From positions 81,289 through 145,288 of the forward strand of contig CAMIZG010000001.1 of assembly GCA_946403215.1 (NCBI GenBank): DNA of 64,000 bases, given 5' to 3'. The notes under the pieces are model-generated. The model made no database searches. It was not told where the DNA came from and worked only from the letters and a program-made list of their open reading frames with translations. Source of the DNA: an uncultured Bacteroidales bacterium. Lineage in GTDB: Bacteria; Bacteroidota; Bacteroidia; Bacteroidales; Paludibacteraceae. Positions 1 through 64,000 of this stretch are shown here, piece by piece; position 1 is the first letter of the stretch, and every line of letters starts with the position of its first letter. Both the position numbers and the translations under genes were made by a program.

Positions 1-549
1 CTGCTCCTTTTTTCAGTGGTTATTTGTGCCATTTCGGGAGTGATTCCAATCGGGTTACAATTTTCATTTCAAAGAACTCTTGCTTTTTTCCCGTTTTTCG
101 CGATAGGTTATCTTTGTCGGAAAAACAATTTTATGGAAAGAATAGAGCAATCTCCTTATGTGATTAGCATAGTTGTCTTGATAATAGGAGCAATGGTGGC
201 GTGTATATTGCCTAGATATATCCCTAATAGCCCTTATGATAGCATTCGTTCTGCTTTGGTTAGGCTTGGGCAAACCGGTAATGCTTTTTTGATGAGTTTT
301 GCGGTTGTTAGACTCTCGAGAATGTTCGCTGGGGGGGCTAAATATGGAGCGTACTCTCTTTGGATATACATCGGACACACCTTTTTCCTCATAATTCACA
401 GGCATTACTATTCATTTATCAATGTCCAGAATGTTATGATTAATTTGCTTGTGGGAATTCTATTGTCATTGATATATTGCGCTATATGTGTTTGCCTGTG
501 CTATTTTAGTCGTGAAACAAGAACGAATAGGATAAATCGGTCGATTTAG
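1..549 (+). CDS. Acyltransferase-3 family membrane protein, C-terminal part (5' end outside window)
   Basis: Hydrophobic multi-TM ORF, AIGYLCRKNN...YSLWIYIGHTFFLIIHRHYYSF, typical of the acyltransferase 3 C-terminus; ORF open at window start. Confidence 0.65.
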   Translation: MLLFSVVICAISGVIPIGLQFSFQRTLAFFPFFAIGYLCRKNNFMERIEQSPYVISIVVLIIGAMVACILPRYIPNSPYDSIRSALVRLGQTGNAFLMSFAVVRLSRMFAGGAKYGAYSLWIYIGHTFFLIIHRHYYSFINVQNVMINLLVGILLSLIYCAICVCLCYFSRETRTNRINRSI

Positions 550-556
550 CAGTCAT

Positions 557-1096
557 TTGATAATGTCTAATTTATGTAGTGTTATTACTTTTGATAATAT
601 GGTACGTTTTCTTGTAATGGATGTGGACGGCACACTAACCGATGGCAAGATCTATATGGGGGCGGATGGTGAACTATTCAAGGCATTTGATGTAAAAGAT
701 GGATATGCCTTGAAGGAGATGCTCCCCCAAATGGGCATTGAGCCCATTATAATAACGGCTCGCGAAAGTCGTATTGTGGAGAATCGCTGCCGCGAACTAG
801 GAATTTCAGAACTTCATCAAGCGTGTCGTAATAAGTTTGCAAAACTTATGGAAATTCTCAACTCCTATAGTTCAAAAGACCACACGACATACACCCCGTC
901 TAATGTCGCTTACATTGGTGATGACTTGTTGGACATATTTTGCATAGAGCAAGTTAATATTGAGAACGGATTGACAGCATGCCCTGCTGATGCAGCTGAG
1001 GAAGTGAAAAGAGTCGCAAAATATGTTTGTAAAAGAAATGCAGGAAGTGGTGCTGTTCGGGAACTAGTTGAGCTAATTCAAGAAAAATGGAGATAG
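557..1096 (+). CDS. KdsC-like HAD phosphatase (possible start at 599)
   Basis: VRFLVMDVDGTLTDGKIYMGADGELFKAFDVKDGYALKEML, ITARES, YIGDDLLDIFCIEQV: KdsC-type HAD motifs. Confidence 0.8.
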   Translation: MIMSNLCSVITFDNMVRFLVMDVDGTLTDGKIYMGADGELFKAFDVKDGYALKEMLPQMGIEPIIITARESRIVENRCRELGISELHQACRNKFAKLMEILNSYSSKDHTTYTPSNVAYIGDDLLDIFCIEQVNIENGLTACPADAAEEVKRVAKYVCKRNAGSGAVRELVELIQEKWR

Positions 1097-1103
1097 CGGA
1101 CTT

Positions 1104-2078
1104 ATGAATTGTGCTCCCGTTATAATACCGACACTGAATCGTTACGAGCATTTCTATCAATGTTTAGAGTCATTGGAGAAATGTAGTGGCGCTGAATGTA
1201 CTGATGTTTTTGTGGGGTTAGACTATCCTCCTTCTGAAAAGTACATAGCGGGATGGAAGAAGATAGATGCGTACCTTGCAGAAAAGGAAAAGAATAATGG
1301 CTTCCATAAATTAGTTGTATATAGACGCGATTATAATTGCGGGATTGGCGTTAAGCCACCCCATAAAAGCAATGTTGCTCTATTGCGCGAAGTAATTAAT
1401 GAGTCGTACGACAGAATTATTTATACGGAGGATGATAATGTCTTTAGCCCGAATTTCCTTGAATACATAAACAAGGGATTGGAAAAGTATGAGCATGATG
1501 ATTCTGTTTGGGGCGTAGTAGGATATGCACATCCTTACCAGTTTAAATTTGGACAGAATAATCATTATCGTCATAATACAGACATGTCGGGGTGGGGATA
1601 TGGGACTTGGAATAAGACTTTTGCAGAAACAGTTGACTTTGTCAAGGGAGGTGGATTTCGTAAAAGTTTTTCAACCAAGAATATGTTAAAAGCCCTTGAA
1701 CATGGTTGGTTACGTCTGTTTACGTATATATATCATTGTTATCATAAAGGGTACGCATCGGTAAATGACGGGGCGATAACAGCATACCTTATTTTGCACG
1801 ATAAATATGTTATTACACCAACGATTTCAAAGGTGCGTAACATCGGATGGGATGATCAAGGTAGGAGTTTTCAACGTGGCATGAAAGGGGTTGAGGTAAT
1901 TGCTGAACGCCATAACTCGCAGCCGATAGACAATGATGTGCATTTTGAGTACAAGGGCGATGATACAACTTATATGGATTATAATAATAAGGTGGCTGTG
2001 CGTGAGAGTGATGGATATATGTCGTTCGGGCAATTTGTCGTAAAGTTGTGGAAATCATTCTTTAAGTTACCCCAATAG
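1104..2078 (+). CDS. Glycosyltransferase (GT-A fold / sugar transferase)
   Basis: PVIIPTLNRYEHFYQCLESLEKC...IIYTEDDNVFSPNFLEY. Confidence 0.7.
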   Translation: MNCAPVIIPTLNRYEHFYQCLESLEKCSGAECTDVFVGLDYPPSEKYIAGWKKIDAYLAEKEKNNGFHKLVVYRRDYNCGIGVKPPHKSNVALLREVINESYDRIIYTEDDNVFSPNFLEYINKGLEKYEHDDSVWGVVGYAHPYQFKFGQNNHYRHNTDMSGWGYGTWNKTFAETVDFVKGGGFRKSFSTKNMLKALEHGWLRLFTYIYHCYHKGYASVNDGAITAYLILHDKYVITPTISKVRNIGWDDQGRSFQRGMKGVEVIAERHNSQPIDNDVHFEYKGDDTTYMDYNNKVAVRESDGYMSFGQFVVKLWKSFFKLPQ

Positions 2079-2081
2079 CGT

Positions 2082-3311
2082 GTGATTAGAAAGTTATTGC
2101 TATATATTATCTTTTTATGGATGGGAGGGTATTTCTCGCCTATTCTTCGTGTGGGGAAAATTGCATATTACCTTATTGCAGTTGTCTTTATTTTGTTGCT
2201 ATTGTTCACATGCTTTAAACGTGAAACGCCGCGATTGAATTTGACGTACATAATCCTATTCGCCATCGGTATAGTTGGATCCATGTTTATGGCGATGATA
2301 TACCATGATCAGTCATTTTTGAGCACAGCTATATCTCAACGCGCGCTATATTTCTTGGCGTGTTTTTTCGTGTGGTGGAAAATTGGGCTAACTGAAGATG
2401 AATTATTCCCGATGTTGCGGGTGTTAACTATAATCACGTTAGTTGTCTTTGGGCTATCACTATTTGAACCTCAATGGTTTTTGTCGCAATCCGCCATAGA
2501 GCAATTTGCCAAGCGACCGGAAAATTCAACTGATGTGTTGTGCTTTATGCCCGGGTACGTGTATGTAGTCTTATATTTCTTCTATCTTTTGCAAACCATT
2601 CCTGACTCATTCACAAAACGAGATCTTGCCATAGCAATAGCTATCCTGGGCATGTTTTTTGTGTACCAGAACAGAAGTACGTTGATGTATTTGTCTATAA
2701 TAACGTTATATTTCTTTATTAAGAACAGGTCAAACATCGGTCAGCAAGGAAGAGCCTTGATTGTTCTATCAGTTGTACTAATTGTTTTGTTAGCTTCGTC
2801 ATTTATAAGCAATGTAACGACATCTCTGCTCAACGAGACCCAAGAGCAGTTGAATGATGAAGGATACAACCGCCGCATAGCTTTGCAATTTTATGTGTTT
2901 GATTATAATGAGGGGAGTATAGCGCGTTCACTGTTCGGTAATGGTCAACCAGCTTTGGATACTGATTATCTAGACGAAATGATAGAGGGTAACGAAGAAG
3001 GTGCATATTGGAGCGATTTGGGGTTCGTCGGTGATTGGTTCTTGTTTGGCATTATCCCGATAGTAGCAATATTGATAATGGCGATTAAGGTATTTCGCTA
3101 TCCATACCCACCGTATCTGAAATACTTGTTTGCTTCATTCTTGTTGGTGCCGACTATCCATACCTTTTCAGGAAACAATATGCACGTGTTCTATTTTTCG
3201 CTTGTGATGTATCTAGTGTGCTTGAATGAATATGAATTGGAATACAATGATGGTTTTATGACTGATGCCGAGGCAATAGAACCACAAAATATAATACTGC
3301 AGGATGCGTAA
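2082..3311 (+). CDS. Wzy-like O-antigen polymerase/ligase, multi-TM (GTG start)
   Basis: About 10 predicted TM stretches, position within a polysaccharide locus, YQNRSTLMYLSIITLYFF type segments. Confidence 0.6.
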   Translation: MIRKLLLYIIFLWMGGYFSPILRVGKIAYYLIAVVFILLLLFTCFKRETPRLNLTYIILFAIGIVGSMFMAMIYHDQSFLSTAISQRALYFLACFFVWWKIGLTEDELFPMLRVLTIITLVVFGLSLFEPQWFLSQSAIEQFAKRPENSTDVLCFMPGYVYVVLYFFYLLQTIPDSFTKRDLAIAIAILGMFFVYQNRSTLMYLSIITLYFFIKNRSNIGQQGRALIVLSVVLIVLLASSFISNVTTSLLNETQEQLNDEGYNRRIALQFYVFDYNEGSIARSLFGNGQPALDTDYLDEMIEGNEEGAYWSDLGFVGDWFLFGIIPIVAILIMAIKVFRYPYPPYLKYLFASFLLVPTIHTFSGNNMHVFYFSLVMYLVCLNEYELEYNDGFMTDAEAIEPQNIILQDA

Positions 3312-4338
3312 TACCAATATCGAAATATTACGTTTTGTATTGATGGTGGCTGTTTTTATTGGGCATACCATTGTGCTGGGGCTTGACTTCGTGGATGGCC
3401 AGGTCGGCATGTATGAATATGACGGAAATATGCCAACGATGTTGTTCCTGTGCTCATTGCTAACACCGGCGACCTATTGTTTTGTGTTTATATCCGGCTA
3501 CTATGGAATAAAATTTTCATTTGCCAAGCTGTTGAACTTGTTATTGTGGCTGATTATTGTTGCGGTGGCATGTGGTGGATATCATTATTGGAGAGGAGAA
3601 ACATCTTGGTATGCAATTTATTCGTCATTCCTGCCGCTTGTACATAACAGATGGTGGTTTGTCACCGCATTTGTTACGTTGTATTTAGTTTCTCCATTTG
3701 TGAATATCGCCATGCAGCATTTTTCAAGAAAGCAAGCCATAGGCATGTTGATGCTGTTGTACGGTATCTTATTGTACAGATGGTTGTTCCTGGTATCTAA
3801 TGCAGGGAGTAGTTTTGCCGGATTATTATTTATTTATGTGTTGGCTCGATATATGGCAATGAATAATTTGTCGTTGTCAAAGCGAAATGCATGTTTATTG
3901 TTTGTGGGTTCATTAGTAATCACGACTTGTGTGGCATGTGCTCTATTTTATGGGTTACGTGAGCATATGAATCCGGTTTATGCGCAGCGAATTGTATTTC
4001 AAGTGTATGCATATTGTAATCCGCTGATTGTCATGATGGCGGTTTGTCTGTTTTTCTTTGCCTTGTCTTTTCAGCCGCGAACAGTTCGTTGGCTCAACAC
4101 CTTGTTAAAAACGAATTTGTTTATCTATCTATTCACGCAAGGAGTGGGAATAGTGTCGTACAAAGATATGGCGACTATGCTTCGCGAAAATCCCATTCAA
4201 TATACAGCAGTAGCAGGATTGATTATATTCGCATCATTGTTGGCGGGGCATATAATATCATTTGCTGCATATTGGATGGTGCGAGGAGGAGAAATGGTGT
4301 TTAAGAGAATTTTTAAAAAGATATTGAAGGAATCTTAA
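3304..4338 (+). CDS. Acyltransferase-3 family protein
   Basis: MRNTNIEILRFVLMVAVFIGHT N-terminal motif; multi-TM; overlaps upstream gene by 8 nt. Confidence 0.8.
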   Translation: MRNTNIEILRFVLMVAVFIGHTIVLGLDFVDGQVGMYEYDGNMPTMLFLCSLLTPATYCFVFISGYYGIKFSFAKLLNLLLWLIIVAVACGGYHYWRGETSWYAIYSSFLPLVHNRWWFVTAFVTLYLVSPFVNIAMQHFSRKQAIGMLMLLYGILLYRWLFLVSNAGSSFAGLLFIYVLARYMAMNNLSLSKRNACLLFVGSLVITTCVACALFYGLREHMNPVYAQRIVFQVYAYCNPLIVMMAVCLFFFALSFQPRTVRWLNTLLKTNLFIYLFTQGVGIVSYKDMATMLRENPIQYTAVAGLIIFASLLAGHIISFAAYWMVRGGEMVFKRIFKKILKES

Positions 4339-4401
4339 CGCTGATTAAGAATTCCTTTTGAAACGGCAGAATGAATCTCCGAAATATCTAATGGGAAAGT
4401 T

Positions 4402-5502
4402 ATGACGCAATCATCCACTCGCATAGACTCCGTTGATGTGGGAGCGGGAATAATGATCCTGTGGATGATTATATATCATGCCATATCATTTTCGTTGAAT
4501 ATACAACTATTGGATTATTCAGAAGTACCTGATCTAAATAGCATACCGGAGAGTCTTCATGTGTTTGTCGGGAAAAACGGACCGCTGATTCCGAAGAACG
4601 CATGTGTGATATTTCCATACCTTTATTTTTTTATGCCGTGGTTCTTTTACAAGAGTGGTCAGTTCTTTGTAAAACGCGAGATGAAAGAGTTCTGGGAAAA
4701 GGATGTGAAGAAATTACTGGTTCCGTTTCTGATCTGGTCGTTGATAGGCTACGTGATGTTTCTGCTGTTTCATGCCATAACGCATACGTTAACATGGGAA
4801 AACAGTACGATCCATATTGTTAGCGCATTGCTTAGAGGTGGAAGTATTCCGCTTAATCTTCCGTTGTGGTTCTTAACCACGCTGCTCGGAGTGCGTTTGG
4901 TGGCAAATTTGTGCTTAACGACCAAAGATTCTAATGCTGAACGGTGGTGGCTGATAGCCATAATTGTGTTGGGCTATGCTGTAGCATATTTGGCACATGT
5001 TTTACATCCCACGTTCCTTCCTGAATGGATCGCTAATGGCGCGTCCGGGCTTGTGTTTTTCGCATTGGGATATGGGCTTAAAGAATATGAGCAGAAGATA
5101 TGGGTGTTTTTGCCATGTTTGTTAGTGTATTTGATTTGCGTATTTGCGGAGTTCCCTATTGTGGATATGCACTCCAACAGTCTGTTGGCAGGAAGTTATT
5201 GGGCATGGATGCCGGTGGCAATATGTAGCATTATCGCATTTAATAATGTGTGTGCTGTATTATGCAAGTTTGTCAATTTCATTGTATTATCATGGATCGG
5301 ACGGCATTCTATGCAGATTTTCGTCTCCCATTTTTTGATTCTATGTGTGATTGATTTTGTTGTACGATATTTTGAATTGGTTCAACTTCGCCCATATTCA
5401 TTATGGCTTATGTTAGGTGCTTACATACTAATATTACCCATTTGTTGCGTATGTGTCAATCCTTCGGGAAGGATACGTGATGCAATGCATCGGGGCGAAT
5501 AG
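4402..5502 (+). CDS. Acyltransferase-3 family protein
   Basis: RIDSVDVGAGIMILWMIIYHA...GRHSMQIFVSHFLIL; multi-TM. Confidence 0.75.
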   Translation: MTQSSTRIDSVDVGAGIMILWMIIYHAISFSLNIQLLDYSEVPDLNSIPESLHVFVGKNGPLIPKNACVIFPYLYFFMPWFFYKSGQFFVKREMKEFWEKDVKKLLVPFLIWSLIGYVMFLLFHAITHTLTWENSTIHIVSALLRGGSIPLNLPLWFLTTLLGVRLVANLCLTTKDSNAERWWLIAIIVLGYAVAYLAHVLHPTFLPEWIANGASGLVFFALGYGLKEYEQKIWVFLPCLLVYLICVFAEFPIVDMHSNSLLAGSYWAWMPVAICSIIAFNNVCAVLCKFVNFIVLSWIGRHSMQIFVSHFLILCVIDFVVRYFELVQLRPYSLWLMLGAYILILPICCVCVNPSGRIRDAMHRGE

Positions 5503-5520
5503 TATAATTCGGATGATTGC

Positions 5521-6426
5521 ATGGATATCTCTGTCATAATAGTCAATTACAACACATGTGCGCTTACGCGTGAGTGCTTGGATAGCATTTTTGCTAATAC
5601 TCAGGGCGTGCAGTTTGAAGTGTTTGTGGTGGATAATGATTCGCAGAGAGATGAGAGCAAGCAAGTGTTGAGTAGGTATCCGGGGATTCAGTATGTGCAG
5701 GCGGACACGAACTTAGGTTTCGGCAAGGCAAACAATCTTGGCTACCAATATACATCCGGACGATACGTTTTGTTCTTGAACAGTGATACGTATTTGCTCA
5801 ACGATGCCTTGTCTGCCTTTGTTCATGGCTTTGATCAGTTGCCGAATAATGTGGGGTGCATTGGGGCGCAGTTGCTTTCGGAAGAAGGTAATCCGAATAA
5901 TTCGTATTCTGAATTGCCATCACTTAAGCTATATGCAGAATCAATCCTCAACTTGTATTTGTACCCATTTAGGCGTCGTAAAAATGTATGCCCCAATAGA
6001 GAAAACTCTATAGTGCCGGCATTGCCATATGAAGTGCCGTATGTAATCGGTGCAGATTTGTGCATTAGGCGGAATGTAATAGAAGGATGCGGATTATTTG
6101 ACCCAGATTTCTTTATGTATTACGAAGATTCAGAGATGCAGAGCCGCTATCGGAAGGCCGGGTATAAAGCCATGATTATTCCATCGCCACAAATCGTTCA
6201 TTTGGAGGATGCCTCATCCTCAGCCCCAAAATCGAAGCAATATACTGCTTTGTCTCGTATGCGGAATTTGCAAAGTCAGGCATTGTACTTCAAGAAGGTT
6301 TATCGCAGACCCTATTATTGGTTGTATAGGATCATTAGTTTGTTCTCGTTTCCGTTATATTTGAGGTCATATTATACATCGGCGGAAAAACGAATGCTGA
6401 TGCGAACGTTGATCCGGCCATTATAG
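5521..6426 (+). CDS. Family 2 glycosyltransferase (rhamnosyltransferase-like)
   Basis: MDISVIIVNYNTCALTRECLDSIFANT...VFVVDNDSQ...LNSDTYLL...DFFMYYEDSEMQSRYRKAGYK. Confidence 0.9.
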   Translation: MDISVIIVNYNTCALTRECLDSIFANTQGVQFEVFVVDNDSQRDESKQVLSRYPGIQYVQADTNLGFGKANNLGYQYTSGRYVLFLNSDTYLLNDALSAFVHGFDQLPNNVGCIGAQLLSEEGNPNNSYSELPSLKLYAESILNLYLYPFRRRKNVCPNRENSIVPALPYEVPYVIGADLCIRRNVIEGCGLFDPDFFMYYEDSEMQSRYRKAGYKAMIIPSPQIVHLEDASSSAPKSKQYTALSRMRNLQSQALYFKKVYRRPYYWLYRIISLFSFPLYLRSYYTSAEKRMLMRTLIRPL

Positions 6427-6456
6427 TGTCGTGAGTATCTAATAGCTGATTAGTAT

Positions 6457-7149
6457 ATGGTTTGTGCTATGATGAAAAGGATCTGGGATTTTCTCTGCGC
6501 GTTTGCTCCGATAAAGACCGTGCTCTTTAACCTTCATTATTTGCCATTTGCTGATGCGGTAAAATGCCCGATATTCATATACAAACATACGAGATTGGTG
6601 CAAATGAACGGCATGCTGATTGTGTCAGCACCGCTCCGAACGGGAATGATAAAAATAGGTCATTATGTTCCGGGGACGCAGGATGAGCGTTATCAGCAAA
6701 CCACGTGGGAAGTTATGGGTAGGATAGAATTTGTAGGAAATGCATGCATTGGTCGGGGGACGAATATTTCCGTCGGCAAGAATGCAACGATGACGCTGGG
6801 AGATAATCTGACCGTTAGCGGAAATACGGAATTGTATTGCCATCATCGCATCTCAATAGGTGATTCTTGCACGTTGTCATGGGGCATTCTGATGATGGAC
6901 ACTGATTTCCATGCAATTAAAGATAACGCATCTCAAAAAACGATAAATGCTCCCCGCCCCATACATATAGGTAATCATGTGTGGATCGGCAGTCGGGTTA
7001 CTGTACTAAAAGGTGTGCAAATAGCAAGTAATACGATTATTGCAGCAGCATCCGTTATAACGAAATCATTCGATGAGGAATATTGCGTGATAGGTGGCAA
7101 CGGAAAAGGAGCATCGATCCTAAGGCATAACGTGCAATGGGAAAATTAA
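6457..7149 (+). CDS. Hexapeptide-repeat (LbetaH) acyltransferase (possible start at 6469)
   Basis: Hexapeptide repeats, IHIGNHVWIGSRVTVLKGVQIASNTIIAAASVITKSF. Confidence 0.85.
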   Translation: MVCAMMKRIWDFLCAFAPIKTVLFNLHYLPFADAVKCPIFIYKHTRLVQMNGMLIVSAPLRTGMIKIGHYVPGTQDERYQQTTWEVMGRIEFVGNACIGRGTNISVGKNATMTLGDNLTVSGNTELYCHHRISIGDSCTLSWGILMMDTDFHAIKDNASQKTINAPRPIHIGNHVWIGSRVTVLKGVQIASNTIIAAASVITKSFDEEYCVIGGNGKGASILRHNVQWEN

Positions 7150-8090
7150 GCAACATATTCAAGCGTATTCGAAGCGGTTTTTCCGATATGCGTGCTTTCG
7201 GTATGTTTGTCGGAATGACAAACATACTGTGGCCAGTCATTGCTCACTTTCCCGAGGGAATTCGGGAGTCAATCTTGGAGAATAAGAAAAGAAAGATTGA
7301 TGACTTTTTGCAAAAGATTTGCGCTGATACGATTGAGAAATATTCATCATTGCACTTGCCTGTGCGTGAACATGAAGTGGGGAAAGAGGCTCCAATCTTT
7401 GTTTGTTGGCTGCAGGGGATAGACAAGGCTCCAGGTTTAGTTAAGGCGTGCGTAAGGTCAATAGAGCGGCATGCTTCAGGGCATCCGGTGCATATAATTA
7501 CTCTGGACAACTATCAAAAATGGGTATCTTTGCCTGATGTCATAATCCAACGTAGAGAAGAGCAGATGATGGTAAATGCTCATTTTGCCGATGTATTGCG
7601 TTGCGCCTTGTTAGCCAAATATGGAGGCTGCTGGATTGATGCGACGATTTGGATGTCAGCAGACATTCACGCCGATGTCTTCGAAAAGCCATTTTACTCC
7701 TGCCGTTTCCCTGCTGAAGGAAGATTCGTGACCGACAACATGTGGAGCAACTTTTTTATAGCAGCGAAGTCTGATTCCGTGACAATCAACTTTACAAAGG
7801 ACATGTTTTATGAGTACGTCGAGAAGGAGCCTCGTTTTATTGACTATTTCTTGATGGATTATATGATCAGATGGGGGTATGATAACATACCGGCGATTCG
7901 GGGCGAAATAGACCAAATACCATACAATAATGAGCAAATAGGTGCTTTGCGAAACATGCTACATGTGCCCTTCAATTCTCTTGAAGTTATGTCAGTCCTG
8001 AAAGAAACATACATACATAAATTGTCATGGCGATTGGATTTGAACCAATTACCGGATGATAGCGTTGGTAAATTTATATTGCGACAATGA
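7137..8090 (+). CDS. Capsular polysaccharide synthesis / GT32-like glycosyltransferase
   Basis: PIFVCWLQGIDKAPGLVKACVRSIERH...HFADVLRCALLAKYGGCWIDATIWM (DXD-like motif context). Confidence 0.8.
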   Translation: MGKLSNIFKRIRSGFSDMRAFGMFVGMTNILWPVIAHFPEGIRESILENKKRKIDDFLQKICADTIEKYSSLHLPVREHEVGKEAPIFVCWLQGIDKAPGLVKACVRSIERHASGHPVHIITLDNYQKWVSLPDVIIQRREEQMMVNAHFADVLRCALLAKYGGCWIDATIWMSADIHADVFEKPFYSCRFPAEGRFVTDNMWSNFFIAAKSDSVTINFTKDMFYEYVEKEPRFIDYFLMDYMIRWGYDNIPAIRGEIDQIPYNNEQIGALRNMLHVPFNSLEVMSVLKETYIHKLSWRLDLNQLPDDSVGKFILRQ

Positions 8091-9241
8091 AAAACGCGTA
8101 TTATATAGATACATATTCCACAAACTTTTTGCATGAAATGTTTGATGCAGCATCACTTGTGATGTTTGCATCTATGTATGACCATATTGAGTATCGCACA
8201 TCGCGTTCAAGTTATGAGCATGTAAAGGCATTGCTTGGTGAGCTGCCTGCGAATGTGACAGTGTCATATATACCGACCATCAATGCGTATCGCGGCTGGA
8301 AAAAGTTTCGATTCCTAATCAAGCAGTTGCAAGCGATACTCCATAATGCGTGGTATATCTTAACGATTCCTAAAGAGTGCGATATTATATTTAATTATTG
8401 CACATTATCCGCCTTGCCACCAATGAATTGGTTGAGTTCTTTTTGTGGTAATAGAATCTTGCAAATATGTCATGGCGAGCTGACAGAAATGGTGCAACCA
8501 TTTTCGAAAAACGTTCTATTGAAAAAAGGGTTAAATGTTTTGCGTTCCCCTAAGATAGCAATTGCGCCGAACTTATATTTTGCAGTGCTTGGGAAAAGTA
8601 TATTTAATAATGTAGCTCCTCTTTTGAGTGATTCCTGCCGGAGAAAAATGTTGTACTTTGAGCATCCGATGGTGTGCGCAAATGATATTGAGCATTCTAA
8701 GCGCGTATCGGGAAAACTTGTTTTGGGCGTGTATGGGGAAATACGTCAATCCAAGGGGGGAAATGACTTGCTGGAGTTAGCTCGTGCTTTAAAGGATAAT
8801 CCTAATGTAGAGCTGCGTTGCTTTGGACATCTTGCGCTACCGGAGAAAGAGATACGAGAGGCCGGTATAGTAATACCAATCAAGGGCAAGGAACACTTTT
8901 TGAGTAGAGACGAAATGTACAGCCAAATAAGGCAATTGGATTACGCTTTGTTCCTGCTGCCTGCAGCGCGCTATCAGTTTACAGCGAGTGGAACAATGAT
9001 AGATGCTATTGCATGCGGAGTACCCATTCTTGGCCTTTCGAATGATTATTTTGATCGGATTTTTGAATTGTACGGTGCTTTTGGCTATTTGGAAAAGGAT
9101 GTTGATGCCCTAAGACAACGCGTAGATTGGTTGATTAGTCAAGGAGATAAAAGATCAGGGTGGGACATGTATGGGGTGCGCATTGGACTTAGTCCGCAAC
9201 ACATAGCGGAGCAATTTAAGAAACAGTGGCAGCCGGAATAA
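8087..9241 (+). CDS. Glycosyltransferase (GT4/GT-B-like)
   Basis: LVLGVYGEIRQSKGGNDLLELARALKDNPNVELRCFGH...GTMIDAIACGVPILGL. Confidence 0.7.
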   Translation: MKNAYYIDTYSTNFLHEMFDAASLVMFASMYDHIEYRTSRSSYEHVKALLGELPANVTVSYIPTINAYRGWKKFRFLIKQLQAILHNAWYILTIPKECDIIFNYCTLSALPPMNWLSSFCGNRILQICHGELTEMVQPFSKNVLLKKGLNVLRSPKIAIAPNLYFAVLGKSIFNNVAPLLSDSCRRKMLYFEHPMVCANDIEHSKRVSGKLVLGVYGEIRQSKGGNDLLELARALKDNPNVELRCFGHLALPEKEIREAGIVIPIKGKEHFLSRDEMYSQIRQLDYALFLLPAARYQFTASGTMIDAIACGVPILGLSNDYFDRIFELYGAFGYLEKDVDALRQRVDWLISQGDKRSGWDMYGVRIGLSPQHIAEQFKKQWQPE

Positions 9242-9283
9242 TCGTAACGGAAAGTATATGTGCAACAATTATAATAGGCTAAA

Positions 9284-10219
9284 ATGAAAAAAGTATCCAT
9301 CATGCTCCCTGATTATAATGGGGGAGAGCTTGTGCGGCGTTCGATTGAAAGCGTGCTGGCACAAACCTATAAGGACTATGTCTTGTATCTGATTGACAAT
9401 GGATCAACGAAAGATAATACGCGTGAGATATTACACTCATACACAGATCCGCGAATTGTGCATGTGGATGTGGATGTCAACAACGGAACATCCAGCGCGT
9501 ACAATGCAGTGCTGAATAGGATAGACACACCATGGGTGGCAATCATTCATGCGGATGATTTGTGGTATCCGACCAAACTGGAGAAGCAGATGGCGTTCCT
9601 TGAAGAGCATCCGGATTATTGCATATTGGGCACATGGTATGATTATATAGATATCGATGATAAAGTAATCGGCACATCCAAAGAACCGCTGACGACATGG
9701 GGGCAAGTAGAGAAAAAGTACAGGGCTAACGAACTGGTCGTCGTATGCCATCCATCCGTAGTGTTCAGCCGAGATGTAGCCCTTTCTGTAGGCGGTTTTC
9801 ATGAAGAATTTTGGCCGACCGATGATGCGGATATGTGGCAGCGTATGCTCGAAACGGGCGGCAAGGCATGTATCTACCCGGAAGTGCTGACTATGTACAG
9901 GATTCATAACACCGCAACCACGTTCACGCGCATGTCGGACTTGAATGACAAATTACGATTTACGGAGCGTTGTATGAAGTTGCGCAGGAAGGGATTGCCG
10001 GAAATCACGTTTGAAGATTTCATGGCACAGCAGAAGAAAAGATCTCAATGGACGCGATTCCGTGAGGCATATACCGATTATTGTCATTATCATTACAAGA
10101 TGGCAATTAGGGGTGTTGCTGCTCATGACAAATGGGAGTTGTTTTCCCACGGGATAATCTATGCGATTCTGAATCCAATATCAACGATAAATATCCTTAG
10201 AAAAAAGTCATTGAGATAA
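9284..10219 (+). CDS. Family 2 glycosyltransferase
   Basis: MKKVSIMLPDYNGGELVRRSIESVLAQTYKDYVLYLIDNGSTKDNTREIL...HADDLW. Confidence 0.9.
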   Translation: MKKVSIMLPDYNGGELVRRSIESVLAQTYKDYVLYLIDNGSTKDNTREILHSYTDPRIVHVDVDVNNGTSSAYNAVLNRIDTPWVAIIHADDLWYPTKLEKQMAFLEEHPDYCILGTWYDYIDIDDKVIGTSKEPLTTWGQVEKKYRANELVVVCHPSVVFSRDVALSVGGFHEEFWPTDDADMWQRMLETGGKACIYPEVLTMYRIHNTATTFTRMSDLNDKLRFTERCMKLRRKGLPEITFEDFMAQQKKRSQWTRFREAYTDYCHYHYKMAIRGVAAHDKWELFSHGIIYAILNPISTINILRKKSLR

Positions 10220-10245
10220 GTCTAACACGAAAATAATACACTAAT

Positions 10246-10881
10246 ATGCAAATTATTGCACATAGAGGTTTTTGGAAGACTCAAGAAGAGAAGAACAGTC
10301 GCGTGGCACTGGCACGTGCGATGGAGTGTGGGTATGGGTTTGAGACGGATTTTCGCGATTTTGGCGGAAAAGTTCTCATATCGCATAATCCACCGATAGG
10401 TGATGAACTGACAGCAGATGAGCTGTTCCGCTTGTATGCCGAATCCGGACGGAAAGGAACGTTAGCGCTCAATATCAAGGCCGACGGACTGCAAGATATG
10501 ATGCGAGACTTGCTGGAGAAGTATGGCATTGAGAATTATTTCCTGTTTGACATGTCGGTATGTGACACGATTCCGTACATAGAGCGGAAGATGAAGATAG
10601 CGTCCCGCAGTTCGGAATTTGAACCCTACTTGCCGTTCTATAAAGATAGCGAGGTGGTTTGGGTGGATTACTTCGACGGACGGACGAATATCGTGGACGA
10701 ATTGCGCAAGTACATAGCAGATGGTAAGATACCGTGTGTTGTCTCGCCGGAACTGCACGGATTGCCGTATGAACCCATGTGGCAGATGCTAAATGAACAA
10801 ATTGTAAATGGAAAAATTGTAAATGATATCATGCTTTGCACGGATGTGCCGGACAAGGCTGAACAATATTTTAACAGATGA
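10246..10881 (+). CDS. Glycerophosphodiester phosphodiesterase (GDPD)-domain-like protein
   Basis: MQIIAHRGFWKTQEEKNSRVALARAMECGYGFETDFRDFGGKVLISHNP: the HRG...N...A...G...ETD signature. Confidence 0.7.
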   Translation: MQIIAHRGFWKTQEEKNSRVALARAMECGYGFETDFRDFGGKVLISHNPPIGDELTADELFRLYAESGRKGTLALNIKADGLQDMMRDLLEKYGIENYFLFDMSVCDTIPYIERKMKIASRSSEFEPYLPFYKDSEVVWVDYFDGRTNIVDELRKYIADGKIPCVVSPELHGLPYEPMWQMLNEQIVNGKIVNDIMLCTDVPDKAEQYFNR

Positions 10882-11510
10882 TAAAGGCGATTATTTTTGA
10901 CATGGATGGAGTGCTGATAGAGGCTAAGGACTGGCACTATGAGGCACTCAATAAGGCACTCTTGCTGTTCGGGTTTGAGATTTCACGGTATGACCATTTG
11001 GTTACATTCGATGGTCTGCCGACAAGTCGCAAATTGGAAATGCTGAGCGTAGAACGCGGACTTCCTCGCAGCTTGCATAAGTTCATCAACGAGATGAAAC
11101 AGCAGTACACGATGGATTATGTCTATACGTGTTGCAAACCACGTTTCATCCACCAATACGCGTTGTCGCGGCTTCATGCTGATGGATATCGCCTGGCTCT
11201 TGCAAGTAACTCAATTCGTCACACGATAGAGTTGATGATGGATAAGGCCGGGTTGACATCATACCTGGAGTTTATGTTGAGCAATCAGGATGTGGTAAAA
11301 GCCAAACCTGATCCTGAGATTTATCTCACTGCGATTAAGCGATTAGGATTAAAACCGGAGGAATGCTTGATAGCAGAGGATAATCAGAATGGAATCCAGG
11401 CAGCATTGGCCAGTGGTGCACATCTGTTCAAAGTTGACACGGTGAACGATGTGACGTACACGAATATCAAACGTCGAATTGAAGAAATCGAGAAAGGAGG
11501 CAAAGGATGA
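10878..11510 (+). CDS. HAD-IA hydrolase, beta-phosphoglucomutase-like
   Basis: MIKAIIFDMDGVLIEAKDWHYEALNKAL...KPDPEIYLTAIKRLGLKPEECLIAEDNQNGIQAA; 4-nt overlap with upstream gene. Confidence 0.85.
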   Translation: MIKAIIFDMDGVLIEAKDWHYEALNKALLLFGFEISRYDHLVTFDGLPTSRKLEMLSVERGLPRSLHKFINEMKQQYTMDYVYTCCKPRFIHQYALSRLHADGYRLALASNSIRHTIELMMDKAGLTSYLEFMLSNQDVVKAKPDPEIYLTAIKRLGLKPEECLIAEDNQNGIQAALASGAHLFKVDTVNDVTYTNIKRRIEEIEKGGKG

Positions 11511-12220
11511 ATGTAGTTGTTTTGATGGCAGGGGCAAGTAGCAACTTTGCCGAGAAGGGATATATGTACCCGAAGTACCTCTTGGATTATAAGGGGAAAC
11601 CGATTGTGCAGCACGTAGTGGATAGTTTGAAACCGCTGAATGCCAAACTCTCGTTCGTAATATTGAAAGAGGACGATGATAAGGCATTCATCGCGTCTAC
11701 GCTGCAGATCTTGGCACCGAAAGCTAAGGTGTACAAGGTAAACAAACTGACGAAAGGCGCTGTATGTTCGGCTTTGTTCGCTATCGATAGTATCAACAAT
11801 GATGAAGAGTTGCTGCTGCTCAACGGAGACCAATTGCTAACAAACGGATTAGTGGAATCCATCGAATCGTTCCGAAAGAAGCAGTACGAAGGAGGAATCG
11901 CAGTGTTCCGCTCGGTGCTGCCACGTTGGAGTTTTGTGGCACTGGATGATGGTGGATTGGTTTGCGAGACAAGTGAGAAACGTCCGATTTCAGATTTGGC
12001 TACTGCCGGTTGCTATTGGTTCAAATACGGAAAAGACTTCATAGAAGCAGCCTATAACATTATCCGCAAGGACGAGAACTTTGGAGGCAATTACTATATC
12101 TGCTCGACGTATAATGAGCTGATCTTGCGGCAGCAGAAAGTGGGAGTATATGAGATTCCGACAGAGAACTATCTCTCGTTTGCCACACCGCAGTTGTATG
12201 AAGAAAATAAAATCAAGTGA
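11507..12220 (+). CDS. Sugar-phosphate nucleotidyltransferase family protein
   Basis: MNVVVLMAGASSNFAEKGYMYPKYLLDYKGKPIVQHVVDSL; ATGA overlap with upstream gene. Confidence 0.75.
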   Translation: MNVVVLMAGASSNFAEKGYMYPKYLLDYKGKPIVQHVVDSLKPLNAKLSFVILKEDDDKAFIASTLQILAPKAKVYKVNKLTKGAVCSALFAIDSINNDEELLLLNGDQLLTNGLVESIESFRKKQYEGGIAVFRSVLPRWSFVALDDGGLVCETSEKRPISDLATAGCYWFKYGKDFIEAAYNIIRKDENFGGNYYICSTYNELILRQQKVGVYEIPTENYLSFATPQLYEENKIK

Positions 12221-12221
12221 T

Positions 12222-12947
12222 ATGATAAACATTGTGATACCTATGGCCGGAGCCGGCAGCCGTTTTGCGAAAGCCGGTTACACGAAGCCGAAGCCCTTTA
12301 TCGACGTATTGGGCAAACCGATGATTTGCCACGTGCTGGATAACCTGTACATGCAGGATGCACAGTTCATCCTGATAGCACGTCGTGAGCATTTTGAAGC
12401 CGAGCAAGAGACGGTGAAATGGATTGAAGCACACTATCCGGTGCAATGGGTGCTGGTGGATAAGTTGACGGAAGGTGCTGCTTGCACGGTGCTCCATGCA
12501 CATCGGTTGATCAACAATGATGTGCCGATGATGATTGCCAACTCTGATCAGATTGTGGATATGCAGATTGCGGATTTTATCAAGGATTCGGATGCACGTA
12601 AGTTGGATGGTTCGGTGTTGTGTTTTTACGACAACGATACCAAGTGGAGCTATGCCAAAATTGACGACAAGGGATTAATTACAGAAATCAAGGAGAAAGT
12701 TGTAATTTCGGATCATGCAACGGTGGGTATTTACTACTTTGCGCAAGGAAAAATCTTCGTAGAGAATGCGATAGATATGATTGTGCGCAACGAGCGTGTG
12801 AACAATGAGTTCTATGTGGCACCGGTGTACAACTATGCGATTGCACAAGGTAAGCGGTTCGGCATTTATAGCATCGACATGCAGCAGATGCACGGCACCG
12901 GAACGCCGGAAGATTTGGATAAGTATATAGCGTTTAAGACAAAATGA
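12222..12947 (+). CDS. Sugar-phosphate nucleotidyltransferase family protein (paralog of preceding gene)
   Basis: MINIVIPMAGAGSRFAKAGYTKPKPFIDVLGKPMICHVLDNL; the longer ORF start at 12150 overlaps the upstream gene and is disfavoured. Confidence 0.8.
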   Translation: MINIVIPMAGAGSRFAKAGYTKPKPFIDVLGKPMICHVLDNLYMQDAQFILIARREHFEAEQETVKWIEAHYPVQWVLVDKLTEGAACTVLHAHRLINNDVPMMIANSDQIVDMQIADFIKDSDARKLDGSVLCFYDNDTKWSYAKIDDKGLITEIKEKVVISDHATVGIYYFAQGKIFVENAIDMIVRNERVNNEFYVAPVYNYAIAQGKRFGIYSIDMQQMHGTGTPEDLDKYIAFKTK

Positions 12948-13267
12948 GAACGGCAAAGTTAGAGGATATGTTGAAAGGCTGGTTCGTAGGGAATTTCGAA
13001 CCGACTCTCCTGAAAACCAACGATGTGGAGGTGGCTGTGAAGAGTTACAATAAGGGAGACTATGAGCAGCGCCACTACCACAAGATAGCCACTGAGATTA
13101 CAGTCATCACGCGCGGCAGAGTGCGCATGAACGGTGCGGAGTATAAGGAAGGTGACATCATCGTGATGGAGCCTTTTGAGTCAACGGATTTTGAAGCGCT
13201 GGAGGATGGTACGCAGAACACAGTTGTCAAATTCCCCGGAGCGAATAATGATAAATACTTATCATAG
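12944..13267 (+). CDS. Cupin-fold protein
   Basis: YEQRHYHKIATEITVITRGRVRMNGAEYKEGDIIVMEPFESTDFEALED; ATGA overlap. Confidence 0.75.
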   Translation: MRTAKLEDMLKGWFVGNFEPTLLKTNDVEVAVKSYNKGDYEQRHYHKIATEITVITRGRVRMNGAEYKEGDIIVMEPFESTDFEALEDGTQNTVVKFPGANNDKYLS

Positions 13268-13273
13268 CATGAT

Positions 13274-14431
13274 GTGATAGCAAAGATGCCTTCCGGTCGT
13301 CCGAAAATATTGTTTTGTATGCATATGCCCCCACCTGTGCATGGGGCAGCTGTGGTGGGGCAGCAAATCTTCGAGTCAAAATTGATTCGTGATAAGTTTG
13401 ATTGTGCGTATATAAATGCTTCCTCCTCTGCAACTTTGGGGGATGTCGGACACTTCTCGTTGGCAAAAATACGGAGAACACTTGCGTTCTACAAGCAAGT
13501 GCTTCGCGAGGTGAGAAATCAACGGCCGGATTTGGTGTATTTCACCCCATCTACAGCAGGGTGGGCGTTGTATAGGGACGTAATAACTATTTGTCTTCTT
13601 CGCCGTAGAAGGCAAAATGTAGTATTGCACTTCCACAATAAAACGAAGGATACATACTTGCATAAATGGTACAATGAGGGCGTATGGGAGCATCTGTTTC
13701 AAGGAGTGTCTGCAATTTTTTTGGGAGATGCGTTGTCAAAGCAATTTGGCAACTACACTCACTTGTGCAAAAAGGTTTTCGTGTGCCCTAACGGAATGCC
13801 CCATCTGATTGACGATACTCAACGTGAACAGCACAGAGCAGATCAACCATATACATTCCTCTTCTTGTCTAATATGATTGAATCGAAAGGTGTATATGTG
13901 TTGCTTGATGCATGTGCCCTCCTGAAACAAAAGGGATATACGTTCCGATGCGATTTTGTGGGACAATGGTTTGACGTCACTAAGGATGCATTCGATGCAA
14001 AATGTGCACAATTAGACTTGTTAGATTATGTGCAGGGACATGGAGCAAAATTTGGCGTGGAGAAAAATAAATATATCCAGCATGCCAATGCGCTGGTTTT
14101 CCCGACGTTCTACCAATCAGAATGCTTTCCTCTTGTGATAATTGAAGCCATGCAATACGCTCTCCCCATCATTTCAACCAATGAAGGAGCTATCTCCGAA
14201 ATAATTGATAATGGGAATGACGGATGGATAGTCAAGAAGCAAGATGCCGTTGAATTGGCCGATAAAATGGAGTGGCTCTTAACTCATCCTACCGAAAGCA
14301 AACAAATGGGTAAAACAGGGTATGCGAAATATTGCCAGAATTACACATTAGCACATTTTGAACAGCGATTGTTGAATATCCTGACAGAATGCATCCAAAT
14401 CAAACAATTAGAGAATACATGCGAGTATTAA
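13274..14431 (+). CDS. GT4 family glycosyltransferase (start possibly 13286)
   Basis: KILFCMHMPPPVHGAAVVGQQ...FLFLSNMIESKGVYVLLDACALL...PTFYQSECFPLVIIEAMQYALPIISTNEGAISEII. Confidence 0.9.
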   Translation: MIAKMPSGRPKILFCMHMPPPVHGAAVVGQQIFESKLIRDKFDCAYINASSSATLGDVGHFSLAKIRRTLAFYKQVLREVRNQRPDLVYFTPSTAGWALYRDVITICLLRRRRQNVVLHFHNKTKDTYLHKWYNEGVWEHLFQGVSAIFLGDALSKQFGNYTHLCKKVFVCPNGMPHLIDDTQREQHRADQPYTFLFLSNMIESKGVYVLLDACALLKQKGYTFRCDFVGQWFDVTKDAFDAKCAQLDLLDYVQGHGAKFGVEKNKYIQHANALVFPTFYQSECFPLVIIEAMQYALPIISTNEGAISEIIDNGNDGWIVKKQDAVELADKMEWLLTHPTESKQMGKTGYAKYCQNYTLAHFEQRLLNILTECIQIKQLENTCEY

Positions 14432-15717
14432 TCAATAGTTATGCTTGTTGCCCCGGCTTGGGCTCTGAACCTGGTATGGGATGGAATTGGATTATCTCAC
14501 TTGCTCAGCATTGCGAGTGCTTCGTCATATCCGAAGGGGAGTTCCGGCTGCAAGTTGAGCAATGGTTAGCGTCATCTGAGAACAAAAGTGTTGCACAACA
14601 CATACATTTCTATTGGCTGCCCATAGGGGGGGACAATAGTGAGAAATGTGAACGAATTCGCGAAATGTGCCGCAATCAAGGAGATTGGCGGTTCTATTAT
14701 TACTATCGATTGTGGCAGAAACGTGTGGCTGCCCTTGCTGAACAGATTATAGAGGAGCAAGCAATGAAAAATGCACCGATACAAGTGCTCCATCAGTTAA
14801 ACATGATCGGTTTCCGTGAACCGGGATATCTGTGGAAGGTGTCGCGCGCTACCAATATACCACTTGTGTGGGGGCCAACTAATGCAAAGGATGGCTTTCC
14901 TATGGCGTATGCCAAATCAGCATCTATTAGGCAAAAAGTATTCTTATGCATAAAGAATGCAATAACCAGACTCCAATTGTCGTTATCTCCTCGTGTTCGC
15001 ATGATGGCTAATACGGCGGACGTAATAGTTGCAGCGAGTAGCGATGCGCAACAAAGCATTGAGAAGTATTGGCACAAATCAAGTATTTGCATCAACGAAA
15101 CAGGATGTTCTGCACCACCTGCAGAGAGAGAAACTAGCGACTGGAGGTCATGTGAAGATAAGGAGAACTATGACATATTATGGTGCGGGCGGATGCTCTT
15201 TAGCAAGCAATTGGATATAGCTATCCGAGCAGTGGCTGCTGCAAATACTCCCAACATGGTGTTGCATATAGTTGGAAGTGGAGACGATAAACCATATAGA
15301 CAATTAGCAGATGCTCTCAGCGCAAATGTTAGATGGCATGGCCAAATTTTGCATGACGAAGTGCAAAACATGATGAGAAGAATGGATGTGTTGTTGTTTA
15401 CTTCTGTGTTTGAAGGAACCCCTCATGTTGTGCTCGAAGCCATTGAAAACCAGCTTCCGGTGGTGTGCCATAAAACATGTGGACAAGGAGACTTGGTGAC
15501 CGACTCGGTCGGAATAACATGTCCGGTGGTAACTCCCGAGAAATCAGTAAAAGACTTTGCCGAAGCTCTAAAACACCTATATACTCATAAAGAACTCTTA
15601 GATACAATGAGATCCAATTGTGTTTCGCATGCACAACAACTGACATGGGATAAGAAAGCACAGCAGATGATATCCGTATATAAAACATCAGTTCAAAATC
15701 GCAAAAATGATTTGTAG
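14419..15717 (+). CDS. GT4 family glycosyltransferase
   Basis: MRVLINSYACCPGLGSEPGMGWNWI...ILWCGRMLFSKQLDIAIRAVAAA...TSVFEGTPHVVLEAIENQLPVVCHKTCG; start at 14419 preferred over 14389. Confidence 0.9.
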   Translation: MRVLINSYACCPGLGSEPGMGWNWIISLAQHCECFVISEGEFRLQVEQWLASSENKSVAQHIHFYWLPIGGDNSEKCERIREMCRNQGDWRFYYYYRLWQKRVAALAEQIIEEQAMKNAPIQVLHQLNMIGFREPGYLWKVSRATNIPLVWGPTNAKDGFPMAYAKSASIRQKVFLCIKNAITRLQLSLSPRVRMMANTADVIVAASSDAQQSIEKYWHKSSICINETGCSAPPAERETSDWRSCEDKENYDILWCGRMLFSKQLDIAIRAVAAANTPNMVLHIVGSGDDKPYRQLADALSANVRWHGQILHDEVQNMMRRMDVLLFTSVFEGTPHVVLEAIENQLPVVCHKTCGQGDLVTDSVGITCPVVTPEKSVKDFAEALKHLYTHKELLDTMRSNCVSHAQQLTWDKKAQQMISVYKTSVQNRKNDL

Positions 15718-15718
15718 T

Positions 15719-16984
15719 ATGGCGCACAAGCAGAATGGCAGAATAGTAATTATAGGAGCGGGTGTTTCAGGTCTGACATCAGCTCGTATGCTCAATGACA
15801 AATATGATGTCACTATATTTGAGCGGGCATCCAAACCTGGTGGACTAATCAAGTGTGAGCGCATAGAAGGCAGCCTGTTTCATACCTGTGGAGGACATGT
15901 GTTTAATACAAAGAAACAGGATGTTGCCAAATGGTTCTGGCAGTTCTTTAATCAAGAAAATGATTTTGTGAAAACTGATCGTAATTCTGTAGTCCAACTT
16001 GAACAAAAGATTGTCCCGTATCCTATTGAGAATCACGTGTACATGCTGGATTCGGAGCTGCAAAATAGATTCATAGATGACTGCTTGCGTATTGCAACCA
16101 ATAAATCAGTCCAGCCATCTGATTTCGAGGCATTCTTGCGGGGACGTTTTGGCGATACGCTCTATGACTTATATTTCAAGCCCTATAATGAAAAAGTGTG
16201 GCGTTGTGATTTGCGCAATGTGTCACTGGCATGGCTTGAGGGCAAATTGCCGATGCCGACGGTGCAGGAGATGTTGTTCAACAACTTCAATCATGTAGAA
16301 GAGAAGCAGTTCGTCCATTCGTCATTCTACTATGAAAAGAACAATGGCTCCCAATTCCTTGCAGATTCCTTAGCAAAGGGATTGAATATCCGATATGATT
16401 CTGAAATTCAGGATATGACATACTGCGATGGTAAGTGGCAAGTAAATGGTGAGACATTCGACAAAGTGATATATTGTGGTAACATCAAGGAAATGATCAA
16501 ACATATCAACGGATTGAATGTCAATGCGTATTTGAATGACGTGGAGTCATTACCGTACCACGGGACGACATCGGTTTTTTGTGAGATAGAGGCCAACCCA
16601 TATTCGTGGATATATCTTCCGTCCGACAAATATGCGTGCCACCGAATCATTTGTACCGGCAATTTCTCACAAACAAATAATGCTCCCACTCTTGCCGGTA
16701 ATCGGATAACGGCAACAATCGAATTTACAGATGCCATTTCGCATGAGGAGATATTGGCCAATTTGGCAAAGATGCCATACCACCCTACATACATAACGCA
16801 TAAATTTAATCAATACACATATCCAATCCAGACCAATTCCACGCGTCAAATGATTCAACGCCTGAAGCAAGAATTGGCGAAAAGTAATTTCTATATGACC
16901 GGTCGGTTCGCTGATTGGGAATACTATAATATGGATGTTGCTATGGCAGCTGCGATTGAGTTGTGTAAAAAGATAAATAATTAA
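15719..16984 (+). CDS. FAD-dependent amine oxidase / UDP-galactopyranose mutase-like protein
   Basis: GRIVIIGAGVSGLTSARMLNDKYDVTIFERASKPGGLIKC (Rossmann FAD); GGHVFNTKKQDVAKWF; YNEKVW. Confidence 0.8.
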   Translation: MAHKQNGRIVIIGAGVSGLTSARMLNDKYDVTIFERASKPGGLIKCERIEGSLFHTCGGHVFNTKKQDVAKWFWQFFNQENDFVKTDRNSVVQLEQKIVPYPIENHVYMLDSELQNRFIDDCLRIATNKSVQPSDFEAFLRGRFGDTLYDLYFKPYNEKVWRCDLRNVSLAWLEGKLPMPTVQEMLFNNFNHVEEKQFVHSSFYYEKNNGSQFLADSLAKGLNIRYDSEIQDMTYCDGKWQVNGETFDKVIYCGNIKEMIKHINGLNVNAYLNDVESLPYHGTTSVFCEIEANPYSWIYLPSDKYACHRIICTGNFSQTNNAPTLAGNRITATIEFTDAISHEEILANLAKMPYHPTYITHKFNQYTYPIQTNSTRQMIQRLKQELAKSNFYMTGRFADWEYYNMDVAMAAAIELCKKINN

Positions 16985-16996
16985 TCCCTATTTACA

Positions 16997-17878
16997 ATGA
17001 CGAAAGTTGCACTATTAGTGGTATATAATCATAGGTATGACCGCAATATACCTCGAGTACAAGAAATTTATAAATCTCGCTTTTCCCACATCTTTCATGT
17101 TGTACCTTTTTATGATGGACATGTTGAAGGGGCGGATGTTATTCCTGTGTATGAAAATTCCTTTTATTTCGAAGGATATATCAGTCAGGCATATACCCAC
17201 ATAAAAGGACATGGCTTTACGCATTACTTTGTCATTGCTGACGACCTGATCTTAAATCCGGCCATCGATGAGAATAATTTATGGGATATTTTGCATGTGG
17301 GAGAGGACGAGTGCTTTATGCCCGCAAAACCGGTGGTGTTACAGAAGATAGGCTACTATTGGAGGCACATCTATAAAGCTGTTCAATATAGAATTGAGCA
17401 GGATGGAGTGGAAGTGAAAAATGTATTACCTTCCAGAGATGAGGCTATCCAATCTTTTGTGCGTCATGGGTTGCCAACAGGTCCTGTTGCCTGGAAAGCC
17501 ATAGTGAATTTTGATCCAAGGAGTTGGGCTAGAACGCTACTTTCTATTCCCTGGAGCAGACATTTGGATTATCCGTTAATCGCATGTTATTCAGATTGTT
17601 TTATGGTGACCGAGCAAGCGGTGGATAAGTTTTGTACATATTGTGGAGCATTTGCGGCAACAAATCTATTTGTGGAGTTTGCTATACCCACTGCGCTGGT
17701 ATTGTCTGCTGATAAACTAAAATTTGAAGACCGGTTAGCGCTAAAAGACGGTTCGATGTGGGAACATACAGATAACCGCTGGATAGAGCCTGTTAGGTAT
17801 AGCTTGAAGGCATTATATGAGCACTTTCCCGAAGATAAGTTATTTGTGCACCCGATTAAATTATCGAAGTGGTCATAG
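16997..17878 (+). CDS. Conserved polysaccharide-locus protein of unknown function, possibly GT-A like
   Basis: Intact 293-aa ORF; FVIADDLILNPAIDENNL resembles a DXD-type context but no family recognised with confidence. Confidence 0.5.
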   Translation: MTKVALLVVYNHRYDRNIPRVQEIYKSRFSHIFHVVPFYDGHVEGADVIPVYENSFYFEGYISQAYTHIKGHGFTHYFVIADDLILNPAIDENNLWDILHVGEDECFMPAKPVVLQKIGYYWRHIYKAVQYRIEQDGVEVKNVLPSRDEAIQSFVRHGLPTGPVAWKAIVNFDPRSWARTLLSIPWSRHLDYPLIACYSDCFMVTEQAVDKFCTYCGAFAATNLFVEFAIPTALVLSADKLKFEDRLALKDGSMWEHTDNRWIEPVRYSLKALYEHFPEDKLFVHPIKLSKWS

Positions 17879-18625
17879 ATGCTGTCGCTCCATGATATAA
17901 ACATATATCCCTCCCAGAGGGCATTATCAGCCTTGCCGGAAGGCAAACTCCTGATAAACACCATCAATGCGCACTCATACAACGTAGCGCAAGAGGATGC
18001 TTTGTTTGCCGAGGCACTCAGGAATGGTGACGTTCTCCTCCCGGATGGTGCAAGCATTGTGCACGCATGCCGGTGGCTGAAAACGCCATCGCAGCCAGCT
18101 GAGCGGATAGCGGGATTCGACCTCTTCGTGCATGAGATGGTAGCGCTTGAGCAGCGTGCCGAGCAAAGCGAGAAACAACTCAAGGTGTTCTTCATGGGCT
18201 CGTCGCCAGAGGTGCTACAGCGAATAGAGCAGCGCGCGGCAACTGAATATCCTCATCTTAAGGTTATAACCTATTCACCGCCATACAAGTCTGAATTCTC
18301 GCAAGAAGACAACACCGCCATCATCCGTGCTATTAATACAGCCAGCCCCGATCTCCTCTGGATTGGCATGACAGCCCCTAAGCAGGAGAAATGGACATAT
18401 ACCCATTGGCATGAACTGCAAGTCAACTGCCATGTGGGTACTATCGGAGCCGTGTTCGACTTCTACGCCGGCACCGCCAAACGCGCACCACTATGGTGGC
18501 AGCAGCACTCGCTCGAATGGCTCTACCGCCTCATCCGTGAACCGCGCCGCATGTGGCGCCGATATATCATTGGCAACATTCTGTTTATCCACAATATACT
18601 TCGTGACAAGCGAACGCATAGATAA
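17879..18625 (+). CDS. WecG/TagA/CpsF family glycosyltransferase
   Basis: LINTINAHSYNVAQEDALFAEALRNGDVLLPDGASIVHACRWL...FFMGSSPEVL...PDLLWIGMTAPKQEKW...GAVFDFYAGTAKRAP. Confidence 0.93.
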   Translation: MLSLHDINIYPSQRALSALPEGKLLINTINAHSYNVAQEDALFAEALRNGDVLLPDGASIVHACRWLKTPSQPAERIAGFDLFVHEMVALEQRAEQSEKQLKVFFMGSSPEVLQRIEQRAATEYPHLKVITYSPPYKSEFSQEDNTAIIRAINTASPDLLWIGMTAPKQEKWTYTHWHELQVNCHVGTIGAVFDFYAGTAKRAPLWWQQHSLEWLYRLIREPRRMWRRYIIGNILFIHNILRDKRTHR

Positions 18626-19625
18626 AGAATTTCTTGCACTCATCGCATTGCTGCGGCTGGCAGTTAATCCTGCTGCCGAGCAGCCGCAACAACAGCCAGT
18701 GCTTATCGCCGATGAGTGGCGCGAAGTATATCATCTTGCTGTAAAGCATGCGGTTGTAGCCCTGGCGTGGGATGGAGTTGAGCGCTTGCAATCGCAGACC
18801 CCTGATGCACTCCGAGCATTTCCTGCTGACTTAATGGGCAAGTGGTTCGCTGATGTTCAGGCGATAGAAGCCGCAAACAGCCAAATGGCAATGCAGGCAT
18901 CCTATTTGCATTTTTTCATGCAAGAAGGGGATTTCGATGCATATACCCTGAAAGGCGTAACGTGGGCTGCATATTATCCCAAACCTGAACATCGCCAGTC
19001 GGCAGATATAGATTTATGGGTACTGCCCAATAAAAATAAGCTTGCTTCTCTTCAGGAGCGACGTGAGGCACTAATAGCATTCCTTAATAGCCGCGAAGTG
19101 CCTATAGGCGAAGTGGTGTACCACCATTTGGAAGCAAAGTTTTTCCGTAACACGGAAGTTGAACTCCACGTCACGCCCACATGGCTTTACAATCCACTGC
19201 ATAACAACAGACTGCAGCAACAGTTTTTGCACGCAAGGTTCCTAACACACGAATTGCAAGAGACCTATGCCCTTCTCCACGCATTTCGGCATATCTACCA
19301 CGACGGTCTCGCTTTGCGGCATATGTTGGATTACTTCGTGATTTGCAGAGCAAATAGAGAGAAAGACATCGCTGCCCCGTCAAAGTTTTACCGGCAAATA
19401 GGAATGAACTCGTTTGCTCGGGCGATGGACGAGCTCAGTGAGTATTTGTTTGCATCGCCTGCCACTTCGTCTATCCATTTGTCGCGTTGCGCCCGGCATC
19501 TGTTGGATGCTCTGCCCCTACGGCATATATCGAAACGCGTCCAGTGGGACTATCCGTCCGAAACAATCTGGCGCTTTCCTTGGCGCACGGCTCATTTCTT
19601 CTGGCGTAAGACATTATCCAAATAA
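18603..19625 (+). CDS. NTP_transf_5-like (uncharacterised nucleotidyltransferase) family protein; probable GTG start
   Basis: AYTLKGVTWAAYYPKPEHRQSADIDLWV...VELHVTPTWLYNPLHNNRL...HAFRHIYHDGLALRHMLDYFVI; the ORF-track start (18411) lies inside wecG. Confidence 0.75.
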   Translation: MTSERIDKEFLALIALLRLAVNPAAEQPQQQPVLIADEWREVYHLAVKHAVVALAWDGVERLQSQTPDALRAFPADLMGKWFADVQAIEAANSQMAMQASYLHFFMQEGDFDAYTLKGVTWAAYYPKPEHRQSADIDLWVLPNKNKLASLQERREALIAFLNSREVPIGEVVYHHLEAKFFRNTEVELHVTPTWLYNPLHNNRLQQQFLHARFLTHELQETYALLHAFRHIYHDGLALRHMLDYFVICRANREKDIAAPSKFYRQIGMNSFARAMDELSEYLFASPATSSIHLSRCARHLLDALPLRHISKRVQWDYPSETIWRFPWRTAHFFWRKTLSK

Positions 19626-19626
19626 T

Positions 19627-20364
19627 ATGAAAATCATCGGTGTTATACCGGCTCGCTATCAATCAAGCCGTTTCCCAGGCAAACCATTGGCGGACATCCT
19701 CGGCAAACCCATGATCTGGTGGGTGTATCAGCAGTGCCTCAAAGTCCGTGAACTGGACGAAGTATATGTCGCTACTGACGATGAGCGCATCTTCAATATC
19801 TGCACCGAGTTCGGCATGCGCGTCATCATGACCTCTGACCAGCACCGCTCCGGCACTGATCGTCTCGGCGAGGTCGCGACCAAAGTCAGTGGTGACCTGT
19901 TCGTCAATATCCAAGGCGACGAACCGCTCATCGAGCCGCAGATGATCCGCGACCTCATCGGCATCTTTGATGACCAATCCGTCTATTACGGTTCACTCCG
20001 CAAGCAGATCACCGACGAGGCAGAGATCCAAGCGCCCAGCACGGTCAAGGTCGTTGTGGACAAGAACGAAGACGCACTCTACTTCTCGCGTAGCGTCATC
20101 CCCTCCAACGTCAAAGACGGCAAACCCGTTCGCATATATCGCCATGTGGGTATCTATGCCTACAAGCGCGATTTCCTTATGACGTTCATTCAGCTCCCGC
20201 CATCCGAACTTGAGGCAGTCGAAGGCCTTGAGCAACTCCGCGCTCTGGAGAACGGCTACAAGCTCCGCGTCCACGAAACGCAATTCGATTCCATCGGCGT
20301 TGATCTGCCCGAGCATATTGCACTGGTCGAACAAGCTATCTTACGCAATCAATCCGCCCAATGA
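19627..20364 (+). CDS. kdsB: 3-deoxy-manno-octulosonate cytidylyltransferase
   Basis: MKIIGVIPARYQSSRFPGKPLADILGKPMIWWVYQQ...VNIQGDEPLIEPQMI...SRSVIP...HVGIYAYKRDFL. Confidence 0.95.
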   Translation: MKIIGVIPARYQSSRFPGKPLADILGKPMIWWVYQQCLKVRELDEVYVATDDERIFNICTEFGMRVIMTSDQHRSGTDRLGEVATKVSGDLFVNIQGDEPLIEPQMIRDLIGIFDDQSVYYGSLRKQITDEAEIQAPSTVKVVVDKNEDALYFSRSVIPSNVKDGKPVRIYRHVGIYAYKRDFLMTFIQLPPSELEAVEGLEQLRALENGYKLRVHETQFDSIGVDLPEHIALVEQAILRNQSAQ

Positions 20365-21986
20365 CCGCCACATCCACATCTTCACTCCCGTGGCTCCGCC
20401 AAGCCGCACGTGCTTATCGGTTGCAGATGAGCGTGAACATCGCGCTTGGCATCACCGATGTGCTTATCGGCCTGGCTGAAGTGTGGTTAAGCAAGCAGCT
20501 CATTGATGCCGCTACTTCCGGCCATACATGGCACCTGAGTGATGGCGGTTGGCTCTCGCTGCCGGCACTTGCCGCGATGCTCATAACATGCATGCTCACG
20601 TCCGTTGCGCTGGCTTATGCCGTGCGATGGTTGCGCGCCAAGCTCTCCATCCGTTCGCTCAACCGGCTTCAGGCCGGCGAATATTCCCGGCTCTTACAAT
20701 CCCCGTGGCTCTACCTGCGCAAGCAGCACTCCGGAACACTCACCAATACGCTCATCGATGATATTGACACAATCTCATCGTTCCTTTCCGAACAGTTCCC
20801 GGCACTCGTTACCGCCGTGCTGCAGTTCGTAGGCGCGTTCGTTTTCCTTGCCGTTCTCGACTGGCGGCTGGCTCTTGTCATAGTCATCGTCACCCCGGCC
20901 ATCATCTCTGCGGCTCAACTCTATATCCGCCGCATGCGCCGTCATCGCCATCAGGTACGTGAAGATCAGGCTGCCATTCAGGCATTTATCCAGGAGACCA
21001 TCCAGCACTCGCTCATGCTCAAGGCGCTCAACCGTACGGCTTATGCCGGATCATTGCTTGACGAGCATCATGAGCGCTACAGTCAGAGTTTCATGCGCCT
21101 GACGCGTTATTCGGCGATGGCAACGGTACTTGTCCGTACGGCTTTTGTTGCAGGTTACCTCATTGCATTCTTCTGGGGAGCCTACAGCCTGTCGGTTCAC
21201 GCAATAACTTTCGGCGCAATGGTCGCCTTCGTTCAGCTGGTAGGACGTATCCAACAGCCCATGCGCACACTCATCGGATACGTAGGCACCTTTGTCAATG
21301 TGTTCACCGCTGCCGAACGCATCGCAGCGCTCGCAGGTCAGCAATCAGCGATCAGTAGTCAGCAGTCAGCAGTCAGAGGTCAACTGTCAACTATACAAGT
21401 CTCCGACCTCTCCTTCACGTACCCCGATTCCGACGAACCAGTCCTCTCCCACCTGAACGCTACTATCCCACAAGGTTCGCTTACGGCCGTTGTCGGCAAA
21501 ACGGGCATCGGCAAAACAACGTTTGTCCAACTTCTGCTTGGATTGCTTCCCGCCCCCGAAGGCACGCTCAATGTTCCCGCTCAAGGTTTTTCCTATGTCC
21601 CGCAGGGCAATACGCTCCTTTCCGGCACGATCCGATACAATCTTCTTTTCGGCAACCCCACCGCAACCGACCAAGCCATGCGCGAGGCTCTTAGGCTCGC
21701 TGATGCCGACTTTGTCCTTGGCGATGAACGTGGCTTGGATTATCCATGTGGCGAACGCGGTTCAGGGCTCAGCGAGGGACAGGCGCAACGCATTGCTATT
21801 GCCCGCGCCCTGCTCATAGATGCTCCTGTTCTGCTGCTTGACGAAGCCTTCTCGGCGCTGGATACGCAGACTGCCGAAACCATCCTCACCAATATCCGTC
21901 GTGCTCGCCCCGAACAGACCATCATTTGCATCACCCACCGCGATGCACTTATCCCACAAGCCGACCAAGTCATTCATCTTACTTAA
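20361..21986 (+). CDS. ABC transporter, fused permease/ATP-binding (type I exporter)
   Basis: TM domain, Walker A GKTGIGKTT, signature GSGLSEGQAQRIAIARALL, Walker B LLLDEAFSALD; ATGA overlap with kdsB. Confidence 0.92.
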   Translation: MTATSTSSLPWLRQAARAYRLQMSVNIALGITDVLIGLAEVWLSKQLIDAATSGHTWHLSDGGWLSLPALAAMLITCMLTSVALAYAVRWLRAKLSIRSLNRLQAGEYSRLLQSPWLYLRKQHSGTLTNTLIDDIDTISSFLSEQFPALVTAVLQFVGAFVFLAVLDWRLALVIVIVTPAIISAAQLYIRRMRRHRHQVREDQAAIQAFIQETIQHSLMLKALNRTAYAGSLLDEHHERYSQSFMRLTRYSAMATVLVRTAFVAGYLIAFFWGAYSLSVHAITFGAMVAFVQLVGRIQQPMRTLIGYVGTFVNVFTAAERIAALAGQQSAISSQQSAVRGQLSTIQVSDLSFTYPDSDEPVLSHLNATIPQGSLTAVVGKTGIGKTTFVQLLLGLLPAPEGTLNVPAQGFSYVPQGNTLLSGTIRYNLLFGNPTATDQAMREALRLADADFVLGDERGLDYPCGERGSGLSEGQAQRIAIARALLIDAPVLLLDEAFSALDTQTAETILTNIRRARPEQTIICITHRDALIPQADQVIHLT

Positions 21987-22034
21987 TTATAACATCCATC
22001 GGCCGAACGTGGTCGATCTCATACATCTCATCCC

Positions 22035-22523
22035 ATGCAACAACCCGATATCCGCCTTTTCCTCTGCGACGTAGATGGCACCCTCACCGATGGTGGCATG
22101 TATTACACCGAGAATGGCGACGAGCTCAAGAAGTTCAACACCCGCGATGGAATGGCGCTGCAGATCTTGCACGACCATGGTATCCGCACGGGTATCATTA
22201 CCTCTGAGCAGCGCGACCTCGTGGCACGCCGTGCTACCAAGCTCCGTGTCGATTACCTTCGCCTCGGGCAGTTCGGCGGTGGCAAACGTGAAGTGGCAGA
22301 AGCCATCTGCCGAGAGATGGGCATCACCATGCAGCAAGTGCTCTACATAGGCGACGACCTCAATTGCTACGATATTCTTACTGCCGTAGGCTATCCCGCT
22401 TGCCCTGCTGATGCGTGCAACAAGGTGCTCAATATTCCCGGCATCCATGTTTTGTCGCGCAAAGGCGGCGATGCTGTCGTCCGCGAACTTGCTGAAAAAC
22501 TCTTCCCCGACTGGTTCAATTAA
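22035..22523 (+). CDS. kdsC: 3-deoxy-D-manno-octulosonate 8-phosphate phosphatase
   Basis: IRLFLCDVDGTLTDGGMYYTENGDELKKFNTRDGMALQILHDHGIRTGIITSE...YIGDDLNCYDIL; adjacent to kdsB. Confidence 0.92.
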   Translation: MQQPDIRLFLCDVDGTLTDGGMYYTENGDELKKFNTRDGMALQILHDHGIRTGIITSEQRDLVARRATKLRVDYLRLGQFGGGKREVAEAICREMGITMQQVLYIGDDLNCYDILTAVGYPACPADACNKVLNIPGIHVLSRKGGDAVVRELAEKLFPDWFN

Positions 22524-22579
22524 TCGGAAGTTATTTTACATAACATTCGGGGATTTGTCCAACTGAGTAAGGGGTAAGA

Positions 22580-22650
22580 CGGAGTTTAGTTAGACTTTTA
22601 TCGAGGTTTAGTTAGACTTTTGTCGGGGTTTGTTCAACTTCACCGAGGGT
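22580..22650. repeat. Degenerate intergenic tandem repeat, about 22-nt period
   Basis: gtttagttagacttttatcgag / gtttagttagacttttgtcggg / gtttgttcaacttcaccgagg. Confidence 0.75.
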
Positions 22651-22781
22651 AAGTTGGGGGAACATCGGATCATTATCGAGCCATTATCGGGAGTGATGCA
22701 CTCAAATCGCTCCGTTTTGTAGTCTTAATGTCGCAAAAAATAGTTTGCGGCATGTTTTATAACATAAAATTCCGCACAAGG

Positions 22782-22812
22782 TTGCAATTCCCGAAAATTT
22801 TCTGTAACTTTG
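22782..22812 (+). promoter_or_regulatory. Bacteroidota-type promoter for secreted protein gene
   Basis: TTG at 22782-22784, 20-nt spacer, TAACTTTG at 22805-22812. Confidence 0.75.
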
Positions 22813-22919
22813 CGCTTTGATATAAATATCAACTCGTACTATTAAAACGCGAATTATTAATATCGGTATAGTCTCATGCACATTAGTCGTGAGCCTTGCC
22901 CACAAAAAAACATAAAACA

Positions 22920-25046
22920 ATGAAAGCAAAAAGTTTGTTTTTAGTATTTGCTTTATCGCTCTTGTTACCCTTCGCTGCGCTTGCAGCAGAGAAGACTGAC
23001 ACGTATTCTGCACCCGGTAGTTTTGCTTACGATGAGATTCCTATCTCTGGCGCCCTGGGTACCAGTGGAGCAACGTATGCAGGTACCGTAGGATATGATG
23101 GCGATTATCCATGTTTCGTGCTCGACCAAGAGTACATTTGTGCTACCACATTATCCCCTGGTACAGTTAAGGCGATTACCATCACATGGGCAGATGATGA
23201 TGAATTCTACAATACACCTAGCGAGTCGGCCATTTTTGTATATGGTAGTGAAACGGCCTTCGACGGTTCAGAGACATTGGGTGACTTGGCTGCAGCCGGT
23301 AAACCGTGTATTGGCACCCTGTACTATAGCGCCCCGGGTGCTGTGAGTGTCACACTTTCTGCTCATCCCGCGCATATTGCTATCGTGGGTGGACCTATTA
23401 ACGCGGCTGTCGAGAGTATTTCGATAACATGGACTGTGCCTGACGTAACGACGTACACCCTCACAGGTACTATCGGTTCGGGAAAGGGTAAGGTGACATT
23501 TAAGCCCACATCTCCTGTGGCTGAAGGTGCCGAGGTGACAGTTACGATGAAAGCGGGTAGTGGAAACGAACTCCGCAGTTTCACCATTGATGGGGCTACC
23601 ACAGTGTTGACGGAAGATGAATATACGGGCAGCGAGACGCGTACATTTACTATGCCGGCACATAACGTTACCGTTACTGCCAATTTCGCCACGGCTCCTT
23701 CGCGTGTGGCCAATCCTATTTATGTAAATGGCAAAGTGGAAATCTACGAGACGATTATCCCGTCCGGCGTGGATTCCGTCTATACTATTAGCACAGCGGC
23801 TGCATATACTGCCGGATGGAAAAGCATTACATCCACAAGCAATAGAGTTAAAGTCGTTAGCACGACCTCTCCGGTTAGTGGCGTTAGCCAGTTAACCCTC
23901 CGTGGCTTGGTCACCGGTTCTGACGAGATAGTAATTAATACATATCAGACCAATGGATTCTTACGCGCAAGCAAGGTCATCCGTGTAACCGTTGTGCCGC
24001 GTGAGGTTATTCTTGTTACTTCACTCAACGGAAAGCACTATGCACTTACACACACTATTGGTGGTGCAACCGCTACTGCTCAGGAACTGATCAAACAAGG
24101 GGCTAACTATTATTACAAATCCGATGTTACACCAAGTTCGTTCACATGGGATCTCTCATATGCAAATGATGCAGGGGATATTTATCTTAAGAATGGCGCA
24201 CAGTATCTATCCATTAAGGCGGCAAATATGTCGCTGTCCGGATCCGCATTCACTTGGTCGCATAATGCTGAGGATGTGCTGATTACCGATTATCTGACAA
24301 GTCCCTGCTACAATGAGAAGTTCTCGGCGTTTACCGTTGAAACCCAGAGCCAGTATGAGGGCGTGACGACAATCTCCGCACCAATTCGTGAGGTGAGCAT
24401 CAGCAACTTACTCCCCGCACCATCACCGTACACTCGCTCACTCACCAGTGGTAACTTTGCCACTATGTGTCTGCCCTTCCCCGTTAGCAGAAGCGATGCG
24501 TTCTTCAGCGGTGTTGATGTGTTCAACCTGACCGGTAAATACGTGAGTGCCGGCAAGGTAACAGGCATTGAAATTGAGGAGGAAACAGGCGTACTCGTTG
24601 CAGGTAAGCCATACATCATCCAGGCGACAGCAAGCACGCTCACTGTTTGGTACGGCGTAGCAAGTGCTGTCTCACCCGTTGCCGCTACAGGTCTTGTGGG
24701 CAATCTTAGTGCCTCACCGCTTAGCGTTCCAGATGGATGTTATGGATTCCTGTCTAATCTGTTGCACAAGGTTGCCGGTGGTACAGCCACCATCAGACAG
24801 TACAGAGCATATATTGACTTGAGCGCAGTACCGGAAATCGCTGCAGGAGCATCTGCTCCCGGACGTATATCCATTTACACCGATGATTCCGGCGACGAGG
24901 AGACTCCGACTTCCGTTGACCAACTCCTCGAGCATGCTACGTTCATTAACTGGAACGAGCCCGTGTATAACACGCTCGGCCAGCGCGTAGGCAGAGGATC
25001 AACAGGCGTTCTTATCCAGAACGGACGGAAATTCTTGGTTCAATAA
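22920..25046 (+). CDS. Secreted protein with divergent InlB-type repeat domain and a short C-terminal sorting-like tail
   Basis: Signal peptide MKAKSLFLVFALSLLLPFAALA; GTIGSGKGKVTFKPTSPVAEGAEVTVTMKAGSGNELRSF...TFTMPAHNVTVTANF; C-term YNTLGQRVGRGSTGVLIQNGRKFLVQ. Confidence 0.8.
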   Translation: MKAKSLFLVFALSLLLPFAALAAEKTDTYSAPGSFAYDEIPISGALGTSGATYAGTVGYDGDYPCFVLDQEYICATTLSPGTVKAITITWADDDEFYNTPSESAIFVYGSETAFDGSETLGDLAAAGKPCIGTLYYSAPGAVSVTLSAHPAHIAIVGGPINAAVESISITWTVPDVTTYTLTGTIGSGKGKVTFKPTSPVAEGAEVTVTMKAGSGNELRSFTIDGATTVLTEDEYTGSETRTFTMPAHNVTVTANFATAPSRVANPIYVNGKVEIYETIIPSGVDSVYTISTAAAYTAGWKSITSTSNRVKVVSTTSPVSGVSQLTLRGLVTGSDEIVINTYQTNGFLRASKVIRVTVVPREVILVTSLNGKHYALTHTIGGATATAQELIKQGANYYYKSDVTPSSFTWDLSYANDAGDIYLKNGAQYLSIKAANMSLSGSAFTWSHNAEDVLITDYLTSPCYNEKFSAFTVETQSQYEGVTTISAPIREVSISNLLPAPSPYTRSLTSGNFATMCLPFPVSRSDAFFSGVDVFNLTGKYVSAGKVTGIEIEEETGVLVAGKPYIIQATASTLTVWYGVASAVSPVAATGLVGNLSASPLSVPDGCYGFLSNLLHKVAGGTATIRQYRAYIDLSAVPEIAAGASAPGRISIYTDDSGDEETPTSVDQLLEHATFINWNEPVYNTLGQRVGRGSTGVLIQNGRKFLVQ

Positions 25047-25138
25047 GCCAATTTGACAGCAACAAGGTATTAGTTAATAATTGATATTATGGTAAATCCC
25101 TCGCATATTAGATGCGAGTAAAAAAGGAGATAATAAAA

Positions 25139-25318
25139 ATGAAAAAGTTTATTGCACCTGAAGTAAAAGTAGTGCGTTACGACTCAAGCATACTCTGCAC
25201 CAGCATTGGCATGGGCGATGATATCGGTCCTGGCCAGGAGGTTGAGTTCGATGCACCGGGACGTCGTCGTTCCATCTTTGAGGACGATGCACCTGAGCAG
25301 AACAAAGGCCGCCGCTAA
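25139..25318 (+). CDS. 59-aa small peptide, candidate modified-peptide precursor
   Basis: MKKFIAPEVKVVRYDSSILCTSIGMGDDIGPGQEVEFDAPGRRRSIFEDDAPEQNKGRR; 22 nt upstream of the PqqD-like gene. Confidence 0.7.
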   Translation: MKKFIAPEVKVVRYDSSILCTSIGMGDDIGPGQEVEFDAPGRRRSIFEDDAPEQNKGRR

Positions 25319-25340
25319 TCAGCGAGCCCACGGCTGTCGT

Positions 25341-25628
25341 ATGCGACTGCGCTACACCTTCCGCTTTCAGCAGCTCGGTGATACATTCCTCGGCGCTGCT
25401 GTCGGACAAAATGCCCACCTCTTCAACGGAATCCTCCAACTGAATGAGGTGGGGCATTTTCTTGTCTCACAACTCGCCGAACTCCCTCCGACCGAGTCCG
25501 ACGAACAGCAGACAATAACCACTCTAACCAACGCGTTAATCCGCGAATACGAAGTTGATACACCTACAGCCAGGCAGGCTGTCCAGCAAGTCGTAGATTA
25601 CTTACAACAAGAAGGCGTGTTATCGTAA
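25341..25628 (+). CDS. PqqD-like protein (RiPP recognition element fold)
   Basis: LRYTFRFQQLGDTFLGAAVGQNAHLFNGILQLNEVGHFLVSQLAE...LIREYEVDTPTARQAVQQVVDYLQQEGVLS; ATG at 25341 preferred over the ORF-track start. Confidence 0.8.
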   Translation: MRLRYTFRFQQLGDTFLGAAVGQNAHLFNGILQLNEVGHFLVSQLAELPPTESDEQQTITTLTNALIREYEVDTPTARQAVQQVVDYLQQEGVLS

Positions 25629-25639
25629 CACGCCTTCTT
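25609..25639. terminator. Bidirectional hairpin between convergent pqqD-like and clpB genes
   Basis: AAGAAGGCGTGTTA-TCG-TAACACGCCTTCTT, 14-bp perfect stem; contains the pqqD-like stop codon. Confidence 0.75.
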
Positions 25640-25664
25640 CGTCTGTTAGGAGCCTGTATTCGAC

Positions 25665-27797
25665 TTAATTCCTGAACTTCAGCTCGCCTTCACGCAGTTC
25701 AACAATCACAGGTCTGTTCCTATCTACCTTGCCGGCAATAATACTCTTGCTCAGCTCGTTCAGTACCAATCGTTGCAGTGCTCTCTTCACCGGACGAGCA
25801 CCGAACTGCGGATCATAACCTTCCTTAGCTATATAATCAATTGCATCATCCGTTACGCGCAGATCGATTCCGCTCTCCATAAGCATCTTATGTACTCCGC
25901 CGATCTGCAGGCCTACAATGTCGCGGATCTGCTCCTCGTTGAGTGGCTGGAACATGATCGTCTCATCAATCCTATTCAGGAACTCCGGACGAATGGTCTG
26001 CCTCAACAATTCAAGCACCTGGTTGCGCGTTGTCTCAGTATCCACACCTTTCTCCGCGTTCTCGCGAATGAGTTGTGAGCCGAGGTTAGATGTCAAGATG
26101 ATCAGCGTGTTCTTGAAGTTCACCACGCGTCCCTTGTTATCGGTCAATCGGCCGTCATCCAGTACTTGCAGCAGTACGTTGAACACATCGGGGTGCGCTT
26201 TCTCTATCTCATCGAACAGCACTACGCTGTATGGCTTGCGCCTGATAGCTTCTGTCAGTTGTCCGCCTTCGTCGTAACCCACATATCCCGGAGGCGCACC
26301 GATCAGTCGGGTCGCGCTGAACTTCTCCTGATACTCGCTCATGTCGATACGCGTCATCATGTTCTCGTCATCGAACAGATAGTCCGCCAACGCTTTCGCC
26401 AGTTCCGTCTTGCCGACACCCGTTGTGCCGAGGAAGATAAACGAACCAATCGGTCGCTTCGGGTCTTGCAAGCCTGCACGGCTGCGGCGTATAGCATCGC
26501 TCACGGCCTCGATGGCTTCGTCCTGACCAACCACACGCTTGTGCAGCTCTTCTTCCAGATGCAATAACTTATCACGCTCCGACTGCATCATCTTCGTTAC
26601 AGGTATTCCTGTCCAGCGGGCTACTACCTCAGCGATATCATCTTCATCCACTTCCTCCTTAATAAGGCTGTCACCATTATCCATTGCGTGCAAGGCGTCT
26701 TGCGCGGCTTTGATATTTGCTTCGGCTTGCTTGATCTTGCCGTAGCGAATCTCTGCCACCTTACCATAGTTGCCTTCGCGTTCGGCTACTTCTGCTTCGT
26801 GCTTCATCTGCTCAATGCCGGCTTTCTCGTTCTGGATAGTGGCTATATAGCCCTTCTCCTTCGCCCAGCGAACTTCCAGATCGGATGATTTGGTTTTCAA
26901 AGTCTTGAGCTGTTCCTCGATGCCTGCAAGTTTCTCCTTGTCGTTCTCTCTCTTGATTGCCTCGCGCTCGATCTCCAACTGCTTAATCTGTCGGTCTAAG
27001 GCATCGAGCTCCTCCGGTTTGCTATCCACTTCCAGACGCAGCTTGGCTGCGGCTTCATCCACAAGGTCGATGGCTTTGTCCGGCAGGAAACGATCGGTGA
27101 TATAACGTGCACTTAAGGTGACAGCCGCAATCAGTGCATCATCCTTGATACGCACCTTGTGATGCGTCTCATAACGCTCCTTCAGTCCACGCAATATACT
27201 GATGGTTGCACTTTCATCCGGCTCGTCAATCATTACGATCTGGAAACGGCGTTCCAGGGCTTTGTCGGTCTCGAAGTATTTCTGGTACTCATTGAGCGTG
27301 GTGGCACCAATGGCGCGCAAGTCGCCACGTGCCAGTGCAGGTTTCAGGATGTTCGCCGCATCCATTGCGCCGGATGTCTTGCCTGCACCTACGAGCGTGT
27401 GTATCTCGTCAATGAACAAGATGATCTCACCAGCTGCGGCTGTCACCTCATTGATCACGCCTTTTAGTCGTTCCTCAAACTCGCCCTGATACTTAGCGCC
27501 GGCGATCAGCGCACCCATATCGAGGGAGTAGATCTTCTTGCGCTTCAGGTTCTCAGGCACGTCACCGCGTACAATTCGATGCGCCAAACCTTCGGCGATA
27601 GCGGTCTTACCCACACCGGGTTCGCCGATGAGGATAGGGTTGTTCTTCGTCCGGCGGGAGAGTATCTGCAGTACCCGCCTGATTTCATCATCTCGTCCAA
27701 TGACGGGGTCGAGTTTGCCTTGTGAAGCACGCTCGCACAGGTCGATAGCGTACTTCTTCAGGTTCTCATTGTTGGAATTGTTGTTTTGATAGTTCAT
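25665..27797 (-). CDS. clpB: ClpB-type AAA+ disaggregase lacking the N-terminal Clp_N domain
   Basis: [67 protein letters not shown]; middle coiled coil; second [18 protein letters not shown]. Confidence 0.9.
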
Positions 27798-27917
27798 AGT
27801 ATTTGGTCTTTAAATTGTTAGTCTTTTTTTCGTGATACCGTGATGCCATGATGCAGGAATCACTTCATAGTGAACACTTCAAAGAATATACCAAACCCAT
27901 ACGGACTGACAAAATGG

Positions 27918-27947
27918 CAGTCGGAGGCAATTGGTGCCCCCGACTGC
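27918..27947 (-). terminator. Candidate terminator hairpin downstream of 5'-nucleotidase gene
   Basis: GCAGTCGGAGGCA ... TGCCCCCGACTGC, 13-bp stem with one mismatch. Confidence 0.55.
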
Positions 27948-28006
27948 TGATGTTGGTTTGTTATCTGTAAAATGTCAGTTATTCCCTATTCGCTGTTCCC
28001 CAGTCA

Positions 28007-29662
28007 CTACCTGATAGTGATTCGCCCTTGCGGTTGGCGGTACGCTTCGTCCACTTGCTCACCCATTGCACGTATGTATGAGCAAACGGCTTCTACGTCA
28101 TTCAGCGGTTCGCCGCAAACGGGCTGCACATGCATCTTTGCAAAGGTGCCTGACGCACCGGAGCAGGCGATGATGTAACTCTGTCCGCCGATAGTGTAAG
28201 TAGCCTCGGGATCAACAGCCTGCCATGTGCCTTTCTGTTCGTAAGGAAGCTTTCCTTGTTCGCCTTCTGCAGGCACGAATATTTCGGCGTTCACTATCCT
28301 GCGCGTCTTGCCAACGCCATCGAACATGCGGTTCTCGTTCCATAGTACGGATGTCGGCACGCGCGTGTCAACTGTGTAGCGCAGTCCGCTCACGTGCATA
28401 AAGTCGCCATTTTCCAGCGGCAAAGCGGCTACACCAACCTCCAAGGCGTCCAGCAGTTGCTGACCGGTGCACTCCACTATGCGCATCGTGTTGTTGAATG
28501 GCCACACACTGACTATATCTCCGAAGGTGATCGTCTCGTTGTACACTCCGGCACGCAATCCTCCGCCGTTGCATACGCCGATGTTCGCGCCGGTAGTGTA
28601 ACGTGCTACGTCAGCCATCAGGTCACCCAAGTTCGTCTCCTGCTTGCGCACAAGGCGGTTGTTCTGTGCGTCGCGGTCGGTCAACGCAAATGCCGTGGTT
28701 CCTATGGGGGCACTCACTCGTGCTTCCAACTCTTGCTGAATAGCCAGGATAGTGTCTTGTACGGCTTGGTTCACATGTGTGCACTTGGTTATAGGCAGCA
28801 ACTCATTGGTCAGGTTGTTGTTCTTGTCAATGGTTATTCGTCCGATATACGCAAACTTCGTTGCAGCAGATGCAAGCGTTACGCTATCACCGCGGTCGTT
28901 CGCCAACCGCTCGTTGAGCAGGTGATGCGCATGTCCATCCAGCACGATGTCTATGCCATGGGTGGCGGCAATCAGTCCACGCGAGTAAGCGACCTCAGGA
29001 TCATCGCCTAAGTGCGAGAGCACGATGATGATTTCCGCACCCTCACCGCGTGCGGCATCCACGGCTGCTTGTACGCGCTCATATGTATCGGTCTGGTGGA
29101 AGTCATACAGTAGGTTACCCTCGTCGTCAATGAAATATGTAGGTGTAGATGAGCGGAACGTAGATGGTGTAGCTACACCAACAAATCCTACCTTTGTGCT
29201 ACCGAACTTCTTTACAGCGTAAGCCGGATACAGGTCAACCTCTTCAATCTGTCCGTCCTCGCCGACACCTGTGATGCGTGAGAAGTTGCAGCACAGCGTT
29301 GTGCCGGTTAGTATCTGCGACAGATGCTCCATCTGCGGAACAGTGTAGTCAAACTCATGATTGCCTACCGTCAGATAGTCGTAGCCTACCGCATTCATGA
29401 TGCGTACTACTGCCTCACCTTCCGTAAGGCTGCCTACCGTATTGCCTTGTGCAAAATCGCCGCAACTGACAACTGCCACGTAGGGCGTGTTTTGCTTCTC
29501 CGCATCGCGCTGGCCTGCCATCCTGGCGTAACCTTCAACGGCACAGTGCACATCGTTCTCATACAGAATAACAATAGGCTGCGTACGCTGGCAGGCTGCC
29601 AACAGAGCAACCAAACAAATTAGTAATAGATTCTTCAGTTTCATATATCTATCAATAGTCAA
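28007..29662 (-). CDS. 5'-nucleotidase / metallophosphoesterase lipoprotein (start probably 29644)
   Basis: MKLKNLLLICLVALLAAC lipobox; ILYENDVHCAVEGYARMAG; VGNHEFDY; VLDGHAHHLL; C-terminal 5'-nucleotidase domain NGGGLRAGVYNETITFGDIVSVWPFNN. Confidence 0.88.
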   Translation of the reverse strand: MTIDRYMKLKNLLLICLVALLAACQRTQPIVILYENDVHCAVEGYARMAGQRDAEKQNTPYVAVVSCGDFAQGNTVGSLTEGEAVVRIMNAVGYDYLTVGNHEFDYTVPQMEHLSQILTGTTLCCNFSRITGVGEDGQIEEVDLYPAYAVKKFGSTKVGFVGVATPSTFRSSTPTYFIDDEGNLLYDFHQTDTYERVQAAVDAARGEGAEIIIVLSHLGDDPEVAYSRGLIAATHGIDIVLDGHAHHLLNERLANDRGDSVTLASAATKFAYIGRITIDKNNNLTNELLPITKCTHVNQAVQDTILAIQQELEARVSAPIGTTAFALTDRDAQNNRLVRKQETNLGDLMADVARYTTGANIGVCNGGGLRAGVYNETITFGDIVSVWPFNNTMRIVECTGQQLLDALEVGVAALPLENGDFMHVSGLRYTVDTRVPTSVLWNENRMFDGVGKTRRIVNAEIFVPAEGEQGKLPYEQKGTWQAVDPEATYTIGGQSYIIACSGASGTFAKMHVQPVCGEPLNDVEAVCSYIRAMGEQVDEAYRQPQGRITIR

Positions 29663-30495
29663 TTATCAATTATCAACTGCCTGTGCTGGGATCTTTTCCA
29701 CTCTTTGTGCTTGATTTGCATCTGAGCCATGGTTTGTGGCGAGATGAATGTGTCGCATAATCTGTCCCATAAATATTCCACTGCGGCTTTTGACGGATGA
29801 ACCAGGTCGTCGGCGTAGAACCGGTAGTCGCGTAGTTCATCCAGTACAATCTCATAGGCGGGGAAGTAAGTCACTTGCTGGGGGCACTCTTGCTTGAGTT
29901 GCTCAATGGCCAGCAGCAGGATGGCTTTGCTCAATTGGTTCTGGTGCAATCCGTCGCGTTGGTGACGGATAGGGCTGACGGTGAACACCCAGTGCTTGTC
30001 AGGCATCGTGCGGATGAGTGGCCGCCAGGCAGTCACAATCTGCTCTACGCTTAGTCTCTCTCTCGTGAACTCGTGCTCCGGCAACTTGTGGCAGTTGGCA
30101 ACCACCTGTCCGGCGCGGTAATAGACGTATGATGTGCCGAACGTAACAAACACAACCTCTGCCTGCTCAAGGCTTTGATGCAGTTCTGCTTGCGCCAGCA
30201 GACAATTCCTTAGTACCTGTTCGCTGTCTTTGCCCGAGAATGAACTGTGGTGAGCCATCGAATGGAACAACCCCTCGTGTTCCACAATCTCCATCTGCAT
30301 ATCTCCGTTCAGCGACTGAACGATGGACAATGGGTTGTACAGCACACCGGTAGGGTTAATGGTGGCGTGCAGGCCATACGACTGCATCTGCTGACCTATA
30401 TTGTCCGTGAAGCATGAACCGATGAGTAGGATCTTGCTATCCTGTGTTATCTGCCATGGACTCTTAGAAATTTCTATCTCTGTGCGCCACTTCAT
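29659..30495 (-). CDS. GSCFA domain protein
   Basis: ILLIGSCFTDNIGQQMQSYG...NPTGVLYNPLSI...TFGTSYVY...TVSPIRHQRDG. Confidence 0.9.
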   Translation of the reverse strand: MKWRTEIEISKSPWQITQDSKILLIGSCFTDNIGQQMQSYGLHATINPTGVLYNPLSIVQSLNGDMQMEIVEHEGLFHSMAHHSSFSGKDSEQVLRNCLLAQAELHQSLEQAEVVFVTFGTSYVYYRAGQVVANCHKLPEHEFTRERLSVEQIVTAWRPLIRTMPDKHWVFTVSPIRHQRDGLHQNQLSKAILLLAIEQLKQECPQQVTYFPAYEIVLDELRDYRFYADDLVHPSKAAVEYLWDRLCDTFISPQTMAQMQIKHKEWKRSQHRQLIIDN

Positions 30496-30505
30496 TTTTC
30501 ACTTT

Positions 30506-31807
30506 TTACCTTTCAATTTTCTTTACTCCTACCAATCGTTCGTATCGTGCACCGAAAGGTTTGTAATAAACGTAAATGGTATACTCGTTGCGTGTCTCCC
30601 AGTGTGATCCTTCGGTACGCAACTGCGTGGCTTGCTGTGCGCCTTTGGGCACGAACCAGTACTGGTAGTCGTAGCCGCCTTGCTTGATTGGTGCGGTCAG
30701 GTAATAGCACTTGCGCTCGCTGTCGTACTCCATCCTGTTGCGCAGACTCAACTTGTTGCCGAACAAATCTCCCCCCACATATACAGCCCCGTCGAAGAAT
30801 GGACGGTCGGCGTGTAGCGCCCAATGTACCCACATATACTCCGCCTCTGTCTCTACGTCCTGCACCCGCTCTGCATTCACGCGGAACTGGCCGTTGACGT
30901 CGAACTCATGCGAGTAGGGCTCGTTGGCGCACAGCTCGTCGGGGTTGAGTAACACATGGTAGTCCCCCATCTCATATACTACGCGGTCAATACCTGTGCC
31001 GGCAAAGTACGTGGAGTAGGCATCAAAGTGATGGTATTCGCTACCGCCCTCAAAGATTAGCGGACGGCAATGTTGCCAGCGTAATGTCTTGCCGTCAACA
31101 AACGTCGATTGAGGAGCTACGACTTGATTGTCGGTGCGACCGTTCTGCTGTATAACGACAAAGTAGTCATCGCGCAGGTTCGTGCTGCGACCGTCGGTCT
31201 GAACCTCCAGTTCAAGCTGTTGGTATCGACCGCTCAACTCAATATCAGTTGTGGAAAGCACCTGTCCGTCAATGCGCACGTTCGCCTCCGAGACGTATAT
31301 GGGTACGCGCGCGATGGTGTAATCCGTGTTGCCGTCGGCGTATATGAGTATCTCGTAGCGTCCGCTCAGTTTGATATGCATTTCTTCGTTCGGGAAGGTG
31401 AAGCGGTAATGGGTATAGACTTGCTGCGTGTTTAGCGATGGAGCGTAGTCTGTTATATCCTGTGTGCTGAAACCGTCAAGGTACTCAACCGATGCCAATC
31501 CATCTGGTTTGCCTTGTGCATCGCAGTGTAATACGGTGTAGGTGTACTGCTTGAAGTCCTGGCTCATCTCATCGAAACTGATCTCTAATACATGCCCGTC
31601 GGCATCTCCTTCGGCGCCCATGGGTTCGGTTTCGCTGATGGTGGCGGAGTGGAGTACTGGTCGGTTGGGCATGGAGTATGGTTCGCCGGTCTCTGCGCTC
31701 AGGTACTGCACACGCAGAGTACGAATCTCGCTGCTATAGACAATACTGACACTTGCGCACAACAGTACGCAGATGCTTAAAATATGCAGTTGTAAACTAC
31801 GACGCAC
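30506..31807 (-). CDS. DUF5103-type / T9SS plug-like protein
   Basis: Signal peptide; EIRTLRVQYLSAETGEPYSMPNRPVL...LEISFDEMSQDFKQYTYTVLHCDAQG...YDYQYWFVPKG. Confidence 0.75.
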   Translation of the reverse strand: MRRSLQLHILSICVLLCASVSIVYSSEIRTLRVQYLSAETGEPYSMPNRPVLHSATISETEPMGAEGDADGHVLEISFDEMSQDFKQYTYTVLHCDAQGKPDGLASVEYLDGFSTQDITDYAPSLNTQQVYTHYRFTFPNEEMHIKLSGRYEILIYADGNTDYTIARVPIYVSEANVRIDGQVLSTTDIELSGRYQQLELEVQTDGRSTNLRDDYFVVIQQNGRTDNQVVAPQSTFVDGKTLRWQHCRPLIFEGGSEYHHFDAYSTYFAGTGIDRVVYEMGDYHVLLNPDELCANEPYSHEFDVNGQFRVNAERVQDVETEAEYMWVHWALHADRPFFDGAVYVGGDLFGNKLSLRNRMEYDSERKCYYLTAPIKQGGYDYQYWFVPKGAQQATQLRTEGSHWETRNEYTIYVYYKPFGARYERLVGVKKIER

Positions 31808-31886
31808 GTTGAGTGTTTAATTTGTATAGTGGAGATACAAAAATTATTCCAAAAATGCCAAACATCTGCTTTTTTTGTAAAATAAT

Positions 31887-31917
31887 TTGCAAATATCAAT
31901 TTTTTGTAGTACTTTTG
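31887..31917 (+). promoter_or_regulatory. Bacteroidota-type promoter upstream of tRNA-Thr
   Basis: TTG near 31887-31889, TACTTTTG at 31910-31917. Confidence 0.65.
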
Positions 31918-32060
31918 CATCCGCTTTGGGCAAAACATTTTTCCGTTTGCACTCTCTCGGGATGTAAAATAGCGGGGCGTATGCTGCCCGAAGAGCGAAG
32001 GCACGTGTCTCCTTTGTGTTGCTATGCGACACCCGACGCGACCGCGTTGCCGAACGCTCA

Positions 32061-32133
<73 letters not shown>

Positions 32134-32141
32134 CAAAAGAG

Positions 32142-32171
32142 AGAAGCACCAAATCAGGTGCTTCTTTTCTT
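32142..32171. terminator. Rho-independent terminator after tRNA
   Basis: AGAAGCACC-aaatca-GGTGCTTCT followed by tttcttt. Confidence 0.8.
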
Positions 32172-33313
32172 TATCGTCTGACGCGTAGATAAAGGACAAA
32201 CGCAATACTGAGGAAGACGATGTTTGGTAGCCAGACACTCATGAACGGCGACATTACGCCTGATACGGAAAACGTAGTACTGACTGTCGAGAATAGGATG
32301 TACAATGCCGTCAGCGTGACACCTATGCCGAGGTTCTTGCCCATTCCTCCGCGCACCTTCTTACTGGAGAGAGTGACGCCTAGAAGAGTCATTATAAAAG
32401 CGCCCAAAGGCCCGGCAAAGCGCGTGTACCACTCTGTCTCAAATGCTTTGACATTACCCGCCCCGCGTTCGCGGAGTTTCTGTATATGCTTATATAGATC
32501 CGTGTTGTTCATCTGTTGCGCTTGCTCGGCGGTATAGAACATTTCTTCGGGCAGCACGGCTATGATGGTGTCTTTCTTCTCGCCTTGCACCAATGTCTCG
32601 CGCATACCGTCGAACTGGCGTTCCGTGAAATTCTCCAACCGCCATGTGTATCCGTCAATATGGCGAATGCGCTCTGCAATGATGCGTTGCGTGAGTGTCT
32701 TGTCATCAAAGTGCTCAAGTGCAGCGCGATAGCCCATCCGGGTGCGCATCTGGAAACTCTCGATATAAAGCACAGTACCTTTATCAACCATCAGTCGGAC
32801 ATTACGTGCGTTTTCGCGTGTGAACTTCTGAACGTATTTGTCGGTGAACGTAAGCATCTTCTCTGTGGAGCGCGGGATAACCCATCCGCCCAGAGCAAAC
32901 GAGAATGCAAACAGGAAGGTGGCGGTCACCAGGTAAGGACGCAGGAAACGCTCATAACTCACTCCGGCAGCCAGAATAGCAATGACCTCGCTGTTGCCTG
33001 CCATCTTTGAAGTGAAGAAGATCACCGAAATGAAGATAAACAACTGACTGAACATGTCCAGGTAGTACGGCAGGAAGTTCAGATAGTAGTCAAACACAAT
33101 CTCCCGCAGCGGCACCTGGTTTTCATAGAAGTCATCCATCTTCTCCGTCAGGTCGAACACTATGGCTATACTCAAGATGAGCACGATTGAAAGAAAGAAC
33201 GTGCTCAGGAATTTCTTGATAATATACCAATCTAACCTTTTCAAAATTCTTATTGCTGATTTCTGACGGCTTATAGCCTTTGTTTCAGTTGCGGCAAGAG
33301 GTCGGCTTTCCAT
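32171..33313 (-). CDS. LptF/LptG family permease (YjgP/YjgQ)
   Basis: LKRLDWYIIKKFLSTFFLSIVLILSIAIVFDLTEKMDDF...GNSEVIAILAAGVSYERFLRPYL. Confidence 0.9.
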   Translation of the reverse strand: MESRPLAATETKAISRQKSAIRILKRLDWYIIKKFLSTFFLSIVLILSIAIVFDLTEKMDDFYENQVPLREIVFDYYLNFLPYYLDMFSQLFIFISVIFFTSKMAGNSEVIAILAAGVSYERFLRPYLVTATFLFAFSFALGGWVIPRSTEKMLTFTDKYVQKFTRENARNVRLMVDKGTVLYIESFQMRTRMGYRAALEHFDDKTLTQRIIAERIRHIDGYTWRLENFTERQFDGMRETLVQGEKKDTIIAVLPEEMFYTAEQAQQMNNTDLYKHIQKLRERGAGNVKAFETEWYTRFAGPLGAFIMTLLGVTLSSKKVRGGMGKNLGIGVTLTALYILFSTVSTTFSVSGVMSPFMSVWLPNIVFLSIAFVLYLRVRR

Positions 33314-34413
33314 GTATGGAAATCGCCGGCGAGAATATGCTTGCGGGCTTCGTCTACCAGATGCAGGTAGAATGCCACGTTATGGATGCTCAGTATCTGC
33401 AATCCGAGCATCTCCTGCGCATGTATAAGATGGCGCACATATGCTCGCGTGTACGCATGGTCGACGAGTGAGGTGCCTGCCGGATCCAATTCGCTGAAGT
33501 CATCTTCCCACTTCTTGTTCCTCAGGTTCATCACGCCGTTCATTGTGAAGATCATCCCGTTGCGGCCGTTGCGGGTGGGCATCACGCAGTCGAACATATC
33601 CACACCGCGCTCGATGGCTTCCAGGATGTTCCACGGCGTACCCACACCCATCAAGTAGCGGGGTTTATTCTCGGGCAGTATATCGTTAACCACCTCAATC
33701 ATCTCATACATCGTCTGCTCCGGTTCGCCTACCGCCAGCCCGCCTATGGCATAGCCATCGCGGTCGAGGTCACGCAGACGCTTGGCGGCTTCCTGCCTGA
33801 GGTCTGCGTAAGTGCAGCCCTGCACTATCGGGAACAGGTGCTGCTTGTAGCCATACAGGTCATCTGTGCCATCAAATCGCGCAATGCATCGGTCGAGCCA
33901 GCGGTGCGTGCGGTGCATCGAATCAGTGGCGTAGGTGCGGTCGGCTGTACCCGGGCAGCACTCATCAAACGCCATCATGATATCCGCACCAATCAGTCGC
34001 TCTATATCCATCACACCCTCCGGCGTGAAGAACAGCTTGCGGCCGTCAATGTGGCTGGAGAACTTCACGCCCTCGTCGGTCATCTTCCTCAGGTCAGTCA
34101 GTGAGAACACCTGAAACCCGCCCGAGTCTGTCAGGATAGGATGCGTCCAACCTTCGAACTTGTGCAAGCCTCCTGCGCGGTTGAGGATATCCGTACCGGG
34201 ACGCAGGTATAGATGGTAGGTGTTGCCTAATATGATCTGCGCATGGATATCATCCTCCAGCTCATGGCGGTGGATGCCTTTGACCGTGCCGACCGTACCC
34301 ACAGGCATGAAGATAGGGGTGAGGATATCGCCATGGTCAGTATGAATAACACCGGCACGCGCTCCGACGGCTTGTGGCTGGGAATGTAGTTCGAAGAAAC
34401 TCATACTAGTCAT
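33271..34413 (-). CDS. tgt: tRNA-guanine transglycosylase
   Basis: FMPVGTVGTVKGI...ILGNTYHLYLRPGTDIL...LTDSGGFQVFSL...GGLAVGEP...YLMGVGTP...CVMPTRNGRNG. Confidence 0.96.
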   Translation of the reverse strand: MTSMSFFELHSQPQAVGARAGVIHTDHGDILTPIFMPVGTVGTVKGIHRHELEDDIHAQIILGNTYHLYLRPGTDILNRAGGLHKFEGWTHPILTDSGGFQVFSLTDLRKMTDEGVKFSSHIDGRKLFFTPEGVMDIERLIGADIMMAFDECCPGTADRTYATDSMHRTHRWLDRCIARFDGTDDLYGYKQHLFPIVQGCTYADLRQEAAKRLRDLDRDGYAIGGLAVGEPEQTMYEMIEVVNDILPENKPRYLMGVGTPWNILEAIERGVDMFDCVMPTRNGRNGMIFTMNGVMNLRNKKWEDDFSELDPAGTSLVDHAYTRAYVRHLIHAQEMLGLQILSIHNVAFYLHLVDEARKHILAGDFHTWKADLLPQLKQRL

Positions 34414-34429
34414 CTAGCTGTCTAGTCGT

Positions 34430-34777
34430 CTAGTTGACTAGCTTATTGTTAACGGGAAACACTATTGCGGGCTTGAAATCCTTGGTCTCCTCAGGTGTCA
34501 TCAAGGCATAAGCCATGATGATAACCGTGTCGCCCACGTGCACCAGATGGGCTGCTGCACCGTTGATGCAGATGCATCCGCTGCCACGCTTGCCGGGGAT
34601 AACGTAGGTCTCCAGACGTGCACCGTTGGTGTTATCCACCACTTGCACCCGTTCGCCGGCAAAGATATTGGCGGCTTCCATCATGTCCTGGTCGATAGTG
34701 ATACTACCCACGTACTCCAGGTTCGCTTCGGTAACCTGAACGCGGTGGATCTTCGATTTGAGTATTTGTAAAAACAT
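34430..34777 (-). CDS. panD: Aspartate 1-decarboxylase
   Basis: [38 protein letters not shown]...[24 protein letters not shown]; start at 34777 fits the promoter at 34812-34843. Confidence 0.95.
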
Positions 34778-34811
34778 AGTTCTGTTGGTGCCAGCGCACA
34801 TTTTGCAAATG

Positions 34812-34843
34812 CAAAATTACAAAAATTACAGCATATTTGCAAA
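34812..34843 (-). promoter_or_regulatory. Promoter of panD (minus strand)
   Basis: Minus strand TTTG (34843-34840), 20-nt spacer, TAATTTTG (34819-34812). Confidence 0.75.
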
Positions 34844-34901
34844 TTTACGCAGCAAAATCCTGCTATTTGCCCTTATCTGCGCCTTACTTGTCAAATCCGT
34901 T

Positions 34902-36272
34902 TTACTTTCCGATACAGAAGCGGGCAAATATGGTGTTCAGCACCTCTTGCGACGACACCTCGCCTGTTATCTCGCCCAATGCATCTAAGGCGTCGTGCAG
35001 GTCAAGCGCAAGCAGTTCGCCACTTTGACCGGCTTTCAGTCCGTCTCGCACCTGCTCCAGGGCTTCCTGAGCGCGGGTCAACGCCTCGTAGTGACGGATA
35101 TTACTGATCAGTACGCTGTCGCCATGTTGCGTCATGCGACCAACTTCCTCTTCCAAGCGGCTGATCAAGGGCGATATATCCTTGTTCTTTGCGCTGATGC
35201 AGATGACTGATTGTGCGGGGGCTTCACAAGTAATGCGCCCAGTACGGTGCATCTGATCACTCTTGTTAACCACCCTGAGCCACACCTGCCGTTCAGTCAG
35301 CATAGTCTCATCTACCACGGATTGCGGGGCGGTGGCATCAATCAGTTCAATCACTATGTGTGCTTTCTGTAGAGCCTGCAGGCTGCGGTTGATGCCTAAT
35401 TGCTCTATCGTGTCGCCTGTCTGATGGATGCCGGCTGTGTCAATCAGCCGGACTTGTACACCATTGATGGTTAACGAATCTTCTATTGTGTCGCGCGTCG
35501 TGCCGCGAATATCACTCACGATGGCGCGCTCGTCGCCCAGCAAGGCATTCAGTAGTGTCGATTTGCCGGCGTTCGGCGCACCCACTATAGCCACTTGCAC
35601 GCCTTGCTTGATAGCGTTTCCCTTCTCAAATGTATCCGCCAGACGACTGATGGTGGTGGTTGCATTTTGCAGCAACTCGTCCAGTTGGGTGCGGTCGGCG
35701 AACTCCAGTTCTTCGTGGTCAGCAAAGTCCAGCTCGAGCTCCAGCAAGGCGGTGAACGTCAGCAGTTGTTCGCGCAACTCATGTATCTTATCCGACACGC
35801 CACCGCGCAACTGGTTGAGGGCGATGTTCTTCTCCGCCTCCGATTCAGCGGCTATCAGGTCAGCCACACTCTCCGCTTGCGCAAGATCCATCTTGCCGTT
35901 CATGAACGCTCGCTTTGTGAACTCGCCTCTATCCGCTATCCTCGCACCGGCATCCACGAGCCAGCGCAACAACTCCTGCTGGATGAACAGGCTTCCGTGG
36001 CAACTTATCTCCACTGTATCCTCGCCCGTGAACGAATGCGGCGCACGCATCACAAGACAAACCACCTCATCCAGCGTTTGCCCGTCGCGCTCTATCGCGC
36101 CGTAGTGCGCGCTGTGGCTTGCCGACTCGCCTAACGTGTGCTTGCCGCGAAACAAGCGATCCACGATTGCAATCGCCTTCTTTCCGCTCACGCGAATCAC
36201 GGCTAACCCTGCTGTCCCATATGCCGTGGCAATGGCGCAGATAGTATCCTGCTGTAACAATAATTCGCTCAT
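34902..36272 (-). CDS. mnmE: tRNA modification GTPase MnmE
   Basis: MSELLLQQDTICAIATAYGTAGLAVIRVSG...GAPNAGKSTLLNALLGDERAIVSDIRGTTRDTIED...C-terminal CIGK. Confidence 0.96.
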   Translation of the reverse strand: MSELLLQQDTICAIATAYGTAGLAVIRVSGKKAIAIVDRLFRGKHTLGESASHSAHYGAIERDGQTLDEVVCLVMRAPHSFTGEDTVEISCHGSLFIQQELLRWLVDAGARIADRGEFTKRAFMNGKMDLAQAESVADLIAAESEAEKNIALNQLRGGVSDKIHELREQLLTFTALLELELDFADHEELEFADRTQLDELLQNATTTISRLADTFEKGNAIKQGVQVAIVGAPNAGKSTLLNALLGDERAIVSDIRGTTRDTIEDSLTINGVQVRLIDTAGIHQTGDTIEQLGINRSLQALQKAHIVIELIDATAPQSVVDETMLTERQVWLRVVNKSDQMHRTGRITCEAPAQSVICISAKNKDISPLISRLEEEVGRMTQHGDSVLISNIRHYEALTRAQEALEQVRDGLKAGQSGELLALDLHDALDALGEITGEVSSQEVLNTIFARFCIGK

Positions 36273-36289
36273 TTGTCCGAATTTTCGCA

Positions 36290-36337
36290 CAAAGATACAA
36301 AATTATTTGCAAAAAAACAAATTTTTTTGTACCTTTG
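36290..36337. promoter_or_regulatory. Interleaved divergent promoters (mnmE on -, rlmH on +)
   Basis: +: TTG 36307-36309 / TACCTTTG 36330-36337; -: TTTG 36321-36318 / TATCTTTG 36297-36290; both with 20-nt spacers. Confidence 0.8.
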
Positions 36338-36391
36338 CATCAAAATATCTGTTCTTGACGAATCATTAATTATTTTAATTTTTAATTAACA

Positions 36392-36862
36392 ATGCAATTG
36401 ACTCTACTGGTAGTTGGCAAAACGGTCGGCAACGAACTGACGAAGATGATTGATACGTATGTTCAACGCCTCAAGCATTACATTCCTTTTGATATCCAAG
36501 TGATACCCGACCTCAAGAACACCAAAAGCCTGAGCGAGGCGCAACAAAAGCAGCAGGAGGGCGAGGATGTCTTGCGCGCTGTGGGTAGCAGTTATGTTGT
36601 GTTGCTGGACGAACATGGCAAGGAGTACCGCAGCCTGACCTTTGCCGACCAACTGCAATCATGGCTCAATACCTCTACCCGCGGTTTGACCTTTGTCATC
36701 GGTGGCCCATACGGCTTTAGCGAAGCGGTTTATCAGCGTGCCGACGCCAAGATCAGCCTCAGCCAGATGACTTTTAGTCATCAGATGATCCGCCTGCTCT
36801 TCGTCGAGCAGCTCTACCGCGCCATGACCATCCTCCGCGGCGAACCATACCACCATGAGTAG
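36392..36862 (+). CDS. rlmH: 23S rRNA pseudouridine1915 N3-methyltransferase
   Basis: MQLTLLVVGKT...VVLLDEHGKEYRSLTFADQLQ...FVIGGPYGFSEAVYQRAD...LSLSQMTFSHQMIRLLFVEQLYRAMTILRGEPYHHE. Confidence 0.97.
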   Translation: MQLTLLVVGKTVGNELTKMIDTYVQRLKHYIPFDIQVIPDLKNTKSLSEAQQKQQEGEDVLRAVGSSYVVLLDEHGKEYRSLTFADQLQSWLNTSTRGLTFVIGGPYGFSEAVYQRADAKISLSQMTFSHQMIRLLFVEQLYRAMTILRGEPYHHE

Positions 36863-36998
36863 TCTGCCGTTAATAATGGCGGTTCTGACAATAGGCACCG
36901 TATATTTAGTGCACCAACTGCAAAAATAGGAAAAATTCCCTCGCAATTGCCTCGTAAATGGTCTTTTGACGAAAAAAAATAAAATAATCCCCCAAAAA

Positions 36999-37030
36999 TT
37001 TGCAAATACAAATAATTTTTTGTACCTTTG
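36999..37030 (+). promoter_or_regulatory. Promoter of cotH-like gene
   Basis: TTTG near 36999-37002 and TACCTTTG at 37023-37030. Confidence 0.7.
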
Positions 37031-37056
37031 TACGTTTTTGTGTTTATCGCGCACGC

Positions 37057-38988
37057 ATGCGCATGCGAATACGTACGTCAACACATATCATCTCTGCTCT
37101 CGGGCTGTGTGCGGCAATCATGCTGCACGCGGCTAATCTGTCTGCTGCTGACGCCAAGTTGGCAGGCATCCCGATAGGTTCGACGCCGTCGGTGGACTAT
37201 TCGACCAACCCGTTCTCGGCGACGACAAGCAAGAACCAGCCGAAAGATGCGTTTGACGGGGATTTGAACACGTTCTATGCCTCCTATGAGCGGACGTACA
37301 CGTGGGTTGGACTGGACTTGGGGCAGAAACATGTGATAACCAAAGTGGGGTGGAGTCCGAGGAACGACGGTCAAGGCGAGAAACGTGTGCAGCTGGCGGT
37401 GTTCGAAGGCGCGAACAGAGCGGACTTCATGGATGCCGTGCCCATCTATCTGAACGACAAGAAAGGCACGATAGGCAAGATGGATTATGCGGATGTGGAC
37501 TGTTCGCTGGGTTTCCGGTACGTGCGGTACGTGGGGCCGAACGATGCGCGTTGCAATGTGGCGGAGGTGGAGTTCTACGGCTATGCCGGCGAAGGTGACA
37601 GTACGCGGCTGTACAGACCGACGAACCTGCCGCTGGTGATTATCCGGACGAAAGACAGTCAGGATCCTTACGACAAGGTGAACTACATAGAAAGCGTGGT
37701 GACGATAATTAGCGGTCAGCAGTCAGCAGTCAGCGGTCAGCAGTCAGCGGTCAGCGGTCAGGTGCAAGTGCTGCGGGACAGTGCCGGCGTGCGGTTGCGG
37801 GGCAATGCATCAATGGGATTCCCGAAGAAGCCGTACCGGATAAAGTTCGCGAACAAGCATAATGTGCTGGGATCGCCCGCCAATGCGAAGAACTGGACGC
37901 TGATCAACAACTACGGCGACAAGAGCCTGATGCGTAACATCCTGGCGTTCCATGTGAGCGAGGCGGCCGATATGCCCTACACGCCGTTCTGCAAGGCCGT
38001 GGATGTGATGGTGAACGGCGAATACAAAGGCTGCTACCAGTTGTGCGACAAGATAGAGGTGAAGAAAGGCCGTGTGGATGTGAAAGAGATGAAACCGACA
38101 GATGTGTCGGGCGAGGCGCTGACGGGAGGATACCTGTGGGAAGTGGACAGCTATGCGTACAACGAACCGAACTACTTCTATACGCAGTACGGCATCGGGG
38201 TGACCATCCACTCGCCAAAGGATGACGAGATAGTGAGTGCGCAGCAGTCGTATCTGACGAACTTCTGCCAGTCGCTGGAGAACGCCGCATACAAGGCTTC
38301 GGCAAGCAACAGGTCGTGGCGGGAGTATGTGGATTATTCGACATTCGCGCGGTACTTCCTGATCAACCAGTTGTGCGGCAATCCTGACCTGTACTGGAGC
38401 ATGTACATGTACAAGCAGCGGGGTGACCAGAGAGCGTACACCGGTCCGGTGTGGGATTTTGACATAGCGTTTGACAACGACAACCGCGTCTATCCGCTGA
38501 AGAACGCCACGGATTATCTGTACGGCATAGCGGGCGAGGCGGCAACATTTGCCAAGAAGATGCTGTTCGCCGACCAACAGGCGAAAGACGATATGAAGGC
38601 GTGCTGGCACAAGATGCGCAACAACGGCATCAGCGCCGATGAACTGGCGGAGTATGTGGACGCCGTGGCAGAGGAGCTGGAGCAGTCGCAACGGCTGAAC
38701 TTCCTCAGGTGGCCCATCCTGAGCGAGTATGTGCACCAGAACCCCGTGGCATTGGGTTCGTACAGCAAGGAAGTGGAGCGGGTAAAAGAGTACCTGAAGA
38801 TGCGCGTGGGCTGGATGGACAGGAAGTTAGGCTACACGTGGCAGCCTATAGAGCAGCCGTCGGCGGTAGGGAATCAGCAATCAGACGTCAGCAATCAGCA
38901 GTCAGCGCGGAAGATTATGCGTGACGGGCAGTTGCTGATAGAACGTGAGGGGAAAACCTATATGGTGACGGGAGAGATGATAGAATAA
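37057..38988 (+). CDS. CotH-family protein with N-terminal F5/8C (discoidin)-like domain, secreted
   Basis: Signal peptide; FDGDLNTFYASYERTYTWVGLDLGQKHVITKVGWSPR; VRLRGNASMGFPKKPYRIKFANKHNVLG...WTLINNYGDKSLMRN...GYLWEVDSY; start 37057 because 37000 lies upstream of the promoter. Confidence 0.85.
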   Translation: MRMRIRTSTHIISALGLCAAIMLHAANLSAADAKLAGIPIGSTPSVDYSTNPFSATTSKNQPKDAFDGDLNTFYASYERTYTWVGLDLGQKHVITKVGWSPRNDGQGEKRVQLAVFEGANRADFMDAVPIYLNDKKGTIGKMDYADVDCSLGFRYVRYVGPNDARCNVAEVEFYGYAGEGDSTRLYRPTNLPLVIIRTKDSQDPYDKVNYIESVVTIISGQQSAVSGQQSAVSGQVQVLRDSAGVRLRGNASMGFPKKPYRIKFANKHNVLGSPANAKNWTLINNYGDKSLMRNILAFHVSEAADMPYTPFCKAVDVMVNGEYKGCYQLCDKIEVKKGRVDVKEMKPTDVSGEALTGGYLWEVDSYAYNEPNYFYTQYGIGVTIHSPKDDEIVSAQQSYLTNFCQSLENAAYKASASNRSWREYVDYSTFARYFLINQLCGNPDLYWSMYMYKQRGDQRAYTGPVWDFDIAFDNDNRVYPLKNATDYLYGIAGEAATFAKKMLFADQQAKDDMKACWHKMRNNGISADELAEYVDAVAEELEQSQRLNFLRWPILSEYVHQNPVALGSYSKEVERVKEYLKMRVGWMDRKLGYTWQPIEQPSAVGNQQSDVSNQQSARKIMRDGQLLIEREGKTYMVTGEMIE

Positions 38989-39000
38989 TTTCAAGATTTC

Positions 39001-39112
39001 AAGATTTAGAATTTCTTATCTCGGCTAAAGCCTCGAACAATCGGCTAAAGCCGTGCAAGATTTAGAATTTCTTATCTCGGCTAAAGCCTCGAACAATCGG
39101 CTAAAGCCGTGC
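39001..39112. repeat. 56-bp tandem duplication plus truncated third copy
   Basis: aagatttagaatttcttatctcggctaaagcctcgaacaatcggctaaagccgtgc repeated exactly at 39001 and 39057, then aagattta. Confidence 0.95.
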
Positions 39113-39149
39113 AAGATTTAAAATTAGAACAAAAACGAAAGAATGAACT

Positions 39150-40697
39150 ATGGATACAAGAAAAGTTAGAGTGCGTTTTGCGCCATCGCCGACAGGTGCG
39201 CTGCATATCGGCGGTGTACGTACGGCATTGTACAATTACCTGTTCGCGCGTCAGAATGACGGCGACATGCTTCTGCGCATAGAGGACACCGACTCGACAC
39301 GTTTCGTGCCGGGTGCTGAGGAATATATCTTAGAGTCATTGCGCTGGCTGGGCATAGAGATAGACGAAGGCCTGCGTATGAATGCCGAGGGAAAAGTGGA
39401 GAGCGTCGGCGACAACGGTCCGTACCGCCAGAGCGAACGCCGGGATATATACTGGGAGTATGTGCAGCAACTGCTGGACAGACATCTGGCCTATGTGGCA
39501 TTTGACACGCCTGAACAGCTGGAAGCCAAGCGCAAGGAGATACCGAACTTCCAGTACGACGCCACGACGCGAAACATGATGGACAACTCGCTGACCTGTC
39601 CGCAAGCGAAAGCGCGTGTGGAGAGCGGAGAGCAGTTTGTGGTGCGGTTCCTGGTAGAGCCGGACGAAGAGATAGTTGTGCACGACCTGATCCGCGGTGA
39701 CGTGACAATCAACTCGAACATATTGGACGACAAGGTGCTGTATAAATCCGCAGACAAGCTGCCGACATACCACCTGGCGAACATCGTTGACGACCACCTG
39801 ATGGGTATCACCCACGTTATCCGCGGCGAGGAGTGGCTGCCGAGTGCGCCGCTGCATGTGCTGCTGTACAAGGCATTCGGCTGGGAAGACACGATGCCAC
39901 AGTTCGCCCACCTGCCTCTGCTGCTCAAGCCTGACGGCAACGGCAAGCTGAGCAAGCGTGACGGTGACCGTTTGGGATTCCCGGTATTCCCGCTGGAGTT
40001 CCACAACCAGAAAGACGGTTCGGTCAGCAGCGGCTACAGAGAGAGCGGCTACTATCCGGAGGCAGTAATCAACTTCCTCGCACTGCTGGGCTGGCACGCT
40101 TCGGGTGACCAGGAGATGTTCACAATGGACGAGCTGATAGCACAGTTCTCGCTGGAAAGAGTGAGCAAGAGCGGCGCCAAGTTCGACTATGAGAAGGGCA
40201 AGTGGTTCAACCACCAGTACCTGCAGTTGCGTTCGAACGAACAGCTGGCTGAAGAGTTCCGTCCGATACTGGTAGAGAAGATAGGCGAGCGCGCCGTGAA
40301 GAGCATCGGCAAGGAGAAAGTGGCGCATATCATCGGACTGATGAAGGAGCGCGTGTCGTTCGTGAGCGAGCTGTGGGAGCAGTGCAACTTCTTCTTCGTT
40401 GCTCCGGAGGAGTATGACGAGAAGTCTCTGAAGAAACGCTGGAAAGAAGACTCGCCGAAGCATATGAAAGAGCTGTTAGTGGTACTGAAGGCACAAAAAG
40501 ACTGGAGCGCAGATGCGCTGGATGCAACCGTTCTGCCGTGGATAGAGGAGAAAGGCTACGGGCTGGGCATCGTGATGAACGCGTTCCGCATATGCCTGGT
40601 AGGTGCAGCCCGCGGACCGCATATCTGGGCGATAACGGATGTGCTCGGCAAGGATGAAGTGATCCGCCGCGTCGAAACTGCGCTGCGTTCGATTTAG
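39150..40697 (+). CDS. gltX: Glutamyl-tRNA synthetase
   Basis: [29 protein letters not shown]...[19 protein letters not shown]...[17 protein letters not shown]. Confidence 0.96.
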
Positions 40698-40839
40698 TTT
40701 TTTAGCGGCAACATTGTGAGCTGTGTGCGGCACAATGAACCACATTGCTCCCTTACACAGCTCGCAAATCTGCTCACTACAAAATCAAAATAGGGGAAAT
40801 AGAAATAGGATAACACAATAGAGCCAATTATTACTAACC

Positions 40840-42828
40840 ATGAGAACAAACCTGAGTTCGCATATCTCGCTGAGCCGGGTGGCGAAGAAACTGTACAAAC
40901 CCGACGATGTGTTCGAACTGTCCCGCGTCAGCAGGATGGAGAAAGTGAAGACAACCGTCTATGAGACCGGCAAGGAAGGTGCTGTGGCAGTTGCGCGGCA
41001 TATAGCCGAGCTCGTTGCACAACGTCAGAAAGAAGGCAAGAAGTTCGTGCTGAGCATGATGACCGGCCGTTCGATGCAGGACATATTCGCGGAACTGATC
41101 CGTCTGCACGATGAGGGACTGAGTTTCAGGAACGTGGTGCTGGTGGTCGGCTATGAGTATTATCCGCTTGCCACGGAGGATGCAGGCTGTCTGGGACAAC
41201 TGGAGGAACAGCTGATATCGAAAGTGGGTATCCTGCCGGCGAACGTGATAGCCATTCCCGGAACGCTGGCGAAAGAGGATATCATCGACGCTTGTGCAGC
41301 GTACGAGCGTACTATACAGGAACTGGGCGGAATAGACCTGATGCTGTTAGGTATAGGCCGCGGCGGCAACATCGCGTTCAACGAACCGGGTACACAGTTC
41401 AACAGCGAGACGCGTCTGGTGCTGCTGGACAACAACTCACGGGCGGACGCAAGCGAGCTGTTCGGTACACCGGAAGCTGTGCCGGTAAGTGCGATAACGA
41501 TAGGCATAGGCACAATCCTGCATGCCAAAGAGATAGTACTGGTGGCCTGGGGCGAGCATAAAGCCATACCGGTTGCAGCCGCCATTGAGCAGGATGCCTC
41601 GCCGGCCTGTCCGGCTTCGGCACTTCAGCTGGCATCGAACGCGCATATCTATCTTGACCTGTCGGCGGCGGACAAGCTGACGCGTATCAGCAAGCCGTGG
41701 ATGGTGACGAGCTGCGAGTGGGATGACCAGTTGATACGGAAAGCCATCGTGTGGCTGTGCCAGAAGACCGACAAGCCGATACTCAAACTGACGAACAAGG
41801 ACTATAACGACCACGGTCTGGCTGAGCTGATGACGCTGTTCGGTTCGGCGTACAACTGCAACATCAAGGTGTTCAACGACCTTCAGCACACGATAACCGG
41901 TTGGCCGGGCGGCAAGCCTAACGCCGATGACAGCAACCGTCCGGAGCGTGCCAAGCCGTTCCCGAAGAACGTAGTGATCTTCTCGCCGCACCCGGATGAC
42001 GACGTGATATCCATGGGCGGTACGTTCGCCCGCCTGATCAAGCAGGGGCATAACGTGCATATAGCCTACCAGACTTCGGGATGTATAGCGGTGTGCGACG
42101 ACGAGGTGGTTCGGTTCATGGACTTTATCAAAGGGTACAAGCAGATGCATATGCCCGAAGACAAGGTGATAGAAAAGAAGTACGACGAGTACCTGCACTT
42201 CTTCAGCAAAGAGAAGATCGGTGACCAGGATACGCGCGAGATACTGGACATCAAGGCACTTATCCGTCGCGGAGAGGCGACTGCCGCCTGCCGGCACATG
42301 GGACTGCCGCTGGATCACATCCATTTCCTGAACCTGCCGTTCTATGAGACAGGCACGATCAAGAAAGGTCCGCTGACGGAGAAGGATATACGCATTTTGG
42401 AAGACCTGCTGCTGCAGATCAAGCCAGATCAGATATTCGTAGCCGGTGACCTGGCTGACCCGCACGGAACGCACCGCGTATGTACCGATGCCGTGCTGGC
42501 GGCGATAGATGACCTGAAGGAGACTGCGGAGTGGGATGCATGGCTGAAGAACTGCCGCATATGGATGTACCGCGGCGCATGGATGGAGTGGGGAGTGGAC
42601 CTGATAGAGATGGCTGTGCCGATGTCGCCTGAAGAACTGCGGTTCAAGCGGAACTCGATACTTAAGCACCAGTCGCAGATGGAGAGTGCACCGTTCATGG
42701 GTAATGACGAGCGTCTGTTCTGGCAACGTGCCGAGGACCGGAACCATGCGACGGCGGAACTCTATGCGAAACTGGGACTCGCGAATTATGAGGCTATTGA
42801 AGCCTTCGTTCAGTACCAACCCCTGTAA
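40840..42828 (+). CDS. NagB-type glucosamine-6-phosphate deaminase fused to LmbE/PIG-L-like deacetylase domain
   Basis: N-terminal LMLLGIGRGGNIAFNEPGTQF; C-terminal NVVIFSPHPDDDVISMGGTFARLIKQGHNVHIAYQTSG, LADPHGTHRVCTDAV. Confidence 0.9.
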   Translation: MRTNLSSHISLSRVAKKLYKPDDVFELSRVSRMEKVKTTVYETGKEGAVAVARHIAELVAQRQKEGKKFVLSMMTGRSMQDIFAELIRLHDEGLSFRNVVLVVGYEYYPLATEDAGCLGQLEEQLISKVGILPANVIAIPGTLAKEDIIDACAAYERTIQELGGIDLMLLGIGRGGNIAFNEPGTQFNSETRLVLLDNNSRADASELFGTPEAVPVSAITIGIGTILHAKEIVLVAWGEHKAIPVAAAIEQDASPACPASALQLASNAHIYLDLSAADKLTRISKPWMVTSCEWDDQLIRKAIVWLCQKTDKPILKLTNKDYNDHGLAELMTLFGSAYNCNIKVFNDLQHTITGWPGGKPNADDSNRPERAKPFPKNVVIFSPHPDDDVISMGGTFARLIKQGHNVHIAYQTSGCIAVCDDEVVRFMDFIKGYKQMHMPEDKVIEKKYDEYLHFFSKEKIGDQDTREILDIKALIRRGEATAACRHMGLPLDHIHFLNLPFYETGTIKKGPLTEKDIRILEDLLLQIKPDQIFVAGDLADPHGTHRVCTDAVLAAIDDLKETAEWDAWLKNCRIWMYRGAWMEWGVDLIEMAVPMSPEELRFKRNSILKHQSQMESAPFMGNDERLFWQRAEDRNHATAELYAKLGLANYEAIEAFVQYQPL

Positions 42829-42857
42829 TGAGAATTTTGACTTTTGACTAAAACAAT

Positions 42858-44282
42858 ATGAAAAACATCACCTGTTTTGTTCCGTACCAGTCGGACCAAC
42901 AAGCACAAGCAACCATCCAGAACTTGAGCAAGCAGCCGCTCGTTGCCGAGGTGCACTACTTGAAGGGCGATATTCGCTCCACGGCGAACATGCGTTTCAT
43001 CGCCTCGCTGAGTCATACTCCTTATACGCTCATCTACACCAAATACACGACGTTGTCGTTCGTTCTGTTCGCGCTGGAGCGTATGGAGGAACTGATGGAG
43101 GACACCGGTGCTGCGATGGCTTATGCCGACCACTTCAACCAGTCGGGCGATGTGCGCACCAATGCGCCCGTCGTCGACTATCAGTTCGGTGCACTACGCG
43201 ATGATTTTGACTTCGGCTCGGTGCTGCTGTACCGCACATCAGCACTGCAGGAGGCTGTCGGACGGATGGATGTGGACTACCAGTATGCGGGACTGTACGA
43301 CCTGCGCCTGAAGGTCAGCCAGAAAGGTGCGCTGGAGCACATCAACGAGTACCTGTACTACGATGTGGAACTGGATACGAGAAAGTCCGGCGAGAAGCTG
43401 TTCGACTATGTTGATCCGAAGAACAGAGGCGTGCAGATAGAGATGGAGCAAGCCGTGACACGTCACCTGAAGGATATAGGCGGCTACCTGAAGCCGGAGT
43501 TCAAGGACGTGGACATGCAAGGCGGAGATTTTGAGTACGAGGCGTCGGTGGTTATCCCCTGCAAGAACAGGGTGCGTACGATTGAGACCGCCATTCGTAG
43601 TGCCCTCAGCCAGAAAGTAAATGCGCCATACAAGTACAATGTGATCGTTGTGGACGATAATAGCGACGATGGCACCGTAGATGCCATCAAGAAGATTGTC
43701 GCCGAAGGGCACGACAACCTGATATACATTGCACAGGACAAGAGCTGGCACGCCATCGGCGGTAACTGGAACGTGGCGCTGCACCATCCGAAATGCGGAC
43801 GGTTCGCCATCCAGCTGGACAGCGATGACACGTACTATGACGAGACAACGGTGCAGAAGTTCATTGACGCCTTCCACGATCAGAACTGCGCCATGGTGGT
43901 AGGCACCTACCGGATGACGGACTTCGACGGCAATCAGTTGCCTCCGGGAGTGATTGACCACAAGGAGTGGACGCCGGATAACGGCAGGAACAACGCCTTG
44001 CGCATCAACGGTCTGGGTGCACCGCGCGGGTTCTATACGCCGCTGCTGCGTACAATCAATTTCCCGACCACGAAGTACGGTGAGGATTATGCTGTGGGAT
44101 TGCGCGTGAGCCGCGAGTACCAGATAGGCAGGATTTATGACGTGCTGTACAACTGCCGCCGCTGGGAGGACAACTCCGATGCGAACTGCGATATAGTGGC
44201 CATGAATGCCAATAACTTCTACAAGGATCGCATCCGCACATGGGAGCTCAAGGCACGTATTGCCCTTAATAAGAAAAACTGA
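42858..44282 (+). CDS. Family 2 glycosyltransferase with extra N-terminal GT-A-like region
   Basis: EASVVIPCKNRVRTIETAIRSALSQK...NVIVVDDNSDDGTVDAI...IQLDSDDTY. Confidence 0.85.
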   Translation: MKNITCFVPYQSDQQAQATIQNLSKQPLVAEVHYLKGDIRSTANMRFIASLSHTPYTLIYTKYTTLSFVLFALERMEELMEDTGAAMAYADHFNQSGDVRTNAPVVDYQFGALRDDFDFGSVLLYRTSALQEAVGRMDVDYQYAGLYDLRLKVSQKGALEHINEYLYYDVELDTRKSGEKLFDYVDPKNRGVQIEMEQAVTRHLKDIGGYLKPEFKDVDMQGGDFEYEASVVIPCKNRVRTIETAIRSALSQKVNAPYKYNVIVVDDNSDDGTVDAIKKIVAEGHDNLIYIAQDKSWHAIGGNWNVALHHPKCGRFAIQLDSDDTYYDETTVQKFIDAFHDQNCAMVVGTYRMTDFDGNQLPPGVIDHKEWTPDNGRNNALRINGLGAPRGFYTPLLRTINFPTTKYGEDYAVGLRVSREYQIGRIYDVLYNCRRWEDNSDANCDIVAMNANNFYKDRIRTWELKARIALNKKN

Positions 44283-44308
44283 TTACTGACGGCTGACAAC
44301 TGATAACT

Positions 44309-45421
44309 ATGAACATCCGCGTCGGCATACTAACTGCACCGCACATCCGTTGCGAGAAGCACCCGAAAGGAGTGCTGCTACGCGATGTGCGTATAGGCAT
44401 AGGTTTCCATTGGGACCGTACCGAAGACCAACTCTTCGAAGGCACTATGGAGATCCGTGACAACGCCGATGGCACGCAGACCGCCATCAACACCCTTGAC
44501 GTAGAGGACTACCTGACATCCGTCATCACCTCGGAGATGTCCGCAACCTCCTCACTCGAACTACTGAAGGCACACGCCGTCATATCGCGCTCTTGGGTAC
44601 TACGCCCAATACTGGGGCGTCAGAATGTACCAGCCACGCATGGCTGGTCGGTAACCCCCAACCGCCGCATCGTATGGTACGAGCGCGATGCACACACGGG
44701 CTTTGATGTCTGTGCCGATGATCACTGCCAGCGTTACGAAGGAATAACCCGCCGCGATGCTAACCCCGAAGCCGCCAAACGGGTACGCGAGGCCGTGGAG
44801 GCAACACGAGGAGTCGTGCTCGTTGATCCTACGGCCCACAACGCCATCTGCGACACACGCTTCTACAAGTGCTGCGGCGGACGGACGGAGCTGTTCGAGA
44901 ACGCCTGGGCACCGCACCACTACAGGTATCTGGAGAGCGTGGAGTGCCCGTACTGCAAGACAAAAGATGTGCGCGTGCTCAGTCAGGTGCTTAACAACTA
45001 CGACTTTGAGACGCAGGACTTCTACCGCTGGACGGTCCGCTATACGGCAGCTGAATTATCAGACATCATTCGCGAGCGATCAGGCATTGACTTCGGACAG
45101 ATACAACTACTCACCCCCATCAAACGCGGACCGAGCGGACGAATATACGAACTGGAGATCGTTGGCGCGAAGCATCGGATGATCATTGGCAAAGAGCTGG
45201 AGATTCGCAAATGGCTCAGTCGCACCTGCCTGTATAGCTCGGCATTCGAGGTGGAGAGAGAAGGTACGAATTGGGTGTTGATGGGCAAGGGCTGGGGACA
45301 CGGAGTAGGTCTCTGCCAGATAGGAGCAGCCGTCATGGCGGATAAGGGTTACACCTACGAACAGATACTCGCCCATTACTACCCGGGCGCACAACTTAAG
45401 CAAATAATTGTTAGTCGTTAG
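44309..45421 (+). CDS. SpoIID/LytB domain protein
   Basis: VEDYLTSVITSEMSATSSLELLKAHAVISRSWVL...RFYKCCGGRTE...GKGWGHGVGLCQIGAAVMADKGYTYEQILAHYYPGAQL. Confidence 0.9.
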   Translation: MNIRVGILTAPHIRCEKHPKGVLLRDVRIGIGFHWDRTEDQLFEGTMEIRDNADGTQTAINTLDVEDYLTSVITSEMSATSSLELLKAHAVISRSWVLRPILGRQNVPATHGWSVTPNRRIVWYERDAHTGFDVCADDHCQRYEGITRRDANPEAAKRVREAVEATRGVVLVDPTAHNAICDTRFYKCCGGRTELFENAWAPHHYRYLESVECPYCKTKDVRVLSQVLNNYDFETQDFYRWTVRYTAAELSDIIRERSGIDFGQIQLLTPIKRGPSGRIYELEIVGAKHRMIIGKELEIRKWLSRTCLYSSAFEVEREGTNWVLMGKGWGHGVGLCQIGAAVMADKGYTYEQILAHYYPGAQLKQIIVSR

Positions 45422-45469
45422 CTGCTAATGGCCGATAGCCGACAGCCAATGGCCTAAATATTAACAACC

Positions 45470-47134
45470 ATGAAACATTATCTACACATTACGCTTCTTG
45501 CTGCCGCTTGTCTGTTCTTCGCTGGACAGAGTAGGGCGGACGCACCGGCAAATGTTCGGGAAGAATTGCGCATGGACAAACCGTTCGTCACCGACCAGCA
45601 GACCCAGCACGAGACACTGCCGCTGGTAGCCGCGTCAACGGACAGCTTGGTGCGCGTTACGACGAAGTACATCCACACCTACATCGACACCATCCGGGTT
45701 GTCCGCTATAGTGAGGATAGTATCCCCCGTACGGATACCGTCATCACCTATGCTGACTCCACCGACCGCCGTGGACATTACATCCAAGCGTACCTCGGTG
45801 GCGGTTATGGATCGATAGGATTCAAACTTAACCAGGATTACGGCGGCAAGGTCACCGGTTTCTTCAGTGGACGTGCGCAACTCCAATATGCGTACTTCTT
45901 CCACCAGCACTGGGGCGTAGGGGCCGGCTTGTGGTTCGAGAACCTCTCATCCACCGCCTCGCTGGCCAACGGCAAGGAGTACACCGACTTCTTCTACGGG
46001 GATCGTATTGATACCGATGGCGAACCCCACTACAACCACACCGCACGTATCTATGCCTGGAAGGAACGCGCCACCCTGTATAATCTTGCAATCCCTGTAT
46101 CCCTACAAACGCAGTGGTGGAAAGAGGATGGCGAAGTAGGCATCTTCGGCGCACTGGGTGTTGCTCCGGCGTTTGCTATTGCGCAGAACTACCGCCTGGT
46201 GGAAGGTGATGTGGAGCACTACGGCGAGTACCCGAACTGGGGTCTGAAACTCGACGGGATGGCTGATCATGAGTACGCCCGTAACACCGACGATCCCTCA
46301 CTCTACACCGGCAAACCGACCGCCAAGGGTAAGATGAATGTCAAAATGATGGCTACCGTCTTTGCTGACCTGGGAGTGTTGATCAACCTGAACCGCCAGT
46401 TGGATATGATGGTTGGTCTCTATGGGCACTTCACACCTAACAATGTGGTGACAGAAACAATCACTTCGAAGTACTTGCCTGAAGGTGCCGATGAATCTGC
46501 AGCTCCGTTCGGTTGGGCTGATGGTCAGCGCGTAGGCCCTGAAACGTTCATGGATGAGTACAAAGGGCTGTACGCCACCAACCTGCGTGTGGGCAAGACC
46601 TACCCATGGGCTGTCGGCGTCAAGGTAGGTATTCACTGGCATCACATCGCCAAACCCAAATCGCACACCGAGCAGAACTTCGACTACTTTTTCCGCCCTG
46701 ATACAACGATCCGTACCGTTGAGCGCGTAGAAACAGAACTCGTGGAGCGCATCGATACATTTAAGCGTGCACCCCAAATGGAGATCAAGCTCATCCAGAA
46801 GAAGGTGGACAAACTCAACAAGATCTACTTTGCTTTCGATAGTTACACCTTGAACAGCAAATCCAAGAAGTACCTGCGTGATATCTACGCCATCCTCAAG
46901 GAGGTGCCCAACCATATTATCATCGGTGGTCACGCTTCCGAGGAAGGTCAGGTGGAGTACAACGAACGACTCGCGCTCAACCGCGCACAGGCAGTTAAGA
47001 ACTACCTCGTACAACTCGGCATCCCCGAGCCGCAACTCGAGGTCAAGAACTACGGCGCACGTGTACACAACGAGGAACGTGTGGATAACAACATATCCCT
47101 CGACCGCCGCGTCGAAATCGTCATAATGGAATAA
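45470..47134 (+). CDS. OmpA family outer-membrane protein (copy 1)
   Basis: Signal peptide; beta-barrel-like N-terminus; KIYFAFDSYTLNSKSKKYLRDIYAILKEVPNHIIIGGHASEEGQVEYNERLALNRAQAVKNYLVQLGI. Confidence 0.9.
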   Translation: MKHYLHITLLAAACLFFAGQSRADAPANVREELRMDKPFVTDQQTQHETLPLVAASTDSLVRVTTKYIHTYIDTIRVVRYSEDSIPRTDTVITYADSTDRRGHYIQAYLGGGYGSIGFKLNQDYGGKVTGFFSGRAQLQYAYFFHQHWGVGAGLWFENLSSTASLANGKEYTDFFYGDRIDTDGEPHYNHTARIYAWKERATLYNLAIPVSLQTQWWKEDGEVGIFGALGVAPAFAIAQNYRLVEGDVEHYGEYPNWGLKLDGMADHEYARNTDDPSLYTGKPTAKGKMNVKMMATVFADLGVLINLNRQLDMMVGLYGHFTPNNVVTETITSKYLPEGADESAAPFGWADGQRVGPETFMDEYKGLYATNLRVGKTYPWAVGVKVGIHWHHIAKPKSHTEQNFDYFFRPDTTIRTVERVETELVERIDTFKRAPQMEIKLIQKKVDKLNKIYFAFDSYTLNSKSKKYLRDIYAILKEVPNHIIIGGHASEEGQVEYNERLALNRAQAVKNYLVQLGIPEPQLEVKNYGARVHNEERVDNNISLDRRVEIVIME

Positions 47135-47149
47135 CCTCAATAGCACAAT

Positions 47150-47187
47150 CTAACGATTTAACAGTTTAACAATTTAACGGTTTAACA
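47150..47187. repeat. Quasi-decameric intergenic repeat
   Basis: taacgatttaacagtttaacaatttaacggtttaac. Confidence 0.75.
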
Positions 47188-47201
47188 AAAAATCAGAGAT
47201 T

Positions 47202-50021
47202 ATGAAAACACGTAATATATATATCAGTTTGTTGCTTGCAGCCGTTTGCGCTGCGCCGATGTTCGCCCGCCAGTTCGAGCAAGGCGAGAAGATTTATGTG
47301 AATGCCGACCAGAGTTGGAACGGTGGTGGTGGCAATTTCGATTGGTCGAAAGATAATGCCAAATTATTTTTGTATATCATTAAGAACGGAGGTGATGAAT
47401 GGGTGACGCTTAGCAAAGAGAGCGGTAGTATTTATGTAGGCGAAATGCCAGAAGGTGATTACCATACTTGTGTTGTTGTGCGCAAGAGCAGCAGCGGAAC
47501 GCCCGATAACTGGAATAACATATGGAATCAGACATGCGACCGCCAATTGGTAGATAACCCGGACATCAATTGTATCAAAGTGATCAATCTTAAGGATGGT
47601 GTTGGCGCTTGCGAAGGAGATAATTTTTGGGCTACTTACGCACCAGCTGTCAGCAAAATAAAGGCTTTTGCTGATGCTGAAAAAGAAGAAGAGATACATA
47701 TCTGCTCGAGTGCTTTAGGTGGACCATTCTCACTCCGGCCGAAACTGAAGGAGGATAAGTCTGACTATATGTATGATCTGGTTTCGTGTCACGGATGGTA
47801 TGTATCAACCGATAAGAATACATGGACATCTCTTGATGGGAATGCTGGTGTTATGCGTGATGGGGAAGGAGAAAAAGATTTCCTCAATTATAATCTGCCT
47901 GTATCTATTCCGGCGACCGGCATCTATTTTTATCTTCATACAGCCAAGAAAGCTGGTCGCCGATTAATCAAGGTAAAAGCCGATGCTTCCGATTGTGCCT
48001 ACGACTGTACTATCACTTCCTTTGAGGTGGCTTGCTCCGCTGTCAATGCCAACGATACAACGTTCACGCTGGACGGTATGGTGGCATTTGGGGAGCCTAA
48101 CGGAGACCTGATGATAACATGCGGCAACAAGTCCGTAACCATCAAGGCTGCAGAAGCCAAGAGTCCGCAAATCTTCTCCATCAGCGGAATACGTGCGGCA
48201 ATCGATAACAATACGCCAACCAAAGCAGTGGCTCAATTCAAAGGCAATACCGGTTGCAAGGCGGAGAAATCGTTTGCCGTACCCAATGCAGTGGAAGGAA
48301 TAAAGACCCACCGAATTAATGTGCTTGTGGGAGAAACCAAATCCCTCAAACCCCAAGATGCAGACTACAGTTATAACCATGAGTGGTATGCCAATGGGCA
48401 AAAGCAAACCACGCAATACGACCTTACTACTACACCACGTTACGAGACGCATGTTGACACGTACATGTATCAGGAGTTCAACAACCCGCTGGGACCGATG
48501 GATGACATGATGACCAATGGAGGTTACGAGTCAACCAAAGTGGCCGATTACGGTACGGAAGGAGGCAAGTCAACTATAAGTGATTATGACTTCTGGGGCA
48601 TAAAGGCCAATGCTTCTACGCCGACTAATTATTATGATTCCCATCCGGGGGCAAACAATGGTTTTGCCGTTGTTCAAAGTGCGAATAAATTTGCCAAAAC
48701 GTTCGCAAAATTAGTAACACCTGCAGGGAATAAAGAAGCACATGAAGGTAATTACTTTGCTTTGTTTGACGCCAAGTCCGGTGTTGATGGGGGCAACAAG
48801 AAGGCTTGGTATGCAAACACCCAGATGAACACCAAACTGAAACTCAAGAAGGGCACCACCTATATGTTCTCTTTTTGGGCAGCTAACATCAACAACTACG
48901 GCGAGATGGACAATGCCGCCAAACTACAATTTCAGATTAATGGTAAGAATATTGACGGCTTGTTACTCGACCTGAGCAAAACTGAGTTCCGCAACAACCG
49001 TTGGCATCAATGCTCGTCCGTATATTATGCTGATACCGATGTTGAAAATGTTACCATCTCAGTGGTCAACCTCAATACAAACGCCTTGCATATTGGTAAT
49101 GATTTTGCTCTCGATGACATTCAGTTCCGTCCTATCAGCAACAACGCTAAGGTTATGCGCCAGCTGCAGTACTTCACTGTATATACCCATGAACCCCACG
49201 TCCATGCGCTCAAGGCTGATGTACAGCCCATGGCTTGCGACAAGGAAGAGTATGATGTGATCCTCGAAGTACAATACGACAACCCCATGGGTAAACTCAT
49301 CATCCGCGACAAGACGGCCGGTAAGGTGGTGTTCAACGACAAGGTGCCTACTGAAGGTGCCGATTGGGATACGAAGAAATCCAAATTCGTGACGATCCAT
49401 ATTGACGCGCTCGAACCCGCTGAGCATGAATACGAAGCATACTTTGAACAGTGGACTAAATCCAAGGCGACAGCCAAGTCGCAAGCTCCCCAATTCACCA
49501 CTTGTTGCAACCCCACGATCATGTACACCAAGTGGGAGAACGTTATTTTCATCGCTAATGCCGATGGTGAGTTCGTGGCCTTCCAGTGGCACAAGAACGG
49601 CCAGAAAATGAACGGCGAAACGCAGCAGCGTTACTATGCTGGTGCCGGCAAATCGCTCAAAGGCTCAACCGATACCTACTTCTGCGAGGTCACCCACAAA
49701 GATGGTTCAACTGAGAAGAGCTGCGAATATACTTTCGACCAGTGCCCGCGCTCGGCGGAGCACACCGCTATCGAGGATATTATGCTTGACGGCGTAGCAG
49801 TCTATCCCACCCAGCTGGCTGCCGGAGAGGTGGTGACCGTCTGCAAGAACTTCGCGGGTACGCTCCAGGCCAATTTGCTCACCCTCACCGGACAAACAGT
49901 TTCCACCACCGAACTGCGTGGTGACCAAACCACTATAAAGATGCCGGGCATAGCAGGCATGTATCTGCTGCAACTGCACGGCGCTACTTCACAACGAACA
50001 GTCAAGATCAATGTGTACTAA
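47202..50021 (+). CDS. Large secreted protein with T9SS C-terminal sorting domain (paralog of the 51998 giant)
   Basis: Signal peptide; KKGTTYMFSFWAANINNYGEMDNAAKLQFQI...IGNDFALDDIQFRPIS; C-term VAVYPTQLAAGEVVTVCKNFAGTLQANLLTLTGQTVSTTELRGDQTTIKMPGIAGMYLLQLHGATSQRTVKINVY. Confidence 0.85.
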   Translation: MKTRNIYISLLLAAVCAAPMFARQFEQGEKIYVNADQSWNGGGGNFDWSKDNAKLFLYIIKNGGDEWVTLSKESGSIYVGEMPEGDYHTCVVVRKSSSGTPDNWNNIWNQTCDRQLVDNPDINCIKVINLKDGVGACEGDNFWATYAPAVSKIKAFADAEKEEEIHICSSALGGPFSLRPKLKEDKSDYMYDLVSCHGWYVSTDKNTWTSLDGNAGVMRDGEGEKDFLNYNLPVSIPATGIYFYLHTAKKAGRRLIKVKADASDCAYDCTITSFEVACSAVNANDTTFTLDGMVAFGEPNGDLMITCGNKSVTIKAAEAKSPQIFSISGIRAAIDNNTPTKAVAQFKGNTGCKAEKSFAVPNAVEGIKTHRINVLVGETKSLKPQDADYSYNHEWYANGQKQTTQYDLTTTPRYETHVDTYMYQEFNNPLGPMDDMMTNGGYESTKVADYGTEGGKSTISDYDFWGIKANASTPTNYYDSHPGANNGFAVVQSANKFAKTFAKLVTPAGNKEAHEGNYFALFDAKSGVDGGNKKAWYANTQMNTKLKLKKGTTYMFSFWAANINNYGEMDNAAKLQFQINGKNIDGLLLDLSKTEFRNNRWHQCSSVYYADTDVENVTISVVNLNTNALHIGNDFALDDIQFRPISNNAKVMRQLQYFTVYTHEPHVHALKADVQPMACDKEEYDVILEVQYDNPMGKLIIRDKTAGKVVFNDKVPTEGADWDTKKSKFVTIHIDALEPAEHEYEAYFEQWTKSKATAKSQAPQFTTCCNPTIMYTKWENVIFIANADGEFVAFQWHKNGQKMNGETQQRYYAGAGKSLKGSTDTYFCEVTHKDGSTEKSCEYTFDQCPRSAEHTAIEDIMLDGVAVYPTQLAAGEVVTVCKNFAGTLQANLLTLTGQTVSTTELRGDQTTIKMPGIAGMYLLQLHGATSQRTVKINVY

Positions 50022-51612
50022 TCGAATCATAACAGCTCTTGCCGCTCTCGGCGTGGCACTTGGCGTACATGCGCAAGAGGTTGCTTCCGAGCGTTTCCCG
50101 GGACATCAAGTCACCGAAACGCAACATTCCGAGCAACGGATAACGTTGCCTGTTGACCCGCAGGCACCCGATACGCTCATCGAGGTCTGGATGCTTGATA
50201 TCAATACCTATGTCGATACGCTCCGCACCGTCAGTACCAATGAGACCACCGTCACCCAGCCTGGTGACTCCACACGACGTGGCCATTACGTCGAGATACA
50301 TGCAGGCGCAGGTATAGGTAATGTCGGCTACGGCTGGCTCCGCCGCGATCTGCAGCACCCGACAGCCAAAGGTTATGAGCAGTTTGGCATCTCTGGTGTG
50401 GCCCAACTGCAGTACGCCTACTTCTTCCACCCCAGCGTTGGTATAGGCATCGGCGCATGGCTGGCTAACTATACTTCGCATGGCTACCTTAGCGGCGATG
50501 TGATCTATCGTGGACTAAAGCAGGAGAATGGCAAGTACGTCCCGGATTTCAGCAGCACCGTTCGTGACAATGATGGCAAGGGCGAGTTCTACAACCATCA
50601 CGTCTCTATCCACTCCTGGCACGAGCGTCAGACCATCCACACCGCCGGTGTGCCTGTCTCCCTGCAGTTCCAGGCCTGGGGCAAGAAGGATAAAGCAGGC
50701 TTCTTCGCATCTCTAGGCGTCGCGCCTACTTTTACCGTCAAGACTGACTATCGTATCATCGATGGCAACATTGAGCACTGGGGTGAATATGCGCACCGCG
50801 GCGGGGCTGAACTGCATGACCTCCATGACTTCAGCCATGTTAACTACTCCGGCCGCGTGGGCAAGCAGACCATGAAACTCTTCACGGCTACTGCCTTCCT
50901 CGATCTTGGACTGTTGATCAAGATGAGCCGTCACACCGACTTCCTGATAGGCGTCTACGGCCACTATGATTTCCTCGACATCCAAGCCGCCCAACGCACC
51001 GACCTCGGCTGGCCGGACGAGCGCTTCCCCTACCTCAATGCACCCGAGTACAAGGGCATCCTTGCTACCAACTGTCTTGCTGACGAAGGAGTGCTCCGCC
51101 CTTGGCAGGCGGGTGTGAAGATAGGTGTGCATTGGCACAGCGTCAAACCCGATCGCACATCTACCACCATCTACTCCGACACCACCATCCAACTCTATGC
51201 TCGCGAGGATAGTGTATGGACTTCGCGTGTGGACACCCTCAAGTACCAAAAGCCTACGATTGAGCAGATCCAGCGTGAGATCGACAAACTCAACCGCATC
51301 TATTTCGCCTTTGATAGCTACGAACTTAATGAGGAGTCGATGGCTTTACTCCGGCAGATAGCCGAGCAGCTGAAAACGATCCCCAACAAGGTGCTCATCG
51401 GTGGACACGCATCTAAAGAAGGATTGCGCGCGCATAACGCGCGTCTCGCGCGATACCGTGCACTCGTAGTGACGTATTTCCTCGTGGATTGCGGTATACC
51501 CAATACCCGCCTCATCCAGAAGGACTATGGTTCAAGTGTCGAGAATGCAATTAATATCCACCACGACCTCTCACTCGACCGCCGCGTGGAGATCATCGTT
51601 CAGGAGGAATAA
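50011..51612 (+). CDS. OmpA family outer-membrane protein (copy 2)
   Basis: RIYFAFDSYELNEESMALLRQIAEQLKTIPNKVLIGGHASKEGLRAHNARLARYRALVVTYFLVDCGIPN; overlaps the upstream stop by 11 nt. Confidence 0.9.
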   Translation: MCTNRIITALAALGVALGVHAQEVASERFPGHQVTETQHSEQRITLPVDPQAPDTLIEVWMLDINTYVDTLRTVSTNETTVTQPGDSTRRGHYVEIHAGAGIGNVGYGWLRRDLQHPTAKGYEQFGISGVAQLQYAYFFHPSVGIGIGAWLANYTSHGYLSGDVIYRGLKQENGKYVPDFSSTVRDNDGKGEFYNHHVSIHSWHERQTIHTAGVPVSLQFQAWGKKDKAGFFASLGVAPTFTVKTDYRIIDGNIEHWGEYAHRGGAELHDLHDFSHVNYSGRVGKQTMKLFTATAFLDLGLLIKMSRHTDFLIGVYGHYDFLDIQAAQRTDLGWPDERFPYLNAPEYKGILATNCLADEGVLRPWQAGVKIGVHWHSVKPDRTSTTIYSDTTIQLYAREDSVWTSRVDTLKYQKPTIEQIQREIDKLNRIYFAFDSYELNEESMALLRQIAEQLKTIPNKVLIGGHASKEGLRAHNARLARYRALVVTYFLVDCGIPNTRLIQKDYGSSVENAINIHHDLSLDRRVEIIVQEE

Positions 51613-51710
51613 CCCGCGCGCAAAAGAACCACTCGGTATCCCGATATAACGGGAAAAAAATAACACCGCAAAAAATGATACAACACACTCAATATGGAAA
51701 TGTAAATTTT

Positions 51711-51780
51711 TGCACTGGCAAAAATGGCAGAAATGGCAAAACTTTTGCCACTTTTGCCACTTCTGCCAGTGCATTTTTTT
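51711..51780. terminator. Long imperfect hairpin (about 31-bp stem) with 3' T-tract, built of TGGCA/TGCCA repeats
   Basis: tgcactggcaaaaatggcagaaatggcaaaa-c-ttttgccacttttgccacttctgccagtgca-ttttttt. Confidence 0.75.
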
Positions 51781-51997
51781 CTATTCTGGATCAGCGCAGC
51801 GGTCTGGTTTGTCCGGACTATCCGGTTTCCTTTCCCTCGCTCCCAACAATTTTTTCGAACGTTATGTTCGAAAACTGAACGTTAGTCGTTCTTAGTTGTT
51901 TTTAGTGATCCTTAGTCATTGTCAGGGGCAACACCACCCCCGAAGCAACTCGACTCACAATCAACCATAGCCAAAATATAGTAAACATAACACCATC

Positions 51998-54900
51998 ATG
52001 AAACATATCTTCACCATGAATCAACGAAATATAGTTACCAGCATATTACTGCTGTTATTGGGCTTTGTAGTAGTCTTACCCTCGTATGCTGGAGATTACG
52101 AGCGTAATTTTGATGGCACTGAGGTGCTTTATATTAAGACGGCCCCTGCTAATTGGTACTGGTACGGTAATGATATGGATAAGGGGAAATTTGCATATTT
52201 CTTTAATAGTAATACTGGTGCAAATGCGTGGACTACCGAGGCTGTGGGCAGTCCATTGTATGATGCCCTACAGATTGTTGTGCCTGCAGGTAATTGGACA
52301 CATGTTATCCTTACCCGTCACGATGTAAAGAGCAATCCTTCTTGGGACAATATAATATGGTCGGAGGATGCACAGCAAAAGTCGGGTGATATACCAATAA
52401 ATTCAACGCATAACTATCTCCAGAATTTTGCGAGGGGAACAGCAGATCATCATTATTGGGCACAATATATTTTCGGACCTTCGGCCACTAATCCGGCTGC
52501 AGGTAAGGTGGATGGAATAGAAGAAGAGTTGATTGAGTTTTGTCCGGAATCTTCTGGAGATCCCTTTTCTTTAACGCCTATTTTTGATGAGGGAGGAAAA
52601 GACTATAATTATAATAGTAGCGGTAGTCATGCTTGGTACAAGTGGAATGGAAGTTCTTGGGAACTTGTGAGCGACCAATATGCCGGATATAAGACTGACG
52701 GCGAAAACGAATGGTTTTGCAATGAAAAATTATCATCTGCCGCAGATACATATTACTTCCTTTGGACGAACGCTCCATCACGCCGCAGGCTGTTGCACCT
52801 GAAGAAGAAGGCTTCCTGTCCGGAGGTGTGTGAAATAACTTCCTTCCGATATGTTACAACGCCTGTGAATGTCAACGATAGTACGTTCGCCTTTGAGGGT
52901 AGCGTGGCTTTTACCAAGAAGGCGGGTGATCTGATTATACAATATAGAGACTCCATACTTACGATTGAGGATCCCGTTAGCCCTCAAGTCTTTAGCTTGC
53001 AAGGGTTGAAGGCGGATGGTGCGGAAGGACATCATTTGACAGCGAGATTTTCCGAGGATGGCTCATGTGAGGCAGATAGTGTAATAAAGAAGGCACCTTC
53101 TCCGGAATCCGGTGTTACGATTTACCTTTCTAATATTGATTATTCTCCGAAACATCCCTATAGTCCTAAAGCAGAAACTTATAGTCATAATACTTCTGTA
53201 CTTCTCACTCCGAGCGTTCAAGTTACCGACAGCTTTGTTTGGACAGACATAAAGGGCAATAAATTAAAGAGCAATAGGGATTTAGCACCGAATAATACCT
53301 ATACGATATCCGGCTATAATCAGGATACCACCATCTTGCTCTATTATACAGAATTCAATACGCCGCCGGTAGTAGGTGGTAATATGATGAGTAACGGCAG
53401 TTACGAGGATCTCGCCGCCAACATGGATGGAATGAGCGACTATGATTATACTAAACGTTATGAAAATAAAACGAATATAATTTGGGATGGATTAAAGGAT
53501 GATGAAAATGGCGGTATAATTGATGATGTGAGAAAGAATGTATATTGGTTCAAGACTGGATACGACGCAGTAAAAGATACCAGTTACTATAATGCCAAAA
53601 GTGGTATTTGGGGAATAACGACTGATGCGAATATCTTTTGGGAAAGAATGGCTAAAATATCGCCAAAGGATGCAAATTATATGGCGGTGTTTGATGGCGA
53701 CGCAGGTGAGAAAGAAGCATGGAAAGCTGTTGGAAATCCCAGCCTTTCCCCCAACCCTAATCCCAATTTGTTATTGCAGAAAGGAACAACATATATGTTC
53801 TCTTTCTGGGTGGCTAATGTCAACAATTTCGGCGAAATGATTAATTTTAAGCCGGATGGAAGTAGCATGACAAATAATGCCATCTTGCAATTCAAGATTA
53901 AATACAAAGATAAGGCAACAGGAACAGAATATGAGGAATTCCTCGGGGAGCCTACAAATTTGAACGATAGCAAGTATTTGAATAACTTCTGGCATCAGAA
54001 TTCAGCCACTTTTACTAGTCCTGTGGATGCAGATGAAGTAACCGTTTCGGTGGTGGATAAGAATACCAGCGGAATGCGTATCGGAAATGACTTCGCGTTG
54101 GATGATATCCAGTTCCGCCCTGTTTCAATTAAGTTGGCTACAGTCCGCGCCCGCGAGCGCTTTGAAGTTAAGTTCGTTGAGCCGGGAACCAATCCGGTTA
54201 ACCTGCAAGTAGAGTGGGTTACTAGGCCCGCCTGCGGTCAGGACACTTGTACTATGCGCGTATCGTTCCGCTATCCGAATATCACGACGCATGATATCAA
54301 GCTGACGCTGAAAGACCTGAATACAAGCAACAGTTACGGCACACTGCTTGAAAATGTGACGCTTGCCAAAACTCCTATCCCCGGAAATGCCGACTCAACG
54401 GATTATGTCGGATACTTTACCAGTGGCAGTTATGGTGGTGCAACATATAAGGATAAAGTGAAAGCCGACGCTGCTACGCATAACATCAGGGCAAAACTTA
54501 CTGTGCTGGATGCTAATGATGTAGATCATGGTGGGCAAACGAATGAGTCTGGTCTGCAAGCCCCGGGGATTCCTGCTCTTGCGATTACTGATGTTACCAT
54601 GAATAAACCGGATTGCAGTGGTTTGAAGTACACTTTGGATATAGATCTGAATTATACTGCATTGAGTGGTACGACATTAACATATTACGTGGATAATGTT
54701 AGCAAAGCTACACGTACTATAGATTATGAAGTTACTGCGCGTACAAAAAATGATGTGCCGACTGCTGCATTGGATGCTGATGGCAAAGAACACACATTGA
54801 AAGTTTCAACAGGTCATGCACTTGATTGTATTGATACCTATACTTATACTGCACCTAAAGCCAACATTGTCAGCGACCTGTCTGTCGCACCTATCCAACC

Positions 54901-57900
54901 GGATTGCGATGAGGAGAAGTATAGGTTGATCGTGTCATGGGAGGTTACTAAACCAGCTGTGACAGGTAGTTTGTTTGATACGCTGATGATTAAGGTGGGT
55001 GACGCATCGCCTTATGAAATCCTTATAAAGGCCGGTGAGCCGAATATGACGATTTCCGGTAACGTAGCTACTGGTACATTCGAAATACCGATTGACTATG
55101 CAATAGGTGCTTCTCATCCGACTATCAAGGCGTACATGAAGGAGCGTGGTGCATCCTGTTATTTTACTCCACTTCCAACATATGCAGATCCCACCGTTCC
55201 GCGAATGACAATCGGCACGCCTACCTTCGAAGACATTGCATGCAACGTGCCCACATTTACGCTCGTTGTGCCTGATACGTTCATCTACCAGCGTGGTGAT
55301 ATGCGCATGTGGCTGGATTCCGCTACGTATGACAAAGCCAAATCAGGTCAGAAGATTACTATCACAGATGGCAACCGTTGCGCCGGCGTTACAACCGGTG
55401 ACAAGTACACCGTGAACAGCACGGATAAACTGGTGACACTCTTCAAGTTCACCGGCTTGTCACTTACCGGAACGCACAAGATCTTTGCTGAGTGTACGGG
55501 TGAACATTCATGTCACCGCGTTCCCGAAGACTACGCGGGCAAAGAGTTCGTTGCTCCTACATTGCCCACGGCAGCAGTCAAAGAAGGCTCAATCGAATAT
55601 ACCTCACCTGTATGTGATGTTGAGACGGTTACGTTGAAGTTTACTATCAACTATGTTAACCAGAGCGGTACGCTAAAGGTATGGGTGACTGATTTGGGAG
55701 AAGAAACGTATAGTTATGCCGGTACTACAGGTTCGGTGAATATCGAATATCCGAACGTGCCTGCCGACGGCTGGGCGACTCGCAAACTGAACTTTGAGTT
55801 CGAGGGTTCATGCTCCGTAACAAACATTGCCTTACCGGCACCGCCACGTTGGCCGGTAGTGAAGGGCGTGACAGTAACTACGCCGGCGAATGTGGCATGC
55901 TCTGAGGATGACTATACCGCAAGTATCAAGGTGGATTACGTAAACATTGCGTCTGCCGATAAGCTTGTTGTTCAATACACGAATGCGGCAGGAGAGACCA
56001 AGACGAAAAAGATGGATGAAGTGTCGCTAACCGGTACAAGCAAGACCTTTGATTTCACGCTTGATGATATCGACAAAGGCAGCAAAGAGTTGTATGTCTA
56101 CCTGGATGGCGCTGCTGCTGATTGCAAAACCACTCTTCAGCACAAAGGCACATACACCGCGCCGTATCGTCCCGAACTCATAATCAACAGTGTGGATACC
56201 CTGCATGACGCATGTTCGGCAAGCACCTATGCTATTGCCATCGACTGGAAGTACAGAGCATTCAAAGCGGGGACGATGAAGTTCTATGTTGACGAAACGG
56301 AAAAAGGTACTCCGCGTGCTGTCACCTATAACGCGACTACCTTCACTCTATGTAAGGATACTATCAAAGGCCTGACGGCTGACGGAGGATTGCACACGCT
56401 GAAACTGTTAACGAATGTGGCGGACAACTGTACGGAATCGCGGTCAAACATCCGCGCACCGAAGGGCAATACAATCACATCCTTCCGTGTGGATACCACC
56501 GTCCTCAAGTGTGATGAGACTAAGTACAAGCTCATCGCTTCATGGGAAGTTTCTGCTCCGGCCGGCACGTACGATACACTTATAATAGTCAACGCGGCTA
56601 ACGAGGTGCTGTGGAAAGATTCGCTGACAAGTGCCACACGTAGCAATATAGTAACACTTGCTAAGGAATACACCGTAGGTGATGTGACCACCCCTACGCC
56701 CATCTACGCATATCTCAAGGAGCGCGGACGCTCGGCATGCGACAAGAGCGATACATACGTCAGTCCTGTAACGCCGAAATTGAACGCGTTAAGTACGCGC
56801 ATCATAACTGACTCGGCCGATTGCGATGAGAGCACTTATTCGCTTATCGTTCCCATCACCTACACCAACCAGCATGGGCGGATGTACGTTTGGCTCGATG
56901 CCGCATCGTATGCAGTTGCTACCGATAAGGTGGAGGTTACAAGTTCGACAGGCTTTGTTACCGGTGGCGCTTATGCTGATGGAGTAGGTTATACCGAAGG
57001 GGCTGCCGTAAGCAAAAAGACTTACGCCAAGATTACCGGTATCCAAGGCAATGGCGCTGAGCGAAAAGTCAGCGTAGCGTTCGATGATCCGCGAGGCTGC
57101 AAGATCCTGGACGGTCTGACATATACCGAACCCTTCCGTCCGGTGATAACCGGTGTAACTGCAACACCCACTACACCTGATGCCGGTGTGCTCACGTACG
57201 ATGTTGAGGTAACGGTTAGCACTACTAACGGTCACGGCAGACAGGTGACAATCACATCCGGTGACTTAGGTTTGCCTGACTTCACAGGCAATGTGGATGG
57301 CATAACAGGTAAACTCACCCATACGTTCGAAGGCATTGTTACCGATCATGGCAAGACGCATAAGTTCTACGCATACTTTACCGACCGCAAGAACTGTGTC
57401 AAGGAGGGCTCGTTTACCTCACCTGATCAGCGGAAGTTCCATACCTTCAATGTGGTGGATACCTTACTTCCGCTGTGCGACAACACGTCGTATGTCGTAT
57501 TTGAAGTAACATCCACCGCCATGGGAGGCGAGTTGGTTATCAAGGACAAAGATACAGATGTCGAGCTCTACCGTCACGCCACACCGATTACCAACCCCTT
57601 CCGCGACACAATCAAACATTTATCGCGTCAGGCGGATGGCAGCGTGCATACATTGGTAGCATCTTTCACTGCCCCGACACCTGTTCAGAGCAAGGAAGAC
57701 TCCTACACGGCACGTCCCGAGCCGACAATCAGCATGAGCGGCGGTGCCGTAACCGGCCCGGATTGCAAAGGCACGGTTCATCTGCCATTGACCGTATCAT
57801 TCGTCAACCAGACGTCGGATCTGTATATAGTGAATAACAAGGGCGAAGAGATTGATCATGTACTTGCCGCAGAGTTGATAGGCAAATCAACCTTCTCCGC

Positions 57901-60900
57901 GGGAGAGTATCACTACACCAAAGATTGGACTTATGAGGCCAACGACGAAAGTGCTACACTGAGGGCGTATGCCTACTTTGCTGATCGTCCGGATTGTACA
58001 CGTCCTGAAGTGTCAGCAGTTGAAAAACACGCACAGACGTGGGGCTACACCTATCACCACTCGGCTATAGCATGTGACGGCTCTTACACCAGTACGCTGC
58101 ACTTCACATGGAGTAACGGCGCAAGTGCCTTCCATATTGACAGTGTGGATGCAACATCCCATGTTGTACAGGCATCGCTGGTCAACGACTCACATACCGC
58201 CGGATCCGTTACACGGATTATTAAAGGAAATGTGGTAACGGATACGCCAAAAGATATTTATCGCGTATATTGGGATGCAAACAATACCGATGAGTGCGAT
58301 AGCATTATCACAACCATTGTGCCGGATGCCTCTGTATGGACATTGGCACCCTTCAACGTTACCAAAAACGAAGTAAGCTGTGGTGCAACAAAGTACACCT
58401 TCCACCCTACATGGACCTATCTCAAAGCGGCAAGTGATTTGATTATTGCTGAAGTCGGAGTAGATGAACCTGTCTGGAAAGGTGCGGCCAATACCGATCC
58501 GTCAACCGTAGTCATCACCGGTGATCTCGACCTTGCCAACCCAGGCAAGCCGCACAAGTTCTACGCGTACTTTGAGGATCGCGGTGCCGGAGTATGTAAC
58601 AGTAATATCGTATCCGTCAACGAGCCGCTTGTTCCGTATGTAAAGGTTACACGCTCGGAATACACGCAACCGGCATGCGATGTAGCAAAAGATACACTGC
58701 TGGTTGATCTCGAGTTTGTCCGCCAAGGCGGCACTGCCGAAGTATGGGTTGACGGAGGTGCAAAGACCTCGTCTACAACAAGTTTCCCCGTACAAGACGC
58801 GCCTCAAACATGGAAGAACATCCGCATTGAGGATGTGCCGGCTGACGGACAAAAACACACCTTGCATGTTAAGTTCTCGTCAGGTTGTGCAACGCAGGAC
58901 ATCGATATCCCTGTTAATGCTCCCGCCACACCTACAATGGTGATAGGCGCACCCACAACGTCTTCGGATGCAGATTGCCAGGATAGTACATATACTCTTG
59001 TAGTGCCCGTTACTTATGCTTATCAACTCGGCAAGATGTATGCGTGGATTGATACGGATACCAAGCGTCATCAAGTGTCTGTCAACGAGCAGGAGGATGG
59101 TGCAGCTGTCGATTACGCTGCAGGCCAGAGTTCACGTACTACGAACATCAAGTTTACCGGTTTGACAGGCGACGGCAACAGCCACACGATACATGTGGCA
59201 TGCGATGGGGAAGGTGCCTGCGATAAGTCGAAGCCATTTGACGCCCCGTTCCGACCGGTGATTGACAGTGTTGTTGTTCGGTGCAGTCAGCCGGCATTCG
59301 GCGAAGTGTATTACAACGACACCGTCAAGGTATATTACAAGAACGCTACCAAGTCCGGCGGTGCTGATCTTACTATTCAAAGCACAACACCTCTCGGCGA
59401 TGAAGTATCAGTGCGTAAAAAGACTACTGCCGTTTCCGGCAATGGAGTGCTCGTACACACCTTCACCGGCATACGTGCTACGGATGGCGCGTCGTACCGC
59501 ATTGAGGCGTTCTTTGATGATCGCAATACATGCAAACCCTATGCAGACTTTGTAACGCCCGATACGCGCCATATAGAGTTCACGGTAAAGCCTTCTATTG
59601 TTGATTGCAACGGCAATGATACTATTATCTTCACCGTCAATGCTGCCGACCTGAGCGGCAATCTTGTCATCACGGATGGCACGAACGAGTTGTACAACAA
59701 GCCTGCTCCTGCCTCGTACCCGTTCACCGGCAAGATTGACGATGCTCTGCAGGCAGCGGGCACGAACCTCAACCTGCAGGCTTACTTTACCAGTGATCTT
59801 ACATTCCTGAGCGGAGCGCAACACTATATTGCGCCGGATGCACCAACACTTAGCTTGGGCAGGAAGCCCGGTCATGTTGTGAGCTGTGACGGTAACGTGA
59901 CGATGCAATTGGTAGTTGAGTATGCTCACCAAACCGGTTCGCTGGAGGTGCGTGACAACAGCAATGCACTTATCGCCGAGATCGCGAATAGTGCTCTTCC
60001 GGCATCGCCGTTCACCATCGATTGGACGTACGCCGCCGATGGCGAGGCGCGAACAGCAACGGCATTCTTTAGCAATCGTCCGACTTGTGTTGACACCGAG
60101 GATGCAGATGCTCTGTCGGTACCGTATCGGACATTTACGCACCATTTGTCCACGCCTGACTGCGACGGCTACTACTATGATACGATACGTTTCGCATGGA
60201 AAGACGCAGCCGGAGAGTTTGTAGTGGACTCCGCAGGTACGAATCTATGCCCGAGCACTGCCGCCAACGGTACGTTCGACAGGGTACTTCGCGGACATGT
60301 GACCGATGCGGAGAGAGACCTCTATGCGATGTCTTTCAGTGGCCAATTAGGTTGCGAACCTACAATCGTACGCAGCAGCGTGCCGGCATCATCCGTGCTC
60401 ACCGGCTTCAAGTACGACACTGCATATGCCGAAGGCTGCGATGCAACCACTTATACCCTGAAGGTTAGTTGGGACTATGCTTTGGCAGAGGATGATTTAA
60501 TCATCGAGGATGCTGCCTCAGGCATTATCTGGCAGGATGCTGCTACCGACAAATCTGCAACGATAAAAGATTTGCCGTTAGACCTCACAAGTCTAGGTAA
60601 GAGCCACACATTGTATGCTTATTTCCGTGATAGAGCCGCAGATTGCAAGCATGAAGTATCTATTTCGTACAACGAACCCGACAGACCTGCTGTAAACATT
60701 GAGAATGAGATATCATTCAGCGGACAGAGCTGTAAGGGCGAAACAGTTGAGCTTACTTTCAAGCTCACCTATACGCAGCAGAACGGCACGGTGGAGGCAT
60801 GGATTGACGGAATGGAGCCGGTTACCGTCGGCTCAGCACAAAATGAGACCTGGACACCTGCCACTGAGCAGTTCAAACTAGCGGACGTTCCTGCTGACGG

Positions 60901-62635
60901 CAGAACAACCGACCTGCATGTGCGCATCAACGGTGCTTCGGGCTGCACGGCGGACAAGAGTGACATCGTAATCCCACAGCAGCCGATCATCCGAACCATC
61001 ACAACTGACCAGCCGAAAGCATTTGTCAGCTGCGGTGAAGCGTATGACGTGACCGTCAGTGTGACCTTCGAGCACGGCAACGGCAAGTATATCTGCGTCA
61101 AGTACACCGATGATGGCAAGGACGACAATGTTGCACAAACCACAGAGGCGGTTACTGACGGCACAACGGCTGTTATCACTCTTACTGGACTCAAAGACGT
61201 AGGTACGGATAGTAGGAATATATCCGTTTATTTCAAGGACTATGAGAGTTGCGCTGACGCTTCTGCGACATACAATCTGCCTGCATTGAACAGCATAACG
61301 GCGTTGACGGCTGTCCCAAGTGCATCCACTTGTGGTACGCTTAATTACTCCGTAAGCGGTAGTGTGACATTCAACAATGCTGATGGCGACCTCATCGTGA
61401 AGTATGGCGACAAAGTTGCTACTATCACCAATCAGACAGCAACTTCAGCTGACTACATCATCAATGATATGACAGCCGAAGGAACAGGCTTGCAACTAAC
61501 GGCGTATTTCTTCAACGCTCCAGGATGCTCCCTGTCCAAGCAGTTTGACGCACCCGTGGTGCCGACGCTCTCTGCTGACATCAGTAGTGTAAATGAAGAG
61601 TTCATCTGTGGCGACAAGTATTACGATGTCACCCTTAGCATCTCGGCCGAGAATCAGAGTGGTGACTATGTTGTAATTGACCGTGTAGCGGGAGGTTCTG
61701 AATGGCAGTACACCAACCAAACGAAGTTTACTATCAACCGCCCTGCTAATGCTGAGACGCACACAATCATTGTACGCTATCCGGATACTAAGTGTGAATA
61801 CGTTATCCCGACACCTGTTGAGGTCACTCCGGATATCAAGCCTTTGCCAATCATCAGTCTTATGCCTATAGAACGACGCGTATGCAATAGCGAGCGGGAG
61901 CTTGCGTTGCCGTTTAGAATCGATGCCGGTGATATAGAGGAGGCGACACTCACGCTATCGGGTGCTACAGCCGTTGACAATGCCGAACTGACTATCAACG
62001 CAAGCAAGGATACATTGACATACATCCTGCCCGACGGATTCAAGCTCAATGCAGGCAAGCATAGTGCTATAGTTGAGGCTGTGGATGCAATGGGGTGCTC
62101 GACAAAAGCCGAGTTGTCGCTTGTGGAGGTGGCGCTGGATGGCATCATCTACTCCAAGTGGAACGACGTGCTGCTTGTGGATAACTCCGCCGGCCTGTAT
62201 AGCGGCTATCAGTGGTACGAGAACGACAAACCGGTAGGCGACAATTCGCAAGTGCTCTACCGAACGGATGGAATGACGAACAATTCGTACTACTGCCTGC
62301 TGACGCTCCAAGATGGCGGACAGATCTACACGTGCGAATATGTCTTCCAGCACATAACACCATCGGTTGAAGAGCAGCAGCCCGGCAACAGTACCACCGC
62401 CAACCGGATCCTCGTTCGGCCTAACCGTGTCGTACAGGGTGGGGCTGTTACCGTTCAGCAGTCCGAGCCAGAGACCTTGCATCTGGTGCTCATGAGTTCT
62501 ACCGGTCAGCGCATAGCCGAATATACGCAGACGGATAGCTCTAAACCGGTCAATATGCCTACCGTACAAGGTGTATATCTGTTGCGTATCACTTCCGATA
62601 GTGGTCTGCAAACAGAAAAGATTGTGGTATATTAA
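51998..62635 (+). CDS. Giant (3545 aa) T9SS-exported modular surface protein, probable adhesin
   Basis: Uninterrupted 10.6-kb ORF; signal peptide SILLLLLGFVVVLPSYAG; roughly 25 Cys-paired ~95-120 aa modules; Ig-like YQWYENDKPVGDN...YYCLLTLQDGG; CTD ILVRPNRVVQGGAVTVQQSEPETLHLVLMSSTGQRIAEYTQTDSSKPVNMPTVQGVYLLRITSDSGLQTEKIVVY. Confidence 0.88.
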   Translation: MKHIFTMNQRNIVTSILLLLLGFVVVLPSYAGDYERNFDGTEVLYIKTAPANWYWYGNDMDKGKFAYFFNSNTGANAWTTEAVGSPLYDALQIVVPAGNWTHVILTRHDVKSNPSWDNIIWSEDAQQKSGDIPINSTHNYLQNFARGTADHHYWAQYIFGPSATNPAAGKVDGIEEELIEFCPESSGDPFSLTPIFDEGGKDYNYNSSGSHAWYKWNGSSWELVSDQYAGYKTDGENEWFCNEKLSSAADTYYFLWTNAPSRRRLLHLKKKASCPEVCEITSFRYVTTPVNVNDSTFAFEGSVAFTKKAGDLIIQYRDSILTIEDPVSPQVFSLQGLKADGAEGHHLTARFSEDGSCEADSVIKKAPSPESGVTIYLSNIDYSPKHPYSPKAETYSHNTSVLLTPSVQVTDSFVWTDIKGNKLKSNRDLAPNNTYTISGYNQDTTILLYYTEFNTPPVVGGNMMSNGSYEDLAANMDGMSDYDYTKRYENKTNIIWDGLKDDENGGIIDDVRKNVYWFKTGYDAVKDTSYYNAKSGIWGITTDANIFWERMAKISPKDANYMAVFDGDAGEKEAWKAVGNPSLSPNPNPNLLLQKGTTYMFSFWVANVNNFGEMINFKPDGSSMTNNAILQFKIKYKDKATGTEYEEFLGEPTNLNDSKYLNNFWHQNSATFTSPVDADEVTVSVVDKNTSGMRIGNDFALDDIQFRPVSIKLATVRARERFEVKFVEPGTNPVNLQVEWVTRPACGQDTCTMRVSFRYPNITTHDIKLTLKDLNTSNSYGTLLENVTLAKTPIPGNADSTDYVGYFTSGSYGGATYKDKVKADAATHNIRAKLTVLDANDVDHGGQTNESGLQAPGIPALAITDVTMNKPDCSGLKYTLDIDLNYTALSGTTLTYYVDNVSKATRTIDYEVTARTKNDVPTAALDADGKEHTLKVSTGHALDCIDTYTYTAPKANIVSDLSVAPIQPDCDEEKYRLIVSWEVTKPAVTGSLFDTLMIKVGDASPYEILIKAGEPNMTISGNVATGTFEIPIDYAIGASHPTIKAYMKERGASCYFTPLPTYADPTVPRMTIGTPTFEDIACNVPTFTLVVPDTFIYQRGDMRMWLDSATYDKAKSGQKITITDGNRCAGVTTGDKYTVNSTDKLVTLFKFTGLSLTGTHKIFAECTGEHSCHRVPEDYAGKEFVAPTLPTAAVKEGSIEYTSPVCDVETVTLKFTINYVNQSGTLKVWVTDLGEETYSYAGTTGSVNIEYPNVPADGWATRKLNFEFEGSCSVTNIALPAPPRWPVVKGVTVTTPANVACSEDDYTASIKVDYVNIASADKLVVQYTNAAGETKTKKMDEVSLTGTSKTFDFTLDDIDKGSKELYVYLDGAAADCKTTLQHKGTYTAPYRPELIINSVDTLHDACSASTYAIAIDWKYRAFKAGTMKFYVDETEKGTPRAVTYNATTFTLCKDTIKGLTADGGLHTLKLLTNVADNCTESRSNIRAPKGNTITSFRVDTTVLKCDETKYKLIASWEVSAPAGTYDTLIIVNAANEVLWKDSLTSATRSNIVTLAKEYTVGDVTTPTPIYAYLKERGRSACDKSDTYVSPVTPKLNALSTRIITDSADCDESTYSLIVPITYTNQHGRMYVWLDAASYAVATDKVEVTSSTGFVTGGAYADGVGYTEGAAVSKKTYAKITGIQGNGAERKVSVAFDDPRGCKILDGLTYTEPFRPVITGVTATPTTPDAGVLTYDVEVTVSTTNGHGRQVTITSGDLGLPDFTGNVDGITGKLTHTFEGIVTDHGKTHKFYAYFTDRKNCVKEGSFTSPDQRKFHTFNVVDTLLPLCDNTSYVVFEVTSTAMGGELVIKDKDTDVELYRHATPITNPFRDTIKHLSRQADGSVHTLVASFTAPTPVQSKEDSYTARPEPTISMSGGAVTGPDCKGTVHLPLTVSFVNQTSDLYIVNNKGEEIDHVLAAELIGKSTFSAGEYHYTKDWTYEANDESATLRAYAYFADRPDCTRPEVSAVEKHAQTWGYTYHHSAIACDGSYTSTLHFTWSNGASAFHIDSVDATSHVVQASLVNDSHTAGSVTRIIKGNVVTDTPKDIYRVYWDANNTDECDSIITTIVPDASVWTLAPFNVTKNEVSCGATKYTFHPTWTYLKAASDLIIAEVGVDEPVWKGAANTDPSTVVITGDLDLANPGKPHKFYAYFEDRGAGVCNSNIVSVNEPLVPYVKVTRSEYTQPACDVAKDTLLVDLEFVRQGGTAEVWVDGGAKTSSTTSFPVQDAPQTWKNIRIEDVPADGQKHTLHVKFSSGCATQDIDIPVNAPATPTMVIGAPTTSSDADCQDSTYTLVVPVTYAYQLGKMYAWIDTDTKRHQVSVNEQEDGAAVDYAAGQSSRTTNIKFTGLTGDGNSHTIHVACDGEGACDKSKPFDAPFRPVIDSVVVRCSQPAFGEVYYNDTVKVYYKNATKSGGADLTIQSTTPLGDEVSVRKKTTAVSGNGVLVHTFTGIRATDGASYRIEAFFDDRNTCKPYADFVTPDTRHIEFTVKPSIVDCNGNDTIIFTVNAADLSGNLVITDGTNELYNKPAPASYPFTGKIDDALQAAGTNLNLQAYFTSDLTFLSGAQHYIAPDAPTLSLGRKPGHVVSCDGNVTMQLVVEYAHQTGSLEVRDNSNALIAEIANSALPASPFTIDWTYAADGEARTATAFFSNRPTCVDTEDADALSVPYRTFTHHLSTPDCDGYYYDTIRFAWKDAAGEFVVDSAGTNLCPSTAANGTFDRVLRGHVTDAERDLYAMSFSGQLGCEPTIVRSSVPASSVLTGFKYDTAYAEGCDATTYTLKVSWDYALAEDDLIIEDAASGIIWQDAATDKSATIKDLPLDLTSLGKSHTLYAYFRDRAADCKHEVSISYNEPDRPAVNIENEISFSGQSCKGETVELTFKLTYTQQNGTVEAWIDGMEPVTVGSAQNETWTPATEQFKLADVPADGRTTDLHVRINGASGCTADKSDIVIPQQPIIRTITTDQPKAFVSCGEAYDVTVSVTFEHGNGKYICVKYTDDGKDDNVAQTTEAVTDGTTAVITLTGLKDVGTDSRNISVYFKDYESCADASATYNLPALNSITALTAVPSASTCGTLNYSVSGSVTFNNADGDLIVKYGDKVATITNQTATSADYIINDMTAEGTGLQLTAYFFNAPGCSLSKQFDAPVVPTLSADISSVNEEFICGDKYYDVTLSISAENQSGDYVVIDRVAGGSEWQYTNQTKFTINRPANAETHTIIVRYPDTKCEYVIPTPVEVTPDIKPLPIISLMPIERRVCNSERELALPFRIDAGDIEEATLTLSGATAVDNAELTINASKDTLTYILPDGFKLNAGKHSAIVEAVDAMGCSTKAELSLVEVALDGIIYSKWNDVLLVDNSAGLYSGYQWYENDKPVGDNSQVLYRTDGMTNNSYYCLLTLQDGGQIYTCEYVFQHITPSVEEQQPGNSTTANRILVRPNRVVQGGAVTVQQSEPETLHLVLMSSTGQRIAEYTQTDSSKPVNMPTVQGVYLLRITSDSGLQTEKIVVY

Positions 62636-62690
62636 ATGATAGAAAGGTAATAACTTTATTCCTCCCTCGGCATGGAGTGTCCTCCCTTTC

Positions 62691-62725
62691 TCAGGGCACA
62701 AACCAATGCAATGTTTGTGCCCTGA
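62691..62725. other. Perfect 13-bp inverted repeat in intergenic region upstream of ftsY
   Basis: TCAGGGCACAAAC-caatgcaat-GTTTGTGCCCTGA. Confidence 0.8.
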
Positions 62726-62795
62726 AGAGTGGAGGCATGGGATCGCCCGATGAGCGCGGAACGCTCAGCATGTGCGACCCATTGCCGAACACGAG

Positions 62796-63761
62796 ATGGC
62801 ATTTTTTGGATTATTTGGCAACAAAACGAAACAAGAGACGCTGGATAAGGGCTTACAGCAGTCCAACGCCTCGGTGCTCAGCAAGATTGGTCACGCCATA
62901 GCCGGACGCTCGACCATCGACGATGATGTGCTTGACGACCTGGAGGAGGCGCTTATCACCTCTGACGTCGGTGTGGAGACCACTTTGCACATCATTGAGC
63001 GCATACAGGAGCGCGTCAAGCGTGACAAGTATGTCGGCACAGGCGAACTTAACCGTCTTCTGGTGGAGGAGACCTGCGCCCTGCTCGCTGAAAATAATCA
63101 ATGTGAGCCAATGGCTAATGGCCAACAGCCAATGGCGGATTCTCATGATCCGTATGTAATCATGATTGTAGGAGTCAACGGTGTAGGCAAGACCACCACC
63201 ATCGGCAAACTCGCTCACATGTACAAACAAGCCGGTAAGAAGGTCTACCTCGGCGCAGCCGACACTTTCCGCGCTGCGGCTGTGGAGCAGCTATGCATTT
63301 GGGGTGAACGCGTTGGTGTGCCGGTCATCAAACAGCAGCAAGGCTCCGATCCCGCATCCGTGGCTTTTGATACGTTGCAGTCCGCCAAGGCGAACGGCGC
63401 TGACGTAGTGCTTATCGACACGGCCGGGCGACTGCACAACAAGATCAACCTTATGCACGAGCTCACCAAGATCAAGAATGTCATGCAGAAGGTTGTACCT
63501 GGTGCACCGCACGACGTGATGCTTGTGCTCGACGGCTCGACCGGACAGAACGCCTTTGAGCAGGCGCGACAGTTCACCGCCGCTACACAGGTCAGTTCGC
63601 TCGCTATCACCAAGCTCGATGGTACAGCCAAGGGGGGAGTGGTGCTCGGTATATCCGACCAGTTCAAGATCCCGGTTCGATATATCGGCCTCGGCGAGCA
63701 GATGACCGACCTACAGCCTTTCAATGCTGAGCAGTTTGTAAAAACGTTGTTACACCAATAA
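62796..63761 (+). CDS. ftsY: Signal recognition particle receptor FtsY
   Basis: MAFFGLFGNKTKQETLDKGLQQSN...IVGVNGVGKTTTIGKLAHMYKQAGKKVYLGAADTFRAAAVEQL...VLIDTAGRLHNKINLMHEL...ITKLDGTAKGGVVL. Confidence 0.95.
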   Translation: MAFFGLFGNKTKQETLDKGLQQSNASVLSKIGHAIAGRSTIDDDVLDDLEEALITSDVGVETTLHIIERIQERVKRDKYVGTGELNRLLVEETCALLAENNQCEPMANGQQPMADSHDPYVIMIVGVNGVGKTTTIGKLAHMYKQAGKKVYLGAADTFRAAAVEQLCIWGERVGVPVIKQQQGSDPASVAFDTLQSAKANGADVVLIDTAGRLHNKINLMHELTKIKNVMQKVVPGAPHDVMLVLDGSTGQNAFEQARQFTAATQVSSLAITKLDGTAKGGVVLGISDQFKIPVRYIGLGEQMTDLQPFNAEQFVKTLLHQ

Positions 63762-63769
63762 TTATTTAC

Positions 63770-63903
63770 CATTTGTTCATTTACTATTTACGATTTGTTT
63801 TGTAATTTGACTATTTGGTCATTTGCGAATGGTGAAATGATTAAATGATTAAATGAACAAATAAATGAATAAATGGTAAATGAGTAAATGATAAAATGAA
63901 TTT
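63770..63903. repeat. AT-rich quasi-periodic repeat with inverted-repeat symmetry
   Basis: atttaccatttgttcatttactatttacgatttg ... aaatgattaaatgattaaatgaacaaataaatgaataaatggtaaatgagtaaatg. Confidence 0.8.
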
Positions 63904-64000
63904 ATGAATCTACTTAAGAATCCCTGGATAACAATGCCGGAGTACAACTGCTACGGCTGTAGCCCCAACAACCCCATAGGCACCCGTATGCGCTTCTACG
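63904..64000 (+). CDS. Truncated N-terminus of a hotdog-fold thioesterase-like protein
   Basis: MNLLKNPWITMPEYNCYGCSPNNPIGTRMRFY...; runs off window end. Confidence 0.5.
   Translation, partial: MNLLKNPWITMPEYNCYGCSPNNPIGTRMRFY

Follow-up and report, generated by a model that had tools for sequence, protein, structure and literature searches.

Does a 59-codon reading frame directly ahead of a gene for a PqqD-like protein encode the precursor of a modified peptide, and if so, which enzymes might act on it? The pair lies in a 64,000-nucleotide stretch of DNA (the window) from an uncultured rumen bacterium of the order Bacteroidales, family Paludibacteraceae, for which a preliminary description had proposed an undescribed system made up of a short precursor, an RRE that would recognise it and a strong hairpin closing the unit. 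On rechecking, the coordinates and sequences of both frames and the 22-nt gap between them (25319–25340) proved exact (Table 1). The hairpin (AAGAAGGCGTGTTA..TAACACGCCTTCTT) is indeed strong, at -24.2 kcal/mol and z = -5.6, with none of 200 shuffled sequences folding as well. As it overlaps the PqqD stop codon and faces a convergent ClpB-like gene, it may be a bidirectional terminator shared with that gene.

Table 1. Features of the peptide locus and of the genes upstream of it, with positions in the window.
Feature	Position	Strand	Basis
WecG/TagA glycosyltransferase, closes the polysaccharide locus in which the system is embedded	17879..18625	+	
NTP_transf_5 nucleotidyltransferase (PF14907), LppN-like	18591..19625	+	PF14907 match, 2.3e-22
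MsbA-like ABC exporter, LppD-like	20361..21986	+	
HAD phosphatase of KdsC/YrbI type, flanked by the exporter and secreted-protein genes	22035..22523	+	family-library scan
Secreted protein, 708 aa, with N-terminal signal sequence, PF18998 and tail EPVYNTLGQRVGRGSTGVLIQNGRKFLVQ	22920..25046	+	
Putative RiPP precursor, 59 aa	25139..25318	+	conservation, leader motif, profile match
PqqD-family discrete RRE, 95 aa	25341..25628	+	Pfam, profile comparison, structure model
Perfect hairpin, end of unit	25611..25640	.	folding versus shuffles

There is good support for the short frame being a real gene and for its partnership with the PqqD protein. When GTDB genomes were scanned with the single window PqqD sequence as query, nine related loci emerged, listed under uncultured Bacteroidales or Paludibacteraceae and in several cases taken from rumen (RUG and RGIG) assemblies, and the peptide frame is intact beside PqqD in all nine. 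Its pooled pN/pS across related loci is 0.28, compared with 0.37 for PqqD, and falls to 0.11 for residues 1–22 against 0.37 for the rest. The peptide is therefore under purifying selection, strongest in the N-terminal half (MKKFIAPEVKVVRYDSSILCTS), which had looked conserved from the window alone. The leader motif reads F4-I-A-P7-x-V9 (FIAPEV in the window peptide). In the alignment IAPEV, VRYD, ILC, S22 and RRR are invariant, bar single substitutions at neighbouring columns within the blocks, and the C-terminus is conserved as DAPGRRRxIFxD. In a sample of 151 genomes of the genus, in which eight of the nine GTDB loci apparently recur, a peptide profile matched nine genomes at E < 1e-30, the next-best match (1.8e-7) being a different peptide in G546. 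The same nine, the window's own genome among them, carry a window-type PqqD at E < 1e-20, the other eight copies at 60–78% identity; because the two genes are adjacent, this co-presence reflects joint inheritance rather than an independent association. A single-sequence search with the peptide in 150 genomes of the family had returned, besides the peptide itself, weak matches only, and the genus sampling then recovered the relatives that it had missed.

The assignment of the 95-aa protein to the PqqD family also held, with a match to PF05402 (E 2.5e-9) of 37.8 bits, above the gathering cut-off of 23.4 bits. In profile comparisons it matches TfuB1, TbiB1, PbaB1 and LppB. Its structure model (pLDDT 92) has the winged-helix RRE fold, with lasso B1 RREs as the nearest solved structures, and matches leader-bound TbiB1 (E 2.5e-4, TM 0.64–0.70) and TfuB1. 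It has the fold and family (PF05402) of the PqqD of pyrroloquinoline quinone synthesis, but lies closer by profile and fold to the lasso B1 RREs, and no radical SAM partner was seen. An insert of variable length follows the first helix in the window protein and its orthologs (L134–L142), reaching about 25 residues in L141.

LppB serves the Linear Polyphosphorylated Peptides (LPP; Nat Commun 2026), a pathway said to be confined to Bacillota, and both LppB and PbaB1 have been crystallised with leaders (PMC13381572). In the LppB structure the leader proline is held by Asn33, and the leader tyrosine forms a bond with Asp70 (PMC13381572). The window PqqD has N35 at the position of LppB N33, invariant in alignment A6, and Ala at the position of D70, as do all nine orthologs; the only other PqqD in the same genome, on contig C16, has Asp there. 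When linked peptide/PqqD pairs, listed before their residues were read out, were compared at this position, six loci paired a leader Tyr with Asp, the window clade, L025 and L027 paired Phe with Ala or Glu, and two lasso-like loci paired Trp with Glu, in agreement with LppB, TfuB1, TbiB1 and PbaB1; the series contains few independent changes. One genome (G063) does not fit: its PqqD carries Ala at the D70 position, yet it encodes a YxxP peptide at an unlinked site. Three others (G543, G608 and G656) hold both kinds, a C16-type PqqD with Asp plus dispersed Tyr peptides, and a window-type PqqD plus a Phe peptide. That the leader aromatic changes in step with the RRE residue touching it in LppB strengthens the idea of a precursor and its RRE, to which the conservation, the PF05402 match and the proximity to lasso B1 RREs also lend support. 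Neither outcome that the preliminary description had named as fatal to its reading, a peptide not conserved beside PqqD or a 95-aa protein without a PF05402 match, was observed.

The preliminary description had treated peptide and PqqD as the unit and had seen no radical SAM, YcaO or lanthipeptide enzyme nearby. The pair is real, but the conserved unit also includes the secreted protein, whose PF18998 is an InlB-type repeat domain and which ends 92 bp upstream of the peptide: in all nine relatives a secreted protein with the shared tail directly precedes the peptide and PqqD directly follows it. Nor is the neighbourhood free of enzymes, as an NTP_transf_5 protein and an ABC exporter are encoded 3–7 kb upstream on the same strand. 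The same-strand upstream genes comprise WecG/TagA, NTP_transf_5, KdsB, the ABC exporter, the KdsC-type phosphatase and the secreted protein, and the order NTP_transf_5, ABC, secreted protein, peptide, PqqD is syntenic in seven of the nine relatives. The exceptions are L138, a 3.5-kb contig, and L142, which lacks NTP_transf_5 and ABC within 10 kb. Since the presence of the phosphatase varies, it is probably a neighbour rather than a part; KdsB and a UDP-galactopyranose-mutase-like gene are also variably present among relatives. The start of NTP_transf_5 is uncertain, its frame opening at 18411, inside the WecG gene. Positions 1–22523 of the window form a large polysaccharide locus with KdsC-type HAD phosphatases at 557–1096 and at its downstream end, and a gene that reads as CMP-Kdo-synthetase-like ends at 20364; of these three names, that of the downstream phosphatase comes from a scan against family libraries and the other two were read from the sequence.

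The suggestion that any modifying enzyme would be unusual or encoded elsewhere applies in part: a candidate kinase and peptidase are encoded elsewhere, the transferase and exporter just described are not. On C16 the second PqqD occurs together with an HprK-like kinase, the only one in the genome, and a signal-peptidase-I-like protein. The kinase was found in seven of the nine genomes that bear the window-type peptide, the other two being G622 (96% complete) and G672 (86%). A solved-structure search with the kinase profile gave no match. The combination of a PqqD-type protein and an HprK-related kinase recalls the HPr-rel-A system (NCBIfam TIGR04352 kinase and TIGR04353 PqqD), but neither these kinases nor these PqqD proteins reach the curated NCBIfam cut-offs, and the HPr-rel-A models define no precursor. 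The C16 protease, unlinked to the window peptide, has a model matching the LexA/signal peptidase fold, with S30, H68 and D83 invariant, and Ser, His and Asp are likewise invariant in the signal-peptidase-I-like proteins of PqqD loci across Bacteroidales. HprK-like, signal-peptidase-I-like and NTP_transf_5/ABC genes flank PqqD genes in this order; in a manual count of 58 PqqD loci from the family and order, selected for their resemblance to these PqqD proteins, kinase and peptidase were nearby in 30 and all five gene types in 11. In a further arrangement within the genus (L184, on G546:C111) a PqqD of the L025/L027 type stands together with a peptidase, a kinase and an ABC exporter. In four loci (L036, 10573–12891; L075, 10687–12924; L080, 6595–8877; L085, 1716–3956) the peptidase is fused to the exporter, its signal-peptidase-like domain lying at the ABC exporter N-terminus, unlike the cysteine-peptidase PCATs. 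No peptide was found at many of the full cassettes, for example L030, L037, L072 and L076, whose precursors may be dispersed or longer.

Dispersed putative precursors are common in the genus. A first motif scan of short frames was too permissive and returned mostly chance ORFs, and stricter criteria and profiles were used instead. A profile of the Tyr-type peptides matched 115 of the 151 genus genomes at E <= 0.05, with 1–15 matches per genome, a threshold at which a few chance matches per hundred genomes are expected and which may count some window-type Phe peptides. In the window's own genome this profile (A8) gave six matches, of which one (L213) was read, and the only convincing match to profile A4, built on mixed peptides, was the window peptide. 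Across the 151 genomes, 103 had both YxxP peptide and kinase, 12 the peptide only, 8 the kinase only and 28 neither (odds ratio 30, Fisher P = 3e-14, in a test that ignores phylogeny and genome completeness).

We suggest, with a probability of about 0.6, that the window pair works like LPP. The Paenibacillus alginolyticus genes for that pathway are lppA-K-B-S-D-N; LppK phosphorylates serine, and LppS, with catalysis of the Ser/His/Asp triad type, removes the leader together with LppB (PMC13381572). The window system has in common with LPP a precursor with an aromatic-xxP leader and a Ser at P+15, a discrete RRE that keeps the Asn, an MsbA-like exporter, an NTP transferase, a setting within a polysaccharide locus and the lack of any visible lasso cyclase; an HprK-like kinase and a signal-peptidase-I-like Ser/His/Asp protease are matched in the same genome by the proteins of C16. 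By this analogy the N-terminal half of the peptide would be a [Y/F]xxPx[V/L/I] leader that docks on the neighbouring PqqD, acting as a discrete RRE, which would present the peptide to the HprK-like kinase for phosphorylation of a Ser towards the end of the conserved stretch, and to the signal-peptidase-I-like protease, which would cleave around I-L-C-T-S. A further group would come from NTP_transf_5, and the linear product would leave the cell through the MsbA-like ABC protein. Judging from the spacing in PMC13381572, the candidate phospho-acceptor is Ser22 at P+15, a position shared with the LPP consensus; 31 of 33 peptides have a Ser at P+14 to P+18. As the kinase and protease lie outside the window cluster and beside a PqqD of their own, we can only infer their link to the window peptide; they may be shared with the other YxxP precursors of the genome, the window RRE and leader then representing a Phe/Ala variant of the Tyr/Asp pairing.

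Several features differ from LPP. The host belongs to Bacteroidota, not Bacillota; the leader has Phe for the Tyr of the LPP motif YxxPx[V/L/I/F/A] in the window and all orthologs, Tyr being found in the dispersed relatives; kinase and protease are unlinked and probably shared; precursors are many and dispersed, mostly behind secreted proteins; and some relatives fuse protease to exporter. The window RRE has Ala for Asp70, and P7 of the window peptide is followed by S17, I18 and L19 at P+10 to P+12 in place of the Px9Fx[T/A] that precedes the LPP cleavage site. Since these two LPP features are absent, we do not claim LPP membership and regard the window system as an LPP-like variant. The word "undescribed" holds only with a qualification, the same set of parts having been published in 2026 for the LPP of Bacillota (PMC13381572). 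A literature search, with subscription papers and preprints mostly outside its scope, returned no paper describing such a system in Bacteroidota and none on PqqD together with type IX secretion; a survey of Bacteroidales RiPPs names PqqD once, in its reference list (PMC10352776).

An RRE-bound precursor need not be phosphorylated. It could be glycosylated or nucleotidylylated by enzymes unlike those of LPP, such as NTP_transf_5 or the surrounding glycosyltransferases; the system is housed in a polysaccharide locus, and NTP_transf_5 is syntenic while the kinase is unlinked and, in G622, missing. We consider such a route rather unlikely, given that PqqD genes of this kind are most often accompanied in the order by kinase and peptidase and that the kinase tracks the peptide family across the genus. 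The lack of a kinase in G622 and G672 nevertheless counts against an LPP-like pathway, as do the 12 genus genomes with YxxP peptides and no kinase. More improbable still is that the two proteins form no RiPP system at all; the peptide would then go unmodified and, chaperoned by PqqD, partner or regulate the secreted protein or the polysaccharide locus. The conserved DAPGRRRxIFxD terminus, unlike the variable cores of many RiPPs, and the invariant association with the secreted protein would suit this, but constraint is greater on the leader than on the core, and both the covariation at the RRE pocket and the genome-wide co-occurrence with the kinase speak against it.

A lasso peptide whose cyclase and B2 protease are encoded elsewhere is the least credible of these readings, and we give it very little weight. 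Lasso clusters are known to include a YxxP-type leader, a B1-type RRE, a kinase, an NTP transferase and an ABC exporter, the [Y/W]xxP leader, B1-type RRE, HprK-like kinase, NTP transferase and exporter being those of paeninodin-like phosphorylated lasso peptides, and two loci of the same order of bacteria (L105 and L109), with WxxP leaders, a kinase and NTP_transf_5, are probably lasso loci. A whole-genome search, however, gave no match to the B2-type Transglut_core3 (PF13471), and the lasso assignment was set aside; neither the window nor the surroundings of related cassettes showed a cyclase, B2 is replaced by a signal-peptidase-like protease, and at the position of the Gly in the paeninodin RRE the window protein carries Asn.

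A C-terminal tail, KVLxDGQLxIIRxGKxYNxQGQxVK, possibly a sorting signal, is conserved among secreted proteins of the genus, and 22 of 26 peptide loci independent of the training of the tail profile follow such a protein at gaps of 9–164 bp, against a background of about 1.4% (5 of 289 genes in sampled genus loci, one of the five a training sequence). The conserved tail occurs in L160, L163, L165, L167, L192–L204, L206–L208 and L210–L215; in L186 and L187, two more of the 26, the peptide follows proteins with another tail. Some tailed proteins have no peptide behind them, for instance one on C16 and one in the window (36988–38988, 666 aa), where in place of a YxxP peptide a short repeated stretch (CTCGGCTAAAGCC...) precedes the next gene. 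The label of type IX (T9SS) cargo was rejected for the window protein, whose tail matches neither TIGR04183 nor PF18962. Those genus tails that were scanned gave no match to T9SS models, and the tailed proteins of L041, L160 and L167 no sorting-domain match in Pfam or NCBIfam; SprA is present in the window's own genome. A type A sorting domain is found in the upstream protein of three distant loci (L081 and L110 by both models, L036 by TIGR04183 only). We tentatively propose, as a possibility we still doubt, that many tailed proteins are paired with a modified peptide of their own, encoded within about 165 bp downstream and processed by a shared RRE, kinase, peptidase and exporter, that the peptide once mature targets the protein or becomes joined to it at the cell surface, and that the window represents a branch with a private RRE of altered specificity.

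If the window pair does work like LPP, a RiPP pathway so far reported as confined to Bacillota (PMC13381572) would extend to Bacteroidota, in a different genetic layout in which shared enzymes serve 1–15 dispersed precursors per genome. Small frames of this kind readily escape notice in Bacteroidales of the rumen and gut. Genomes that hold both Tyr/Asp and Phe/Ala pairings of leader and RRE are a natural setting in which to test how RREs prevent crosstalk between pathways. The authors of the LPP study left the function of the peptides open (PMC13381572), and the placing of the precursor genes after those for secreted proteins is a first clue to their purpose: if the pairing of secreted protein and peptide is true, the peptide may serve at the surface as a tag, an anchor or a regulator.

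Follow-up and report, generated by a model that had tools for sequence, protein, structure and literature searches.

Known cases in which a T9SS surface protein is matched to an outer-membrane barrel involve PorP and SprF. Type B cargos are served by cognate SprF-like shuttles (PMC12618676), Porphyromonas gingivalis has a PorE–PorP–PG1035 complex, and porP-like genes adjoin porE-like genes in F. johnsoniae (PMC9143113). The F. johnsoniae SprF and OmpA proteins are described as a 14-strand and an 8-strand barrel, respectively (PMC12611786), and the peptidoglycan contacts of PorE are made by the side chains of Asp576, Asn584 and Arg591 (PMC7192894). In Myxococcus, TraA and TraB are encoded in an overlapping operon and both proteins are needed (PMC3325183). 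For large T9SS proteins without type B signals, retention is understood mainly through the sortase and A-LPS in Porphyromonas.

The window, that is, the whole 64,000-nucleotide stretch of DNA analyzed here, is the terminal part of a 145-kb contig in a 2.2-Mb draft genome, the nearest named relatives of which are rumen or ruminant-gut Paludibacteraceae/Bacteroidales MAGs. It contains two OmpA-type proteins and two T9SS proteins, encoded by four intact open reading frames (ORFs) whose order, positions and sizes agree with those given in the first-pass annotation. The features are as follows.

45470–47134, + strand: OmpA1, ORF of 554 aa (PF00691 64.9 bits; AF2 mean pLDDT 82.8)
45773–46642, + strand: predicted OmpA1 barrel, OMP_b-brl_2-like, residues 102–391 (secondary structure of the AF2 model)
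46778–47128, + strand: OmpA-like domain of OmpA1, residues 437–553 (motif GHAS.EG...N..L...RA)
47202–50021, + strand: T9SS protein 1 (T1), ORF of 939 aa, predicted exported multi-domain beta-sandwich protein (AF2 pLDDT 88.5)
47262–48461, + strand: T1 N-domain, residues ~21–420, common to the giant and exchangeable
48462–49181, + strand: T1 jelly-roll region, residues ~421–660, exchangeable jointly with the N-domain
49503–49787, + strand: T1 Ig-like module, residues ~768–862, constant element of barrel-linked cargos (PDB profile match)
49794–50015, + strand: T1 type A-like CTD with seven predicted strands, residues 865–938 (TIGR04183 24.3 bits)
50011–50021, + strand: 11-nt overlap of T1 and OmpA2 (ORF coordinates)
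50011–51612, + strand: OmpA2, paralogue of OmpA1 with 38% identity, 533 aa (PF00691 51.2 bits)
51712–51772, + strand: long hairpin and T run in the OmpA2–giant interval (folding z −6.1)
51998–62635, + strand: giant T9SS protein, ORF of 3545 aa (TIGR04183 30.0 bits)
54152–61735, + strand: 25 diverged repeats of the giant, ~75–100 aa each, residues 719–3246 (iterative HMM)
62132–62377, + strand: Ig-like module of the giant, residues ~3379–3460
62420–62629, + strand: type A-like CTD of the giant, residues 3475–3544 (TIGR04183)

OmpA1 and OmpA2 align over 537 columns, which confirms their paralogy, and T1 and the giant share 30% identity over their N-terminal ~700 aa and 29% over the last ~168 aa. 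The common N-domain, jelly roll, Ig module and CTD recognized previously are thus real, and the extra length of the giant relative to T1 is made up by its 25 repeats. Judged from their identities of about 30–38%, both kinds of protein are ancient paralogues, so that the proposed tandem duplication stands as a duplication and not as a recent one. The T1–OmpA2 overlap is kept in seven of eight further orthologous loci, and the gap between OmpA2 and the giant ranges from −1 to about 2000 nt among orthologous loci. At our locus, this interval folds far better than shuffles; its hairpin, of nearly 30 base pairs with a T run after it and a left arm that occurs once in the window, looks terminator-like, attenuator-like or like a mobile-element remnant. 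A SpoIID-like protein (370 aa, assigned by eye; 44309–45421, + strand) precedes OmpA1, a similar-sized gene is found at this position in most orthologous loci, and an FtsY-like gene lies downstream of the giant.

The AF2 model of OmpA1, computed from 72 homologues (pTM 0.54), comprises a signal peptide, a long strand (residues 58–93), the barrel, a second long strand (residues 397–432) and the OmpA domain, and our reading of its strand list places eight membrane strands in the barrel. In this model, OmpA1 has the architecture that characterizes the OmpA family, an eight-stranded barrel followed by a PF00691 domain. Foldseek matched E. coli OmpA to the barrel as well as to the whole protein, and Capnocytophaga OmpA, Pal and PorE to the C-terminal domain. 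As OMP_b-brl_2 (PF13568) is matched in 40 of 59 barrel family members, the barrel belongs, on profile evidence, to this superfamily. A sequence search for PDB relatives of the barrel found none that was convincing, and the best matches in a plasmid search with OmpA1 were generic OmpA domains.

Other barrel classes were considered and set aside. Neither OmpA1, OmpA2 nor any of the 59 relatives matched TIGR03519 or PorP_SprF, the PorV models gave no match to the barrel, and the eight membrane strands of the OmpA1 model differ from the 14 of a FadL-like barrel. The genome encodes SprA (2665 bits) and the PorU sortase (1063 bits), and its only TIGR03519 protein, the canonical PorP, is found at C1:36463. 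Since this PorP and one type B substrate (TIGR04131, on C6) are encoded elsewhere in the genome, the OmpA-barrel system stands beside the PorP route. These observations bear out the earlier view that the partner protein differs from the PorP/SprF type.

The OmpA domains of OmpA1 and OmpA2 score far above the PF00691 cut-off. Asn498 and Arg505 (OmpA1 numbering) are invariant in the OmpA1-family domains (72/72), and the position of the peptidoglycan-contacting Asp is occupied by Ser in 65 and by Cys in seven of the 72. OmpA1 residues 487–505 (46928–46984) accordingly carry GHAS.EG where peptidoglycan-binding OmpA domains have GHTD; HTD is kept in seven of the eight other OmpA-domain proteins of the same genome. 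One of the three peptidoglycan-contact residues has thus been lost, which we count against binding of the cell wall by the OmpA1-family domain; such binding is plausible.

Of 178 genomes in the genus, 126 contain relatives of the OmpA1 barrel part; at E ≤ 1e-30, the barrel is present in 18 of the 33 genera sampled from the family and in 21 of the 206 from the order. We mapped the neighborhoods of 60 loci chosen by barrel similarity alone and of 72 further named loci. In the genus and order samples, which were selected by barrel similarity only, an Ig-module cargo lies at most 900 nt from the barrel on the same strand in 116 of 123 cases (upstream of the barrel in 62, downstream in 47 and on both sides in seven), and in other genera and families a large Ig-module protein lies directly beside the barrel in 39 of the 40 fetched loci. 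Of the seven unpaired barrels, two have a cargo gene that runs off the contig and two are affected by split reading frames; the others are a second barrel, an OmpA1 that has been relocated (L072; its T1–OmpA2–giant partners lie in L073) and one case in which the cargo is really lacking (L283).

In a set of 31 good genomes, an Ig-module cargo accompanies 61 of 64 strong barrels and is absent from all nine barrels of the neighboring subfamily (97–134 bits). In the reverse direction, a barrel adjoins 57 of the 64 Ig modules that score strongly (≥ 74 bits) in these genomes; as barrel-linked modules were used to construct the Ig model, part of its score gap to unlinked modules is built in. Of the seven Ig modules without an adjacent barrel, five lie in genes truncated by a contig end. 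The other two, in homologous giants (G104:C13 and C5 of our genome), seem to be real exceptions to the pairing, the latter copy being also 5'-cut. None of the other eight OmpA-domain genes of the genome is near an Ig-module gene, and with 4–9 such genes among roughly 2000 we estimate that adjacency by chance would amount to about 1% or less. The homologues thus do not usually lack an adjacent OmpA-type barrel gene, the outcome that the first-pass annotation had named as speaking against its proposal. The barrel–cargo pairing is real, widespread and apparently undescribed: we found no earlier account of OmpA-barrel/T9SS-cargo pairing in the open-access papers searched, which does not prove novelty.

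Several loci carry one of the two components. Giants of >4800 and 5269 aa with an Ig module and a CTD are encoded at L060:3–14438 (contig 5 of our genome, 5'-cut) and L305:3788–19597, and no partner barrel was seen beside either. On contig 10, a 360-aa barrel of the neighboring subfamily (L012:1339–2421) stands alone between DsbD-like and glucose-6-phosphate-isomerase-like genes, and its relatives are likewise without Ig cargo. Contig 32 (L061:1–3519) has tandem Ig-module proteins of ~1000–1100 aa without a strong barrel; such tandems recur in the genus (for example G102:C28:55297 and 58607), and in five genomes a weak barrel relative (53–64 bits) is found ~5.1 kb upstream.

The paired genes occur in at least three arrangements: a barrel-OmpA gene followed by the cargo gene, as at our locus; a cargo gene followed by a barrel-OmpA gene, the two touching or overlapping; and a barrel-OmpA gene accompanied by one Ig cargo or two and by a short barrel that has no OmpA domain. 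Several partner barrels are devoid of the OmpA domain, including that of one pair on contig 21 of the same genome. The constant element is therefore the barrel with its Ig cargo, to which the putative wall-binding domain is a frequent addition, and tethering to peptidoglycan is not general. On contig 21 (L059:1119–4855), the barrel overlaps the end of a 932-aa Ig-module protein by 4 nt, and the tail of this protein is a very short RKMLQDGQLLIIVDGKSYNMFGQQ-type sequence.

Single-unit genomes have the barrel and then the cargo; OmpA1–T1 occurs alone in G008 and G154 (L065 and L067) and a separate OmpA2–giant-like unit in G128 (L074). This order and the dissociation of the units indicate that they are most simply OmpA1–T1 and OmpA2–giant, so that the 11-nt overlap ties two units together and does not mark partners. 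Translational coupling, as previously suggested from the overlap, would consequently link OmpA2 to T1 and not to its likely partner. Co-variation in the nine four-gene loci does not indicate which Ig module belongs to which barrel, and the terminator-like hairpin separates OmpA2 from the giant, its presumed partner, which we count against the explanation favored below.

We compared distances across 58 barrel-then-cargo pairs. Barrel distances correlate with those of the Ig module (r 0.78) and of the tail (0.43), and far less with those of the N-domain (0.17) and jelly roll (0.09). Partialling out the OmpA domain of the same protein leaves 0.64 for the Ig module, 0.34 for the tail, −0.06 for the N-domain and −0.09 for the jelly roll, and the OmpA domain itself correlates with the Ig module at 0.00 once the barrel is given. 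When two neighbor-gene species markers are added (n = 35), the barrel–Ig partial correlation is 0.49–0.50 (Mantel p 0.0005, the smallest value obtainable with 2000 permutations), that of the tail is 0.26–0.28, and those of the N-domain and jelly roll are near 0. Because the N-domain and jelly roll lie between the barrel and the Ig module on the DNA, linkage predicts the opposite order. The barrels therefore diverge in a pair-specific manner, and, of the parts of the cargo for which co-evolution with the barrel had been envisaged earlier (CTD and N-domain), the tail co-varies with it, as does the Ig module, and the N-domain does not. Docking through the N-domain or jelly roll was rejected for this want of co-variation, and docking in extracellular loops is not supported either: the barrel–Ig signal sits in the strand part of the barrel (surface loops given strands, 0.05), and hence locates no interface.

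Natural swaps follow the same division of the cargo. In L143 and L146, the DNA that flanks an exchanged cargo segment is ~95% identical on either side, and within the segment (codons ~6 to ~957) almost no DNA similarity is left; the distances between the two loci are 0.01 for the barrel, 0.01 for the Ig module, 0.03 for the tail and 1.80 for the N-domain. The L135/L137 pair shows the same pattern. Such swaps replace the exposed portion of the cargo but leave the barrel, the Ig module and the tail untouched. In L143 (11328–14182, compared with L146), nearly all of the exposed portion has been replaced by cassette exchange. Between L143 and L144, the flanks are 76% identical and the barrel–cargo unit 94%, which argues that the pair moved as one; the complete unit (L143:9625–16638) seems, from this comparison, to have passed between different species.

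An explanation of the co-variation that involves no functional match is that the barrel and Ig module co-vary through vertical descent alone, with the part between them recombining. The N-domain and jelly roll clearly recombine (and vary together, r 0.93), the co-variation is not concentrated in loops and, as the species markers are just two neighbor genes, shared descent might still contribute. We nevertheless consider this explanation unlikely, since, with the barrel given, no co-variation with the Ig module is left for the OmpA domain on the same chain, the correlation holds up, and reaches its maximum, among the genome pairs with the closest markers (r 0.76 in the closest quarter), and adjacency itself is kept across the order.

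The cargos contain predicted strings of modules. The AF2 model of T1 is a string of beta-sandwich domains with a seven-stranded CTD at its end, in agreement with type A CTDs (PMC12618676). Foldseek returned multi-Ig/FnIII and MAM-Ig proteins for T1, with a low whole-chain TM-score for each; its jelly roll gave MAM/CBM-like matches and a weak CBM_4_9 match, and profile comparison with the PDB identifies the module that precedes the CTD as a true Ig-like domain. The giant exceeds the TIGR04183 cut-off of 23 bits, and T1 falls just below it as a whole protein (21.6) and just above it when its last 110 aa are used. A type B CTD (TIGR04131) on the cargos was rejected, as the tails match TIGR04183 and the only TIGR04131 protein of the genome is the one on C6. 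The tail after the Ig module measures 71–93 aa, a full CTD, in the order-wide loci, and 32–86 aa, mostly <65, in the genus of our genome.

Such tails bear on the idea that the barrel is chiefly a cargo-specific carrier that replaces PorV or SprF at the translocon and is required for export, anchoring being secondary. In the genus, tails are often shortened to 32–56 aa and just 28 of 53 cargo tails match TIGR04183, so that some cargos do not have a complete type A signal; carriers of the SprF type are likewise cognate neighbors (PMC12618676). However, the type A-like CTD is of full length in T1 and the giant, which could use PorV, and known carriers are 14-stranded FadL-like barrels (PMC9143113, PMC12611786), whereas OmpA1 is modeled with eight strands. 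A role chiefly in carriage is thus, in our judgment, improbable. Even less credible is that T1 and the giant are ordinary type A cargos, cut by PorU and attached to LPS beside merely co-expressed OmpA envelope proteins, as this reading, while compatible with the type A CTDs and PorU sortase, predicts neither the 116/123 pairing, nor the barrel–Ig co-variation after controls, nor swaps that spare barrel and Ig module, nor half-length CTDs.

We favor instead, as the probable explanation, that each barrel is the dedicated surface anchor, and possibly also the carrier, of its neighbor, which would dock through its C-terminal Ig module. OmpA1–T1 and OmpA2–giant would both represent a widespread module of two genes for surface display. 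Export of the cargo by the T9SS would rely on a signal peptide and a type A-like CTD, after which the Ig-like module and remaining CTD of the cargo would dock on the cognate, predicted eight-stranded OmpA-type barrel, which would hold it at the outer membrane. In OmpA1 and OmpA2, the barrel would continue through a long periplasmic beta stretch into the OmpA domain, likely tying the complex to the cell wall, so that one polypeptide would do the job of PorP and PorE. What the cargo exposes to the outside (N-domain, jelly roll and repeats) would be an exchangeable cassette, perhaps with an adhesin role. Against this explanation, the presence of PorU makes a covalent attachment of type A cargo to LPS possible. 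The first-pass annotation had proposed a dedicated partner that is tethered to peptidoglycan; pairing and co-variation support the dedicated partner, and the barrels without an OmpA domain limit the tethering. More tentatively, and with somewhat less than even confidence, we suggest a Bacteroidales-wide class of T9SS cargo partners, in which an OmpA-type eight-stranded barrel, often fused to a wall domain, serves as dedicated carrier and anchor of a cargo that has an Ig-like module and a full or shortened CTD and an exposed part diversified by cassette exchange. The barrel–cargo family would offer a second, non-covalent and gene-encoded route of retention in a large bacterial group; gene order gives each giant protein a candidate partner, and the natural domain swaps make the putative docking element (Ig module and tail) directly testable.

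The proposed module resembles SprB–SprF and PG1035–PorP with PorE in that a T9SS surface protein, often an adhesin-like giant, is encoded beside a cognate outer-membrane barrel and an OmpA domain reaches the cell wall (PMC9143113, PMC12618676). In sprB–sprF, the gene for the barrel comes immediately after that for the cargo, an order matched by other arrangements found here, whereas at our locus the barrel precedes the cargo. The barrel is of the OmpA type with eight modeled strands and not a 14-stranded PorP/SprF barrel (TIGR03519), barrel and OmpA domain form one protein instead of the separate PorP and PorE, and the cargo signal is type A-like or shortened in place of the type B signal TIGR04131.

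Canonical OmpA proteins (E. coli OmpA, Fjoh_0697) have an eight-stranded barrel and an OmpA domain, as predicted for OmpA1, and the invariant Asn and Arg of the peptidoglycan site are common to the OmpA1 family, canonical OmpA and the C-terminal domain of PorE (6top). The OmpA1 family differs from the latter two in its long periplasmic beta stretch and in GHAS.EG instead of GHTD, and from canonical OmpA in its near-obligatory cargo neighbor. Our data suggest that a barrel type commonly regarded as a general wall anchor has been recruited for specific surface proteins.

Beyond the T9SS, two systems are functional parallels. TraA–TraB of Myxococcus likewise combines a repeat-rich surface protein, a C-terminal sorting tag and an OmpA-domain neighbor (PMC3325183), but it involves no T9SS, the tag is MYXO-CTERM, unlike that of T1 and the giant, and the TraB model is matched by the OmpA domain only (29.8 and 40.5 bits, cut-off 700). 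In AtaA–TpgA of Acinetobacter (PMC13082670), a giant adhesin is likewise reinforced by a dedicated auxiliary protein; AtaA is a trimeric autotransporter, and TpgA, which belongs to the peptidoglycan-associated OmpA-domain family of NCBIfam, is periplasmic and, unlike OmpA1 and OmpA2, has no barrel.
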